Positions 1 to 49,914 of a stretch of 49,914 bases of DNA are shown piece after piece. Location: the IMG/VR virus record IMGVR_UViG_3300037247_000915, positions 1-49,914 of that record; one strand, given 5' to 3'. Below the pieces are notes generated by a model. The model searched no databases and was not told the DNA's origin. It was given only the letters and a program-made list of their open reading frames with translations. This DNA is from a virus. Numbering within the stretch: position 1 is the stretch's first letter; the number at the start of each line of letters is the position of its first letter. The translations under genes were made by a program, and so were the position numbers.

Positions 1-717
1 AAAGCCCTCCCTTCTGGGCTTGATGGCGAGTTAGTAGTTGGTCCAGCGAATGCGGGTGACGTCTTCAACAGAACTACTTCGGGTATAATGTCAAAGGGTG
101 GGATACCCGAAGTCTGGTACCACGTCTTCGACCTTTGGAATCGGAGTGACACTCCATTCTCAAGGCGCCGTTACGAGCTTTACCATCTTCTCCTGAAGAA
201 CTTCCACCCAAGCGTGATATACCTGGGGCAGTGGAGAATCAACAGCCTTGAAGAGCTTAGGACCGCCGAACAGCGCGCCTTGCATGAGGGGTACGAAGGA
301 TTGATAGTACGGCGGATGGACGCCCCTTATAAGTTCAACCGCTCAACGGCTAACGAGGGGTACCTTCTAAAGATCAAGCGCTACTGCGACGCCGAGGCTG
401 AGATCATCGCCGTCAACCAGAAGTTCCATAACGCCAACGTGGCAGTTACCAACGAGCTAGGGCTTACAAGCCGGAGCTCATCCCAAGAGAACAAGGTCCC
501 CCTAGACCAGGTAGGTTCCTTCAAGGTTAGAGACCTAAAGGAAGGTTGGGAGTTCGAGGTCCACGGGTTCAGCCACGCGGATGCGTCCTTGTGGTGGGAA
601 CGCAGGGACAGCCTAATCGGCAAAGTTCTTACGTACAGATACCTACCGAAGGGAATGAAGGACGTTCCCAGGCACGCTGTCTTCAAGGGGTTCCGCGACC
701 CAGATGATATAACCTAA
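1..717 (+). CDS. ATP-dependent DNA ligase, 3' part (start lies outside the window)
   Basis: Seals nicks in duplex DNA using ATP during phage replication and repair. The frame is open from base 1, so the ATG at 88 is internal and the gene begins before the window. Nucleotidyltransferase motifs appear in order: III (LDGELVV, residues 7-13 of the partial product), IIIa (YHVFDLW), IV (EGYEGLIVRR) and V (YLLKIKRY). A C-terminal OB-type domain ends in the KGMKDVPRHAVFKGFRD block typical of T7-like ligases. Motif I with the adenylated lysine (KxDG) must lie upstream and cannot be checked. About 100 bases separate it from the next gene. Confidence 0.93.
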   Translation, partial: KALPSGLDGELVVGPANAGDVFNRTTSGIMSKGGIPEVWYHVFDLWNRSDTPFSRRRYELYHLLLKNFHPSVIYLGQWRINSLEELRTAEQRALHEGYEGLIVRRMDAPYKFNRSTANEGYLLKIKRYCDAEAEIIAVNQKFHNANVAVTNELGLTSRSSSQENKVPLDQVGSFKVRDLKEGWEFEVHGFSHADASLWWERRDSLIGKVLTYRYLPKGMKDVPRHAVFKGFRDPDDIT

Positions 718-816
718 CAGTAGGACGCGACGCCGTGACGAGGTTAAGTAAATGTATGTATCCTTGCTGTTCCGTAAGCGAGGTGTGCTGTGGCTGCTGC
801 AAACAAGGAGTTCATC

Positions 817-1281
817 ATGTCCAAGATCGACTACCGAGACCCAGACTCTTTGCCGCCCGCAATACGGAGTGTCTACGCCGTCCTAAAGGACACGTTCCGG
901 AATATAAGCGTGTTGGACGGTTGGAGTCCGATGGAGACGAACGCTTTCGTTGTTGGCATGTGTCACACGTCGATGGAGGACCTCCTCGGCAAAGAGGAGG
1001 CTATCAAGACAGACCTTGCCTGGCGTAAGAACATCGACTGGACCACCGAGCAGGAACAAGTATCGCACAGAGTACACACCTCCGGCACCGCAACCGAGCG
1101 CGACCGGCTCAAGGCGGCGAATGTGGAGTTGGTGGCTGCACTGGTTGCGTTCATGGAAGCCAAAGCATCGGTCGGCGCAAACAGTTACGACGGTGTTGAC
1201 CAACACACCCGTGACCTTTTGGAATATGCCGATGTTCAAGCCGCGCTTGCCCTGGCCAAGGCCAAGGAGTCCACGTCATGA
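817..1281 (+). CDS. Hypothetical protein (154 aa)
   Basis: Function not recognised. A GTG at 790 is in frame, but the ATG at 817 has AAGGAG (805-810) six bases ahead of it and is the better start. The product is soluble, with an aspartate-rich N-terminus and an alanine-rich helical C-terminus, and has no membrane segment. Its last bases overlap the next gene by ATGA, which suggests translational coupling in one transcript with the downstream helicase block. Confidence 0.75.
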   Translation: MSKIDYRDPDSLPPAIRSVYAVLKDTFRNISVLDGWSPMETNAFVVGMCHTSMEDLLGKEEAIKTDLAWRKNIDWTTEQEQVSHRVHTSGTATERDRLKAANVELVAALVAFMEAKASVGANSYDGVDQHTRDLLEYADVQAALALAKAKESTS

Positions 1282-1868
1282 GTGAACAGCTTCCGCATCA
1301 AACGGCTCCCTTCCCACGGCATGTCTACAACCCCGACGGATCGCCCGACTACTGCTCGGTTTGTGGCCAAACGGAGAAGCAGGGCATTCACTCGACAGCC
1401 TACACCATGACAGGCCCCGCAGCGATTGACCCGAATGATCTAGTCTTGAAAGCGCGGCAAGCCGCCAAAATTCTAACGGAACATCCATGTGAAGTATATT
1501 TCGGGGCGCGTCTTTACGCTGATCTAGCTTTGGAAGTCGAGGCGCTACGGAAGCGCGTGGCGCAAGAAACGAAGATGCGGATGGTGGCGGGAGAACTTCT
1601 CCATTTTGAGAAAGAGCGTGCTGAAGCCGCTGAGGCCCAGGTGGTCAAGCTTGCCGGTGCAATCAATGCTTGGATGGAACATCGACACGATGTTTTCTGT
1701 GCACAGATGCAAGGTACTTTCGATGAGATGCCAACCAACCGCATTGATGAGATAGTTCAGCAATGTCAAGACGCCCTTGCCACCCTGCCACCCCAAGCAC
1801 TTGACGCCCTCGCCAAGCTGGACGCCCTCGCCAAGCTGGACGCCCTCGACCAGGAGGACGGCACATGA
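1278..1868 (+). CDS. Hypothetical protein with CxxC and C-terminal repeats (196 aa)
   Basis: Function not recognised. There is a YCSVCGQTEKQGIH segment near residue 25, with one CxxC and a nearby His that might bind a metal. The middle is a predicted coiled coil (about residues 80-125, rich in Glu, Ala and Lys). The C-terminus holds two copies of ALAKLD plus part of a third, from an 18-base DNA duplication. ATGA overlaps at both ends place it in a coupled string with the preceding unknown gene and the SNF2-type helicase that follows. Confidence 0.75.
   Translation: MSEQLPHQTAPFPRHVYNPDGSPDYCSVCGQTEKQGIHSTAYTMTGPAAIDPNDLVLKARQAAKILTEHPCEVYFGARLYADLALEVEALRKRVAQETKMRMVAGELLHFEKERAEAAEAQVVKLAGAINAWMEHRHDVFCAQMQGTFDEMPTNRIDEIVQQCQDALATLPPQALDALAKLDALAKLDALDQEDGT
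1803..1838 (+). repeat. 18-base tandem duplication inside a gene
   Basis: The unit GACGCCCTCGCCAAGCTG occurs twice in direct succession (1803-1820, 1821-1838), followed by a partial third copy (GACGCCCTCGAC). The frame is kept, adding ALAKLD repeats to the C-terminus of the host protein. A recent slippage event is the likely origin, because the two copies are identical. Confidence 0.9.
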
Positions 1869-3226
1869 AGGTGCTCTGGCCTTTCCAAGCTGCAGGCGTC
1901 GAATTCCTACTGAAGCACAAGCGTGCCATACTTGCCGACCAGATGGGCATCGGCAAGACGCGCCAGGTAATCGAGGTCCTTAAGGGGCGTTTTGCTGCCA
2001 GCCGTAGTATCTCGATTCTGGTTGTATGTGCTAAAAAGAATGCCGTCCGCACCTGGAACAAGGAGTTACCTAAGTGGGCCCCTGAACTGGCCGAGATATT
2101 CGTCAGTACAGAAGGCAAGAGTCCGACCAAGCGAGTGGCAATTTGGGAGGAGATGCCATTTGTTATAGCGACACACCAAGTGATAATGCGAGACAGGATG
2201 GTCGTACCTTTAGTCTGGGACATTATCATTATAGAGGAGCCACAATCCTGGCTTCGTAATCGCAAGACGAAGACATTCAGGTACATGAAGACCTTCCGTT
2301 CCGAGTTCCTAATCATTATGACTGGCACCCCATCGTCAAAGGGTGCACAGGATCTCTGGCCGATGCTAAACCTGATAAACCGTAAGGTGTTTTCCAGTTA
2401 TTGGAGGTTTGTCAATACGTTCTGCTTCGTGGATGACGGGATGTGGGGGAAGGATGTTTATGGGACACGCAACAAAGAGGCCCTGAAAGAGCTACTAGAT
2501 CGCTACATGATACGTCGGCTGAAAGCTGAGGTCTTCCCAGAGATGCCGGAGAAACTCGTCGACACTGTACCGCTCGACATGACCCGTCAACAAGCTAAGG
2601 CACATGACGAATTATCCGATGAGCTAATAACCAGCCTTGAGGGTCGACCAGTTATGTCGCAGAATTCAATGACGCTCGCTCTACGGCTCCGACAGTTGCT
2701 TGTCTCGCCGAAGCTCCTGAACCCCGAGGCGGGGTACGGTGCAGGGATAGAGTACCTTCAGGAAGTAACATCCGACATGGATCCTGGTGACCGCCACTTC
2801 GTGGTATTTACACCCTTCAAGAAGGCACTCCCCTACATAGGAGAAGTCCTCGAACAGGCCGGTGCGGGTGTAGTGTACTTATCAGGCGGGATGTCCACCA
2901 AACAGTTGGACCAAGCCATCGACACGTACGACAGTACACGATGCGTTGCAGTCTGCGTCATTAAATATGCTGAGTCGTTTAGCCTAGCATCTGGTACCCT
3001 TGCGTTCTTCCTCGGAGCGGAGTGGAACTTTACGGAAAACGAGCAGGCAGAGGATCGCATGCACAGGACTGAAACCACCGAAGCTGTCAACATCTACTAC
3101 CTCCAGTATACAGGAACCTACGAGGAGCGTGTGGTGGAAGTCCTAGCTGACGACCGAGAGAACGTATCGCAGTATCTATCCGACCCTCAAGCCCTCCAGA
3201 AACTCCTCCTAGGAGAACTCCCATGA
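1865..3226 (+). CDS. SNF2/superfamily 2 DNA helicase-type ATPase
   Basis: ATP-driven DNA translocase or helicase, probably for phage replication or recombination. Superfamily 2 motifs are in order: I (Walker A, ADQMGIGKTRQ, residues about 24-34), Ia (VVCAKKNAVRTW), II as IIIIEEPQSWLRN, III (MTGTPSS), then in the second RecA lobe VVYLSGG and motif VI AEDRMHRTET. The QAEDRMHR form is characteristic of SNF2 proteins. At 453 aa it is a minimal two-lobe core, like other phage SNF2 proteins. Motif II reads EEPQ instead of DEAH or DEGH, which may reduce or alter catalysis. ATGA overlaps on both sides couple it to small unknown genes. Confidence 0.88.
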   Translation: MKVLWPFQAAGVEFLLKHKRAILADQMGIGKTRQVIEVLKGRFAASRSISILVVCAKKNAVRTWNKELPKWAPELAEIFVSTEGKSPTKRVAIWEEMPFVIATHQVIMRDRMVVPLVWDIIIIEEPQSWLRNRKTKTFRYMKTFRSEFLIIMTGTPSSKGAQDLWPMLNLINRKVFSSYWRFVNTFCFVDDGMWGKDVYGTRNKEALKELLDRYMIRRLKAEVFPEMPEKLVDTVPLDMTRQQAKAHDELSDELITSLEGRPVMSQNSMTLALRLRQLLVSPKLLNPEAGYGAGIEYLQEVTSDMDPGDRHFVVFTPFKKALPYIGEVLEQAGAGVVYLSGGMSTKQLDQAIDTYDSTRCVAVCVIKYAESFSLASGTLAFFLGAEWNFTENEQAEDRMHRTETTEAVNIYYLQYTGTYEERVVEVLADDRENVSQYLSDPQALQKLLLGELP

Positions 3227-3456
3227 TAGTTGAGCTTGGTGCCGTCTACATGACCATGCATGAGTTCGACGTCTTACCAGAGTATTCATGCAGCTTGCCA
3301 ACAGGTGCGACGGCTGGGAAACGGTGGAAGCGTGGTATACCCTACATGATGCCGAGGCGCAGATGGTTAATGGGGGAATATGGCACCGTAAATAGTCTCG
3401 ATCAAGTACCGATCACCTGGAGAGAAATCTTCATCCGTACCGGGAGCGAATCATGA
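3223..3456 (+). CDS. Small hypothetical protein (77 aa)
   Basis: Function not recognised. It is basic in the middle (GKRWKRG, PRRRW) with no membrane segment. It overlaps the helicase stop by ATGA and the next gene by ATGA, so it is probably expressed only by translational coupling. Start and stop both fit the tight spacing of the block. Confidence 0.65.
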   Translation: MIVELGAVYMTMHEFDVLPEYSCSLPTGATAGKRWKRGIPYMMPRRRWLMGEYGTVNSLDQVPITWREIFIRTGSES

Positions 3457-3716
3457 CTATGAAACCGATTGAGCGCTTCGAGCCCGTCGACGAGGAGATA
3501 GTAAGGATGATAATCAATGCCCTTGGTACTATAGGCTCTATGATCGTCGGGCTCGGTGATATTGACATTCCTGCTGGTTGTGGTATTATTGACGACCGTA
3601 CGAGGTGCCTTTGGACTAAAGACGGACACCGCATTGAGGTCTGGGTATCCCTGGACGGCAGCTACGGTGCTTCCCAGTCCAAAGAGATCGACCCCCTTAA
3701 ACCTGACGTCCGATGA
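3453..3716 (+). CDS. Small hypothetical protein (87 aa)
   Basis: Function not recognised. It has a hydrophobic helix-like stretch (residues about 17-40, VRMIINALGTIGSMIVGLGD) and then a beta-rich half with two Cys. It overlaps both neighbours by ATGA and lies in the same coupled string as the helicase. A second in-frame Met directly follows the first codons (MTMK). Confidence 0.65.
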   Translation: MTMKPIERFEPVDEEIVRMIINALGTIGSMIVGLGDIDIPAGCGIIDDRTRCLWTKDGHRIEVWVSLDGSYGASQSKEIDPLKPDVR

Positions 3717-4021
3717 CCGTGACTATATTTTTTGCTGATGATTTTCGAGAATGGCCACCAGGAGTTTCGAACGGATTGGTCTTGGCGTGTTCGCGATGTA
3801 ACCAGCATTCAAAATTCGATTATCACGTCGATGATGAATTCTGGCGAAAGGTCGTTCCATCTAATGAACGAAGGGGCGTGGTCTGCCTGCCATGTCTAGA
3901 CCTTTTGGCTGAAAGATTGGGCATGGAGGTGGGGCAGCACTTGCGCCAAGTTCAGTTTACAGGCTGCTCGTCAACGGTGTTTCTTGCACCCAGCATTGTA
4001 ATCCGTAGGACCACATCGTAA
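3713..4021 (+). CDS. Small protein with two CxxC motifs, putative zinc binder (102 aa)
   Basis: Two CxxC pairs (CSRC near residue 26 and CLPC near residue 58), about 30 residues apart, make a plausible zinc ribbon. The rest is unremarkable. Specific function is not recognised, and such small Cys4 proteins are common in phage early regions. It starts with an ATGA overlap on the previous gene and ends the coupled string, about 50 bases before the next start. Confidence 0.65.
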   Translation: MTVTIFFADDFREWPPGVSNGLVLACSRCNQHSKFDYHVDDEFWRKVVPSNERRGVVCLPCLDLLAERLGMEVGQHLRQVQFTGCSSTVFLAPSIVIRRTTS

Positions 4022-4026
4022 GGGTG

Positions 4027-4047
4027 CTAGGACCCGTACGAGGTCCT
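4027..4047 (+). other. Hairpin, copy of a motif found again at 48789
   Basis: AGGACC (4029-4034) and GGTCCT (4042-4047) form a perfect 6-bp stem around the loop CGTACGA. The segment CTAGGACCCGTACGAGGTCC (4027-4046) matches 48789-48808 at 18 of 20 bases. There is no T-run, so it is not a simple intrinsic terminator. It lies in the gap between two genes, and its role is unknown. Confidence 0.55.
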
Positions 4048-4069
4048 GAAATCGTCGGAAGGTAGACCC

Positions 4070-4270
4070 ATGAAACCCCTCAACATAGGACCGCTCCGTG
4101 TAACTGCATGCTTCGCACGCGACGCGGGGTGGATAAGGATCAATAAACTACTTGTACACGCAAAGAGGTCAAAACCGCTCTTCAGTGAAAGGCATGGATA
4201 CGAGAGGTTTGTAAGAATACCCTTCTGCAATTGGAGATTCCGTATTAGCACCGTACGTAAAATTACTTGA
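4070..4270 (+). CDS. Small basic hypothetical protein (66 aa)
   Basis: Function not recognised. The product is basic and aromatic-rich, with a segment LFSERHGYERFVRIPF near the middle. A GGAAGG element (4057-4062) sits at a workable distance ahead of the ATG at 4070. It follows the 4027 hairpin and precedes the 4.3 kb promoter, so it closes the first gene block. Confidence 0.6.
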   Translation: MKPLNIGPLRVTACFARDAGWIRINKLLVHAKRSKPLFSERHGYERFVRIPFCNWRFRISTVRKIT

Positions 4271-4292
4271 TGGTCGGACACATAAGTTCCTC

Positions 4293-4322
4293 TTGATGGG
4301 CCTAGTTAACCCTCTTTATAAT
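4293..4322 (+). promoter_or_regulatory. Sigma70-type promoter ahead of the recombination module
   Basis: TTGATG (4293-4298), an 18-base spacer and TATAAT (4317-4322). A second TATAAT lies at 4327-4332. The upstream context CTCTTGAT matches the three minus-strand promoters at 25.2, 42.4 and 48.0 kb. It sits in the 108-base gap before the Cas4-like nuclease gene at 4379, the only sizeable gap in this part of the plus-strand block. Confidence 0.5.
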
Positions 4323-4378
4323 TCTTTATAATGTTGCTTTAGAAGTACAACCCATCTAGGGCAGGGATTCATTTAGGT

Positions 4379-5461
4379 ATGGCCGCAGTATCACCGCGGG
4401 TCGCAATTATACGCCCAAGTGACCGAGCTACAAAAAGGCGATGTCGACGTCTATGGAACTGGTCCTCCCATCTTCGTATGGGGTTAGAAACCGCGGGGAC
4501 AGCATTACCCCTCTGGATAGGGTCCGGGTTTCACTACGCATTAGAGGATCTGTACGGCTACCAACATTACGGTACAGGCTCCGAAGCATTTGCAGCATAC
4601 GTCGACGCCTGTCGAAGAACCCCCAAATTAGTCTTGCCCGAGGATTGGGAAGAAGGTCTAGAGCTTGCAGCCGGCATGCTCGACTACTACCCACTCTGGC
4701 TCGAGTCGCGACCTAAGTACGAGACCCTCTGGGTCGACGGTGTACCTCAGGTTGAGATCGACTTCGAGATCGAGCTCCCCTTCGACGCAAGCGCCTATGG
4801 TTATGATAAGGTCGTATATCGTAGTACCTTTGATAGGGTAGCTACTGACGAGTACGACGGTCTTTGGATTGTAGAGTACAAGACTGCAATCAGGTTTGAG
4901 GACCGACACTTTATGACGGACCCACAAGTCTCGACTTTTTGCTGGGCAGGTAGTGTCGTGTACGATAGGCCTGTAATGGGCGTCGTATACCAGCAGCATA
5001 GGAAGGTCATCCCAATTGGGCCCAGAATCCTATCCGCAGGTAAAATTTCCACAGCTTCGAACATGATCACGTCGTACAGGCTGTACAAGACGGCTCTGGA
5101 GACACTGTACACCGAGGTGAAGAGAGCACCGCCGAAGAACATTAGGTTCCTCGGCGATTTGGCTGCACAAGAGACAGAACATCGCGACGCGTATATCCGT
5201 CGTGACCTGATTTCTAGGAACGAGCACCAAATTGCCGCTGAGGGTCAGAAGATCCTCCTTGAGCTCCCAGAGATGCTCAACCCCGACACACCAATATTTC
5301 CTACTCCCACACGTGATTGTCATTGGTGTAGTTACGCCGACCCATGCGTTTCATTAGATGATGGTAGTGACTTCGAAGCGGAATTATCCGCGATATCGCA
5401 GAACAGAGCTCAGGAGTATAACATATGGCGACCTCACCTACAGTTACCAAGTCGGCCGTAA
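4379..5461 (+). CDS. Cas4/RecB-like PD-(D/E)XK nuclease with Fe-S cluster
   Basis: Predicted DNA exonuclease for recombination or end processing. The active site reads FDRV (D152) and then WIVEYKTA (E166, K168). Four Cys fit the Cas4/AddB-type Fe-S cluster: C22 in RCRRLWNW near the N-terminus, and C314, C317 and C323 in CHWCSYADPC. A Q-containing motif downstream (DPQVSTF) also fits the family. It is 360 aa. It overlaps the ATPase gene by 37 bases, and nuclease, Sak4-like ATPase and ssDNA-binding protein in a row is a standard phage recombination module. The ribosome binding site is weak. Confidence 0.85.
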   Translation: MAAVSPRVAIIRPSDRATKRRCRRLWNWSSHLRMGLETAGTALPLWIGSGFHYALEDLYGYQHYGTGSEAFAAYVDACRRTPKLVLPEDWEEGLELAAGMLDYYPLWLESRPKYETLWVDGVPQVEIDFEIELPFDASAYGYDKVVYRSTFDRVATDEYDGLWIVEYKTAIRFEDRHFMTDPQVSTFCWAGSVVYDRPVMGVVYQQHRKVIPIGPRILSAGKISTASNMITSYRLYKTALETLYTEVKRAPPKNIRFLGDLAAQETEHRDAYIRRDLISRNEHQIAAEGQKILLELPEMLNPDTPIFPTPTRDCHWCSYADPCVSLDDGSDFEAELSAISQNRAQEYNIWRPHLQLPSRP

Positions 5462-6489
5462 CCAAGAAGGCCCCCGTGGTGATCGGCAAGGCTGTCAGTA
5501 CCAAGGCAGCTGGGGTCACGACGGCTAAGAAGACCACCCGCCCGAAGGTTACACCAGTACGTCCGCCGTTGTTCAAGATCGAGACCGTGCATAAGAAGCA
5601 CCGGTACCTCAAGATGCTTGTTTACGGTGACTTTGGCTGTGGCAAGACGTGGCTAGTGTCAACAAGTGCGGACGTAGCCGGCATGGGTGACATCCTCATG
5701 ATCGACGCCGAAGCAGGTGACCTAACACTCGCAGGCGACGAGGACGGTCACAACTTCGGTAGCATCGATACGGTACGCGTCACGAATTACAAGGAAGTTT
5801 CCGCTGTCGTAGATTTCCTAAAGACTCACTGTCGCCTCCGTGTGGAGATCGAAGAAGCCACCAGCCGCGAGCAGAGCCAGGACGCCTTCAATAAGCTGAA
5901 AGCCCTTGAGGCACAATTCAAAGGTGTCGTGGTATCGGAGATCACAACTCCTCGTATGTACCGTACAGTGATTGTTGACTCCCTAGCAGAGGTCGAGTCC
6001 TTTTGCATGTACCAACTATTAGGCATTACGGAGCTTACAGGGCTCGACGAGGAGGTAGCCGCTGAGGAATGGTCTGAGTACAAGAAGCTCAACAGCATGA
6101 TTCAGCGTATGATACGCGGACTACGAAATCTTCCAATGCACATGCTTATGACTTGTCCGTCCAAGTACATGCAGGACGAGAAAAAGCGTATGCTGCATAC
6201 ACCCGCCATGACCGGGCAGCTATCGAGGAAGGTCCAAGGTTTCATGGACGTCGTCGGTTATCTGGTTATGGGTGTTCCGGAGTCTGAAGAGGCTCCGATA
6301 CCGCGGACGCTGTACGTACAACCCGTAAAGGGACAGCGTTTCGCTGCTAAGTGTAGGTTCTCATCGTTTAAGGGATCGTACTTCAACAATGCAACTATGG
6401 GAAAGATCCTAGAGACGGTGGGCCTATCTCCACCTACTCCCAAACCCAAACCCAAACCCAAACCCAAACCAGTGAAAGGGTCAAAGTAA
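5425..6489 (+). CDS. Sak4-like RecA-family ATPase (phage nucleotide-binding protein)
   Basis: Single-strand annealing or RecA-like recombination ATPase. Walker A is GDFGCGKT (residues 68-75); Walker B is RTVIVDSLAEV near residue 175. The N-terminal 50 residues are Lys/Thr/Val-rich and low complexity. The C-terminus is a run of Pro-Lys repeats from (CCCAAA)n DNA, which may contact DNA or a partner. AGGAG (5412-5416) precedes the ATG. The next gene starts on the last base of its stop codon. Family membership follows from the motifs and neighbours; biochemical role is inferred. Confidence 0.85.
   Translation: MATSPTVTKSAVTKKAPVVIGKAVSTKAAGVTTAKKTTRPKVTPVRPPLFKIETVHKKHRYLKMLVYGDFGCGKTWLVSTSADVAGMGDILMIDAEAGDLTLAGDEDGHNFGSIDTVRVTNYKEVSAVVDFLKTHCRLRVEIEEATSREQSQDAFNKLKALEAQFKGVVVSEITTPRMYRTVIVDSLAEVESFCMYQLLGITELTGLDEEVAAEEWSEYKKLNSMIQRMIRGLRNLPMHMLMTCPSKYMQDEKKRMLHTPAMTGQLSRKVQGFMDVVGYLVMGVPESEEAPIPRTLYVQPVKGQRFAAKCRFSSFKGSYFNNATMGKILETVGLSPPTPKPKPKPKPKPVKGSK
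6439..6470 (+). repeat. CCCAAA hexamer repeat encoding a Pro-Lys tail
   Basis: About five units of CCCAAA run in frame at the 3' end of the Sak4-like gene and encode alternating Pro and Lys. Perfect hexamers of this type change length easily by slippage, so tail length may differ between isolates. Confidence 0.85.
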
Positions 6490-6983
6490 TGGCAGGTAAG
6501 AAAGCAACCGCTGCAGCGGCTGCAGAAGCAGACGTTCTTGACGAAGCTCAGGGCGTCGATACCGAAGACGGCGAAGAGGGAGGCTCAGTCATAGTCGATC
6601 TCTCTGGCGTCGATGAGGATGCCGGTTTCGAGACACGTCCCCGAGGCAAATACCCGTGCGAAATCATCGAGGCCGAGTTCAAGTACAGTCAGAACTCGGG
6701 CAAGCCGATGTGGGAGCTGACGCTCGAGGTGGAGGAAGGGCACGAGCACGAGGGTGCCCGTTTCTGGTTCTATGTCTCGTTCTCCGAGAAGGCGTTGCCC
6801 CGAGCGAAGAAGACCATCGCGGCGATCTATCCGGAGCTCCTCGAGCAGGGGGCGTTCGACCCCGAGGAAGTCGCCGACGAAGGCGTTCTCGTTGGGCTTC
6901 GGTGTATCGCGCAGGTTGTCATTCGGCGTTACGAGGGCGAGAACCGCAACAGCGTGCGGGAATTGCTCGCTCCTGCGGCCTAA
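6489..6983 (+). CDS. DUF669-like ssDNA-binding protein
   Basis: Predicted to coat single-stranded DNA during recombination and replication. It has an Ala/Glu/Asp-rich N-terminus (about 45 residues) and then a beta-rich core with PRGKYPCEIIEAEF, KPMWELTLEVEEG and ARFWFYVSFS, the pattern of DUF669 proteins. It starts on the last base of the preceding stop (TAATG) and is presumably coupled to the Sak4-like ATPase. It lacks the long acidic C-terminal tip of bacterial SSB. Confidence 0.75.
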   Translation: MAGKKATAAAAAEADVLDEAQGVDTEDGEEGGSVIVDLSGVDEDAGFETRPRGKYPCEIIEAEFKYSQNSGKPMWELTLEVEEGHEHEGARFWFYVSFSEKALPRAKKTIAAIYPELLEQGAFDPEEVADEGVLVGLRCIAQVVIRRYEGENRNSVRELLAPAA

Positions 6984-6987
6984 CGCG

Positions 6988-7329
6988 TTGACGTCGAACG
7001 TCACATCGGGCATCGACTACCTCCAGCAGCGAGGTTGGGTCTCACTGCGGCAGTTCGCCGGGATTATTGGTGTTTCCTATCCTACTGCACACGCGATGCG
7101 TAAACGTGGTGAAGTCATCGCCATACACGTGGGTGGTACCTGGAGGATCTACACCTCTGAGGTCAGAAGGTTCATGCAAGAAGGTAACGCGAACGAACCA
7201 ACTGACATCAGAAAGCTTGCCGAAATGACAGGACGCAAGCTGCCGAGAATGACGGTGGAGGGAGAGGGCGACCCCCTCTCCCCCTTCCACAACCCGCACA
7301 TAGAACCAACCCCAGAAGAGGAAAACTAG
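6988..7329 (+). CDS. Small HTH DNA-binding protein (excisionase/MerR-type)
   Basis: A helix-turn-helix of the HTH_17 type is visible: WVSLRQFAGIIGVSYPTAH, then GGTWRIYTSEVRRFM, as in AlpA or excisionase-like regulators. The rest is a Pro/Glu-rich tail. The start is uncertain. No ATG precedes the HTH, and TTG at 6988, just after the previous stop, is the best choice, although no strong ribosome binding site is seen. Probably a transcriptional regulator, since no integrase is present for it to serve as an excisionase. Confidence 0.65.
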   Translation: MTSNVTSGIDYLQQRGWVSLRQFAGIIGVSYPTAHAMRKRGEVIAIHVGGTWRIYTSEVRRFMQEGNANEPTDIRKLAEMTGRKLPRMTVEGEGDPLSPFHNPHIEPTPEEEN

Positions 7330-7330
7330 C

Positions 7331-8083
7331 ATGGACGATCCGATCGAGCCCTTCACAGACCAGTTGCTCCAAGACGAGGAGCTCAAAGCCAAGGCACCAA
7401 CGGCGATCGTGTTACACTCGGGAGGGATCGACAGTACGACATGCCTGTACATGGCCGCGGAGGCCTTCGGACGCAAGAACATCGCCGGCTTGTCGGTCCA
7501 TTACGGACAGCGCCACGAGAAGGAAATATACCAAGCACAGGTAATCTGTCAGCAACTTGGTGTTGAGCACCACGTCGTCAAGATGACTGACCTCCCAATG
7601 TCGATGCTAACCAACCCGGATGTGCAGGTTCCATCGGCGAGCTATGAGGAGCTCGGTAAGGGCGTATCGCCAACGTACGTACCCTTTCGTAACGGGAACC
7701 TACTAAGTCACGTGACCTCGATTGCCCAAGCCCAGAGGGCATCCGCGATCTACTTCGGTGCTCATGCAGAGGACGCTCACAACTGGGCGTACCCGGACTG
7801 TACACCCGAATTCATCGGCGCGATGGCGAATGCCATCTACATCGGTACGTACCACCAAGTACGTCTGATAACTCCACTCGAGTGGCTAACGAAGCACGAG
7901 ATCATCAGAGCCGGCAATGCACTCGGGATCCCTTGGAGCCTCACCTGGTCGTGCTATAAGGGCGAGGAGCTGCACTGCGGCACCTGCCCAACGTGCCGCG
8001 CTAGGCAAGACGGCTTCAAGGGCGCCGACACGTTCGACCCAACCTCGTACCAAACGTCACCCGACAACGACATTCCGTTCTAG
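7331..8083 (+). CDS. queC: QueC, 7-cyano-7-deazaguanine (preQ0) synthase
   Basis: Converts 7-carboxy-7-deazaguanine to preQ0 with ATP and ammonia, the last step of preQ0 synthesis. The PP-loop SGGIDS is at residues 30-35, the VPFRNGN block near 118-124, and zinc-binding Cys at 208, 216, 219 and 222 (CYKGEELHCGTCPTC). At 250 aa it has the usual QueC length and is not a Gat-QueC fusion, so the expected base is preQ0 unless a later enzyme exists elsewhere. AGAGG precedes the ATG. It is separated from QueD, QueE and FolE by five other genes. Confidence 0.96.
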   Translation: MDDPIEPFTDQLLQDEELKAKAPTAIVLHSGGIDSTTCLYMAAEAFGRKNIAGLSVHYGQRHEKEIYQAQVICQQLGVEHHVVKMTDLPMSMLTNPDVQVPSASYEELGKGVSPTYVPFRNGNLLSHVTSIAQAQRASAIYFGAHAEDAHNWAYPDCTPEFIGAMANAIYIGTYHQVRLITPLEWLTKHEIIRAGNALGIPWSLTWSCYKGEELHCGTCPTCRARQDGFKGADTFDPTSYQTSPDNDIPF

Positions 8084-8091
8084 ACGAACGG
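8075..8091 (+). other. Hairpin across the QueC stop codon
   Basis: CCGTTC (8075-8080) and GAACGG (8086-8091) form a 6-bp stem around TAGAC, with the stop codon in the loop. No T-run follows, so termination would be weak. It could limit readthrough into the secreted-protein genes. Nothing else is visible in the 65-base gap to 8149. Confidence 0.3.
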
Positions 8092-8148
8092 TCACCCACT
8101 CCCCGAACTTGTTACAATCCCTTCCAACCTCAACCAAGGTGCAGAACT

Positions 8149-8583
8149 ATGTTTAAGAAGATCATACAAAGCTACATCGCCTTTGCGTTGGCAATGTACG
8201 TGCTCGTCGGTGTTACCCCTACGTACGCGACAAACGGAGAAAGAGGAGATCTCTTCAACACCCACACAGTAGGAACCGATATTGCTCCGATTGTCGTGAC
8301 AATCCCTGGTATGGCAGGGCAGCAGGTGCACCTATACAGAGTCATTGCCAACTGTCGTGTTGGTTTCGCGACCCTCACCATCCATGATGGGACCACAAAA
8401 GTCTACGACAGCATCGTTACCGTACAAAGGCCTCGTAGAGAGTTCAACTGGGATGTCCCGTTTACTACTTCACTAGGCAACAGTATGACGGTAACACTCA
8501 ACGCTTGCAGTGTCGTTCCGGCTATTGGTGCTACCGGAGAGATGAGCATCGAAGCCGATCGTCACTTGCCGCATGGAAACTGA
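8149..8583 (+). CDS. Secreted beta-rich protein, first of a tandem pair (144 aa)
   Basis: Function not recognised. A signal peptide is visible (MFKK, a hydrophobic stretch to about residue 22, then PTYATNG, with likely cleavage after YA). The mature part is beta-rich and holds IVVTIPGMAGQQVHLY, which aligns with VVVTITGVANQNVHLY in the next protein, so the two are paralogues. Two Cys in the mature part (ANC and NAC) could form a disulphide. AAGGTG lies ahead of the ATG. Export by a phage gene amid DNA-modification genes is unusual. A cell-surface or periplasmic role is inferred. Confidence 0.75.
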   Translation: MFKKIIQSYIAFALAMYVLVGVTPTYATNGERGDLFNTHTVGTDIAPIVVTIPGMAGQQVHLYRVIANCRVGFATLTIHDGTTKVYDSIVTVQRPRREFNWDVPFTTSLGNSMTVTLNACSVVPAIGATGEMSIEADRHLPHGN

Positions 8584-8593
8584 GGAGACCATC

Positions 8594-9043
8594 ATGAACG
8601 TACGTAAGTTACTACCTCACATCGCAGTTTTTACCATTGCTCTTGCCATTGGACTTTCCGGTGTCAATTGGAGCCAAGCGGCACATACCGATCGGCCGGA
8701 TTCGTCCCAGAAGCACTATTCCCAGCAAGGTGGGACGATCACGAACTCTACAACCACGTCTGCCACTGATACTGCAGTCGTCGTTACGATTACCGGCGTC
8801 GCAAACCAGAACGTCCATCTGTACAGCATCGATGTGATTTGCAGTGCAGGGACATCGATGGTAACTGTTGACGACGGTGTCACTGAAATCTACAGCAAGC
8901 CTGTGAAAGCGAGTCCCAACCAAGAGCCGCGGAGGTGGATACCACCATTGACGATGGACGACGGCAGCGACGCCGTAGTGACGCTGGCAACCTGCGGATC
9001 CGGCAACACGGGAACGCTCATCGTCCAAGCCGACCGTTGGTAA
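8594..9043 (+). CDS. Secreted beta-rich protein, second of a tandem pair (149 aa)
   Basis: Paralogue of the preceding gene, with unknown function. An in-frame ATG at 8573 exists, but ATG 8594 has GAGGAG (8582-8587) at proper spacing and begins a normal signal peptide (MNVRKLL, hydrophobic core, SQAAH). The mature half shares the VTITG-Q-VHLY strand pair, a DDGVTEIYS segment matching HDGTTKVYDS, and two Cys at similar places (VIC and ATC). Divergence is high, so the duplication is old. It follows the first copy by 10 bases. Confidence 0.75.
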   Translation: MNVRKLLPHIAVFTIALAIGLSGVNWSQAAHTDRPDSSQKHYSQQGGTITNSTTTSATDTAVVVTITGVANQNVHLYSIDVICSAGTSMVTVDDGVTEIYSKPVKASPNQEPRRWIPPLTMDDGSDAVVTLATCGSGNTGTLIVQADRW

Positions 9044-9049
9044 AGCGTT

Positions 9050-9457
9050 ATGACACGTAAGAACTCCAATAGATCCAAGCCTAGCTACGTGAGAAGGCTA
9101 GGCTTGGAGAGGGCGGTGAAGTCAGGCTTCTACATCTTCGTCAAGGGGAAGATCCGTCCGAGCATAGCTCTAGGGTTGCCCCGTAAGGTCGTTCGCTCCC
9201 TAGCCGAGAAAGCCTGCAGAGAACGTGTAAATAGGGAGAATGTACGGGCAAATCGTAAGGCACGGAAGGTATTCCGCAAGAAGAATAAGCAGGCTCGTGA
9301 GTTCAACGACCTCGCTAACGCCATGCCGAGTTGGCAACGGCATTACTGGGCTAGACGCATTAGCAAGGACAAAGCTAGCTACGTAGGTTTGAGGCACAAG
9401 GACGTCAAGGCTTTAGCGAAGTTCATCAAAAACAACCCAACCCAACCCGAAAGGTAG
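9050..9457 (+). CDS. Very basic hypothetical protein (135 aa)
   Basis: Function not recognised. About a third of the residues are Lys or Arg, and the central stretch (residues 55-80) is a likely positively charged helix, which suggests nucleic-acid binding. There is no signal peptide, unlike the two genes before it. Start at ATG 9050 with a weak ribosome binding site, seven bases after the preceding stop. It is in the same transcript as the nucleotide enzymes downstream. Confidence 0.65.
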   Translation: MTRKNSNRSKPSYVRRLGLERAVKSGFYIFVKGKIRPSIALGLPRKVVRSLAEKACRERVNRENVRANRKARKVFRKKNKQAREFNDLANAMPSWQRHYWARRISKDKASYVGLRHKDVKALAKFIKNNPTQPER

Positions 9458-9461
9458 TCTA

Positions 9462-9860
9462 ATGGATTACACCCTATCTGGACAAGTAATCGACTGGCAC
9501 CTAACTAACGGCGGATTCTGTGATACCCCCGAGGTATACAAACATCATACCCTTCGGCTCCTCCACGAAGCAACCGAACTCTGCCTAGCCGCCGGTGCAA
9601 ATGATGTGCAGATCCTAGAGGTTTGCAACGACGAGATCAGCAAGCACCTCGAGAAAGTAGGGTGCACAACGATTGATCTCGAGAACATGGTCGAAGAGGT
9701 TGCCGACGTGGCTATCCTCCTTGAGGTGTTCGCGCAGTATACCGAGATCTTCATCGACGACGCCGTCCATGACAAGCTGGGCGTCCTACTCGAACGTCAG
9801 TGGACTGCTGATGAGCACGGAGTCCTCTGGCGTAAGAAGGAAGAGGAGCCAAGCTGGTGA
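9462..9860 (+). CDS. MazG-like NTP pyrophosphohydrolase
   Basis: Predicted all-alpha NTP pyrophosphatase that hydrolyses (d)NTPs or an altered nucleotide to the monophosphate. The metal-binding signature ExxE...ExxD is visible as HEATELC (E36, E39) and EEVADVAI (E79, D82). Length 132 aa is usual for phage single-domain forms. AAGG lies ahead of the ATG. The stop overlaps the GTG start of the next gene. Its place among preQ0 genes suggests nucleotide-pool management; substrate unknown. Confidence 0.75.
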   Translation: MDYTLSGQVIDWHLTNGGFCDTPEVYKHHTLRLLHEATELCLAAGANDVQILEVCNDEISKHLEKVGCTTIDLENMVEEVADVAILLEVFAQYTEIFIDDAVHDKLGVLLERQWTADEHGVLWRKKEEEPSW

Positions 9861-10234
9861 AGATCACCCTTTGCGGGTCAACCCGCTTCATGGAGCAATT
9901 CCACGCATGGGATCGGTGGCTCACTCTCCAAGGACACGTCGTCTATTCGGTTGCAGGACCGACTAAGCGCGATTGGGAAGTAACCGACGAGCAGAGAGTA
10001 ACCCTCAACTTGGTGTACCTTGCCAAGATTGAGGAATCCGATGCTATCCTCATCATCGACCGCCCGTTTGTACCGAAAGATGTGGAAGGTGGTGACCTTC
10101 GCAATGGTCTCCAAGCTGTAAGTTACATCGGGAAAGGTATGGAACGGGAGAGGGAATGGGCGCGCATTCGGGGTAAAACTGTCTACTATGTCGGTGGGGA
10201 GTGTTGGCTCGCACTAAGGCGGGAGTGGGATTGA
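9857..10234 (+). CDS. Nucleoside 2-deoxyribosyltransferase-like protein
   Basis: Resembles the deoxyribosyltransferase superfamily by the N-terminal KITLCGSTRF, an alternating alpha/beta pattern, EESDAILIIDRP and a C-terminal GKTVYYVGGE strand. Such enzymes cleave or exchange the N-glycosidic bond of deoxynucleosides. The short form (125 aa) is also close to DUF4406-type proteins, whose activity is not settled. The GTG start overlaps the MazG-like stop by four bases. It could help recycle or screen bases in a cell making 7-deazaguanine; this is inference. Confidence 0.65.
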   Translation: MKITLCGSTRFMEQFHAWDRWLTLQGHVVYSVAGPTKRDWEVTDEQRVTLNLVYLAKIEESDAILIIDRPFVPKDVEGGDLRNGLQAVSYIGKGMEREREWARIRGKTVYYVGGECWLALRREWD

Positions 10235-10788
10235 TGTATACCATATCGAGGGAGATTGGGATCGATGCTGGGCATCGAGTCCCAACACACGGATCCAAAT
10301 GTAGGAACCTACACGGGCATCGCTATACTATCCAGGCGATCTGTCGGTCTGAAGCCCTCCACGAGAAGGGCGAGCAGAAAGATATGGTGATCGACTTCGG
10401 TTTCCTGAAAGAGGAAATGATGAACGAGATCGACGCACACTGCGATCATGGTCTCATCCTCTGGCGTCTCGACCCACTCCTCAATCTCCTCGCACCGCAG
10501 GACGATAAGGGGTGGAAGATCCTTGACGACGCCATCGAGGCCAAAGGATACTGTACAGAAACGAACTTGCACGCGGGATTCGGGAAGCTCTATGTTATTC
10601 CGGAGATCCCAACCGCTGAGGTGCTTGCCAAGCATTGGTTCTACCGCCTGAAGGATCGTGTGGCGGATCGATCGGACGGGCATGCGCGCTTAACGGCAGT
10701 CAAGGTTTGGGAAACACCTAATTGCTGGGCAGTATACAGGGAGCATTCGCAATGGCCCGTCCGAGAAGTCGCTCCAGAAGGCCGCTGA
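10234..10788 (+). CDS. queD: QueD, 6-carboxy-5,6,7,8-tetrahydropterin synthase
   Basis: Makes 6-carboxytetrahydropterin from dihydroneopterin triphosphate, the second step to preQ0. Zinc His are at 14, 27 and 29 (AGHRVP and NLHGHRYT), with Cys23 in SKCRNLHGH as the catalytic Cys. Later family blocks are VIDFGFLK, CDHGLIL, PTAEVLA and VKVWETPNCWAVY. An upstream in-frame GTG exists, but ATG 10234 overlaps the previous stop by one base. At 184 aa it is longer than bacterial QueD (about 120), with an insertion of about 45 residues before PTAEVLA. It overlaps the HTH gene by 37 bases. Confidence 0.95.
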   Translation: MYTISREIGIDAGHRVPTHGSKCRNLHGHRYTIQAICRSEALHEKGEQKDMVIDFGFLKEEMMNEIDAHCDHGLILWRLDPLLNLLAPQDDKGWKILDDAIEAKGYCTETNLHAGFGKLYVIPEIPTAEVLAKHWFYRLKDRVADRSDGHARLTAVKVWETPNCWAVYREHSQWPVREVAPEGR

Positions 10789-11231
10789 TCGAGTTCGTCC
10801 TTGCCGAGGCTGACCGCTTTGGGATCTCGATGCAGATCCTCGAGAAACAGGCCGGCTTAGCGAAAGGGACAATCGGTAACTGGGGGCGTGACAAGTACGA
10901 GCCTAAGTTGGGGAACATTCAAGCAGCTGGAAACGTACTGGGGTATGAGCTATGTTGGAGACCGAGATACGAGACGAGTCAGAACGGAGTGGAACCTCAC
11001 GGAAGGGTCGATTTCCTGTCATTGAGCTGTTTGGCCCAACTATACAGGGCGAGGGAGCACTTGCAGGAGTCCGATCGCACTTTGTCCGTTTTGGAGGCTG
11101 CCCTTACCGTTGCAAATGGTGTGACTCCATGCACGCCGTCGACCCAGTCAAAATCAAAGCCACCGCTACTTGGTCAGGGCCAGGAGGCATCGTCGGCGCG
11201 CTCGGCAGGTTACAACCATCAAGGTGGGTGA
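10752..11231 (+). CDS. XRE-like HTH protein with long overlap into queE
   Basis: The first 70 residues hold a plausible helix-turn-helix (ISMQILEKQAGLAKGTIGNWG) followed by NIQAAGNVLGYELCWRP, as in small XRE-family regulators. Start chosen at ATG 10752 (MARPRSR). The frame does not stop after the HTH but continues to 11231, overlapping queE by 280 bases in another frame. The tail (low complexity, Ser/Gln-rich at the end) looks like a by-product of the queE reading frame. The HTH part is well supported, the tail less so. It may regulate this cluster. Confidence 0.6.
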   Translation: MARPRSRSRRPLIEFVLAEADRFGISMQILEKQAGLAKGTIGNWGRDKYEPKLGNIQAAGNVLGYELCWRPRYETSQNGVEPHGRVDFLSLSCLAQLYRAREHLQESDRTLSVLEAALTVANGVTPCTPSTQSKSKPPLLGQGQEASSARSAGYNHQGG

Positions 11232-11719
11232 CCCTATCTGGTGGTGATCCTGTCATGTGGGACCTCGGCCCACTTACAGATCTCCTCCGTCAAAAGTACT
11301 ACGTAGCAGTCGAGACCGAGGGTGCGATGTGGCGTCCTTGGCTAGAGTATTGTCAAATGGTCACGCTCTCGCCTAAGGGACCCAGCTCTGGGATGCTCGA
11401 CAAGCTCAACCACAACGTGCTGGGGCAATACGCGCAAGTGGCATCTTTCGGTGATCTTTGTCCGATTGCCATGAAGATCGTCGTCTTCAGCCTTGAGGAT
11501 CTCATGTTCGCAAGGGAGATGTTCGGACGCTATCCCATGTTCAAACCGTTCCTCTCCGTCGGGACACCCCTAAACATCCCGCACAACTCGACCAAGTTCG
11601 AAATCTGCAGCCGTATGCTGTGGTTGTTCGAGGAGGCTCTGAAGTACGACGACCTAGTCGACGCAACAATCATACCCCAGCTACACGTGTTGGCCTGGGG
11701 ACACGAAAAGGGAGTCTGA
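10952..11719 (+). CDS. queE: QueE, 7-carboxy-7-deazaguanine synthase (radical SAM)
   Basis: Radical-SAM ring contraction of 6-carboxytetrahydropterin to 7-carboxy-7-deazaguanine, the third step to preQ0. The N-terminal IELFGPTIQGEG block (from residue 24) and the Fe-S motif CPYRCKWC (C50, C54, C57) are diagnostic, with TLSGGDP and the VETEG region downstream. 255 aa. ATG 10952 gives about 20 extra residues before the conserved part. The stop is two bases before folE (CTGACATG). The overlap with the HTH gene is noted there. Confidence 0.95.
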   Translation: MLETEIRDESERSGTSRKGRFPVIELFGPTIQGEGALAGVRSHFVRFGGCPYRCKWCDSMHAVDPVKIKATATWSGPGGIVGALGRLQPSRWVTLSGGDPVMWDLGPLTDLLRQKYYVAVETEGAMWRPWLEYCQMVTLSPKGPSSGMLDKLNHNVLGQYAQVASFGDLCPIAMKIVVFSLEDLMFAREMFGRYPMFKPFLSVGTPLNIPHNSTKFEICSRMLWLFEEALKYDDLVDATIIPQLHVLAWGHEKGV

Positions 11720-11720
11720 C

Positions 11721-12305
11721 ATGGCTAACAAACTAACAAAACCCCCACGTAAGGGTATCAATCGATTTGCGAATATGGAACAGCATGTACAAGGGCTACT
11801 AATCGAGATGGGTCTCGATCCAAGGGAGTTAGGTCTCGAGGAGACGCCGAGGCGTGTGACCGCGTATCTACTGGAGTTCGTTAAGCCATTTCCTGACAAC
11901 ATCTGGACAGGCGTCTTCGACGCCGGTGGGTATTCGGGTATTATCACCCTATCGAACATTCCATTCCGGATGATTTGTGAACATCACCTACTACCGGCCC
12001 TTGGCCATGCTGCTATCGGGTACATCCCCCATAAGCAGATCCTAGGGCTGAGTAAGTTGCCCAGGCTCGTCGACGCCGTCGGCACAGAGCGACCGAGCCT
12101 GCAAGAGAAGATAACCGACAGGATCGTCGACCTCCTCGAGGAGCACATCGAGCCGTCAGGTACGATATGCGTCATCAAAGCTGAGCATACATGCGTAGCA
12201 TGCCGGGGCGTCGCAACACCCGGCATCGTTACGACTACGTCCTCCGTCAAGGGCAACTTCAGAAACGTACCCGCAGCCCGCGAAGAGTTCTTTCACCTAA
12301 TCTAA
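11721..12305 (+). CDS. folE: FolE, GTP cyclohydrolase I
   Basis: Converts GTP to dihydroneopterin triphosphate, the entry step of preQ0 synthesis. Family motifs: GLEETPRRV (39-46), zinc site CEHHLLP (C86, H88, H89), GYIPHKQILGLSKLPRLVD (100-118) and EHTCVACRGV with C158. 194 aa, usual length. GGGAG precedes the ATG. Having its own FolE lets the phage raise flux into 7-deazaguanine independently of host folate synthesis. Confidence 0.96.
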   Translation: MANKLTKPPRKGINRFANMEQHVQGLLIEMGLDPRELGLEETPRRVTAYLLEFVKPFPDNIWTGVFDAGGYSGIITLSNIPFRMICEHHLLPALGHAAIGYIPHKQILGLSKLPRLVDAVGTERPSLQEKITDRIVDLLEEHIEPSGTICVIKAEHTCVACRGVATPGIVTTTSSVKGNFRNVPAAREEFFHLI

Positions 12306-12315
12306 GGAGTCTATA

Positions 12316-12684
12316 ATGGTTAAGCCACCACCTTCAGCCCTCGGGGTCCACATTCCGGTCGAATCAGCTCCCTTGGAACCTCCTACCCCCAAACAAGACG
12401 CAACCGTAGGCATCGTATCCGCCCTCAGCGAGTTCCCTGGAAAACGGGAATACATGGGAACAATCCGGACGGCCTCGGGGGACGAGTACAAGGTCTACAT
12501 GCCAATCGTGTACGACTACGCCTGTATCGATATGAGCAAGCCAAATGCCCAATACGAGTTGGGAGCAAAGAGCATCGGCATACCGTACACTGAGTTCCAG
12601 GCCTGGGCCTTCCCCGACGCCCAACTCGTAATGAACAAGCTGTCCAACGCAATCGACATGCTTTGCCTTGGAGACAAAAGATGA
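12316..12684 (+). CDS. Unknown protein between folE and dpdA (122 aa)
   Basis: Function not recognised. It has a Pro-rich N-terminus (about 30 residues) and then a mixed alpha/beta domain with YMGTIRTASGDEYKVYMPIVYDY and a hydrophobic C-terminus. No Cys-rich or catalytic signature is seen, and it does not look like QueF or a known amidotransferase. AAGGAG precedes the ATG, and ATGA overlap couples it to dpdA, so a role in the DNA-modification step (partner or substrate handling) is possible. Confidence 0.7.
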   Translation: MVKPPPSALGVHIPVESAPLEPPTPKQDATVGIVSALSEFPGKREYMGTIRTASGDEYKVYMPIVYDYACIDMSKPNAQYELGAKSIGIPYTEFQAWAFPDAQLVMNKLSNAIDMLCLGDKR

Positions 12685-13427
12685 GTAAGTTCGCGCCAGT
12701 CGCGCCACCCCTAATGTTGTTAGACCTGAAAAGAAAAAATGCGTTAGGCGACTACCACTTACTGCTCGCCCACGACGTGGTCGCCCAGAAGGAGCTCTAC
12801 CACGAGATCTTCGACGACCTCGACGAGCAGCCTTTCATCATCATGGACAACTCCGTGATCGAACTCGGCGAACCCGTAAGCAACGAGATCATGGAGGAGG
12901 CCGTCAGGATCGTCAGGACGGACCTCGTCGTGCTGCCAGACGCCATCGCTGATCCGAAGCGAACGATCGAGATGAGTACCGAGACGGCATTGTTGTGGCG
13001 CTCTGAGGGTATCGATACTGGGTTCCTCTGCGTACCGCAAGGTACAACGATGGGCGAGTTTACCGACTGTGCCGAGCAACTCATGAAGCTGCCAGGTGTC
13101 CAAGCATGGGGCGTTCCGCGGCACGCGACCGCCAAGTTGGGAACACGTCACCATCTCGTGTACGCCTTGATGGTGCTCAAACCCATGTTCACGATGCACC
13201 TACTCGGGTTCTCCGACAACCTGGTCGATGACATCTCCGTCGCCCGTGCAACAGGTGTCAACGGCATTGACTCGGCAGTCCCAATCAGGTTAGGACTACT
13301 CGACGAGCCGTTCCACACGCACATCGACTCCCATCCGCCACGGGGCGACTACTGGGAGGCAGCAAAAGAGGCAACACCGACTGTCCTCGAGAACCTCGCC
13401 AAGATCCGTGGCTGGATTACGCCATAA
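12681..13427 (+). CDS. dpdA: DpdA-like DNA guanine transglycosylase (TGT superfamily)
   Basis: Predicted to exchange guanine in phage DNA for preQ0. The sequence follows the TGT-barrel pattern of phage DpdA proteins: FIIMDNSVIELG (D56), VVLPDAIADPKRT (D87), LCVPQGTTMGEF, WGVPRHA and HLLGFSDN, then GIDSAVPIRLG (D198). There is no zinc-binding Cys cluster, which sets it apart from bacterial tRNA transglycosylase. At 248 aa it is short. ATG 12681 (GGAGA upstream, ATGA overlap) is preferred to an upstream TTG. Assignment rests on family resemblance plus a complete preQ0 pathway next door; target sequence context unknown. Confidence 0.82.
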   Translation: MSKFAPVAPPLMLLDLKRKNALGDYHLLLAHDVVAQKELYHEIFDDLDEQPFIIMDNSVIELGEPVSNEIMEEAVRIVRTDLVVLPDAIADPKRTIEMSTETALLWRSEGIDTGFLCVPQGTTMGEFTDCAEQLMKLPGVQAWGVPRHATAKLGTRHHLVYALMVLKPMFTMHLLGFSDNLVDDISVARATGVNGIDSAVPIRLGLLDEPFHTHIDSHPPRGDYWEAAKEATPTVLENLAKIRGWITP

Positions 13428-13441
13428 CAGGGATTACTGTA

Positions 13442-15865
13442 GTGGCGACACCTAAGGAAAGAGCGTTAGCTCCAGTTCGCGCCTGTAAGAAGCGCGGTAC
13501 GAAGCCAAGGAGGCCCAAGGGATGTAAGGACTGTCCCTTCAGGGGTAAGAAGGTCGGTAACCGCGGTAAGGTCTCTGCACCGCTAATGGCAATTGGCGAG
13601 TCACCCGGTGGCCAAGAACGCTCGAAGGGCTTCCCACTAGTAGGTCCTTCGGGCGAAATCTTCTTCTCAGCCTTTCCAGAGGACGTAGACGTAGATAAGA
13701 TTGCCTATATCTCGAATGCGCTGCAGTGTCTCCCTAAGAAGTCCGCCGGTGTAAAAGACCCACAACAAATGTGGCGTGCAACGCAAAGCTGTTCGTCCCG
13801 GCTGCTAAAAGACATCAAGAAGTACCCCCGCAAGGTCATCCTTGCAATGGGTAACTTCGCAGCGGGGGCTTTATTGGGCAATTCTAACTTCAAGATTACC
13901 AAGGAGCGTGGTAAGTTGTTTACCTCTCCCCTTGCTGAGGTCGGGATCATACCGGCAGTGCACCCAGCAGCTCTCCTTCGTGGGACGGGTAACTATCGAC
14001 AGTTCGTAGCAGACGTACGTTATGCACTCCATCTATCCCAAGGTGGGGACGTCAAGAAATTCGTCAAGGCGAAAGTGTATGTTGTCAGTGATCCGGGGTG
14101 TGCGAAATCCCTTGCTAAGTTCTTGAAAACACAGCCGTATTTAGCTAACGATATTGAAGCGACTGGGCTCAGTAGACGTAGCGATAGAGTACTATGTATC
14201 GGTATTGCATATAAACCTGAGATAGTTTTCGTATTCACTCCTAATGTAATTAAGCACCTTAAACCTCTCTTCGAGTCTAAGACCCCACGATTCATCTGGC
14301 AGAACGGTAAGTTTGACATAGGGTTCCTACGTCGTGATGGGTTACCAGCTCGCGTAGACGAAGATACTATGTTGCTGTCCTACGCACTCGATGAATCCGG
14401 CGGTATTCACGGTCTGGAACAAATTAGCTCCGACCTTCTTGGTGCACCAGACTACAAGTACATGGTCAAGCCGTGGATAAAGAAAAAGGGCGACTCGTAC
14501 GACCTCATACCCAAGAAGGTGTTGTACGAATACTGCGGGATCGACGTTAGTTTGACCCTCCAGAATTTCCACATTCTACGTCCCTGGGTTAGGGAAGACG
14601 ACAACCTCGAGAAGCTCTACACTAAGGTACTGATCCCCGCATCGGAACTGTTGTATCACGTCGAGCGGGCTGGAATTCAAGTTGATCTGGAACATATCGA
14701 GAAGATCGAGCGCTTCTATCGCATCAAGAGGAATGCAGCACACTGGTACGTGGAGCGCGTCATTGGGCGGCCAATCAACCTGAACAGTCCGGATCAGGTC
14801 GCGAAGTTGCTCTACGATGACATGGGACTCAAACCCAAACGACGTGGCGAACGCTCGACGGCTAAGGAAATCCTCGAGAAACTGCCGCAGAACGGTGTTG
14901 TCAAGGCAATCCGTCGTTTCCGTAAGGCTTCTAAGGCGTACTCAACCTACGTTACTGGCATCTACAAGGTCGTTGACTCAGAAACAGGACGAGTCTATGC
15001 AACATTCAAAATCCACGGAACTCGAACGGGCCGCCTCTCTTCGGCTGAGCCAAACTTGCAAAACATTCCGCGCGAATCTCTCCTCCGCGGCATGTTTGTC
15101 GCAAGACCTGGCCACAAGCTTATCGAGATCGACCTCAACCAAGCAGAGCTTAGAAGCCTTGCGTGCCTCTCGAACGACCCAATCCTCATCGATATCTACA
15201 CATCCACCGACAGGTCAATCCACGACGAACTCGCAGTGAAGCTGTACGGGAAGGACTTCGATCACGAAGGTAAGATGCGTGCCAAGATGCTTAACTTCGG
15301 TATTATATACGGGCGCGAGGGTCCCAGTATCGCCGAACAGCTTGGTATCGCTGTGCGTGAAGGTTGGCGGATGGTTCATACATGGTTTGAAACCTTTCCA
15401 GTCGCGCACAAGTTCATTAAGGCGTGTCGTAAGTGTCCACGGCAGAACAGAACAATCACCACGACGTTTGGGAGAAAGAAACGCCATCGCATCGTCGCGA
15501 AGAGTAACCTCAAGACGCTGCAGAACGAGGCCGCGAACTTCCCACACCAGTCCATCGTCAGCGATATCACACTGCTCGCGGCGATCAGGCTGCGTCCCAT
15601 CCTGCAAGCGATCGGCGTCGAGATTGTCAACCTGATCCACGACTCTATCCTCATCGAATGTCCAGACGATCCAGCTATCATCGATGCGGCTAAGAAGTTG
15701 TGCATCGGTGTGATGGAGAGTATCGGCCCCGAATGGGGGCTTACAAGGGTACCGTTCAAGGCAGAAGGTAAGATCGGCGATCGCTGGGGTGAGGACTACA
15801 TGGAAGACGCCACACGCCCCGAACCACCCCCACCACCACCAGAACCCCTAAAGGAGGCCGCATAA
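13442..15865 (+). CDS. Uracil-DNA glycosylase / DNA polymerase I fusion
   Basis: Replicative family A polymerase with an N-terminal Fe-S uracil-DNA glycosylase-like domain. UDG part (1-200): Cys 28, 31, 96 and 117, motif GESPGGQE (52-59) and HPAALLRG (H174). The 3'-5' exonuclease (about 210-385) has DIEATGL (D237, E239), NGKFDIGFL (D292) and YCGIDVS (D368). Polymerase: motif A EIDLNQAELRS (D564), motif B RAKMLNFGIIYG (613-624), motif C HDS (733-735). Motif C normally reads HDE. GTG start; Pro-rich C-terminal tail. No helicase-primase seen beside it. Confidence 0.93.
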   Translation: MATPKERALAPVRACKKRGTKPRRPKGCKDCPFRGKKVGNRGKVSAPLMAIGESPGGQERSKGFPLVGPSGEIFFSAFPEDVDVDKIAYISNALQCLPKKSAGVKDPQQMWRATQSCSSRLLKDIKKYPRKVILAMGNFAAGALLGNSNFKITKERGKLFTSPLAEVGIIPAVHPAALLRGTGNYRQFVADVRYALHLSQGGDVKKFVKAKVYVVSDPGCAKSLAKFLKTQPYLANDIEATGLSRRSDRVLCIGIAYKPEIVFVFTPNVIKHLKPLFESKTPRFIWQNGKFDIGFLRRDGLPARVDEDTMLLSYALDESGGIHGLEQISSDLLGAPDYKYMVKPWIKKKGDSYDLIPKKVLYEYCGIDVSLTLQNFHILRPWVREDDNLEKLYTKVLIPASELLYHVERAGIQVDLEHIEKIERFYRIKRNAAHWYVERVIGRPINLNSPDQVAKLLYDDMGLKPKRRGERSTAKEILEKLPQNGVVKAIRRFRKASKAYSTYVTGIYKVVDSETGRVYATFKIHGTRTGRLSSAEPNLQNIPRESLLRGMFVARPGHKLIEIDLNQAELRSLACLSNDPILIDIYTSTDRSIHDELAVKLYGKDFDHEGKMRAKMLNFGIIYGREGPSIAEQLGIAVREGWRMVHTWFETFPVAHKFIKACRKCPRQNRTITTTFGRKKRHRIVAKSNLKTLQNEAANFPHQSIVSDITLLAAIRLRPILQAIGVEIVNLIHDSILIECPDDPAIIDAAKKLCIGVMESIGPEWGLTRVPFKAEGKIGDRWGEDYMEDATRPEPPPPPPEPLKEAA

Positions 15866-16071
15866 TGACCACACAGGATCTCGACCACCCGTTAGACCTA
15901 AACCAGTTCGAGTACGAACGTACCTTGGAGGCGCGGGAGCGAGCGATCAAACGGCTTGACACCCTTCTGGAAGAACGCCGTAGGCTCGATGGGGAGGCCA
16001 AACAAGCGGGCGACGTCGTCTCAATACTAACGATGTGCGCACGCCTCCTGGGCGAGCGCGTCCGTAAGTAG
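15865..16071 (+). CDS. Small coiled-coil hypothetical protein (68 aa)
   Basis: Function not recognised. Residues 15-60 are a charged, probably coiled-coil helix (Glu, Arg and Leu at heptad-like spacing). The ATG overlaps the polymerase stop by one base (TAATG), and AAGGAGG lies 15 to 9 bases ahead in the polymerase 3' end. Possibly a polymerase accessory, judged only by coupling. Confidence 0.6.
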   Translation: MTTQDLDHPLDLNQFEYERTLEARERAIKRLDTLLEERRRLDGEAKQAGDVVSILTMCARLLGERVRK

Positions 16072-16081
16072 AGGCCACGTG

Positions 16082-16273
16082 ATGGACCTTGATGAGGCTA
16101 CCGCTCAGTATTGGGAAGTAATGCGCGCCTACAACGAGCAGGAGCAGTGCCAAGTTGTATCCACGGAACGGGCTCTCGACATGCTCAACGAAGTCCTAAC
16201 AGTCACGGGACCACATCATCCCTTAGCCGTAAAGGTTATCAAGTTACGGCAAGACATCATTACAGGAGACTAG
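16082..16273 (+). CDS. Small acidic hypothetical protein (63 aa)
   Basis: Function not recognised. Mostly helical and acidic. A GTG at 16079 precedes the ATG at 16082; the ATG is chosen, with AGAGG at 16070-16074 as ribosome binding site. It lies between the polymerase pair and the ribonucleotide reductase, with three bases to the latter. Confidence 0.55.
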   Translation: MDLDEATAQYWEVMRAYNEQEQCQVVSTERALDMLNEVLTVTGPHHPLAVKVIKLRQDIITGD

Positions 16274-16276
16274 AAC

Positions 16277-19200
16277 ATGGGTAAGGGTAAGGGTAAGGCA
16301 ATCACACACGAGTTGTCAGTCGACCCTGCACACGACAACATAGGCATCTTCGAGGAGGCAATAACGAAAGATGTCTGGCGTGAAAAGTACAGGTCGAACG
16401 ACGAGGAGCATCCGTACAGAAGCTTCGAGCGTGTTTGCAACGGGGTTTACAAGAACGACACGATAGCCCACAAGCATGCCGCGTTCGAGGCGATGAAGCT
16501 GGGGTTGTGGATGCCAGCTGGGCGCATACACGCGGGAGCAGGTACCAAGAAGCACGTAACATTGATGAACTGCTTTGTTAATGGTACGCTCGACGACTCC
16601 ATGGAGGGTATTTTCAAGGGGTTGACACACAACGCGCTGACCCTCCGCATGGGAGGAGGTGTGGGTACTGACTTCTCGGAACTCAGGCCTGAATTTGCGG
16701 CCCTGGGGCGCCTAGGCGAAGGTGTTTACTCCTCGGGGCCTGTGTCGTTTATGAACGTCTGGGATGCTTCGTGTACGACAATCATGTCTGCTGGCTATAG
16801 ACGCGGCGCCATGATGGGGACACTTGCAGATTCCCATCCAGACCTTCCCAAGTTCTTACGCGCCAAGATCGAGGCAAGAGTGCTTACCCAGTTCAACGTG
16901 TCCATCCTCATCTCCGCGGCATTCATGGATGCTGTCCGACACGGGGAGGACTGGGATTTGTACTTCCGGGTGCCACCTACACATAGGGACCCTATTGGAC
17001 AGTTCAAGGATGACAACGACGTTACGCAGTACATCTACGAGCGGTGTGACGCACGCATGCTCTGGGATGACATCGTAAGAACGACCTACGAGTTCTCCGA
17101 GCCGGGTGTAATCTTCATCGATCGCGTCAACGAGCTGAATAACCTAAACTACTGCGAGGACATCCGTTGTACGAACCCATGCGTAACAGGAGACACAAAG
17201 ATCCTTACCGATCGGGGACATTTACCAATTAAAGGCCTCGTAGGGAAAAGAACTAACATCTGGAATGGTGAAACATTCTCTGAGGTAGTACCATTCTCTA
17301 CTGGTATTAACGGTACGCTTAAGGTTACCTTCTCTAACGGGCAAACTGTAAAGTGTACCGACTATCATAAGTGGCTACTTTCCAATGGTAACCTTACAGA
17401 GGCAAAGGACTTACGTGTAGGTGACAAACTCGTCTACGTAGAGATGCCCACTATAGATGCGGGGGCTCTCTTTGAATTGGATGCCTACAGCCAGGGGTTT
17501 TACTGTGGTGACGGTACAAAGGACTCCGAGTATTCCAACCTGTATAAGCATGAGCAAGGAATCAGAGATAGGTTAGTTGGTAAGATCTACGATCGGAATT
17601 GTAAATCTCAACCTAGTTATAGGTGGATACATGGGAAGATGTTCCCTAAGGATTTTGTACCTACAATGGGATATCGTAAGTACTGCATCGACTGGTTGGC
17701 GGGGCTTTTAGACGCTGACGGATGCGTCTCTAAAAAGCATAGCGGAAACGTACTAGAGATTTCGGCCAAAGATCGTAACTTCCTCCGTAAGGTTGGCTTG
17801 ATGCTCAACAGGTTAGGCGTCAACTATCGGATGTGGGAAAGATCGGATGCTGGATATAAAACAGGATCTAATAACAAGACGTACTATTGCGAATCAACCG
17901 CGAGTCTTATGATCTCCTGGAAAGGTGTACACCATCTTACTAGTCTAGGGTTGGTATGTGAGCGGGTCGATCTATCAAGCTTCCAAGAGGCTCCAAAGGG
18001 GATTGCACGTGTTGGCCATCGAGTCGTTAGTATTGAGCTAGGTAAGAACGAGGAGACGTACTGTTTTACCGAACCGCTACGAAACATGGGAGTGTTCAAC
18101 GGCGTACTAGGTCATAACTGCGGCGAGCAGCCATTACCACCTCACGGGTGCTGTCTCCTCGGCGCCATCAACCTTGCACGTCTAGTACGCAGTCCCTTCG
18201 TCTGGCACGACTCCAATCTATCTGGGCCGACGTTTGACTTTGATACACTGAAGTCCGTAGTACGTATTGCCGTTAGATTCATGGACAACGTTATCGATGT
18301 CACGAAGTACCCACTACCCGAGCAGAAAGCCGAGGAGCTATCGAAGAGACGTATTGGCCTCGGTATCTCTGGTCTCGCCGACGCCATGGCGCAACTGGGA
18401 ATGCGCTACGGAAGTACCGACTCCGAGGCGTTCACTCGGCGTGTGATGCGTACAATTGCAACTGAAGCCTACACAACCTCTTCTGACTTAGCAGACGAAC
18501 GGGGTTCCTTCCCACTGTACAACCATGACAAGTTCCTCAGCAGCCCTTTCGTAAGCAAGTTGCTCCCCAACACACGCAACCTCATAGCGGAGCAGGGAAT
18601 ACGGAATGGAACGCTTCTGACGATTGCACCCGTAGGCACCGGCAGTCTGTATTACGGCGATATCTCGTCGGGCCTCGAACCGGTATTCCACTACAAGGGT
18701 AAACGCAACGTGCTACAGGCTGACGGGTCACGTAAGGCCTATGATACCGAGAACTACGGCTACAGGCTGTACCAGTCTATCCACGGTGTGTGTAGTCGAG
18801 ACGACCTCCCGGACTACATGGTAACCGCCGACGAACTGCCAGTGGGTGACCACATAAGGATCCAAGCAGCCGCACAAGAGTGGGTTGACGCGTCTGTCAG
18901 TAAGACCATCAACTGCCCGAGTGAAATCTCCTTCGAGGAGTTCATGGACGTCTACAACCTCGCGTACGACCTAGGCTGTAAAGGTTGTACTACATATCGA
19001 CCCAACCCGATGCGAGGTTCCGTACTTGAGGGCGAAGATGGAGACGATGGAACCCCGTTGGTACCCAAGCTCCCAAAACGCCCAGATACACTCGAAGGAC
19101 GCACCTATAAGATTACCTGGCCGTCGCTGCCGTCAGCACTCTATCTGACGGTCAACCGCAACGAGGAGGCTGGGGGGTTCCCGTTCGAGGTGTTCATCAA

Positions 19201-19633
19201 TTCGAGGTCGAGCCTAAACGCCGAATGGATGACGGCCCTAACCCTTATGATCTCGGCAATCATGCGGATGTCTAACGATGTTGAGTTCATTGCGCAGGAA
19301 CTCCAACAGGTAGTCTCAGCACACGACTCAGCTTGGATCGACGGTAAGTACTACGGCTCACTCGTCGCCAGAATCGGTAAAGTCCTAGGAGAGCACTTCG
19401 AGGCCGAGGGAATCCTCTCGGCAGCAGAGATACCGACTAAGCAAGAGCCCTCCCCAGCACCGCAGGAGATTAGGTCGGGAGAAACCGTAACTTTGACAAA
19501 CGGTGGGGGCGTAAAGATAACTGCAGGCGCAGGATCTACGGCCGACGTGTGCCCAGCTTGTGGAGCACCGACACTTATCCACCAAGAAGGGTGTGCTAAG
19601 TGTACCCAGTGCGATTACTCTAATTGCGGGTGA
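16277..19633 (+). CDS. nrdJ: Class II (B12-dependent) ribonucleotide reductase with intein
   Basis: Reduces ribonucleotides to deoxyribonucleotides for phage DNA synthesis. Class II signs: LMNCFVNGTLDDSM (C99), MGGGVGTDFSELRP, the TNP|CGEQPLPPHG active-site loop (interrupted by the intein), IAPVGTGSLYYG, CKGCTTYRPN, and a C-terminal zinc ribbon with CPAC, CAKC and C-terminal Cys as in NrdJ. No separate radical subunit gene is seen. Residues 302-614 are an intein; the spliced enzyme would be 805 aa. AGGAG precedes the ATG. N-terminal GKGKGK comes from a GGGTAA repeat. It implies a host that supplies adenosylcobalamin. Confidence 0.93.
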   Translation: MGKGKGKAITHELSVDPAHDNIGIFEEAITKDVWREKYRSNDEEHPYRSFERVCNGVYKNDTIAHKHAAFEAMKLGLWMPAGRIHAGAGTKKHVTLMNCFVNGTLDDSMEGIFKGLTHNALTLRMGGGVGTDFSELRPEFAALGRLGEGVYSSGPVSFMNVWDASCTTIMSAGYRRGAMMGTLADSHPDLPKFLRAKIEARVLTQFNVSILISAAFMDAVRHGEDWDLYFRVPPTHRDPIGQFKDDNDVTQYIYERCDARMLWDDIVRTTYEFSEPGVIFIDRVNELNNLNYCEDIRCTNPCVTGDTKILTDRGHLPIKGLVGKRTNIWNGETFSEVVPFSTGINGTLKVTFSNGQTVKCTDYHKWLLSNGNLTEAKDLRVGDKLVYVEMPTIDAGALFELDAYSQGFYCGDGTKDSEYSNLYKHEQGIRDRLVGKIYDRNCKSQPSYRWIHGKMFPKDFVPTMGYRKYCIDWLAGLLDADGCVSKKHSGNVLEISAKDRNFLRKVGLMLNRLGVNYRMWERSDAGYKTGSNNKTYYCESTASLMISWKGVHHLTSLGLVCERVDLSSFQEAPKGIARVGHRVVSIELGKNEETYCFTEPLRNMGVFNGVLGHNCGEQPLPPHGCCLLGAINLARLVRSPFVWHDSNLSGPTFDFDTLKSVVRIAVRFMDNVIDVTKYPLPEQKAEELSKRRIGLGISGLADAMAQLGMRYGSTDSEAFTRRVMRTIATEAYTTSSDLADERGSFPLYNHDKFLSSPFVSKLLPNTRNLIAEQGIRNGTLLTIAPVGTGSLYYGDISSGLEPVFHYKGKRNVLQADGSRKAYDTENYGYRLYQSIHGVCSRDDLPDYMVTADELPVGDHIRIQAAAQEWVDASVSKTINCPSEISFEEFMDVYNLAYDLGCKGCTTYRPNPMRGSVLEGEDGDDGTPLVPKLPKRPDTLEGRTYKITWPSLPSALYLTVNRNEEAGGFPFEVFINSRSSLNAEWMTALTLMISAIMRMSNDVEFIAQELQQVVSAHDSAWIDGKYYGSLVARIGKVLGEHFEAEGILSAAEIPTKQEPSPAPQEIRSGETVTLTNGGGVKITAGAGSTADVCPACGAPTLIHQEGCAKCTQCDYSNCG
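17180..18118 (+). mobile_element. Intein with LAGLIDADG homing endonuclease in nrdJ
   Basis: 313-residue insertion (precursor residues 302-614) exactly before the Cys of the CGEQPLP active-site loop. It begins CVTGDTKILT (Cys1, block A), has a block B-like region around VKCTDYHKWLL (TxxH-like, His present) and ends in VLGHN followed by Cys+1, so all splice residues are intact. A LAGLIDADG motif is clear (DWLAGLLDADG, about residue 473); the other copy is degenerate (QGFYCGDGTKDS). Codon use is more AT-leaning than the extein. Insertion at the most conserved site is typical for inteins. Confidence 0.95.
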
Positions 19634-19638
19634 CCAAC

Positions 19639-19932
19639 ATGACCAACACCGAAGCAATCGAGAAGCTGATCACGTCACTACGGCGTGCAATGCTAGACAT
19701 GAATGCCGCTACCGAAGCCCTAATGGATCAGTCAGAAGGTTCCACTGGGGTGCTACGGCTCATCAGGGGTGGGGTAGGATGTCGCCACCATTGGATGTCG
19801 TACGAAAGTAACAGTTGCCCAATATGCACCCTTATCACGATATCCAAGCACGCAACCTGCTGCAGCGCACAGCGTATCGCGAACAATGCGCTGAAAGGTA
19901 AGAAAGGACCCATGCCATGGCCAAACGACTGA
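19639..19932 (+). CDS. Small Cys/His-containing hypothetical protein (97 aa)
   Basis: Function not recognised. Residues about 45-75 hold CRHHW, CPIC and CC, a possible metal site. A GTG at 19630 overlaps the nrdJ stop (GTGA) and could be the true start by coupling; ATG 19639 is preferred, with GGGTG 6 bases ahead. It overlaps the protease gene by 16 bases in another frame. Confidence 0.55.
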   Translation: MTNTEAIEKLITSLRRAMLDMNAATEALMDQSEGSTGVLRLIRGGVGCRHHWMSYESNSCPICTLITISKHATCCSAQRIANNALKGKKGPMPWPND

Positions 19933-20462
19933 CGCTAAGCTTCCGGACGGGAACACCTCCGCAATGGGAGAAGTTCATCAAGGAGTATTCAGACCAAGTT
20001 TGCGAAGTCGACTGTCCAAGTCAGGTACGAGTTACACTGAATGATGCACGCTGGCGGCTAATGTGTGCCGTCCAACGTGAGGTCAACATGACCACTCGGT
20101 ACGTACGCGACCCAGAGGGCAACGACCATTGGAAACTTCTACTTGCCAAACGGGGAAATAAGGGAGACTGTGAGGACTTCGCCCTCACAAAGCGTGCATT
20201 ACTCCTAGAGGCTGGGTTTCCAGTGGGTGCCGTCTGGCCAGTAATATGTATGGAGAGAGACGTACCCCATATGGTCACAGTAGTCTCGACCACAAAGGCA
20301 GACTACGTAATGGATTTTGGCTGGCACAACTGGGTATACGACGTCACTGACTCTACACTGAAGTGGCTGTCCGCATACGACGGACAGTTCTGGCGTCTTG
20401 TATCGACGACTATACAAATGGATGCCGTATCAGACGGCCCTAAGCTGGATTCAAGATCCTAA
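19917..20462 (+). CDS. Transglutaminase-like cysteine protease (BTLCP type)
   Basis: A Cys-His-Asp triad is visible: GDCEDFAL (C85), VPHMVTVV (H118) and YVMDFG (D133), the pattern of bacterial transglutaminase-like cysteine proteinases. No signal peptide, so it would act in the cytoplasm or be packaged. 181 aa. AAAGGA lies 8 bases ahead of ATG 19917. Last gene of the rightward block; its stop overlaps the end of the leftward structural operon by four bases. Natural substrate unknown. Confidence 0.75.
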   Translation: MAKRLTLSFRTGTPPQWEKFIKEYSDQVCEVDCPSQVRVTLNDARWRLMCAVQREVNMTTRYVRDPEGNDHWKLLLAKRGNKGDCEDFALTKRALLLEAGFPVGAVWPVICMERDVPHMVTVVSTTKADYVMDFGWHNWVYDVTDSTLKWLSAYDGQFWRLVSTTIQMDAVSDGPKLDSRS

Positions 20463-20782
20463 GTACCACGGCGGGTTTCTGCCCTAACAAGAAACTCCCA
20501 ATGGGCCTGCCTGTCAGCACCGTCGTTGACTGTAATCTGGGCAGTATAAAGGTCGTCGGGTATAAGTGTGAGCGTGTCTAACAGTGTGGCCCTATATTGC
20601 CCGTCGGAGGACGCGACATAATCCATTGTGAGCGGCCAAGTCGTCCCTGCAACCTCAACACCGTCCTTGTCGACTAGGGTGACCGTTACGGCAGCGGCGT
20701 TAACGAAGGTGTCTGCTACTACATCCTTAAGGTCGACAAGCTCAAGTAGGTTGTCATTCAGATCGAAGATCACTTGGGTCAC
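20459..20782 (-). CDS. Putative virion-associated protein, last gene of the structural operon (107 aa)
   Basis: Function not recognised. The product is beta-rich with an Ig-like strand pattern (VTVTLVDKDGVEVAG, YRATLLDTLTLIPDDLYTAQITV), common in small phage tail accessories. The GTG start overlaps the stop of the 571-aa repeat protein (GTGA), so the two are coupled and may work together. Its 3' end contains a weak hairpin (20475-20480 with 20490-20495) that could help end both converging transcripts. Confidence 0.65.
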   Translation of the reverse strand: MTQVIFDLNDNLLELVDLKDVVADTFVNAAAVTVTLVDKDGVEVAGTTWPLTMDYVASSDGQYRATLLDTLTLIPDDLYTAQITVNDGADRQAHWEFLVRAETRRGT

Positions 20783-22494
20783 GGTACTGTCTCCCTTACA
20801 TCTGGCGTTCCTGATAACACCACGCTAGCATTCGGTGTCGCATTTAAGACTGCCCGTACTCTGAGGAGGGCTTGTAATATAACAGGCGCCCCTGTAAGTC
20901 CGATTCCTACTTGATTGAACATAGACAGGACCTGTGCACCCAAGCCGATAATAAACAGAGTGTGAGTACCAACCCCAGCCTGTACAAAGATAGCAAGTGT
21001 TTGTACTCCAACACCTACGATTAGGAGCGTACCCACACCGGTCTGTACAAAGATACCGAGGGTTTGGTTACCTACACCCACCATCAACTGTATACCCTCA
21101 CCGGACTGCCTCAGCAGCAGTAATGTCTGTGCCCCCGACCCAACAAGTGTTTCAAGCCCAAAGCCCTGCTGTGACAACACACCCAGAGTCTGCACCCCCA
21201 CACCTACAGGCAACATTATACCTACACCTAGTTGGGCTAGGAAGCCTAGAGTCTGAGCACCTACACCTACGAAGAGTTCAATGCCGGTTCCTGCTTGTGA
21301 AAGCAGCGCGAGCACTTGACCTCCAATACCTACAGGCTGCATTACCCCAATGCCAGACTGCTCAAACTGTATAAGTACTTGTGCACCTACGCCGGAAGGC
21401 CGCATCACCCCCACACCCGACTGTAGGAGAAAAGCGAGGATTTGGGCACCTTCACTGGTAATAGATACGATGTGAATGCCAGTGCCAGACTGAGCGAGTA
21501 TGGTAAGTGTTTGTGCTCCTACGCCTACTGGCAGCATTACGCCTGTACCAGCCTGCAGGAGGTTTAGTAACACCTGACTGCCTACCCCGACGAACCTTAC
21601 CACACCGGTACCAGCCTGCGCTAGATTAAGAAGGGTTTGGTCACCGATACCAGAGAATACCTCAATTCCGGTTCCCTCTTGAAGGAAGTTCAATAGCGTT
21701 TGGCTACCAACCCCCAATGGGTGCATTAATCCCGTACCAGACTGCTGTAGGTTAAGGAGTGTTTGGTCACCCACACCCGTGAAAACCAGAGTATGTACTC
21801 CCTCCCCAGATTGCGAGGGTACTCCTAAGGTTTGAGCACCTACACCTACGAATTGTTGTACACCGACGCCGGCTTGTGAGAACCCTCCGAGTGTTTGGTC
21901 ACCCACACCCGTGAAAACCTGCACTCCTGCACCAGCTTGATTGAATGGCTCGAGAGTCTGGGCGCCAACACCCGTCGGTGCAACCTTATCGACAGTGATT
22001 CTTGGTGTAATTGAGTAGGTACCAAGCTCCGTCGATCCGTCGTAGATCCGAAAGTCGATTGTGTCTGTATCGTTGACATCAGCATCGATGATCGTAATAC
22101 TGTACAGGACTTCGGTGTCCTGCTGTGGCGAATTGTCGATGGCGATATTAGCAACAGCCCCATCAACCTCGTCGACGAAACCGGCTGTGAAGGTATTCGG
22201 TCCTGCTAATCGCTCGGTGGTAACTTCACCGTCGGTTACTGCTCCTGCTGCAGCTTGGACTACCAAAGACGCACCGTTGACATCCGTGTACACGCCGGAG
22301 TTAAGGCTATAGCGAAGCTGCCCGGCGAGGTTGGCAACCATACCACCGTCGTTTGTAACCTCGATGCGTATCTGAAAGACGTTACCCGGCGTGCGAGAGA
22401 TATCAGTATCGATCGAGCCGATGATTACCGCACCTGACTCGGTACCATCCTCGTAAAAGGCGAACGCAGCCTGGACGAAGTTAGCAGCTGTCAT
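20779..22494 (-). CDS. Repeat protein: 17 copies of a 21-residue GxGxQTL/QxGxG motif (571 aa)
   Basis: Specific function not recognised; probably a fibrous virion or surface component. Residues 1-174 form a beta-rich domain (QIRIEVTNDGGMV, LRYSLNSGVYTDV) resembling Ig-like tail accessories. Residues about 175-535 are 17 imperfect repeats built as GxQTLxxxxQxGxGxxxxxGV, with Gln and Gly strictly spaced. This suggests a repeating strand-turn solenoid or trimeric shaft. The last 35 residues are alanine/valine-rich. No signal peptide. The stop of the upstream gene (22496) is adjacent. Coding strand and frame are firm because the repeats conserve amino acids more than bases. Confidence 0.75.
   Translation of the reverse strand: MTAANFVQAAFAFYEDGTESGAVIIGSIDTDISRTPGNVFQIRIEVTNDGGMVANLAGQLRYSLNSGVYTDVNGASLVVQAAAGAVTDGEVTTERLAGPNTFTAGFVDEVDGAVANIAIDNSPQQDTEVLYSITIIDADVNDTDTIDFRIYDGSTELGTYSITPRITVDKVAPTGVGAQTLEPFNQAGAGVQVFTGVGDQTLGGFSQAGVGVQQFVGVGAQTLGVPSQSGEGVHTLVFTGVGDQTLLNLQQSGTGLMHPLGVGSQTLLNFLQEGTGIEVFSGIGDQTLLNLAQAGTGVVRFVGVGSQVLLNLLQAGTGVMLPVGVGAQTLTILAQSGTGIHIVSITSEGAQILAFLLQSGVGVMRPSGVGAQVLIQFEQSGIGVMQPVGIGGQVLALLSQAGTGIELFVGVGAQTLGFLAQLGVGIMLPVGVGVQTLGVLSQQGFGLETLVGSGAQTLLLLRQSGEGIQLMVGVGNQTLGIFVQTGVGTLLIVGVGVQTLAIFVQAGVGTHTLFIIGLGAQVLSMFNQVGIGLTGAPVILQALLRVRAVLNATPNASVVLSGTPDVRETVP
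20890..21975 (-). repeat. 17 imperfect 63-base repeats
   Basis: The repeat array of the 571-aa protein. Most units are 63 bases (21 codons); three have two extra codons. Some stretches are still identical between units: a 29-base identity links 21759-21787 and 21891-21919. So the array has grown partly by recent recombination and partly by older duplication. Confidence 0.85.
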
Positions 22495-22495
22495 G

Positions 22496-22861
22496 TCATC
22501 GCCTCACAGCGTCGAACTTACGTTGGGCCGTCTTGTCTGCAAAGCCCGAGTCGGTACTTGCTCGAGCTTGCACCTTTGCCCATCCGTAGGGGTCCATCAT
22601 CGAACCCCATAGTAGACATGTAACCTCTTTTGTGTGTTGGGTCAATGCCATCATGGCAGACAGATCCCCAGCGACTCCAATCCAACGCTCAATATCAGAA
22701 CGCCAGAGGTAATAATCGGCAAAGTGGACCAGCTGACGGCCATGATTCCTATCCTCTTGCACAACGATCTGAACCTGAAACCGCCGGCCCGTTGGAACGA
22801 TACTTGCGTCACCCCAACCATCTAGCGACGAACCGTCGGCATAGTAAATACGCCAGTGCAT
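22496..22861 (-). CDS. Hypothetical protein (121 aa)
   Basis: Function not recognised. The first 60 residues look like a small beta domain (MHWRIYYADGSSLDGWGDAS, RRFQVQIVVQED, ADYYLWRSD); the C-terminal half is helical and basic. AAGGTG precedes the ATG. It lies between the 336-aa protein and the repeat protein, in the distal part of the structural operon, so a virion accessory role is likely. Confidence 0.65.
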   Translation of the reverse strand: MHWRIYYADGSSLDGWGDASIVPTGRRFQVQIVVQEDRNHGRQLVHFADYYLWRSDIERWIGVAGDLSAMMALTQHTKEVTCLLWGSMMDPYGWAKVQARASTDSGFADKTAQRKFDAVRR

Positions 22862-22913
22862 CGCTGCACCTTGAATAGGAAGGTTCGACGCCAGTTTGCG
22901 TCTCCTACTAACC

Positions 22914-23924
22914 TTAGGTCGCCGTTGGTCCCTGTGGAAGTCTGAACGTCCAAGCAGTCATGCTGACTGTGGCACCAGAGACGATAGCGTCGGTATTGAA
23001 AACGAAGTCAAAGGTGCCGACACCAGCTGAACCGTCGATGTGGTCGTTCAGCGGCGTCGGGAATGTATTGGACGAGGAGGCTCGACAGTGTGTCAACGTG
23101 CTAGTCGCATTGGCGTTGGTGTCGTCCGCGATTGCAGTCGCAGCGGCTTCCGCGTCGGGTGCCTGGTCAGCAGCCGCGTTGAACGCTGGCGTTCCGAGAT
23201 CCAGGTCGAACAGGATCGTGCCAGTCAGCGCAGCGTCTGGGTCCACTGGCTGTGAGGCATCTACACCCTGGATCATCCCGTCGGCCGTACCCTCATCGAG
23301 TAGGTCGAGCGCCGGATCGAGTGCTGCGATGGCAAAGGCAATAGAGACATTCGTGTTGAGTGCCATCATGAGTTCAGGATGTGGGAAGGGGTCTGCCACA
23401 CCGCCACCAGCCTTGCGTTCGTCTTCCTCGCCGGCGTAGATAGGCCAACGATGCGGTACGATGATCGGGACCACCTCGCGGTTCTCCGGCGTCTTTGAGA
23501 GCCCGTGGTACCGCCTGCGCTGGATGCTATACAGCGGTTCGATCTCGACTACACGAGTGCCGATAGGACGCTGGCCGATGATCACCTTGCCGATCTTGCC
23601 GGGGATGTGGTTCCCATTGGGGTCGATCGCCAGCTTGTCCGCCAGCATCTTGACGAGGACCTTGTCGTCGCGGGGGGAGAAGCGCTCCTTGGCGATCTTC
23701 TCGAATTCCGCAAGCGGTGTTTTGCCGAGGTTGTCTTTGAACCTCGGCAGTAGGTGCTCGAATTCGTCCTTGAAGTCCGCCTTGTAGAGGTTCTGCAACC
23801 CCCACTCGCGACCTCCAATGGCGACCTTCGGATCCCTCTTCGAGAACACGCTTGGCAGTGAGAAGTTTACTGCCCAATCCGCTGCGGCCTTGTCAAGGGT
23901 CTTGGTATCCAGGACACGTGTCAT
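22914..23924 (-). CDS. Hypothetical virion-type protein (336 aa)
   Basis: Function not recognised. The N-terminal 130 residues are charged and Lys-rich (FKDEFEHLLPRFKDNLGKT). The centre contains PIIVPHRWPIYAGEEDE. The C-terminal third is Ala/Asp/Thr-rich and beta-like, ending VSMTAWTFRLPQGPTAT. No catalytic motif, signal or membrane segment. GAAGGA precedes the ATG. Position after the lysis genes and the beta-rich end fit an accessory tail or head-fibre protein; this is inference. Confidence 0.65.
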   Translation of the reverse strand: MTRVLDTKTLDKAAADWAVNFSLPSVFSKRDPKVAIGGREWGLQNLYKADFKDEFEHLLPRFKDNLGKTPLAEFEKIAKERFSPRDDKVLVKMLADKLAIDPNGNHIPGKIGKVIIGQRPIGTRVVEIEPLYSIQRRRYHGLSKTPENREVVPIIVPHRWPIYAGEEDERKAGGGVADPFPHPELMMALNTNVSIAFAIAALDPALDLLDEGTADGMIQGVDASQPVDPDAALTGTILFDLDLGTPAFNAAADQAPDAEAAATAIADDTNANATSTLTHCRASSSNTFPTPLNDHIDGSAGVGTFDFVFNTDAIVSGATVSMTAWTFRLPQGPTAT

Positions 23925-23938
23925 GATCGTTGTTCCTT

Positions 23939-24637
23939 CTACGTAAGTTGCGAACGCTGGAGTTTCGTCTTGTACTCACCCACACGATGGTCGAGGATAC
24001 CCAACGCTACGGGGAAAGGTAGAAAATCCGTGAACTGTGTACGAGACTGTCTTAGTCGACCCGATCGGCTAATGCGCCAGAGTTCACCTGCGTGACGGTA
24101 CCCGAACAGCTCGCGGGGATGTTTCGGTGCGATGTCGCAAGCATGAACTACTCTGTAGAGGTTAGCTGTTCTCTTTCTCCATGCACTCCTGAAGCTCCCG
24201 TCCCCGGATTTGGGTGCACCGAAAGTATAGCAGGCGTAACAGCCAACGATGAGACCAGCTACAGCTGCTACAGCACCACCAAGACTGTGGCCAGTGAAGA
24301 TGACCTTCTTTCCTGGGTTCTTACGAATGACGTCACGAATGATAGGTTCTAAATGCCGAAAGTAGCCCAGGTATCCTTCGTGGACTTTATAAGTATTACT
24401 TAGCCCAACACCTAACAAGTCCATAAGGATGTTGTCGAGGACGTCCTCCCACGACCACCCACTCGTGACCTGTGTACCTCTGAAGGCAAACACGACCATA
24501 TCGGAGTACGTCCATACCAAGACTTCAGCATTACCAGCTCTTAGAATGTACCCCAGCTTGGGGTTATCCTCATAGGCGTCCTCGCTAAGGGACGCACATA
24601 CAGTAGCCAACGGTAGGTCGAACCCCGTATGGGTCAT
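23939..24637 (-). CDS. Class 3 lipase (alpha/beta hydrolase)
   Basis: Predicted esterase or lipase. Family 3 motifs: VVFAFRGTQ (48-56), nucleophile elbow TGHSLGG (S118), FGAPKSGD (139-146), D168 in HACDIAP and H217 in LDHRVGEY, giving a complete Ser-Asp-His triad. The pattern is that of fungal-type class 3 lipases and differs from LysB mycolyl esterases. No signal peptide is visible, although a hydrophobic stretch lies near 126-138. Its start overlaps the lipoprotein stop by one base, inside the lysis cassette, so it may attack host membrane lipid or a surface ester late in infection. Target not shown by the sequence. Confidence 0.85.
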   Translation of the reverse strand: MTHTGFDLPLATVCASLSEDAYEDNPKLGYILRAGNAEVLVWTYSDMVVFAFRGTQVTSGWSWEDVLDNILMDLLGVGLSNTYKVHEGYLGYFRHLEPIIRDVIRKNPGKKVIFTGHSLGGAVAAVAGLIVGCYACYTFGAPKSGDGSFRSAWRKRTANLYRVVHACDIAPKHPRELFGYRHAGELWRISRSGRLRQSRTQFTDFLPFPVALGILDHRVGEYKTKLQRSQLT

Positions 24638-24966
24638 TACTCAGGAGTCCCCACTGCGGCAGGAGACAATCCGAGGATGAGCTGAATCGCGTCCAGAGTG
24701 TTAACGTCCAGCCTTGGTGCCCGACGTCCCGGGTCGGGGCCATCACATAGCAAGTCGATAGCAGCCAGCTTTGCCGGTGAGTCCTTGAACATGCGGTTGG
24801 TGGCCCCTCGCCCCGCTGCGCACTGTCCGGCTAGTAGGAGGGTAGCCTCGGCGTCCTTGGCAGCCCTTACGTCCTCGACGCTCTTGTCGATCCACGGGAT
24901 CACAGTACTACAGCCCCACAGTGTGAGTGCCAGGACTGGAATCGCTAGTAGACGTGCGGGTGTCAT
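24637..24966 (-). CDS. Small lipoprotein in the lysis cassette (possible outer-membrane spanin)
   Basis: A longer frame runs upstream, but ATG 24966 has GGAGGA at good spacing. The product (109 aa) starts with a lipoprotein signal: MTPAR, a hydrophobic core and LWGC with the acceptor Cys at 19. Trp at the -2 position is atypical. The mature part is helical with two Cys. A lipoprotein beside a holin-like gene and an endolysin would fit an o-spanin, but it is not Pro-rich and the i-spanin candidate is not adjacent, so the role is tentative. Confidence 0.7.
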   Translation of the reverse strand: MTPARLLAIPVLALTLWGCSTVIPWIDKSVEDVRAAKDAEATLLLAGQCAAGRGATNRMFKDSPAKLAAIDLLCDGPDPGRRAPRLDVNTLDAIQLILGLSPAAVGTPE

Positions 24967-24982
24967 GGCTGTCCTCCTTGGG

Positions 24983-25198
24983 TTAGTTCTTCGGTTGAGG
25001 TAGAAACCGCATGAGGAAACTGAAGATGGTGCCGAACGCGAGAGTTGCGATGCTTGCCTGCTCCGCAGTAAAGACGTGTAGATCCGCAGGCATAAACATG
25101 ACGACAAGTACTGCGACTGCGCTGCCGACTGCACCGCCCGCAACTGTACGCCCATGACTCTGCCCCAAGGTCGGTGTTGGTGTCGGTGTCGAGGACAT
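24983..25198 (-). CDS. Holin-like protein with two membrane segments (71 aa)
   Basis: Two hydrophobic segments (about residues 20-37 and 46-66) follow a Pro/Thr-rich N-terminus, and a basic C-terminus ends FLPQPKN. Size and topology fit a class II holin that permeabilises the inner membrane and releases the endolysin. AAGGAG precedes the ATG. The gene is directly downstream of a strong promoter at 25228-25256 and follows the endolysin gene. Holins are too varied to confirm by motif. Confidence 0.7.
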   Translation of the reverse strand: MSSTPTPTPTLGQSHGRTVAGGAVGSAVAVLVVMFMPADLHVFTAEQASIATLAFGTIFSFLMRFLPQPKN

Positions 25199-25227
25199 GA
25201 TGTGACTCCTTGTAGTTGGACTATCTA

Positions 25228-25256
25228 ATTATAGAATTGGTCAACCGAGAAATCAA
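25228..25256 (-). promoter_or_regulatory. Sigma70-type promoter of the lysis genes
   Basis: On the minus strand TTGATT (25256-25251), a 17-base spacer and TATAAT (25233-25228). The context TCTTGATTTC is identical to the promoters at 42.4 and 48.0 kb. The -35 element overlaps the last codons of the endolysin gene. Transcription would start about 25220 and lead into the holin-like gene at 25198. Confidence 0.75.
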
Positions 25257-25831
25257 GAGACCTCGGTTGTACCGAATTTGGCAAGCATTTGCGAATCAAT
25301 CGATTCCCACGAGAATACGTCCCGTGGGCTAGAGAACGACCTAAGTTGTACGTGGGGCCAATCCCACCCCCAGGACAGCCCCGCTGATAGGAATCCTGCC
25401 TGCACTGCTTCGTCTGCGTAGAGGAAGTACCCGTTGATTTTCTGCCCGCCTCCAATGTCGGCTACCTTCTTGACTGACCACTCCGCTTGGTTGTTCAACA
25501 ACCAGAAACAGTCGAGGGCTTCACCCCACTGATGCCAGGATAGACCTGGTAGAGCGTACGTCAGGTGTCTTCCGGCGCTAGGCGGCGAGTATTGAGGACC
25601 TACCATAAGCAGTACTTCGGCAAGGTAGGAGGCTCCATTCGCCTTTAGACGCTCCGTAGCGCGGGTTACTTCGAGTGTGCTGCGAGTGGATCTCCAGATA
25701 CGAGCTTGTGCCCAGGGAGGACGCTCTGTGAAGAACGGTCTCATTGTGACACCCTGCTTTTCACAGGAGACCAGCAATGGGTCGACCTTGTCCCTGAACT
25801 CTGGAATTAGGGTATCCATATTTCTACTCAT
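25253..25831 (-). CDS. Endolysin, M15 peptidase (D-Ala-D-Ala / L-Ala-D-Glu type)
   Basis: Cleaves peptide bonds in peptidoglycan at lysis. M15 zinc motifs: SWHQWGEALD (H100, D107) and GWDWPHVQL (D157, H160), in the correct order and spacing. 192 aa, single catalytic domain without a wall-binding repeat, as usual for phages of Gram-negative hosts. GGGAGG precedes the ATG. It lies between a membrane-anchored coiled-coil protein and the holin-like gene. Confidence 0.92.
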   Translation of the reverse strand: MSRNMDTLIPEFRDKVDPLLVSCEKQGVTMRPFFTERPPWAQARIWRSTRSTLEVTRATERLKANGASYLAEVLLMVGPQYSPPSAGRHLTYALPGLSWHQWGEALDCFWLLNNQAEWSVKKVADIGGGQKINGYFLYADEAVQAGFLSAGLSWGWDWPHVQLRSFSSPRDVFSWESIDSQMLAKFGTTEVS

Positions 25832-25846
25832 GCTAACCTCCCGCTG

Positions 25847-26182
25847 TCAATAGGGTGGTATACGAGGAGGCAACCGCTCCAAGATTCGCTCAAGCGTACG
25901 ACTGGTCTTGCCTCGAAACTCGGCATTCCACTTGCTCTCGGACTCTATGCGCTCGATTAGGGCGCGTTGCTGAGCGGTCATCTCACCGATCTTTGCCTCG
26001 ATTGTCTCGACGCTTTTTCGATTCTCGTCGGCCTTCTTCTCGGTTGCCCGTACGTCAGCGTAGAGTAGTGTACCGGTGAACGTACCTACTACTAGAAGTC
26101 CGAGTGCCGTAGACACATGGCGTACGAGAGTTGGTGGAACACCATTGTAGAGCTGTTTCAGTCCGTTTTTCCTATCCATCAT
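25847..26182 (-). CDS. Membrane-anchored coiled-coil protein (111 aa)
   Basis: One transmembrane segment (about residues 23-42) followed by a long coiled coil (45-100, Lys/Glu/Arg with hydrophobic heptads) and a Pro-rich end. This is the layout of an i-spanin or of some small phage lysis regulators. AAGGT precedes the first of two Met codons. It is the first gene of the lysis cassette, 15 bases before the endolysin. i-spanin is the favoured but unproven role. Confidence 0.65.
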   Translation of the reverse strand: MMDRKNGLKQLYNGVPPTLVRHVSTALGLLVVGTFTGTLLYADVRATEKKADENRKSVETIEAKIGEMTAQQRALIERIESESKWNAEFRGKTSRTLERILERLPPRIPPY

Positions 26183-26269
26183 GCGACCTTATGTTTGAGT
26201 TCAATACTAAATTGGGTATGAACGTTCTCGTTCGGATTACAGTAGAGCCACTACGGTGTTCGTCAACTC

Positions 26270-26727
26270 CTAAGCGGGCCAAGGCGTGCCGTCGCCGAAG
26301 GGGTCGGCGGCGGTGGGGTCGATGGCGTCGAGCTCGGCCTGATCTACAATTGCAGCTAGCTTCGGCGGAACGGTGTCGCGGACGTAGAGGTAGATGTCCT
26401 TGGCCCTCGTTTGCGCTACAGTGGCATTGCTGGCGAGATGAGACGCCCAGATCCCGGCTACGGTCTTGATCTGCTCCAAGCTATCCCAATCTCTCACCTC
26501 GACGGCGATCCGCGTCACGGCCTCGGCGATGAAGCCGTCCCCCTTCGCCCGTTTGAGTACGGCGAGGCTCGGCCCTGGAGGCGCCGCGAAGACCGCACCG
26601 TCGTAGGACCAGCCAATCTCGGGCTGTGGGGTCACCCCGGCGAGATCGGCCCAAGTCATGGCCGGCGCAACTGGAAATTCAGCGGCAGAAATCTGGACCA
26701 CAAGGTTTTTGAAGACAAGTGCAAACA

Positions 26728-26731
<4 letters not shown>
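26270..26731 (-). CDS. Putative tail fibre assembly protein (153 aa)
   Basis: It follows the glycine-rich fibre with an ATGA overlap, the usual place for a fibre chaperone. The N-terminus is beta-rich (MMFALVFKNLVVQISAAEFPVAP), a WADLAGVTPQPEIGWSYDG segment is followed by AAPP, and the C-terminus ends DPFGDGTPWPA. This layout (short strand, then W-Y-dG motif, then helical end) resembles small fibre-assembly proteins, but no specific family is certain. An upstream ATG at 26743 is less likely, because GGGAG sits 5 bases before 26731. GC-rich like the fibre gene. Confidence 0.65.
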
Positions 26732-27756
<1,025 letters not shown>

Positions 27757-27793
27757 GTTTTACACTCCCGTATTATGGTTAAGTGTCATCTCG

Positions 27794-30754
27794 TCAGGCC
27801 CCTCTAGCCGACCAGTCGACCGTGCCACCAACGTCGCTGCCGCCGGTGTTGAAGACGTGAGCGGTAAAGCCGCTGGTAGTAACACTGTCCTTGGTAGCAA
27901 TGCGCGCCGCAGCGGCGTCCGCTGTGACTGTTACGCGTGGTGCCACGTGGAAAGTCCGCGCGAAGGAGATAGCCTGGCCGCTAGCAGCTACGGCGACTGA
28001 TGTCGCGCCCTCATCGCGCTCCAAGAGATCGACAGTCGGCTTGAAGCCGGTCACCTTGGCCACGCCCTTGGAGGTGTCCAAAACTAAGCGATGCTTGATA
28101 AAGCGCGCCTCCAGGTTGCCGATGGTCCAGGGCTCGAAGCCGTCGAAGCCATCGGCCGCCTTGCGGTAGTCGACCTCGAAGGCAGGTGCCGCCACGCCTA
28201 CGGTCTCGCCGGGTCCGAGCACCGAGGCGATGTCGCCCCAGACGCGGACCGTGTCGTCGAAGTCGATGTCGAACTCTGGCGCCTCGTAGATTGCGATTGC
28301 TACAGGGTTAACTACGAAAATATCGAAGGTATCAAAGTCGTCGTCGGAGGCAAGGTTTTGTGAGTCGGGTACCAGAACGCCTGTGTAATGCTTGACCATA
28401 TCGGTAAGCGTGCCTAGCCAACGCGGCGCCTGCTCGGTCTGCAGGATGATATCGAAGTCCTCTGCGACTACGGTTACGTCAGCACTTACCGCGTTGGCTG
28501 ATTCGTTGCCGCTGGTGTCCTTGGCCTTGATCAGGGTGGTCCAGACGCCCGGCGGCAGGTGGGCGTTGGTGATCGCAGTGCCTCGAGTCACTTCGGTTAG
28601 CGGCGTAGCATCTGCCCAGACCGTAGTACCTTGGGGATTATAGCGGATTTCGTAGCCGGCGAGGTCGATATCTATCACCTGAACCCAACTAAAGTTGACG
28701 ACGTTACCATTCTGTGCCGCGGAGAACCCTGTGACATCCCTCGGTAGCGCTGTTTTACCTACTACCGTATGACCTGTAACAGTAGCTGACCAGGGGTCAC
28801 TAATATCCGAGGCTACATTCAGACTGTTAAGGGCACGGATGCGTAGATCGTAGCTCACTCCATCCTCAACATCCCAAACGAATACCTCAGTTGTGTCGCC
28901 GGGCACCGGTGCGAGTTGAGTCCAGTCGCTGTCTGCAGTCTTCTTGAACTGGACTTCAATCTTGCCGCCTACAGTAACGAAGATGTCCGCAGGGGCGGTC
29001 CAAGTCGCCTTGATACGCGACACTACAGTACCGTCGGCTTTCAGGAACAGGGACGCCGTGCCAGAGGCTAAGGCCAATCCCGTCGGAGGCTCCACGATGA
29101 AGGGGTCGGGAAGGTTAGTATCGGGAGCTGGGTCAATGTTTATCTCGTCGCCAGGACCGAAATCATAAACCGCAGCAGCTTCCTCTTGAAACGTTAAATC
29201 GACACCGCCATCCCCCGCAAGTGCCCACTCTAAAAGCCGGAACTCCTTGTCAACGAACCCAGCCTGCGCAATAGAAAGTGTTACTACATCCCAAGGGGCG
29301 AGCTCCAACTGCGTAAGTTTGGCGGGGAACTTGACGGTTATGCCCTGTCGTGCTCGCAGAAGGAGTAGGTTGGCAATCCGTTGCGCGCGCGTCTTGTCCG
29401 TAGTGAATAGGAGTTCTATTTCGTTGAATACCCGCTCGTTGTTATCCTCTGCCTCGAATGTTGCATTGGTAATGGGAGGAAAGTCTGTAAGGCTGTAAGG
29501 GGCTTTATCATCATTGGCGTCGGTGAAAGTCCCACGAACTGCGTTGAATGCCTCGCTAATACTTGGCCGGGGTATCACAGTAATCTTACCACGAAGGTCA
29601 CTTTCATCGAGAGTGCTTGTGGGAGTTGTCGCTGATCCTGCGTAACCACGAAATGTCCCTTGCTGATAAACTAGAGTACCTGCGGAGGAGGTTAGTAGGT
29701 CATCCATAATTGATGCGGGTTTCTGATCAACTTTGAATGACCCGTCGCATGTATACCTAAGCTGGGAGTCACGCGTTACAGTGTGCGTGCCAGAACCTGT
29801 AGTGGTTATGTCGATTACTATGCCGGCAAGAGCGTTCGCCAAAGTAGTTGCTACCCTAAGTGAGTTAACTAGGTACGGGGCCACATAGTAGTCAGTGGCA
29901 GCTACTAGCGGACTGGGAAGTGTACCAGTAGTAGTAACTTGTACTATGTCACCCAGACCCCACTTGCGCGCACCAGTGAAATTCAATGTGTCTTGCGACG
30001 TCGTAACTGTAAAGGCTCGGGGGTCAGCTGTAACTGTGACTTGTTCATCACAAACGTTAGCTGCAGCTACCCAGGAGGACTCATGAATCTCAGTGAGGGG
30101 TGCGACGAACCCAAAATCCGACATGAGGTAGTCAAGTTGGCACAGTGCAGCGTTATTTGAGAAGGACCTCACGGAGGGGTTGCCTGGATCAAGTCTCGGA
30201 TCCCAAACCTCACGTCCTCTTACGACCGCACGCACATTCGGGATGCCGGTCGGAAAGACATCCTGATTCCATTGGAGGCGTGGGTAGACGTAAGCGATAC
30301 CCCTCCCTCGGTGTTCCGATGTAAAGTTGGTCTCGGCGACAAGGTCTGAGTCGGCTGTCTGTGCGGCAGCTCCTAGGTGCTTTTTGATCCTGACGAGACC
30401 CGCAAATCTCGTCCCTGTAACATTGCCAGATCCGTCTATCTGTGTATCGTCAATTTCGACATCATTCAGCCAGACACTATCAATTGCTGTTATTTCGTGC
30501 GTAGTCAGTGCAACTACCAAGTGAAGGTTCTTATTAGATGCTCCTGAACTCTCGGCAAAAATCAACGGGCCGGAAACCATAGTAGTACCGTAGATAACTT
30601 GCCGCGCTTCGGTAGACCCGCGCACAACATGCTTGCGCCCAGACTCCTTAAGGCCAGGAGCTTTGGGTTTAGGTGATAAAGCCCGCGAGATCAGAGACAG
30701 CACAATGGAGATCGCGATACTTACGAGAACCTTGAAAACGATTGCTTGCGGCAT
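27794..30754 (-). CDS. Tail tip / central fibre protein (J-like, host specificity)
   Basis: Baseplate hub or central tail fibre of a siphovirus. An N-terminal hydrophobic segment (VFKVLVSIAISIVLSLISRAL) is followed by GLKESGRKHVVRGSTEARQVIYG, the phage tail protein block of J-like proteins. A long beta domain (120-560) comes next, then fibronectin-III-like modules (about 590-690 and 695-790) and a C-terminal receptor-proximal part. 986 aa, within the J-like range. GGAGG precedes the ATG. Bases below about 28300 (the last 170 residues) are visibly more GC-rich than the rest, so the tip seems to have been swapped together with the fibre genes. Confidence 0.9.
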   Translation of the reverse strand: MPQAIVFKVLVSIAISIVLSLISRALSPKPKAPGLKESGRKHVVRGSTEARQVIYGTTMVSGPLIFAESSGASNKNLHLVVALTTHEITAIDSVWLNDVEIDDTQIDGSGNVTGTRFAGLVRIKKHLGAAAQTADSDLVAETNFTSEHRGRGIAYVYPRLQWNQDVFPTGIPNVRAVVRGREVWDPRLDPGNPSVRSFSNNAALCQLDYLMSDFGFVAPLTEIHESSWVAAANVCDEQVTVTADPRAFTVTTSQDTLNFTGARKWGLGDIVQVTTTGTLPSPLVAATDYYVAPYLVNSLRVATTLANALAGIVIDITTTGSGTHTVTRDSQLRYTCDGSFKVDQKPASIMDDLLTSSAGTLVYQQGTFRGYAGSATTPTSTLDESDLRGKITVIPRPSISEAFNAVRGTFTDANDDKAPYSLTDFPPITNATFEAEDNNERVFNEIELLFTTDKTRAQRIANLLLLRARQGITVKFPAKLTQLELAPWDVVTLSIAQAGFVDKEFRLLEWALAGDGGVDLTFQEEAAAVYDFGPGDEINIDPAPDTNLPDPFIVEPPTGLALASGTASLFLKADGTVVSRIKATWTAPADIFVTVGGKIEVQFKKTADSDWTQLAPVPGDTTEVFVWDVEDGVSYDLRIRALNSLNVASDISDPWSATVTGHTVVGKTALPRDVTGFSAAQNGNVVNFSWVQVIDIDLAGYEIRYNPQGTTVWADATPLTEVTRGTAITNAHLPPGVWTTLIKAKDTSGNESANAVSADVTVVAEDFDIILQTEQAPRWLGTLTDMVKHYTGVLVPDSQNLASDDDFDTFDIFVVNPVAIAIYEAPEFDIDFDDTVRVWGDIASVLGPGETVGVAAPAFEVDYRKAADGFDGFEPWTIGNLEARFIKHRLVLDTSKGVAKVTGFKPTVDLLERDEGATSVAVAASGQAISFARTFHVAPRVTVTADAAAARIATKDSVTTSGFTAHVFNTGGSDVGGTVDWSARGA

Positions 30755-31212
30755 TATGAGGTCCTCCAGGCGCGCCGCGCAAAGGTAATGGGATGCTGTA
30801 TGAAACCCACCCTAGAAGCGAAGGCGGCCCTCTCACCTAGACAAACTCCCAACGAGTCGCTTAGCACCCTAACGGCTGCTTCATCAGACTCACTGTGAGC
30901 GTGTATCTCAGCCAGTACGATATCACCACGCCTCGCCATTAGTATGGACACCTCCTCACATCCGTACTCCTGTGCAGCCTTCTCTACTGCCTGTTCAAGA
31001 CCGCCACCGGCGAGGCTCCTGAGGAGCATGTAAGCTCCACGTCTGGTCTTGTACCGACCCCGTACGTGCTCTGCAAAATCAACCCCACAAATGGCTTGAA
31101 CCACATCGCAGGTGAAGAGCACACAATCGTGCTCACCCCAAACAAACGGAGTCCTCCGACGCAATGCAAGTTCTTGCGCCAGTATATCCTGCCAGTTTGG
31201 TAAGCGGTTCAT
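30754..31212 (-). CDS. DUF6950-type tail assembly protein (NlpC-like)
   Basis: The opening FVWGEHDCVLFTCDVV (residues 23-38) with its conserved Cys, and the AEHVRGRYKTRRGAYMLL block, match the DUF6950 family found before J-like proteins in siphovirus tails. Related NlpC/P60 proteins cut peptidoglycan at DNA entry; only the Cys is obvious here, so enzymatic activity is uncertain. 152 aa. ATGA overlap with the gene before and a one-base overlap with the J-like gene. Confidence 0.8.
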   Translation of the reverse strand: MNRLPNWQDILAQELALRRRTPFVWGEHDCVLFTCDVVQAICGVDFAEHVRGRYKTRRGAYMLLRSLAGGGLEQAVEKAAQEYGCEEVSILMARRGDIVLAEIHAHSESDEAAVRVLSDSLGVCLGERAAFASRVGFIQHPITFARRAWRTS

Positions 31213-31937
31213 ACCCGGAACGCTCCGCCATAAGCCTCGTTCTCGGTTTGCCCCTCGTCGCTCGACACATCCCTGTCGCTGCCTTCGCGGCCGCCTTCTT
31301 CGCGATTATCACCTCCACTAGGCTCCGATACGAACGTGGTTGTTGAGCTTGGATTTACGGTCACAGCCCTTGGCACTCCTCCTGCACTAATACCCCAGAA
31401 GATCTCCTTATCCACAGTTTGGTTGAGGAACTCAAAGAACTTGTCTCCGGGGAATAATTGCTGCTGTGCCTCGTTAGTGTAACGCTGGATCTTAGGACGC
31501 TCCCAGGTTATAAGTCTCGACTCGAGGATCACCATGATAGTGGCTGTCTCACCGAAGTCGACTGTGGTATTATCAATTAACCCGGAGAAAACCAGAACAG
31601 GATCTATAACGAGTCCGAAGTCTGCATCAAAGAATCCCACCCAGACCTTACCAGGTCTCCTTTGGGCGTTCTCAAAAGCTGCGGAGACAAATACTGGGTC
31701 GATACCAGACAAGGCAAGCTTAACACCTTGAGCTTGGAGTCCTGCTCCCTCACCAATTACGGATATCGACCCCAAATCACCAACGCCGCTATACGGGTTA
31801 CCATTAAAGGTAACTTCCCTGTCGGTTGAATTGACACGAACAAAGCCCCCTGGGTAGTCGAGCTCTACAAACACGAACGGCCGAGGTACTTCGGCTTTAC
31901 TCTCTGTGATCGCCGCCGGTGTTGCGTCACGACTCAT
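31209..31937 (-). CDS. Tail tip protein (distal tail / DUF2163-like)
   Basis: Beta-rich tail tip component. Recognisable stretches are FVFVELDYPGGFVRVNSTDR, VTFNGNPYSGVGDLGSISVI, VKLALSGIDP, LVFSGLIDN and FPGDKFFEFLNQTVDKEIFWG, a pattern shared by tail proteins located between the tape measure and J. It ends in a charged, disordered tail rich in Gly, Glu and Asp. 242 aa. ATGA overlaps at both ends couple it to its neighbours. Confidence 0.8.
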   Translation of the reverse strand: MSRDATPAAITESKAEVPRPFVFVELDYPGGFVRVNSTDREVTFNGNPYSGVGDLGSISVIGEGAGLQAQGVKLALSGIDPVFVSAAFENAQRRPGKVWVGFFDADFGLVIDPVLVFSGLIDNTTVDFGETATIMVILESRLITWERPKIQRYTNEAQQQLFPGDKFFEFLNQTVDKEIFWGISAGGVPRAVTVNPSSTTTFVSEPSGGDNREEGGREGSDRDVSSDEGQTENEAYGGAFRV

Positions 31938-32542
31938 GAGAACGCCTCAATCCCTATAAAGCTCATACCGTAGAAGGCAGCTGTAGCCAGATCCCAATTA
32001 GCTGAGTCATCGTCCTCCAACATCATGGTTACCTTTGGATTGACAAGGACGAGTGGTGCATTATCGGATGGTGGGGCTCGTAACGACGGTGTGAAGGCAA
32101 TCGTAGCATCTCCAGCACCATCACTATCGACGGACGCAGTGACCATCTTGAGCTCGCCGTTTACCTCGAAGTAGTCACCAGGCAGTAGTAGACCGGCAGT
32201 ACTTATGGCCCAATCGTCGGTGGTAAGAGACTTGCCAGTCTGGGAGGAGCCTTTCACGAGAGGGGAGTCACTGCCGCCGGACCCCAGTGGGCTTGTCGCG
32301 GCTGGATCGAACCCAAAGAAACGCCCGGATCGACCTTCCAACTCGGCCAGAAACGCGACCCACGGGGCTGCTATCGGCCGCTTCATTGGCTTTAGTTCGT
32401 ACCTACCTCGCCAACGCGTTCCCGTCCGCTCGAGTGTTTGGACTGTTTTATCTAACGGGGAGCTAAAGGTTTGGGTATTTGCTACCAACCCAAAGTTGAA
32501 GGCTGTAAACACATCTGTCGTTGGCATGAATAGTGTTGCCAT
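31934..32542 (-). CDS. Minor tail protein (202 aa)
   Basis: Directly follows the tape measure (TAATG, one-base overlap), the usual place for the first tail tip protein. The product is beta-rich: WRGRYELKPMKRPIAAPWVAFLAELEGRSGRFFGFDP resembles the N-terminal part of tail tip proteins in this position. Role assigned by position and general pattern; no catalytic motif. Confidence 0.75.
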   Translation of the reverse strand: MATLFMPTTDVFTAFNFGLVANTQTFSSPLDKTVQTLERTGTRWRGRYELKPMKRPIAAPWVAFLAELEGRSGRFFGFDPAATSPLGSGGSDSPLVKGSSQTGKSLTTDDWAISTAGLLLPGDYFEVNGELKMVTASVDSDGAGDATIAFTPSLRAPPSDNAPLVLVNPKVTMMLEDDDSANWDLATAAFYGMSFIGIEAFS

Positions 32543-35469
32543 TATCGTGCTCCGAAGGCGCTCCTGCTGAATCCATGCCGGCGCGAGTCACCAACCACAT
32601 TAAGAGCTCGCCTCTCGAGTGAACCGTCGATATAGAGGACGAAACGCTCCAAACGACGAACGGCAGCACTTGAAGCCCCTCTCATATCGACGACAAAATG
32701 GTTAGTCACACCGCCGCCGCCGCCCTTTAATGCCGCCTCCTGTGCTAGCGTGCGTACAGTCTCACCTCGGTGCAAGATAGTAGGCACTTCATCTGAAGCA
32801 AGACCAGCTACGCCGCCAAGCTCGAGGCTCTGTGCATTCCGAAAGACCGACGCCGACACGTTACGTTTTGGCATCGAAGACGAGCCAATTTTACCACCAC
32901 CGTGGGCTGTTACAGCCCCAAAGACAACATCCGAGATCGCCCCAAACAGTAGTCCTGTTCCCTTCTTCAGGAAGAACGAAGCGAGATCCTTAAGGAGTCC
33001 AGCAAGTACGCTGCGAAGGTTCTCACCTTCGATAATTGCGGACTCAAAGGCAGACGCAAGGGCATCCTCGAACCCTTTGGCAACATCCTTTAGCTCCTCA
33101 AACTGAGTTTGAACCCTATCGAATACGTCAAGCTTGTCAGCAAATTCCTGCACTGTCGGCAGCATTGCTCGGAACGTTTCCGACATCTTAGCAAGCGTCT
33201 CGGCATATTTTCTAATGGCGTCTTCCTTCGCGAATTGCTTCTGCAAGACCTCGAATGCACCAATGCCCCTGCCCATTGCCTCCATTTCACGGTCCATACG
33301 GCTTAATTGCTCGCTGAGATCGCGCATGATCTTGGGAGACCTCTCGAAAGTCTTTAGCATATCCTTCCACTGGTCTTCTGCCAAGCGCGTCTGGAATACT
33401 AATTGTCTGAGTGCCTCAACCGGTTCCATTCCTGTGATGCCTAGCTCCGCCAACTTTGCGTTGAGAGCGTCCAACTCCTCCGTACTAAGATCCTTGAGGA
33501 TGTCTTGGGCTTCGAATAAGGCATCGAGGAACGCAGGAGTATCTGCTCCCTTCTTACCCAGAGATGCCATCTGCTGCTCTGCACGTTCTAGCGCCAACCC
33601 AAGCTCCTCGACCTTATCCGTAGCCCTCTTCATGGCCTTCGAAACTTCGTCTGCGTCGCCGCCTAACGGCTTGATACCCTTATCTACGAGCGTCTGCAAG
33701 GCCTCTATCTGCTTACGAAACTTTGCAAGACTTGCGTCCATCTCTTCGAGTTCTTCTGTGGAGAATTGCAAAGCAAGACTACGGCCGATGGTCTTGGGAA
33801 GAGCTGCAATAAAGTCCCTTACGGCTTGTGCTTCTGCTTCGAGGACCTTTAGGTGCTGAAGACGCACAGCGATCATCGTCTTCGTCTGCGCTAACTGCAG
33901 GCTATTACGAAGCTCCTCGACCTCAAGTAACTCTTCTGTTTCCTCCATTAGCCTCCGCGTTTTGTTTGCGGACTCGTCGATAGCACTAGTAAGTAGGAAG
34001 AACGCTCCTGTACCAGCAGCGACTCCAGCCACCAACCTAGCGATCCAGCCTGTAAGAGCTGCTGCCGGATTGGCAAGCATCGCAAGGTTAAGCCCCCATA
34101 CAGCAGCGGTTAGAAGCTTGATACCGCTCCAGAGGAGTTTGACACCCGCTACAATTTGGGGTGCGAATACAATCGCGAAGGTTACACCGAAGGCAGCAGC
34201 GGCCGCACCTGCGTTGTCAAGGTTCTCAGTTAGGAACTTTATGCTAGCCGTCAGCGTATCAATAGCGCCAATTGCAACGCCCGATGTATCAATCAACTCC
34301 TCAAGACGTAGGTTGAACTCGAATTGGGCGTTGTCCATACGGTTGACTGCGGCTGTGAAAGTCTGTGCCGACTTCAAAGCCTGCTCGCCGAATGTCTCCT
34401 GCATAGCCTCGCCAATTGGGATGATAAACTTTTCCGCGATCAGCTCACCGGCTTTGAGCATTCTGGCAAATTCAGCCCGGGTTGCCCCAATCTTTTTCCG
34501 CACGATCTCAAAGCCGCCTGCAAGACGCTCACCGAACTGACCGCGCAACTCCTCTGACTGAATGACACCCTTGGACATCATTTGGGTGAGAGCACGGAAG
34601 AGGCCGGTTTGCGTCTCAGTGGGCAACCTCAATGCAGTAACAGCTGATAGAACGCCCTCAAAGATTGTACGAACGCCCTGCCCCTCAACTTTGGTATCAC
34701 GTGCTGCAGCCGCGAACTGTGCGAAGGCTTCTGCGGTAGCAGACACCTTTTGCCCCATTCTATCAGCGACTTCCGAGACGAACTCGAACTCCTTTTTGGC
34801 GAAGAACGCCGATCCGGTGGCCTGCTGCATCGCGCCCATAATCTTGTCCATCTGGACGCGCGCCTGGATCGTGGCGGCGAACAGTTTGGTGAAGGCTACG
34901 ACGAGACCAGTAATACCGGCAATCATGCCGACAATCATCAGTGTTGAACGGTTGGCAATCGCCCCCAAGGCGCGAATACGAGCACCAATCCCTGACAGAG
35001 GACCAACTGCTAGAACTGAGGCAGATTCCAAGTCCCGCATGACTTCCGTCATGCGTCCAAGCCCCTTAGCTGCACGTCCCGTTTTGAGGGTTCTCAAGGC
35101 GCGGCTGCTCTTACCCATTGACGCCTGGAATCTACCCTGAAGGCGTAGTTGGTCCTTAAGGGTGAGATTCGTCCGCGTCATCCCCTTAGTAAAGGCTTGG
35201 AATGAACGGGTATTCGCAGCAATAAGCTCCGGCTTGCCGCCAGAAGCGCGGATTGCTTGATTTAGGTTGAGAACCTGCTGGAGTGCCTGGCGGATCGCCT
35301 GCTCTTGGCGAGCTAGCGCACTGACTTGCTTCTGCGCCCCTTCCTCTTGACTCCGAGCCGTCTTGTCGATTGCACGCCCGAACTCGTGGAGTACCCGAAC
35401 CGACTTATCCAGGCCTTTTGTATCGGCTCCGAGGCCGAATGTAACTGAGCCTAGATCCAAGACGGCCAA
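32542..35469 (-). CDS. Tape measure protein
   Basis: Sets tail length and passes DNA through the membrane. 975 aa, largely helical, with Lys/Gln/Arg coiled coils at the N-terminus, a tape-measure domain around residues 180-400 (GALMTRIRALGAI-type region, MQETFGEQALKSAQTF), hydrophobic segments at about 425-510 and coiled coils after. At roughly 0.15 nm per residue the tail would be near 145 nm (inference). The start is TTG at 35469, preceded by AGGAGG at ideal spacing, one of the strongest ribosome binding sites in the window. It lies just after the frameshifted chaperone. Confidence 0.92.
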   Translation of the reverse strand: MAVLDLGSVTFGLGADTKGLDKSVRVLHEFGRAIDKTARSQEEGAQKQVSALARQEQAIRQALQQVLNLNQAIRASGGKPELIAANTRSFQAFTKGMTRTNLTLKDQLRLQGRFQASMGKSSRALRTLKTGRAAKGLGRMTEVMRDLESASVLAVGPLSGIGARIRALGAIANRSTLMIVGMIAGITGLVVAFTKLFAATIQARVQMDKIMGAMQQATGSAFFAKKEFEFVSEVADRMGQKVSATAEAFAQFAAAARDTKVEGQGVRTIFEGVLSAVTALRLPTETQTGLFRALTQMMSKGVIQSEELRGQFGERLAGGFEIVRKKIGATRAEFARMLKAGELIAEKFIIPIGEAMQETFGEQALKSAQTFTAAVNRMDNAQFEFNLRLEELIDTSGVAIGAIDTLTASIKFLTENLDNAGAAAAAFGVTFAIVFAPQIVAGVKLLWSGIKLLTAAVWGLNLAMLANPAAALTGWIARLVAGVAAGTGAFFLLTSAIDESANKTRRLMEETEELLEVEELRNSLQLAQTKTMIAVRLQHLKVLEAEAQAVRDFIAALPKTIGRSLALQFSTEELEEMDASLAKFRKQIEALQTLVDKGIKPLGGDADEVSKAMKRATDKVEELGLALERAEQQMASLGKKGADTPAFLDALFEAQDILKDLSTEELDALNAKLAELGITGMEPVEALRQLVFQTRLAEDQWKDMLKTFERSPKIMRDLSEQLSRMDREMEAMGRGIGAFEVLQKQFAKEDAIRKYAETLAKMSETFRAMLPTVQEFADKLDVFDRVQTQFEELKDVAKGFEDALASAFESAIIEGENLRSVLAGLLKDLASFFLKKGTGLLFGAISDVVFGAVTAHGGGKIGSSSMPKRNVSASVFRNAQSLELGGVAGLASDEVPTILHRGETVRTLAQEAALKGGGGGVTNHFVVDMRGASSAAVRRLERFVLYIDGSLERRALNVVGDSRRHGFSRSAFGAR

Positions 35470-35565
35470 TATTACCTCCTATTACCTACTGCCAGTTACG
35501 GGCTTCGCGTAGGAGCCCCGCCGATCACCGGCTAAAACCCGTATTGTAATATGCGGTCACTTGTG

Positions 35566-36155
35566 TTACCTATTGCTCCCACCTGTCGCCTTATAATAAC
35601 CCATCCCAGAGAGCTTACTTTTGAACCTACCTATCTTGCCACCACCGGACGAGGACGAACCACCATCTGGGTTCTTCATATTAAGAAAGGCACACCAACG
35701 TATGAATTCGTCTGGTGGCATGCACTCGAGGACCTCCCACTCAAACTTTCCTAGGCACTCGGCGACGACGAGGACGTTGTATCGTCGGAGGTCTCTCCTA
35801 AGTTTCCCTCCGCTTCCTTAATGTCCTTGTCGCTTACTCCCATCAGCTTGTTGATGACATCCTGGACCTTCTGGAAGTCCTCTCCGAAAGGGAGTCCCAA
35901 AACCATATCGAGGTCGGCATCGTCGAAGAGCCTGGTGTCGGTACCGGGGACGTAGCAGAACTCAAGGAACGCAAGGCCGATGGCTACCTTACGGTCCTCG
36001 GACAGCTTCTCCTGCAGCTCGAGGACACGTCCTAATGTAGTCTGTCGGATGTCGATCGTAGTCCCGAAGGCCTCAACCGACTCGCGCTTGAATACGTCCG
36101 AGCTGAAAACTTGCGATCGGACTTTGTCTCGTAATGTCTGTTCTTCCGACGTCAT
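35566..36155 (-). CDS. Tail assembly chaperone, long form made by -1 frameshift (gpG-T type)
   Basis: Ribosomes that slip -1 at G GGA AAC (35808-35802) leave the 134-aa frame at residue 118 and read on for 78 codons to the TAA at 35568-35566, giving about 196 aa. I read the -1 frame codon by codon and found no stop. It encodes LRRDLRRYNVLVVAECLG, then EWEVLECMPPDEF and KSKLSGMGYYKATGG, a credible gpT-like domain. In lambda the equivalent fusion binds the tape measure and recruits tail tube protein. The second domain has no start codon of its own and is hidden between the short chaperone gene and the tape measure. Confidence 0.88.
35751..36155 (-). CDS. Tail assembly chaperone, short form (gpG type)
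   Basis: 134-aa product of normal termination, used in tail assembly but not found in the mature virion in related phages. It contains SVEAFGTTIDIRQTTLGRVLELQEKL and LAFLEFCYVPGTDTRLFDDADLDMVLGLPFG and ends in a Ser/Asp-rich tail. Sits between major tail protein and tape measure, the universal siphovirus place. GAGGAG lies ahead of the ATG. The last 16 residues come from the region that the -1 frame also uses. Confidence 0.9.
   Translation of the reverse strand: MTSEEQTLRDKVRSQVFSSDVFKRESVEAFGTTIDIRQTTLGRVLELQEKLSEDRKVAIGLAFLEFCYVPGTDTRLFDDADLDMVLGLPFGEDFQKVQDVINKLMGVSDKDIKEAEGNLGETSDDTTSSSSPSA
35802..35808 (-). promoter_or_regulatory. Slippery heptamer G GGA AAC for -1 frameshift
   Basis: Reads G GGA AAC in the zero frame of the chaperone gene (GGA 35807-35805, AAC 35804-35802), fitting X XXY YYZ exactly. 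After slipping the codons are GGG and AAA. Lambda uses GGGAAAG at the same place in gpG. No strong downstream pseudoknot was identified by eye. Confidence 0.88.
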
Positions 36156-36248
36156 AGCGGGTTACTCCTCTCGGGTTGGTTAGGTACGTACTGTTACCAC
36201 GATGTTTTACTGGTCTGTACTGGTATTTACCTAGTAGCGGTGTTGTGG

Positions 36249-37301
36249 TCAGCCGGTACCGACGTCGGTCGGTGTATCGTCACCGGCGAAGTTAGCAGCG
36301 AACTCGTTCATGGCTTCGATGCCACCTGTGAGTGATACGTCCGCGACCATGCAAGTGCCTGTTTGCCCGTTCGTCCCGTCGTACAGATATTGCACGTCGA
36401 TGATGGTCTGATCGATCCACGACTGCAAGATGATCTGAACTGCCTGCGACAGGGTAGTCGCCGCATCATGGATCCAGTTAAACGGAGTGAGCATCAGGGC
36501 TTCGTCTGGGACGAACTGGACGAAGGTGGCCGTTTCCTCTTCGAGGTCGCCGACGTTACCGGACTGCCCTTCGGCAGACGGCTTGAAGAAGCCACGGCCG
36601 ATCGAGAGGCTGTTCCCATCAGGATTGACCTCAAGGATGAGCTCAGTACGTGCACGAAGTAGCGCGCGAAGACCAGATGCGACGTCGTAGATACCGCCGA
36701 GCTCCAGGGCTACGGTGCGTAGCCCGGGGGCCACAGTTCTGTACCCGTCGTTTCCCTGTGCAGTCTCGAAGTCGGTCTCATCGACTACGGCCGCGGTCTG
36801 TGTGAGTGTGAACGTCCGCCCCTTGCCGAGCTGCGTCATTGGGAAATAGGAGATGTCGACCGTAATTACGCCAAGGACTGTATAGGAGTCGAGGAACTTG
36901 ACGCGGCCGAAGAGGTAATCGATCCACTCGACTTCGGCAGTCTCGTCAGAGGCATCGTCGTAGACCACTACCGTATCCGAGCGATCCCAGACGTCCTTCA
37001 CTTTGTCGGTGACCTCATAAATCTGTCCAGACTCCTGAGACATCGCCTCGCCGTCTGCGACGACGGCAGCTCCCGGTTGCAGGAGCTTCGCGACGTAACC
37101 AGCAAAACCTTTATAAAGAGCGTTTGCGTTCGCTGCCCAGCCCAGAAGGCCGGGCTGGTTTGACTGGAACGTATGGCCGAAGATCGTGTCGTCGAGCTGC
37201 TCGGCGTTGTCGTTAAACTCGCCAGTGCCCCCAGGCAAGGTATACCAGTTCGATCCTGAATCGTCGGAAACTTGGACTATCTTTGCTGTAGTTGCAACCA
37301 T
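36249..37301 (-). CDS. Major tail (tube) protein
   Basis: Tail tube subunit by position (just before the chaperone) and by its beta-rich character with an Ig-like C-terminal part: VSLTGGIEAMNEFAANFAG. N-terminus MVATTAKIVQVSDDSG, later GHTFQSNQPGLLGWAANANALYKG, typical of tube proteins of this type. 350 aa is on the large side and may include an added surface domain. AAGGAG precedes the ATG. A 93-base gap separates it from the chaperone; nothing convincing is seen there apart from the chaperone ribosome binding site. Confidence 0.85.
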   Translation of the reverse strand: MVATTAKIVQVSDDSGSNWYTLPGGTGEFNDNAEQLDDTIFGHTFQSNQPGLLGWAANANALYKGFAGYVAKLLQPGAAVVADGEAMSQESGQIYEVTDKVKDVWDRSDTVVVYDDASDETAEVEWIDYLFGRVKFLDSYTVLGVITVDISYFPMTQLGKGRTFTLTQTAAVVDETDFETAQGNDGYRTVAPGLRTVALELGGIYDVASGLRALLRARTELILEVNPDGNSLSIGRGFFKPSAEGQSGNVGDLEEETATFVQFVPDEALMLTPFNWIHDAATTLSQAVQIILQSWIDQTIIDVQYLYDGTNGQTGTCMVADVSLTGGIEAMNEFAANFAGDDTPTDVGTG

Positions 37302-37316
37302 TGTAGGCTCTCCTTC

Positions 37317-37742
37317 TTACAAGGACTGTCTGTACGTTCCTGTCGCGGGCTCTATAATCAACCTGAAGTTGATCGTAAACCTGGGCCTGTTTGTTTGATC
37401 AAGCCCAATGTACGCAGGTCCCGAGGTAGCAATGATACTATTCCAACGGTCGCCGTTTAAGTCCAGACTGGGAATGCTGTGCAACTCGTCTAGCACCTCT
37501 TGGGCCTTCGTCTTTGCGGCTTGGTATCCACCAGGAGCTCCTCGTATCATTGTCTGGACGCGAGGAAAGTCGATAAGCCACTTTGGCATTGGCCCAGGAC
37601 CAGCAAACTCTCGGACTGCAATCGTCGTATCGGGCTTTGAGGGCTCAGGGCCGATAAATATGCCCCAACCTGTTTGGGCGCTAAAGACACCTACGCCAGC
37701 TGCTACAAGCAGGTCTCTAATGCCGTCCTCGACTGCAACCAT
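37317..37742 (-). CDS. Tail terminator / minor tail completion protein
   Basis: 141-aa alpha/beta protein with the tail-terminator pattern: a leading helix (VEDGIRDLLVAAGVG), IFIGPEPSKPDTTIAVREFAG, FPRVQTMIRGAPGGYQAAKTKAQEVLDEL and an FTINFRLIIEP final strand. Such proteins cap the tail tube and join it to the head. AAGG precedes the ATG. Located between the gp10-like protein and the major tail protein, as in HK97-type phages. Confidence 0.8.
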   Translation of the reverse strand: MVAVEDGIRDLLVAAGVGVFSAQTGWGIFIGPEPSKPDTTIAVREFAGPGPMPKWLIDFPRVQTMIRGAPGGYQAAKTKAQEVLDELHSIPSLDLNGDRWNSIIATSGPAYIGLDQTNRPRFTINFRLIIEPATGTYRQSL

Positions 37743-37751
37743 GATAGTACC

Positions 37752-38213
37752 TTACAGTCCTAGCGTCTGGCTGTAAACGTGCCCCGCTTGGTCAAGCATC
37801 CCAGCGATATGTTCGTCCGCGGCCTGCTCGAGGAACTTTGCTTGTGTCGGCGGCGCGTGGAACACATCCAGGTCTTCGTGGACCTTCGCTGCGTAGTGTG
37901 GCACGCCACCCTTACCATATCCGACCTCACCAACGGTCAGACCCCGTCTCTGCCGCGTCTCGATGTAGCCTGACTTCTTCAGGGCACCAGTGTCAAAAGG
38001 CACTAACTCTTGAGAGCGATCGAATACTGGTTGTAACATCTGGCGAATGGCTTCTGGGGTGTCGGCACGTAACGTCTCGATAAGCCTCGTGTAGCTCTTC
38101 TCGACTGTCACCATCTGGGAACGGACAGCACGAGCATAACCAGCCTGCCACGGGGCGAGGCCTGTGGTTACTCTCTGCGGTCCAACTCTGAAGCGTGCAA
38201 GACGACCTGCCAT
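37752..38213 (-). CDS. HK97 gp10-like neck/tail completion protein
   Basis: 153 aa from ATG 38213 (MAGRLARF); the longer frame upstream overlaps the previous gene and is unlikely. The segment VPFDTGALKKSGYI...GYGKGGVPHYAAKVHEDL is the hallmark of HK97 gp10-like proteins that sit at the head-tail joint. One base separates its ATG from the preceding stop. Confidence 0.85.
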   Translation of the reverse strand: MAGRLARFRVGPQRVTTGLAPWQAGYARAVRSQMVTVEKSYTRLIETLRADTPEAIRQMLQPVFDRSQELVPFDTGALKKSGYIETRQRRGLTVGEVGYGKGGVPHYAAKVHEDLDVFHAPPTQAKFLEQAADEHIAGMLDQAGHVYSQTLGL

Positions 38214-38214
38214 T

Positions 38215-38544
38215 TCACATGTATGCCTTTCGGCAAAATGAGAGGTTCCTGAGATCTGGGGTCTTGTCGAATCTCTCCACCTGATATGCAATCTTATCGT
38301 CCGTTAGGTTGGTCGGATTCGCTTCGGAGGTCTCTCCCAACATGAGATAGTCCTCGGTAAGGACGTCGGCGGAGAGGTATGCGATTGCCTTGCTGATCGT
38401 CTCCTTGCCCGCATCCGATAGGAATCGCTCGGAAATGGCTTCCCATCGTCCGTCGAGTGTCGTCGGCAAAGCAAACGTATAGCCCCCATAGCCGTTGGGA
38501 GTAACTACCCAATGGGTTACTCTATCGAAGAAGTCATCAGGCAT
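38215..38544 (-). CDS. Head-tail connector-type small protein (109 aa)
   Basis: Probably a head-closure protein by position between the connector adaptor and the gp10-like protein. Sequence features: FFDRVTHWVVTPNGYGGYTFALPTTLDGRWE (beta-rich), then ADVLTEDYLMLGETSEANPT and YQVERFDKTPDLRNL. No catalytic motif. A weak AGGG element is ahead of ATG 38544. Confidence 0.75.
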   Translation of the reverse strand: MPDDFFDRVTHWVVTPNGYGGYTFALPTTLDGRWEAISERFLSDAGKETISKAIAYLSADVLTEDYLMLGETSEANPTNLTDDKIAYQVERFDKTPDLRNLSFCRKAYM

Positions 38545-38554
38545 CGACTATACC

Positions 38555-38911
38555 CTATACTGTTCTGAACTGTGCGTCTCTTGTCGAGGTAACTTGCTCG
38601 GCTAGTACCCCGGAGGAATCAAGGGCGAGGGCTTGCTGCCCAAAGCGGGTCATATTCAAACCCTCGCCAACCTTGATATCATAGTCCTCCTCGGAGGAAC
38701 CCTTACTGGACTTCTTAAGGGCGCCACGCTCCTCAGCGACTGCAGTATAGTGAGCGGACAGCCAGAGCTCGATCGTCTTCAACCGAGCGTCTGACATGCC
38801 CTGGTCTGAAAGGGACTCATCAACGATCAGACTCGCCGTGTCAATAAAGGGAGCCACGTCGAAGTTAGTCGCGATAAGCCCTTGTACTTCCTCTTTGGTC
38901 ACGCGAGGCAT
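38555..38911 (-). CDS. Head-tail adaptor (gp6-like connector)
   Basis: Helical adaptor between portal and tail. The phrase VAPFIDTASLIVDESLSDQGMSDARLKTIELWLSAHY is the typical adaptor pattern of helix, loop, helix with LxxIE-WLxAH. 118 aa. GAGGTG precedes the ATG. Followed by the closure protein 10 bases later. Confidence 0.82.
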   Translation of the reverse strand: MPRVTKEEVQGLIATNFDVAPFIDTASLIVDESLSDQGMSDARLKTIELWLSAHYTAVAEERGALKKSSKGSSEEDYDIKVGEGLNMTRFGQQALALDSSGVLAEQVTSTRDAQFRTV

Positions 38912-38919
38912 ATTTCACC

Positions 38920-39225
38920 TCACTCGTCGGCGTTGTCAGGATTGTCCCCACCATCGGGGTCAGGTTCCCCATCGCCGCCGTTTCCGTCACCGTTACCAGG
39001 ATCTTCCGGCTCGGGCGGCGGTGGTTCTGTCGCCAAGGTTTGTGGCGCCGTCTGGAGGATGTCCTTGAAGGCAACGATCTGGGCTTCCGTCATCTCGACG
39101 GCGCAAGGCCCGACGAACTTTTCCCGTCGGAACTTGCCCTTCCTGCCGGTTTTGGGGTAGACTGCATTGAACTTCATGCCCGGCCGAAGGTATACGGTTC
39201 TGGTTCTGGCTTGCGCGGGTGCCAT
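38920..39225 (-). CDS. Small head protein with Pro/Gly/Asp-rich tail (101 aa)
   Basis: Specific function not recognised. Start chosen at ATG 39225 with GAGGAG ahead; the frame upstream lacks support. N-terminal 60 residues (TVYLRPGMKFNAVYPKTGRKGKF) form a basic folded part, the rest is an acidic low-complexity tail of Pro, Glu, Gly, Asp and Asn. It follows the major capsid gene directly, so it is probably a minor head or cement component. Confidence 0.7.
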   Translation of the reverse strand: MAPAQARTRTVYLRPGMKFNAVYPKTGRKGKFRREKFVGPCAVEMTEAQIVAFKDILQTAPQTLATEPPPPEPEDPGNGDGNGGDGEPDPDGGDNPDNADE

Positions 39226-39236
39226 AGTTGGACTCC

Positions 39237-40265
39237 TCAGCTGTAGTGGACGATACCGGACTGCAGTGTGTAGTCCGAACGGATACGTGGCAGAATGATC
39301 GCGAGGACCTTGAAGTTGACGATCATCCCACCTTGGGCATCCCACTGGACGCTTCTGGGTTGGATGCCATCGATGACTTCGATCACATCGGACGTAAGCT
39401 GTGCGAGCACGACGTTACTCGCCGTCAGACGCTCGGTCGGGCGGATAAACGTGATGTTCGACAGCTGATTCAGACGCTCTCGGATGGTCTTATCCGAGTT
39501 CGCCTTGTAGTCGTTGTCGAGTCGATCGTCGAACGGCTCCGGGATGTAAATCCCGTACGGACCGAACATATGATCGGCCTTGGCATCCGCCTTCATTTGG
39601 ATGACCTGGTCGACGATGTCCTCGCCCGTAACGCCGGATGTATCCGTCCAGTCGACGCTGGATCCCGTGTTGCGGTCCGGGGCGGTCGTGAGCCCGTAGA
39701 CCGTACCGCCGACCGCCTGCAAGGTTAGGCCGTTGACGAAGGTGTCCTCGATCAACTCTGCCACCTTCCTGGTCGCAACTCGTGCCTGCGTGACGTCGAT
39801 GGTCTCGCCGAGCCTACGTGAGGCGGAAAGGTGCCGAATGTTGAGCGTGAACTCCTTGTGGAAGAGCGGGATGGGCATGGTCTGCAGCTGGAAGAGAATA
39901 CGGTCGTACTCGCCCTCCGTCACACCTGCCATACTCACCTGCGCCGGATCCATGTCGGAGACACGTTCCCACTGTAGTACTGTCGCCCCCATTGCGTTTT
40001 GCAGGGGGAACCGAAGCCCGCGACTGATAAGATCCTGAACGAGACCGAGTCGCTCACGGGCAACGTCGACGATGGCTGTATCGAACAGGAGCCACTCTTC
40101 CTTACGGAGGAGGTCCAACGTCCTGAGTGAGTTGGCTTTGAACCCACCGTTTAGGAGGCGCGCTGCGACAGACCCGAACGCCTGAGCACCGCTCCCGCCG
40201 AGACCTGTGATGACATCGATTTCCGCGGGCCCAGCGGCACTTGTGATGACCTGACCTTCGGGCAT
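39237..40265 (-). CDS. Major capsid protein
   Basis: HK97-fold shell protein by position (after the protease/scaffold and decoration genes) and by character: helical N-terminal arm, FNIRHLSASRRLGETID-like backbone helix (residues about 170-200), ARVATRKVAELIEDTFVNG spine and beta-rich A-domain end. Start at ATG 40265 with GGAGGT upstream; in-frame sequence before it is not coding. 342 aa. The DELTA domain is not obvious, consistent with a separate scaffold. Confidence 0.88.
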   Translation of the reverse strand: MPEGQVITSAAGPAEIDVITGLGGSGAQAFGSVAARLLNGGFKANSLRTLDLLRKEEWLLFDTAIVDVARERLGLVQDLISRGLRFPLQNAMGATVLQWERVSDMDPAQVSMAGVTEGEYDRILFQLQTMPIPLFHKEFTLNIRHLSASRRLGETIDVTQARVATRKVAELIEDTFVNGLTLQAVGGTVYGLTTAPDRNTGSSVDWTDTSGVTGEDIVDQVIQMKADAKADHMFGPYGIYIPEPFDDRLDNDYKANSDKTIRERLNQLSNITFIRPTERLTASNVVLAQLTSDVIEVIDGIQPRSVQWDAQGGMIVNFKVLAIILPRIRSDYTLQSGIVHYS

Positions 40266-40266
40266 G

Positions 40267-40719
40267 TTACAATACCTCCATCTTGATGAAAACCTCGGTG
40301 CCGCCACCAGAGTTGTCAACGGCCTCGAGAGCCATACCGACGACGGAGCGACGTTCGCTTTCTTCGGTTGCAGCGGCCGTGGTTAGGACACGGAGGGTAC
40401 CGTCACCAGCAGACTCGAGATAGACGCCGATAACGATTGCATCAGCCGATGCGGCTAGGACCGCGAGGATCTCGACGCCAGGAGCGCAGACCATGCAGAG
40501 CACTTGATCACCGACCGAGTAAGCATCGGTAATTTCCTCACCGGCGAGCTCGTTCTCGAATGCGAACATCGAGGACTGATTTTCGGCCGCGGCTGCGTGG
40601 GGATCGACTTCGCCATCGGCGGCGAGTGCGAGCAGGTACCCCGGATTGATTGCGGTACCTGCGACATACTCCTTCCGAGTGACTTTGTCTCGCCCCTTGA
40701 GTAGGATAGTGTTTGCCAT
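40267..40719 (-). CDS. Head decoration-like protein (150 aa)
   Basis: Beta-rich small protein directly ahead of the capsid gene, as in decoration proteins of many siphoviruses. KEYVAGTAINPGYLLALAADGEVDPH and a GVEILAVLAASADAIVIGVYLE strand pair fit the beta-tulip-like decoration folds in general. AAGGAGGG precedes the ATG. Role assigned by place and pattern; one base separates its stop from the capsid ATG. Confidence 0.75.
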   Translation of the reverse strand: MANTILLKGRDKVTRKEYVAGTAINPGYLLALAADGEVDPHAAAAENQSSMFAFENELAGEEITDAYSVGDQVLCMVCAPGVEILAVLAASADAIVIGVYLESAGDGTLRVLTTAAATEESERRSVVGMALEAVDNSGGGTEVFIKMEVL

Positions 40720-40734
40720 TGGGTGATTCCCTCC

Positions 40735-41286
40735 TTAGGCGGACTTGCGTTCGGGAAGAACGAAGACGTTCGGGGCATCCGGAACTGCATTCGGATCTTC
40801 CGCGTGTGTGCGGAGGCCACCACCTTGACCACCGTAGTCAGGAATGTTGGCGATCTTGGCGAGCTTTTCGAGTCCGCCGAGACTCATCCCCTTGAGCTCG
40901 TCCTCCGTGTAGGTACAACGCTCGTTGGCTTGGAGGCCCTTGACGAGGTCGTCCCTACGCTGGTTACGAAGGGAAACCCCCTCGTTGAGTACTTCGGCGA
41001 TCTCCGCCGGCGCTGCGGCGAGAAACTGCTCCGTGGTAGGCGCTTCCGTACCCTTTGAGGTTGCAGCCGCCTTCTTCTTGGCCTCCTCGGCTGCCGCGTT
41101 TGCTGCTACCTCCGCAGCTTTCTTCTCCACCTCCGTTGGAGAGGCCTTCTCCGGCGCTTTGGGTTCGAGGGCTTCCAACTGGCTCATGTTCAACGTCGCG
41201 AGCCAGTCTTTGTGGTCGTCGTCGAAGTTGGTCCGCTCGTTCGCTACGAGCGCATCCACCTTCTGAGTGATCTTGGCATCGGGCAT
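40735..41286 (-). CDS. Nested scaffold protein (internal in-frame start)
   Basis: AGGAGGGAG (41303-41295) lies 8 bases ahead of an in-frame ATG (41286, MPDAKITQKVDALVANE), one of the best ribosome binding sites in the head genes. The product is 183 aa, helical, with an Ala/Lys-rich stretch around its middle. This is the arrangement of lambda C/Nu3, in which the scaffold is made from the 3' end of the protease gene. Expression is inferred. Confidence 0.7.
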   Translation of the reverse strand: MPDAKITQKVDALVANERTNFDDDHKDWLATLNMSQLEALEPKAPEKASPTEVEKKAAEVAANAAAEEAKKKAAATSKGTEAPTTEQFLAAAPAEIAEVLNEGVSLRNQRRDDLVKGLQANERCTYTEDELKGMSLGGLEKLAKIANIPDYGGQGGGLRTHAEDPNAVPDAPNVFVLPERKSA

Positions 41287-42402
41287 GGTAGTATCTCCCT
41301 CCTCATGTTGGGATGCCGCTACGAACTCGGTAATGGGCCTGACCTCTGTAACCTTCTTTCCAAGGGTTGCGTTACCCTTGTTGTCGAGGGTGAAGTCCCG
41401 CTTCAGGAGCTTCCCAGAAAAGTCAGGCTCATACACGAACGAGGTACTGAACAAGGCGATGATGAATGGAAACTCCGTTTCGCCCTCCTTCTCGAGGGCT
41501 ATTAACAAGGACGTCTTCGTGTCACGGTCGCTCAACTCCTTGTTGGTACGGAGTGCAACCTCCTCATCGCCTGACTTAAACGAGATGAGACCCAGGAACT
41601 TCGTCACGAACGTCCTAAAGCCCCCTTCCGTATTCGGGGTGATCGACGGTGGCGGATCATCAATGACGTCCCCACCAGCCGAATTCTGTTTTGTTGCCCC
41701 GGCTTTCTTCTTTTTTGCCTCTTCATCTTCCTCTGGGTCGTGCTTTGCCATGTCACGCTCCTTGCTCGTGAAACACGTGCAGTCGGGACCACACGATGTG
41801 GGTTCGCCTGCTGAGTTGACTCTGGGTGCACCACAGCCATCCTCGACCGAGCAGGCCCCTGTAAGGCCTGGCGGGAGGATTGCGAGGTGATCGGGGGTAA
41901 CATTGCGCCAGATGCCGTCGAAGGCCTTACCGTTGAACGTGCCTTTGCGCATCTCTACGTCGGTAAACAAGCCGGTGGAAACTTCGGTGATCTCACCGTC
42001 TTGCAGGGCTTGGACTGCCTCCTTGACGTCGTCGCCTAGCTCGTCCACACGCTCCAGGTTGATCCACATCTCCTGTTTGAGTTTACCTTCGTCGAGAGTC
42101 GTGTTGAACAACATACCGAAAGACTCCTCTTGGAGAACTATCGGCTGGTTCGCGGATACTTTTAGGCCGTTTACGACCGGATGGTCAAGGACGATGGGAC
42201 GGCCATTCCAGCCCTCTGGATGGTGGGCAAACTCGGAGGCGAGTGCAAGCTCCGCTATCGGCGAGTTTGACGGCCGTACTACACCTTCGACAAGAGCGAC
42301 AACCGGAACGACTAAGTGGTCCTGACCCATGAAGGTATCAGTCCGGATGGCCTCCGTGTCGGCTTCCGCTAGGATGTATAACGCTGAGTTACCCTTGGGC
42401 AT
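40735..42402 (-). CDS. DUF2213 capsid maturation protease fused in frame to scaffold
   Basis: The N-terminal 200 residues match the DUF2213 prohead protease pattern: HLVVPVVALVEGVVRP, WNGRPIVLDHPVVNG (candidate catalytic His), EVSTGLF and ISPDHLAILPPGLTGACSVEDGCG-like block. A Lys/Glu-rich linker and a variable middle follow. The last 183 residues are helical and Ala/Lys-rich, as in scaffolds. An internal start at 41286 would give the scaffold alone. 555 aa. Transcribed from a promoter 27-55 bases upstream. The full product would be incorporated and self-cleaved during head maturation (family knowledge). Confidence 0.85.
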   Translation of the reverse strand: MPKGNSALYILAEADTEAIRTDTFMGQDHLVVPVVALVEGVVRPSNSPIAELALASEFAHHPEGWNGRPIVLDHPVVNGLKVSANQPIVLQEESFGMLFNTTLDEGKLKQEMWINLERVDELGDDVKEAVQALQDGEITEVSTGLFTDVEMRKGTFNGKAFDGIWRNVTPDHLAILPPGLTGACSVEDGCGAPRVNSAGEPTSCGPDCTCFTSKERDMAKHDPEEDEEAKKKKAGATKQNSAGGDVIDDPPPSITPNTEGGFRTFVTKFLGLISFKSGDEEVALRTNKELSDRDTKTSLLIALEKEGETEFPFIIALFSTSFVYEPDFSGKLLKRDFTLDNKGNATLGKKVTEVRPITEFVAASQHEEGDTTMPDAKITQKVDALVANERTNFDDDHKDWLATLNMSQLEALEPKAPEKASPTEVEKKAAEVAANAAAEEAKKKAAATSKGTEAPTTEQFLAAAPAEIAEVLNEGVSLRNQRRDDLVKGLQANERCTYTEDELKGMSLGGLEKLAKIANIPDYGGQGGGLRTHAEDPNAVPDAPNVFVLPERKSA

Positions 42403-42428
42403 TTCTAAACCTCGGTCGACCTACCATT

Positions 42429-42457
42429 ATTATATAGACCCACAAGATCGAAATCAA
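42429..42457 (-). promoter_or_regulatory. Sigma70-type promoter of the head protease/capsid genes
   Basis: Minus strand TTGATT (42457-42452), 17-base spacer, TATAAT (42434-42429). Context CTCTTGATTTCGATCT matches the promoter at 47.95 kb base for base over CTTGATTTC. The start would be near 42421, giving a leader of about 20 bases with GAGG before the ATG at 42402. Confidence 0.75.
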
Positions 42458-42488
42458 GAGGGTTTTTAGGGTTAACTATACTCACGCA

Positions 42489-42803
42489 TCATATAGCTTT
42501 TCCCTCTTTTGGTTCGACTGTACTCCAATAGCTACCGTGTGCTGCTATGCACGTGAGATTACCAGGAAAGGTCGTCAGTATTGTCCAAGATTTAGTAGAA
42601 ACGTTCACGAGGGTCTCAGTAAGCGCGCCATTGGAGAGAATGCCAATACTAACTACAATCTCACCGTACTCACGCCGCAAAGTGTCAATCATAGCCTCGT
42701 GCGTACCGCACCTAGGAACCGCAAGTGTAGGAGACGGCCACGATGTGAGTGCCAGTGACAACGCTAGGAGTGCGACGAATACTGTTGTAATGACCTTATT
42801 CAT
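42489..42803 (-). CDS. Small exported protein between portal and protease (104 aa)
   Basis: Function not recognised. A clear signal peptide: MNKVITTVFVALLALSLALTSWPSPTLAVP, cleaved probably after TLA. The mature part (about 75 residues) has two Cys (RC and TC) that could pair. A GTG at 42809 overlaps the portal stop, but ATG 42803 starts a normal signal. An exported protein inside a head operon is unusual; a superinfection-exclusion or envelope role is conceivable but unsupported by motif. Confidence 0.65.
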   Translation of the reverse strand: MNKVITTVFVALLALSLALTSWPSPTLAVPRCGTHEAMIDTLRREYGEIVVSIGILSNGALTETLVNVSTKSWTILTTFPGNLTCIAAHGSYWSTVEPKEGKAI

Positions 42804-42808
42804 GCCCA

Positions 42809-44209
42809 CTACCCCAACTGCCTGACGTTGCCAGTTGTCTCAACCTGGTCGGTTTGTTGCTCGCCGAGCTCTTCCTTGGCGTCCTCATCCAACTCATCAT
42901 CGTCGCCGTCACCGTCACCGACACTAGCACCAAGCTGTGATGGCGCACCTTTTGCGGGAAGGCCGGCGATAACACGAGCTTCCTCGATGGTCGTGATGAC
43001 CATTGGATTGGATTTCGTACCTTGCTTAGCAAGGTTTGCTACGGAGCGTGCGCTCTGTGCGGAGGTCTGTGCTGCTTCGAGTGGTGACATGTGGAACGCA
43101 CTTGGCCAGACGAACTCCACATCCGCGGAGCCTTGCGGTAGAATACCGGCTGCGTGTAGTACGTCGATGAACGGCTCGAGGATGTTGGGTTCCGCGAAGC
43201 TGCCACGACGTTCGTCAACACGATCCGCCCAGTTCGCGCGGTCCTGCTCCGAAGCCAGTTGACCCGCTTCAGAGCCCAACAAGATGCGGCGGGGGATACC
43301 AGTAGCACCGGAGATCAAGGCCATGATAACCTCGAACTGGCCTCGAGGATCCGCGACGGACGTCCCGAGGTTCTTCATCGTGACGCCGCGTGTTCGAATG
43401 AACCGTCGTACTTGGTGTTGGAACTCCTCCACTTCGTCCGCAAGGGCTTGTGAGTCGGGTACGGAGAGATCCATTTCCTTATCGATGTCCAGCTGCATGC
43501 CCTGTCTGGCATTCAGCCAGAACATCTCTGAGCCGCCACCAACGACCTTTATCAGGTCGTCTAGCAGGTTGTATACTCTCTGCAGGCGGGGTATGCCGAT
43601 CACCTCGTCCTCAAGGATGGACTCAGCAACGTGGAGTATCCTAGAATGATGAACCCTGACATCCTTGCGGCTTGGAGTTTTACTCGCGGTTGTACCAGTA
43701 ATGCCGAGCAGGTGTGCAGGGTCGGCGACCTTAAGCATATACATGTCGGGCAGGTTGTACCGAGGACTCTTCGAATTATCCTCGAACGAAAGGACGTCTG
43801 CCGACGTCTGACCGTACGGCTGGAGGTATAAGATCTCCTTGGCACCACTTACGGGCTGGTCGAGGGCACCCAAGTCATCAAACCCGACGAGCATTGTTGA
43901 GTAGAGTCCGATACCTGCAAGACGGTCAGTACGCTCGAGATAGTACCAGATGTTGTTCTTCTTCACTAGAGTATCCCAAGCGGACTTGAACTCGGTAGAC
44001 GCGACGATCTCCGGTGGGTTACGCCAGACTGCCTGCGCGGGTGCATCAACGATACGGCCTGCGATATCCTGCCTAGCGTACTTACCGAGGTAGTCTTCGA
44101 ACTTCGGTCGGAGTTCGTACCCGAAGATTTCGTAAAGGTCACGCTTCCCGCCGAATTGTAGACCAGCACGAAATGCGAGTAGCGCGCGTTGTATTAGTCC
44201 AGATGCCAT
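42809..44209 (-). CDS. Portal protein (DUF1073 type)
   Basis: Forms the dodecameric DNA gate. DUF1073 features: LRPKFEDYLGKYARQDIAGRIVDAPAQAVWRNPPEI (residues about 32-70), GIGLYSTMLVGFDD, HHSRILHVAE, VYNLLDDLIKVVGGGSEMFW and GIPRRILLGSEAGQLASEQDRANWADRVDERR. 466 aa with an acidic C-terminal tail rich in Asp and Glu. GGGAG precedes the ATG; 19 bases after the terminase stop. Confidence 0.9.
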   Translation of the reverse strand: MASGLIQRALLAFRAGLQFGGKRDLYEIFGYELRPKFEDYLGKYARQDIAGRIVDAPAQAVWRNPPEIVASTEFKSAWDTLVKKNNIWYYLERTDRLAGIGLYSTMLVGFDDLGALDQPVSGAKEILYLQPYGQTSADVLSFEDNSKSPRYNLPDMYMLKVADPAHLLGITGTTASKTPSRKDVRVHHSRILHVAESILEDEVIGIPRLQRVYNLLDDLIKVVGGGSEMFWLNARQGMQLDIDKEMDLSVPDSQALADEVEEFQHQVRRFIRTRGVTMKNLGTSVADPRGQFEVIMALISGATGIPRRILLGSEAGQLASEQDRANWADRVDERRGSFAEPNILEPFIDVLHAAGILPQGSADVEFVWPSAFHMSPLEAAQTSAQSARSVANLAKQGTKSNPMVITTIEEARVIAGLPAKGAPSQLGASVGDGDGDDDELDEDAKEELGEQQTDQVETTGNVRQLG

Positions 44210-44228
44210 GGTGTGTACTCCCTACCTG

Positions 44229-45743
44229 CTATCTGCCCCAGACAGCTCCCGTGACAAGCTGTCCTGTGGGTTGTGTACCAGTTGCCTTTGTCTCTCTACC
44301 CCAGGTGCCGGCCCTAGGACGCTTAAAGATGAGGTCGTTGTACGCTCCCGACGTCGAATCGGCTTGATCATCATGATCACCGTCGGGAAACTGAAGGATC
44401 TCGTCAATGAAGCCTTGATTCCACGATCCCCTCAGCAGTCTCACCTTACCTGCTTCTGCTGCTGCGAAGAATGGCTGTGCTCTAACGAACTTGTCGCCTG
44501 TCACACGTCGGCCATCAGCAACGAATCCCTTCAGGACGGTTTGGACATAGTGGTCGACTACCGTCTTGCCTGCAGACCCCGGCTCTTGCTCGATTAGTAT
44601 CTTGACATCCGCGACGATATTGTTGTCGAGCTCTGCCATCCTCTTGATGGCCTTCTCGGTCTTCTTCGGCGACTTCTGGAAGCGTCTGATGTCCTCTATG
44701 TAATACATGCCGGTCTCAACGTCCTCGGACATCAACGTGCCAGAGGTATAGTCACCAGCGTCCGCGGTTGCACCCAGATCCCAGAATCTAACCTTCCGGA
44801 GTCTACTACGGTGCGGGAGGATGTCGATGATCGGGAACCAACCCTCGTTGGCAACGTTCGTACCACCAGGAATGGGATGCTGTTGGTACAGAGACTGCCA
44901 GAAGTAGGTGCCAAGAGTATCCTTGATTCCCTGGAGGGCCTCGAGGCTGTAACGTTCGGGCCAGAGGGGTTCACCGACTTCACGTCCTAACGGGTCACCC
45001 TTCTCGGCAATCGCCGACAGCTCAATGACTAACCAGTTATTGGAACCTGGGCTGGACTTAAGTGCCCCGATAAGATCCTTGATGTTCCAACGGGTTGCAA
45101 GGATAATGATGCTTGCGTTTGGCTCAAGGCGTGTGTACGCAGTCGAGGTGAACCAGTCAAGGATGTCCTTTCTTACAGTCTCCGAGTTCGCATCCTTTGC
45201 ATTCTTAACATAGTCATCAATCAGGAACAGGTCGCCACCACGGCCGGTAATCGGACCACCGACACCAACCGCGAACATACCACCACGGCCGGTCGTGAGG
45301 AAACTGTTGACTCGCTGCGCATCCTTTCGGAGTTTGACGTTCAGTATATCCTGTCGCTCAAGGATCGTATCACGAACTCGTCGTCCAAACCCAATTGCAA
45401 GGTCGGCACCGTAGGAGGTGAGCAACACGAATTTGTCTGGCCAACGATCTAGAAACCAAATAGGCGTCCAAACCGAAATCAATTCGCTTTTGCCGTGCCG
45501 CGGGGGTACCGAAACGATGATACGTGCACCGCCTCTTTGCACGGCGCTGGCAATGATCGTCGACGCGTACAGCAGATGTTTGGCGGGACGCCACCAGCCA
45601 CCCGACAGCTTTACGGCTAGGGTTGCTGGTGTCAACCTCCACCCATCCCCACTAAGCAACCCAGCAAGCTCGGGTGTCATCTCACCAGGGGCTAGTGGCC
45701 TCTCGAAGGCTTGCGTCTGCTCAAGGTTAGGGTCAGACGTCAT
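44229..45743 (-). CDS. terL: Terminase large subunit
   Basis: Packaging motor and nuclease. Walker A is VSVPPRHGKS (residues 77-86), Walker B DLFLIDDY (D176, D177), with the coupling motif at ATRWN; RNase-H-like nuclease acidic residues are expected at FWDLGATADAGDYT and downstream (IEQEPGSAGK). 504 aa from ATG 45743, which has GAGGA ahead; the in-frame sequence upstream lies in the HNH gene and is not used. Overlaps the HNH gene end by 11 bases. Confidence 0.93.
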   Translation of the reverse strand: MTSDPNLEQTQAFERPLAPGEMTPELAGLLSGDGWRLTPATLAVKLSGGWWRPAKHLLYASTIIASAVQRGGARIIVSVPPRHGKSELISVWTPIWFLDRWPDKFVLLTSYGADLAIGFGRRVRDTILERQDILNVKLRKDAQRVNSFLTTGRGGMFAVGVGGPITGRGGDLFLIDDYVKNAKDANSETVRKDILDWFTSTAYTRLEPNASIIILATRWNIKDLIGALKSSPGSNNWLVIELSAIAEKGDPLGREVGEPLWPERYSLEALQGIKDTLGTYFWQSLYQQHPIPGGTNVANEGWFPIIDILPHRSRLRKVRFWDLGATADAGDYTSGTLMSEDVETGMYYIEDIRRFQKSPKKTEKAIKRMAELDNNIVADVKILIEQEPGSAGKTVVDHYVQTVLKGFVADGRRVTGDKFVRAQPFFAAAEAGKVRLLRGSWNQGFIDEILQFPDGDHDDQADSTSGAYNDLIFKRPRAGTWGRETKATGTQPTGQLVTGAVWGR

Positions 45744-46473
45744 TGTCGTCCTCGAAGATGTCGATTGCACCTTTCTTGAGGTTGTCGGCCGCTGAGATGG
45801 CACGCAGATTGCCCATGCACCAGCAGTCGCGGAAGGTTTCGTCCCCGATTGCAGTGAATGGGAACTTCGACAGCGGCGTGATGTGGTCTACGTGGTAGCC
45901 CTTGGCGAATGCCTGCTTGAGGCTGATACCCTCACGCTCCTGGATATCGTCGTCCAGGTATCTGACGAGATCGACCATCTTATAGCCAAGGTAGGACTCC
46001 ATCTCAGCCACTAAAGGTGGCATATCGTCCTTTTTCACCCCGGAATCGGTGAGTTGCTGTGTTATTCTGGCCGCAAAGTGGTGCTTTAACCGCGCTACCA
46101 TGTTGTTTTGGTTGCGGCGCTTCCGCAGGACGGCTCTGCAATCCTTACACCACGCTGCTTTACCGTCCGTCGTGTCTGGGTGTGGAGGAAACCGATCGAG
46201 ACCTTTTGGCAGTTTGCATTTCGTACAGGTCTTAGTTCTCCCTGTTGGGATCGGCTTCTTTGCTGGCCCTAACGACTGTCCTGACGATCCTCTAGGCACA
46301 CACGTCGTGGTTGTCTCCGATTTTGACTTTGACTCTAGCTTTGGTGCCTTACTCCCCTTTGGGATGCCTGCCTGAATTCGTGCGATGCACTCTGCGAGCT
46401 GACTTAACTCACCAGGTCGGTCAATGTGGCGGTGCATTTCTGCCTGCGTACGGGTGAGAAGTACAGCTGACAT
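45733..46473 (-). CDS. HNH endonuclease with zinc finger next to the terminase
   Basis: C-terminal HNH site: GYHVDHITPLSKFPF (H194, D196, H197) followed by MGNLRAISAADNLKKG (N222 and N231). A Cys4 finger precedes it (C83, C86, C109, C112). The N-terminal 75 residues are Ser/Lys-rich linker. HNH proteins next to terminase genes are required for genome-end cutting in several cos phages, so a packaging role is more likely than selfish homing. 246 aa. Confidence 0.88.
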   Translation of the reverse strand: MSAVLLTRTQAEMHRHIDRPGELSQLAECIARIQAGIPKGSKAPKLESKSKSETTTTCVPRGSSGQSLGPAKKPIPTGRTKTCTKCKLPKGLDRFPPHPDTTDGKAAWCKDCRAVLRKRRNQNNMVARLKHHFAARITQQLTDSGVKKDDMPPLVAEMESYLGYKMVDLVRYLDDDIQEREGISLKQAFAKGYHVDHITPLSKFPFTAIGDETFRDCWCMGNLRAISAADNLKKGAIDIFEDDNDV

Positions 46474-46482
46474 GACAGTACG

Positions 46483-47943
46483 TTACACCCCTGACTTCTT
46501 TGCGCTACTCAACCTGATGATTAGTTCCTGCGCAAGGTGGGTCGCTTCGGGGTCCGATAGAATGTCGCCGTGCAAAGGTTTCCCGTCATCGCCCACACCC
46601 ATGATGTGAGTACTCGCGCCGGGCTGTGCAGAGTTTCCGCTTCCATTCCCACCTATGTCGTGGACTGACTGACTGAATGTACGCATGATCGCCTGGATTT
46701 CAGTGTGCTCGCTACCCCCACTACCTTTCTCTCCCCTTGCGGCGTTGGGGGGCAATCCAACAGACATGCGTGAGATCTGCACGACGGTCTTCATCAAGTC
46801 GATTGCCGTCTTTGGTGTCAACTGCCCAATGAAGTCCTCCGTTTCCATGTACATCATAGCCTTGTCAAACAGTCGCTGTGCCTTAAGGAAGTGGTCATCC
46901 TCGATCTCGATTGAGCGGTTTGCTTGGATCTTACGGAACTCCGCCACGCGGAAGATGTCATAGGCCCTTAGTCGCGGCTCCCAAGCGTATAGGATGAAGA
47001 ACGCCTGCAGCTCGGACAGGGTGTATGGACCTAGATCTTGCAGCAGAAAAAGTTGACGAACTCCAGCCTGGCCCATCAGTAAGTATTGCTCGAACAAGCG
47101 ATGGACATCCTCAGACTCATAGTCCGCTCGAAGCCAGATCGGTCTACCGTCGGGGAAGGCAGGGAATCCCTCGGCGAATATGATCGGCACGAACGCGTGT
47201 CTGAATTGCATCAGATCAACACCCACCCGCAGAAGACGTTGGTCATCAGCAAGAGAAGGATCGACAGCCTCCGGGGCCCCGTTAGGAGCAGAGACTCTCA
47301 TAACCTCACCATCTTCCGGCAAGTCGACAGGAGGTTCATCGGTCTCACTGACGTCAGTCCTACGAACGTTAGGTTCGTCGGTAGCGTCGGTTAGAGACTT
47401 GTCACGGGACGCGAATGAGCCTGCAAACACTGAAATAACGTCAGCATCCGTACCACCAAGCTCTGCCTTTGCTTCGACAAGCGGCTGGTCGTCAGGGAGC
47501 CTGTCGAGGATCGATTGCCGTGCGTCAATAATCCCCGCAAGTTCCAGCACCCTAGGATGGCTACCATGAGGTGCCGTCGCTCCCTCGCCGGTCTCAGACT
47601 GGAGTTCGTCAGTCGCCGACAGATCCTGCTCCTCGTCACCAACCCTAATGACGTCTACAGGAGCAGGTTCGTCGTCGACGATTGTGGGTAGGGATCGTGT
47701 ACGTTCGTCTGGGTTGTCTGTGTCGTGTGACATGTCAGCTAATACTTCATGATCACCTCCGGTCCGTGCATCGACGTTGAATGAAGTGGGCAGCAAGTCT
47801 GGCCTGTAGACACCCTCAGGGATGCCATACACGTTGAGAGGAACTCTGGACTGGAGGACCTGTATTAATTCGATCCTCGTTAGCACGCGCGTGTGCTCAC
47901 GCTCGAGTCCGGATTCCGTCAGTTGGCTCGCTTGGTCGCCCAT
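46483..47943 (-). CDS. First packaging-operon protein, putative small terminase (486 aa)
   Basis: Not recognised by motif. Residues about 1-240 are acidic and disordered (Asp/Glu/Thr/Pro-rich); from about 245 a folded part begins (RRLLRVGVDLMQFRHAFVPI-like region, YTLSELQAFFILYAWEPRLRAYDIF, DHFLKAQRLFDKAMMYMETEDFIGQL), helical and compatible with a DNA-recognition or small terminase subunit. Lies immediately upstream of HNH and large terminase, hence the call. ATG 47943 is only 3-4 bases from the predicted transcription start (promoter at 47953-47981), so the mRNA may be leaderless. Confidence 0.65.
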   Translation of the reverse strand: MGDQASQLTESGLEREHTRVLTRIELIQVLQSRVPLNVYGIPEGVYRPDLLPTSFNVDARTGGDHEVLADMSHDTDNPDERTRSLPTIVDDEPAPVDVIRVGDEEQDLSATDELQSETGEGATAPHGSHPRVLELAGIIDARQSILDRLPDDQPLVEAKAELGGTDADVISVFAGSFASRDKSLTDATDEPNVRRTDVSETDEPPVDLPEDGEVMRVSAPNGAPEAVDPSLADDQRLLRVGVDLMQFRHAFVPIIFAEGFPAFPDGRPIWLRADYESEDVHRLFEQYLLMGQAGVRQLFLLQDLGPYTLSELQAFFILYAWEPRLRAYDIFRVAEFRKIQANRSIEIEDDHFLKAQRLFDKAMMYMETEDFIGQLTPKTAIDLMKTVVQISRMSVGLPPNAARGEKGSGGSEHTEIQAIMRTFSQSVHDIGGNGSGNSAQPGASTHIMGVGDDGKPLHGDILSDPEATHLAQELIIRLSSAKKSGV

Positions 47944-47952
47944 AATGCCTCT

Positions 47953-47981
47953 ATTATATAGGGGTCCAGAGATGAAATCAA
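47953..47981 (-). promoter_or_regulatory. Sigma70-type promoter of the packaging/structural operon
   Basis: Minus strand TTGATT (47981-47976), 17-base spacer, TATAAT (47958-47953). Same CTCTTGATTTC context as the 25.2 and 42.4 kb promoters. The start would fall near 47946, almost on the ATG of the first operon gene at 47943. Confidence 0.8.
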
Positions 47982-48291
47982 GAGTCCTCATTTGTAGGGT
48001 GAGGCACAACCCCCCGGAAATCCACTGGATATAGGCTAGGTTTTTGGAGGTAGGTGTATACCCTCCCGGCTTTTCTCGAGAATCCTACCGGGTTTTTGGA
48101 GGGCTACATGCAAAATAGGAGATATATCCTATATCCGCAGACGAAAATTAATATAATCCTATCCGATTATATTAATTTCACCTTCACCTTAATCCGATTA
48201 TGAGGCAGATATTTCGTGAAAAATCGGAATAAGGAACTATATTTATATTATAAGAGAAAGAAAAGATCAACCCCAAATCAGGAGTCAGAAA
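47982..48291. other. AT-rich intergenic region between divergent gene blocks
   Basis: No gene of credible length. The part to about 48110 holds a GGTTTTTGGAGG direct repeat (48039-48050 and 48091-48102). From 48111 the region is very AT-rich and holds the 13-bp inverted repeat, the direct repeat ATCCGATTAT (48161-48170 and 48192-48201), and ATCGGAATAA near 48223, an inverted variant of the same core. This resembles an origin or operator array. An AT-rich stretch at about 48240-48256 may carry a -10 for the gene at 48292, but no -35 is clear. Confidence 0.55.
48145..48178. repeat. 13-bp perfect inverted repeat with 8-base spacer
   Basis: AAATTAATATAAT (48145-48157) and ATTATATTAATTT (48166-48178) are exact reverse complements around CCTATCCG. 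Its AT-only arms make a poor terminator stem but a good operator or replication-initiator site. It lies in the divergent gap close to an HTH-type small gene. Confidence 0.85.
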
Positions 48292-48492
48292 ATGTCCGAT
48301 GTGAAATACAAAGAAGTGAAAACCAAAACCAAGGTGTACAATGTTCGTGAGAAGTACGCCGGTCTCCCCTCAGTCTCAGCAATCATCCGGGCGATGGATA
48401 AGGATGGTTTCAGTCGGTGGGATATCCATAAGGACACTGGAATCAGGTATCAGCACGTTCGGAACGTTCTGATTACCCCACTGGCAAAGTAG
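48292..48492 (+). CDS. Small HTH-like protein beside the repeat region (66 aa)
   Basis: AGGAG (48282-48286) precedes the ATG. The C-terminal half, FSRWDIHKDTGIRYQHVRNVL, has a helix-turn-helix pattern of the RNA/DNA-binding kind; the N-terminus is Lys-rich. No named family is certain. It follows the inverted repeat and iteron-like array and could bind them, acting as a regulator or initiator; this is inference. Confidence 0.65.
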   Translation: MSDVKYKEVKTKTKVYNVREKYAGLPSVSAIIRAMDKDGFSRWDIHKDTGIRYQHVRNVLITPLAK

Positions 48493-48586
48493 CCTCACAT
48501 AGGAAAAGGATCCAGGTAGGATCCGATTCCACCTCAGAGGCATATATGCCGGGGCTAAAGTCCCACCTAACCAGGAGGACATTACG

Positions 48587-48694
48587 ATGTACAACCTCGT
48601 CGTGCAGCAGGTCGCTAGCATCCTCGAGAGGATCATACGGCACCTAAGGATCCAACGTCGCCTTATGAACGTACAGGCTGGACGTTGGAGGTAA
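48587..48694 (+). CDS. Very small ORF with strong ribosome binding site (35 aa)
   Basis: AGGAGG (48573-48578) lies at good spacing ahead of ATG 48587. The product is a single amphipathic basic helix: MYNLVVQQVASILERIIRH, followed by Arg-rich RIQRR and QAGRWR. Too short to assign. Real expression is plausible from the ribosome binding site alone. It ends where the structured region begins. Confidence 0.5.
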   Translation: MYNLVVQQVASILERIIRHLRIQRRLMNVQAGRWR

Positions 48695-49046
48695 CCAACT
48701 AGACAGAGGGGAGGGTCCGAAAGGGCCTTTCCTTTGAGGTCCGGTGGACCAGGCGGTCCTGGCGGGCTCTAGCCCGGGCGTACCAGCCCTAGGACACGTG
48801 CGAGGTCCAGTCGAATCGAGAGGCCTAATATGCAAGGTCTTAGGCCCGCCCGCTCGATCCCTAGGGCGTGCGCGAGAGGCCCTGCACTGCTTGTAGGGCT
48901 CTAGCCCAGGCGGTCACTACAGACCCCGCGAGGTTTCAATGCCACGGTTGTGTTCTACAACCGCTCCTAAATGGACCTAGATTTGACCAAAGACCAGCTT
49001 ATATAATAAATTATAATTAATTAACCCCTACAGGAGGAACCAAGAC
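48695..49046 (+). ncRNA. Hairpin-rich non-coding region, candidate structured RNA
   Basis: No credible gene. Many stems are visible: GGTCC/GGACC (48738-48750), CCAGG/CCTGG (48749-48762), GGGC/GCCC (48764-48775), GGCCTAA/TTAGGCC (48822-48828 with 48840-48846) nested inside TCGAG/CTCGA (48815-48819 with 48853-48857), and CGGTTGT/ACAACCG (48945-48963). GGGCTCTAGCCC occurs twice (48764-48775 and 48896-48907). The motif CTAGGACACGTGCGAGGTCC (48789-48808) also recurs near 4027. No tRNA fold was found. Bases 48983-49017 are AT-rich with TTGACC and TATAAT elements at imperfect spacing (13 or 23). Confidence 0.5.
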
Positions 49047-49460
49047 ATGAACAACCCAATCACAACCGATAGGCTCCCGAACCTTGCAGTGGTGTACAGA
49101 ATCTGGCAGGAGCTCGATGATGCCGAGCTGCTCGAGGATCGCCGGGAATATGACGAGGAGATGCTTCGTAAGGCGCACCCCATCCTCACCAAGCCGATGG
49201 CCAGCTACCTGCGCGAACTGATCCAGCTCCCGTTCAACCCCGACTACAGGAACTTGTACAGCATGACTCCGAACAACGACCAAGAACCTGACGCACAGCT
49301 TAGGATGTCGTGCGTGAGCGAGACGATCGGGGAGTGTATACACAACAGTTACGAAGGGTGGAGCGACGGAGAAAAGGTCATAATCGAGCTGTTCCTGATG
49401 GACTTGGGTATCGCGACCAATCTAGCGTTCAAGTCCTACAAGGAGCGTGACGGCAAGTAG
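49047..49460 (+). CDS. Hypothetical acidic protein (137 aa)
   Basis: Function not recognised. Mostly helical and acidic (LDDAELLEDRREYDEEM), with no membrane segment. AGGAGG precedes ATG 49047. It follows an AT-rich stretch (TATAAT at 49002 and 49012) that may be its promoter, though -35 spacing is poor. Followed 13 bases later by another small gene and a terminator, so the two form a transcript. Confidence 0.7.
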   Translation: MNNPITTDRLPNLAVVYRIWQELDDAELLEDRREYDEEMLRKAHPILTKPMASYLRELIQLPFNPDYRNLYSMTPNNDQEPDAQLRMSCVSETIGECIHNSYEGWSDGEKVIIELFLMDLGIATNLAFKSYKERDGK

Positions 49461-49473
49461 TAGGAGGACTGTC

Positions 49474-49665
49474 ATGACGGTCACTCCAGAACAGGCTTAC
49501 GATGCCCTCGAGGGAGTATCCAAGTTCGTGAATAGGCTCGACGAGATCGTCGCCACCGAGCACAAGGGCTTCCAACTGATCTCCGCACAAGGAGCAGTTG
49601 AGTTCCAGATCGCCAGGGAGTACATAATGATGTCGCACCCCGACAAACTTAAAACCTGGCCATAG
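49474..49665 (+). CDS. Small hypothetical protein (63 aa)
   Basis: Function not recognised. Start at ATG 49474 with TAGGAGGA upstream; an earlier in-frame start overlaps the preceding gene and is not used. Helical, soluble, C-terminal MMSHPDKLKTWP. The last gene before the intrinsic terminator at 49684. Confidence 0.65.
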   Translation: MTVTPEQAYDALEGVSKFVNRLDEIVATEHKGFQLISAQGAVEFQIAREYIMMSHPDKLKTWP

Positions 49666-49683
49666 AACGATCCTCCTGGAACT

Positions 49684-49710
49684 GAGGGGCTTAACCGCCC
49701 CTCTTTTTTT
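49684..49710 (+). terminator. Intrinsic terminator
   Basis: GAGGGGC (49684-49690) and GCCCCTC (49697-49703) form a perfect 7-bp GC-rich stem around TTAACC, followed by seven T (49704-49710). It closes the small-gene transcript that starts near 49020. The clearest terminator in the window. Confidence 0.93.
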
Positions 49711-49914
49711 ACCCGTTGTGGGACTAGGACGGCATGAATGGGCGATGGCCCGCCCAGTCGGTCCCTAGCAGGCCGTCGAGGTCGTTGTTTGTCGGTCCTT
49801 ATAGGGAGGTTGGTCGCTAGGTTTCGCCCGAGTTTTGCCTGTATAGTAAGTGTAGTAGGTTTTTTGGTTCCTTTTGTATGTACTTTGATTTTTTTCTCGT
49901 CGTGATAAAGAGTG
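49711..49914. other. Structured non-coding stretch at the window end
   Basis: No gene of credible length. GGGAC (49720-49724) pairs with GTCCC (49761-49765), GAC (49728-49730) with GTC (49757-49759), and GGGC with GCCC (49740-49751) inside. A CTAG...CCGT-CGAGGTC segment near 49764-49783 is a degenerate form of the 48789 motif. The final 60 bases are T-rich on the plus strand (TTTTTT at 49860-49866 and again near 49890). The region continues past the window. Confidence 0.45.

Follow-up and report, generated by a model that had tools for sequence, protein, structure and literature searches.

A preQ0 biosynthesis cluster with a predicted short DpdA-like DNA transglycosylase in an uncultivated phage

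Introduction

The question raised by this locus is whether a phage both synthesizes preQ0 and puts it into its own DNA, and whether a short protein encoded beside the preQ0 genes may act as the inserting enzyme. The stretch of DNA analyzed here (in the following the window) comprises 49,914 bases, is linear and represents an uncultivated phage from IMG/VR record IMGVR_UViG_3300037247_000915. Both its ends are open, each being cut within a gene. The minus strand carries portal, terminase, tape-measure and tail-fibre genes and the plus strand the replication genes. For the first 20 kb no close phage DNA relative was found in the phage collection searched.

dPreQ0 was measured in the DNA of two phages, Escherichia phage CAjan and Mycobacterium phage Rosebush, where it goes along with the minimal set FolE, QueD, QueE, QueC and DpdA (PMC6884629). 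Like these two phages the window encodes FolE, QueD, QueE and QueC together with a predicted TGT-fold insertase, and no amidotransferase was found in it.

Organization of the cluster

The plus strand shows the order QueC, QueD, QueE, FolE and a 248-aa protein, followed 15 bases further on by DNA polymerase A. All five proteins are uninterrupted frames located where the first-pass annotation had placed them. The features are:

6994..7329, plus strand: small helix-turn-helix protein just 5' of queC (HTH_17, 2.3e-7)
7331..8083, plus strand: queC, preQ0 synthase, 250 aa, no fused amidotransferase (Gat) domain (PF06508, TIGR00364, 2pg3 alignment)
10234..10788, plus strand: queD, 6-carboxytetrahydropterin synthase, 184 aa, carrying an insert (PF01242, TIGR03367)
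10952..11719, plus strand: queE, 7-carboxy-7-deazaguanine synthase (radical SAM), 255 aa (TIGR03365, phrog_2076, 5tgs)
11721..12305, plus strand: folE, GTP cyclohydrolase I, 194 aa (PF01227, zinc residues of 11yz)
12681..13427, plus strand: short DpdA-like DNA-guanine transglycosylase, predicted insertase, 248 aa (fold, profiles, residues)
13442..15865, plus strand: DNA polymerase A with an N-terminal uracil-DNA-glycosylase (UDG)-superfamily domain (PF00476, PF03167)

The ATG of queD at 10234 overlaps the stop of the preceding ORF and the 248-aa frame starts with ATG at 12681. ORFs similar to the helix-turn-helix protein occur in 26 related loci, and judged from its position it is a possible regulator of the preQ0 cluster.

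Several further genes of the window deserve mention. A ribonucleotide reductase (barrel and TSCPD domains) at 16277-19633 is split by an intein that contains a LAGLIDADG endonuclease, and a transglutaminase-like cysteine proteinase (Peptidase_C93, 4.9e-20) is located at 19917-20462. The region 26001-28000 is GC-rich (65% vs about 54%) and contains, on the minus strand at 26728-27756, a glycine-rich, tail-fibre-like protein.

Enzymes of preQ0 biosynthesis

The first-pass annotation had described FolE, QueD, QueE and QueC as present with intact active sites, and this description holds for family models as well as for active-site residues matching solved structures, all four members of the pathway having their catalytic and metal-binding residues. 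QueC matches PF06508 (2.5e-60) and exceeds the cut-off of the NCBIfam model TIGR00364; its SGGxDS motif (PP-loop) and four zinc cysteines match 2pg3 by alignment. FolE belongs to GTP cyclohydrolase I (PF01227, 1.1e-48), with an equal E-value of 1.1e-48 in NCBIfam, and its CEHH motif and second zinc cysteine match 11yz by alignment. QueD is recognized by the PTPS/QueD family of Pfam (PF01242, 3.6e-31) and, under the cut-off, by NCBIfam TIGR03367 (9.6e-19). Its HGH and DH align with 7v0f, and CRNLHGH, as read from the sequence, represents the C-x3-HGH motif. QueE remains slightly under the cut-off of NCBIfam Bsubt_queE (TIGR03365, 3.4e-57, 193.7 vs 206.1 bits); it also matches phrog_2076, and its CPYRCKWC motif (CxxxCxxC) could be aligned onto 5tgs. 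Falling under the strict whole-protein cut-offs of NCBI is common among diverged phage proteins.

Searches of the window revealed neither QueF nor a classical member of the TGT family, and no amidotransferase is fused to QueC. Among 50,697 phage records only 326 match the QueC of the window at all.

The short DpdA-like protein

Direct searches gave little information about the 248-aa protein: there was no match in Pfam, only weak matches to uncharacterised families in PHROGs, no meaningful match in the PDB with phmmer and no match of the single sequence among viral contigs. Its relatives in cultured phages share 20-37% identity. A search of IMG/VR with their alignment yielded at least 369 coding stretches, and from these the best 80 loci were retained. 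In bacterial genomes almost no relatives were found. A short DpdA with 40% identity occurs in a 59-kb contig of a Sulfurovum MAG (JALTVI010000070.1, 6001-6777); this contig probably belongs to a phage and was binned together with the bacterial sequences.

The NCBIfam DpdA model NF041059 is matched by 13 of 54 aligned relatives (best 3e-6) and the general TGT model by only one of them. For the window protein itself NF041059 yields 12.1 bits (E 0.063), which does not reach the curated cut-off of 200 bits, and even the best relative stays far under it. The experimentally supported DpdA of phage 9g also remains under this cut-off with 13.9 bits, so phage DpdA is not covered by the cut-off, which cannot fairly serve to define the wider family. 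The best PDB match of the family profile is the DNA-guanine transglycosylase 7ui4 (E 0.048), over HLLG and IDS-x-x-P. Comparison by hhalign with 9g DpdA, alone or together with three relatives, was not significant apart from one partial match, and with DpdA2 of Vibrio phage nt-1 (YP_008125322) it gave a probability of 14% over 28 columns. The profile of the 248-aa family found no match in the records of 9g, CAjan, Rinkes or nt-1. ORF 00384 of VH1_2019, initially guessed to be a DpdA2, turned out to be QueD.

The AlphaFold (AF2) model of the protein, based on 53 alignment rows, has a pLDDT of 96.1 and a pTM of 0.92. In a Foldseek search of the PDB the first six ranks are all occupied by TGTs (1iq8, 4.5e-9), human TGT follows at rank 8 and 7ui4, named 'DNA preQ0 insertase DpdA', at rank 9 (3.7e-5). 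With TM-scores in a moderate range (0.50-0.67), and with other TIM barrels appearing at rank 7 and again from rank 10 onwards, the fold by itself is insufficient to settle the identity. In BFVD the nearest entries are an uncultured phage protein (2.5e-14) and a Cellulophaga phiST protein (5e-14), with nt-1 DpdA2 (R9TGF0) and several phage queuine tRNA-ribosyltransferases lower in the list. With high confidence the predicted structure is a TGT-type barrel. The initial naming of this protein as DpdA-like is therefore upheld by its predicted barrel, its preQ0-gene context and the NF041059 matches of its relatives; neither membership in an unrelated family nor lack of the TGT fold was found.

In the 53-row alignment D56 (MDNS), D87 (LPD), R156, H173 and G176 (HLLG) and D197 (IDSA) are invariant, and Q120-G121 is invariant or nearly so. 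The six former residues are kept out to the proteins of phiST, immuto and the Bacillus and Vibrio phages. D56, D87, H173 and D197 are colinear with D72, D114, H196 and D215 of 9g DpdA, an equivalence deduced from the order of the motifs rather than from superposed structures; the position of H196 was confirmed by residue count. D197 is likely the equivalent of the TGT nucleophile, as judged from these motifs. In TGTs this nucleophile is followed by a C-terminal zinc site of three cysteines and one histidine. The only cysteines of the 248-aa protein, C117 and C130, are both located N-terminally of D197; since no cysteine cluster follows D197, a TGT-type zinc site is missing. The histidine corresponding to H196 is conserved in DpdA and absent from DpdA2 (Hutinet and colleagues, PMC6884629), and with H173 present the 248-aa family sides with DpdA on this mark.

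Genomic context among relatives

The 80 uncultivated viral loci were retrieved through the short protein alone and include some near-duplicates, so that the following counts do not all represent independent events. In 53 of these loci at least about 5 kb of upstream sequence is available, and within the fetched stretch QueC was found in 50, QueE in 50, QueD in 48 and FolE in 41 of them. In the three loci without a nearby QueC the record contains both QueC and QueD at another position, which means that all 53 loci have QueC encoded in their record. In 75 of 79 loci of relatives the gene immediately 3' of the short DpdA encodes DNA polymerase A. Such recurrence of order and linkage, in loci found by the short protein alone, is not due to chance. 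Together with the near-absence from bacteria the linkage with preQ0 genes points to a phage enzyme tied to preQ0, as is expected of an insertase.

The polymerase of the window (13442-15865) combines PF00476 (7.3e-74) with PF03167 (6.6e-15), and its UDG domain shows the motifs GESPG and HPAALLR. A fusion of this kind is present in nearly all short-DpdA loci (76 ORFs contain both domains). Phages such as SP-15 and phiLo, too, have similar UDG domains.

Additional ORFs are interspersed between queC and queD. Two adjacent look-alike proteins with signal-peptide-like starts (8149-9043) match no family, and the fetched loci contain no relatives of them. Before queD, at 9462-10234, lie the genes of a MazG-like NTP pyrophosphohydrolase, which matches phrog_2245 weakly, and of a 125-aa protein; neither is generally conserved among relatives. 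The spacer ORFs at 8149-9860 were rejected as parts of the core cluster since relatives are without them, and the ORF at 9857-10234 was likewise rejected, similar ORFs being present in only two of the loci compared.

Proposed function and alternatives

We suggest that this cassette very probably serves DNA hypermodification in a tailed phage, preQ0 being made and then put into DNA by the predicted short DpdA. The route from GTP to preQ0 is an established pathway to which the enzymes of the window are assigned by homology: FolE would convert GTP to dihydroneopterin triphosphate, QueD would form carboxytetrahydropterin, QueE 7-carboxy-7-deazaguanine and QueC finally preQ0. Fold and residues suggest that the 248-aa minimal TGT-type barrel would then act on DNA after replication. 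D197 would attack a selected guanosine at its deoxyribose, and preQ0 would take the place of the departing guanine. With neither QueF nor a fused amidotransferase found in the window, dPreQ0 replacing some guanines is the best prediction; it would most likely stay in this form and hinder host restriction enzymes at the modified sites. This supports the reading of the first-pass annotation, which had predicted preQ0 or a derivative in the phage DNA. Chemistry, density of the modification and protection from restriction are predictions here. Avoidance of restriction sites gave no clear signal in the window (757 6-mer palindromes observed vs 769 expected), with GGCC being mildly low (188 vs 250). 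Against this function of the cassette it counts that sequence similarity to 9g DpdA is by itself not significant, that the zinc cysteines of TGTs are absent and that the ORFs between the cluster genes are unaccounted for.

The most serious alternative that remains is the same cassette with another final base, i.e., insertion of 7-carboxy- or 7-amido-7-deazaguanine, or tailoring by an unrecognised enzyme. The short-DpdA family is accompanied by FolE and QueD in the absence of QueC in Cellulophaga phage phiST and by QueF in Flavobacterium phage immuto, so that it may accept different bases. Moreover, the window is a fragment and a further tailoring gene may lie beyond its ends. Work published in 2023 on further phage 7-deazaguanines and on the DpdA structure reportedly describes additional DpdA subfamilies as well as 7-carboxy-7-deazaguanine in Cellulophaga phage DNA. 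For the phage investigated here we nevertheless consider another base unlikely, as its QueC is intact with catalytic residues and QueC accompanies the family in each of the 53 informative uncultivated relatives.

Far less probable is a route in which a deoxyribosyltransferase and kinases would supply a modified dGTP that is incorporated by the adjacent polymerase A, the short barrel being an accessory only. The authors of PMC6884629 proposed a modified-dGTP route in Campylobacter phages, and both the position of polA directly 3' of the short gene and the resemblance of the ORF at 9857-10234 to a nucleoside deoxyribosyltransferase, noticed by eye and with no Pfam match, would be in line with it. 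This ORF is, however, not a core component, the short barrel retains the TGT/DpdA catalytic set, and the cluster of the related phage 9g, with its dpdA, likewise adjoins DNA replication genes. A role in tRNA queuosine formation, in which more preQ0 would reach the host TGT while the short barrel itself acts as a phage tRNA TGT, appears just as improbable: the best fold matches are tRNA TGTs and preQ0 is a queuosine precursor too, but no QueF was found in the window, the zinc-site cysteines of TGT are absent while the DpdA histidine H173 is present, relatives match the DpdA model over the TGT model (13 vs 1 of 54), and the linkage to a DNA polymerase gene is constant.

Relation to known systems and significance

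The system proposed here, synthesis of preQ0 and its insertion into DNA, is itself of an already-known kind, with the insertase being a minimal and diverged branch. With its 248 aa the predicted enzyme is shorter than DpdA of 9g (317 aa) and of mycobacteriophage Rinkes (290 aa). It resembles the bacterial DpdA 7ui4 in the barrel and in the HLLG and IDS-x-x-P motifs but is shorter (7ui4 has 413 residues in the structure and 436 in the chain) and originates from a phage. In common with nt-1 DpdA2, which was found by structure comparison, it has a TGT fold and a preQ0 cluster; in contrast with this 464-aa protein, which is without the conserved histidine, the short family keeps it.

According to sequence and residues the proteins of the Brevundimonas phages MaInes and StAshley, Weizmannia phage Youna2, the Bacillus phages BSP7 and BSTP, Cellulophaga phage phiST and Flavobacterium phage immuto belong to the same family, their identity to the window protein being 22-35%. 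In most cultured relatives the short gene is likewise located between preQ0 genes and polA; phiST, being without QueC, and immuto, with its QueF, differ from the window in gene content. Matches to QueF in Youna2 and BSTP12 were located inside FolE genes and taken as cross-matches. The short DpdA proteins of cultured phages are mostly annotated as hypothetical or misnamed and seldom recognised in genome annotations. That of Bacillus phage BSTP12 (MW354678.1, 20682-21470; 7824-8612 of the fetched locus) is labelled 'NADR_SALTY trifunctional NAD biosynthesis/regulator protein', which seems to be an annotation error, whereas the depositors of the immuto group already use 'DNA guanine transglycosylase'.

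Only tentatively, and with considerable doubt, can the short protein be regarded as a distinct minimal class of DNA transglycosylases of about 250 residues that would be devoid of the zinc site, widespread in uncultivated phages and coupled to a polymerase A with UDG domain, with the inserted base varying along with QueC or QueF. The signature MDNS, LPD, HLLG and IDSAxP together with the profile makes an insertase branch recognisable that is nameless in Pfam and PHROGs. It predicts 7-deazaguanine DNA in Brevundimonas phages MaInes and StAshley, Weizmannia phage Youna2 and Bacillus phages BSP7 and BSTP. If it acts on DNA, so small a TGT-type barrel would lend itself well to studies of how this fold chooses its sites in DNA.
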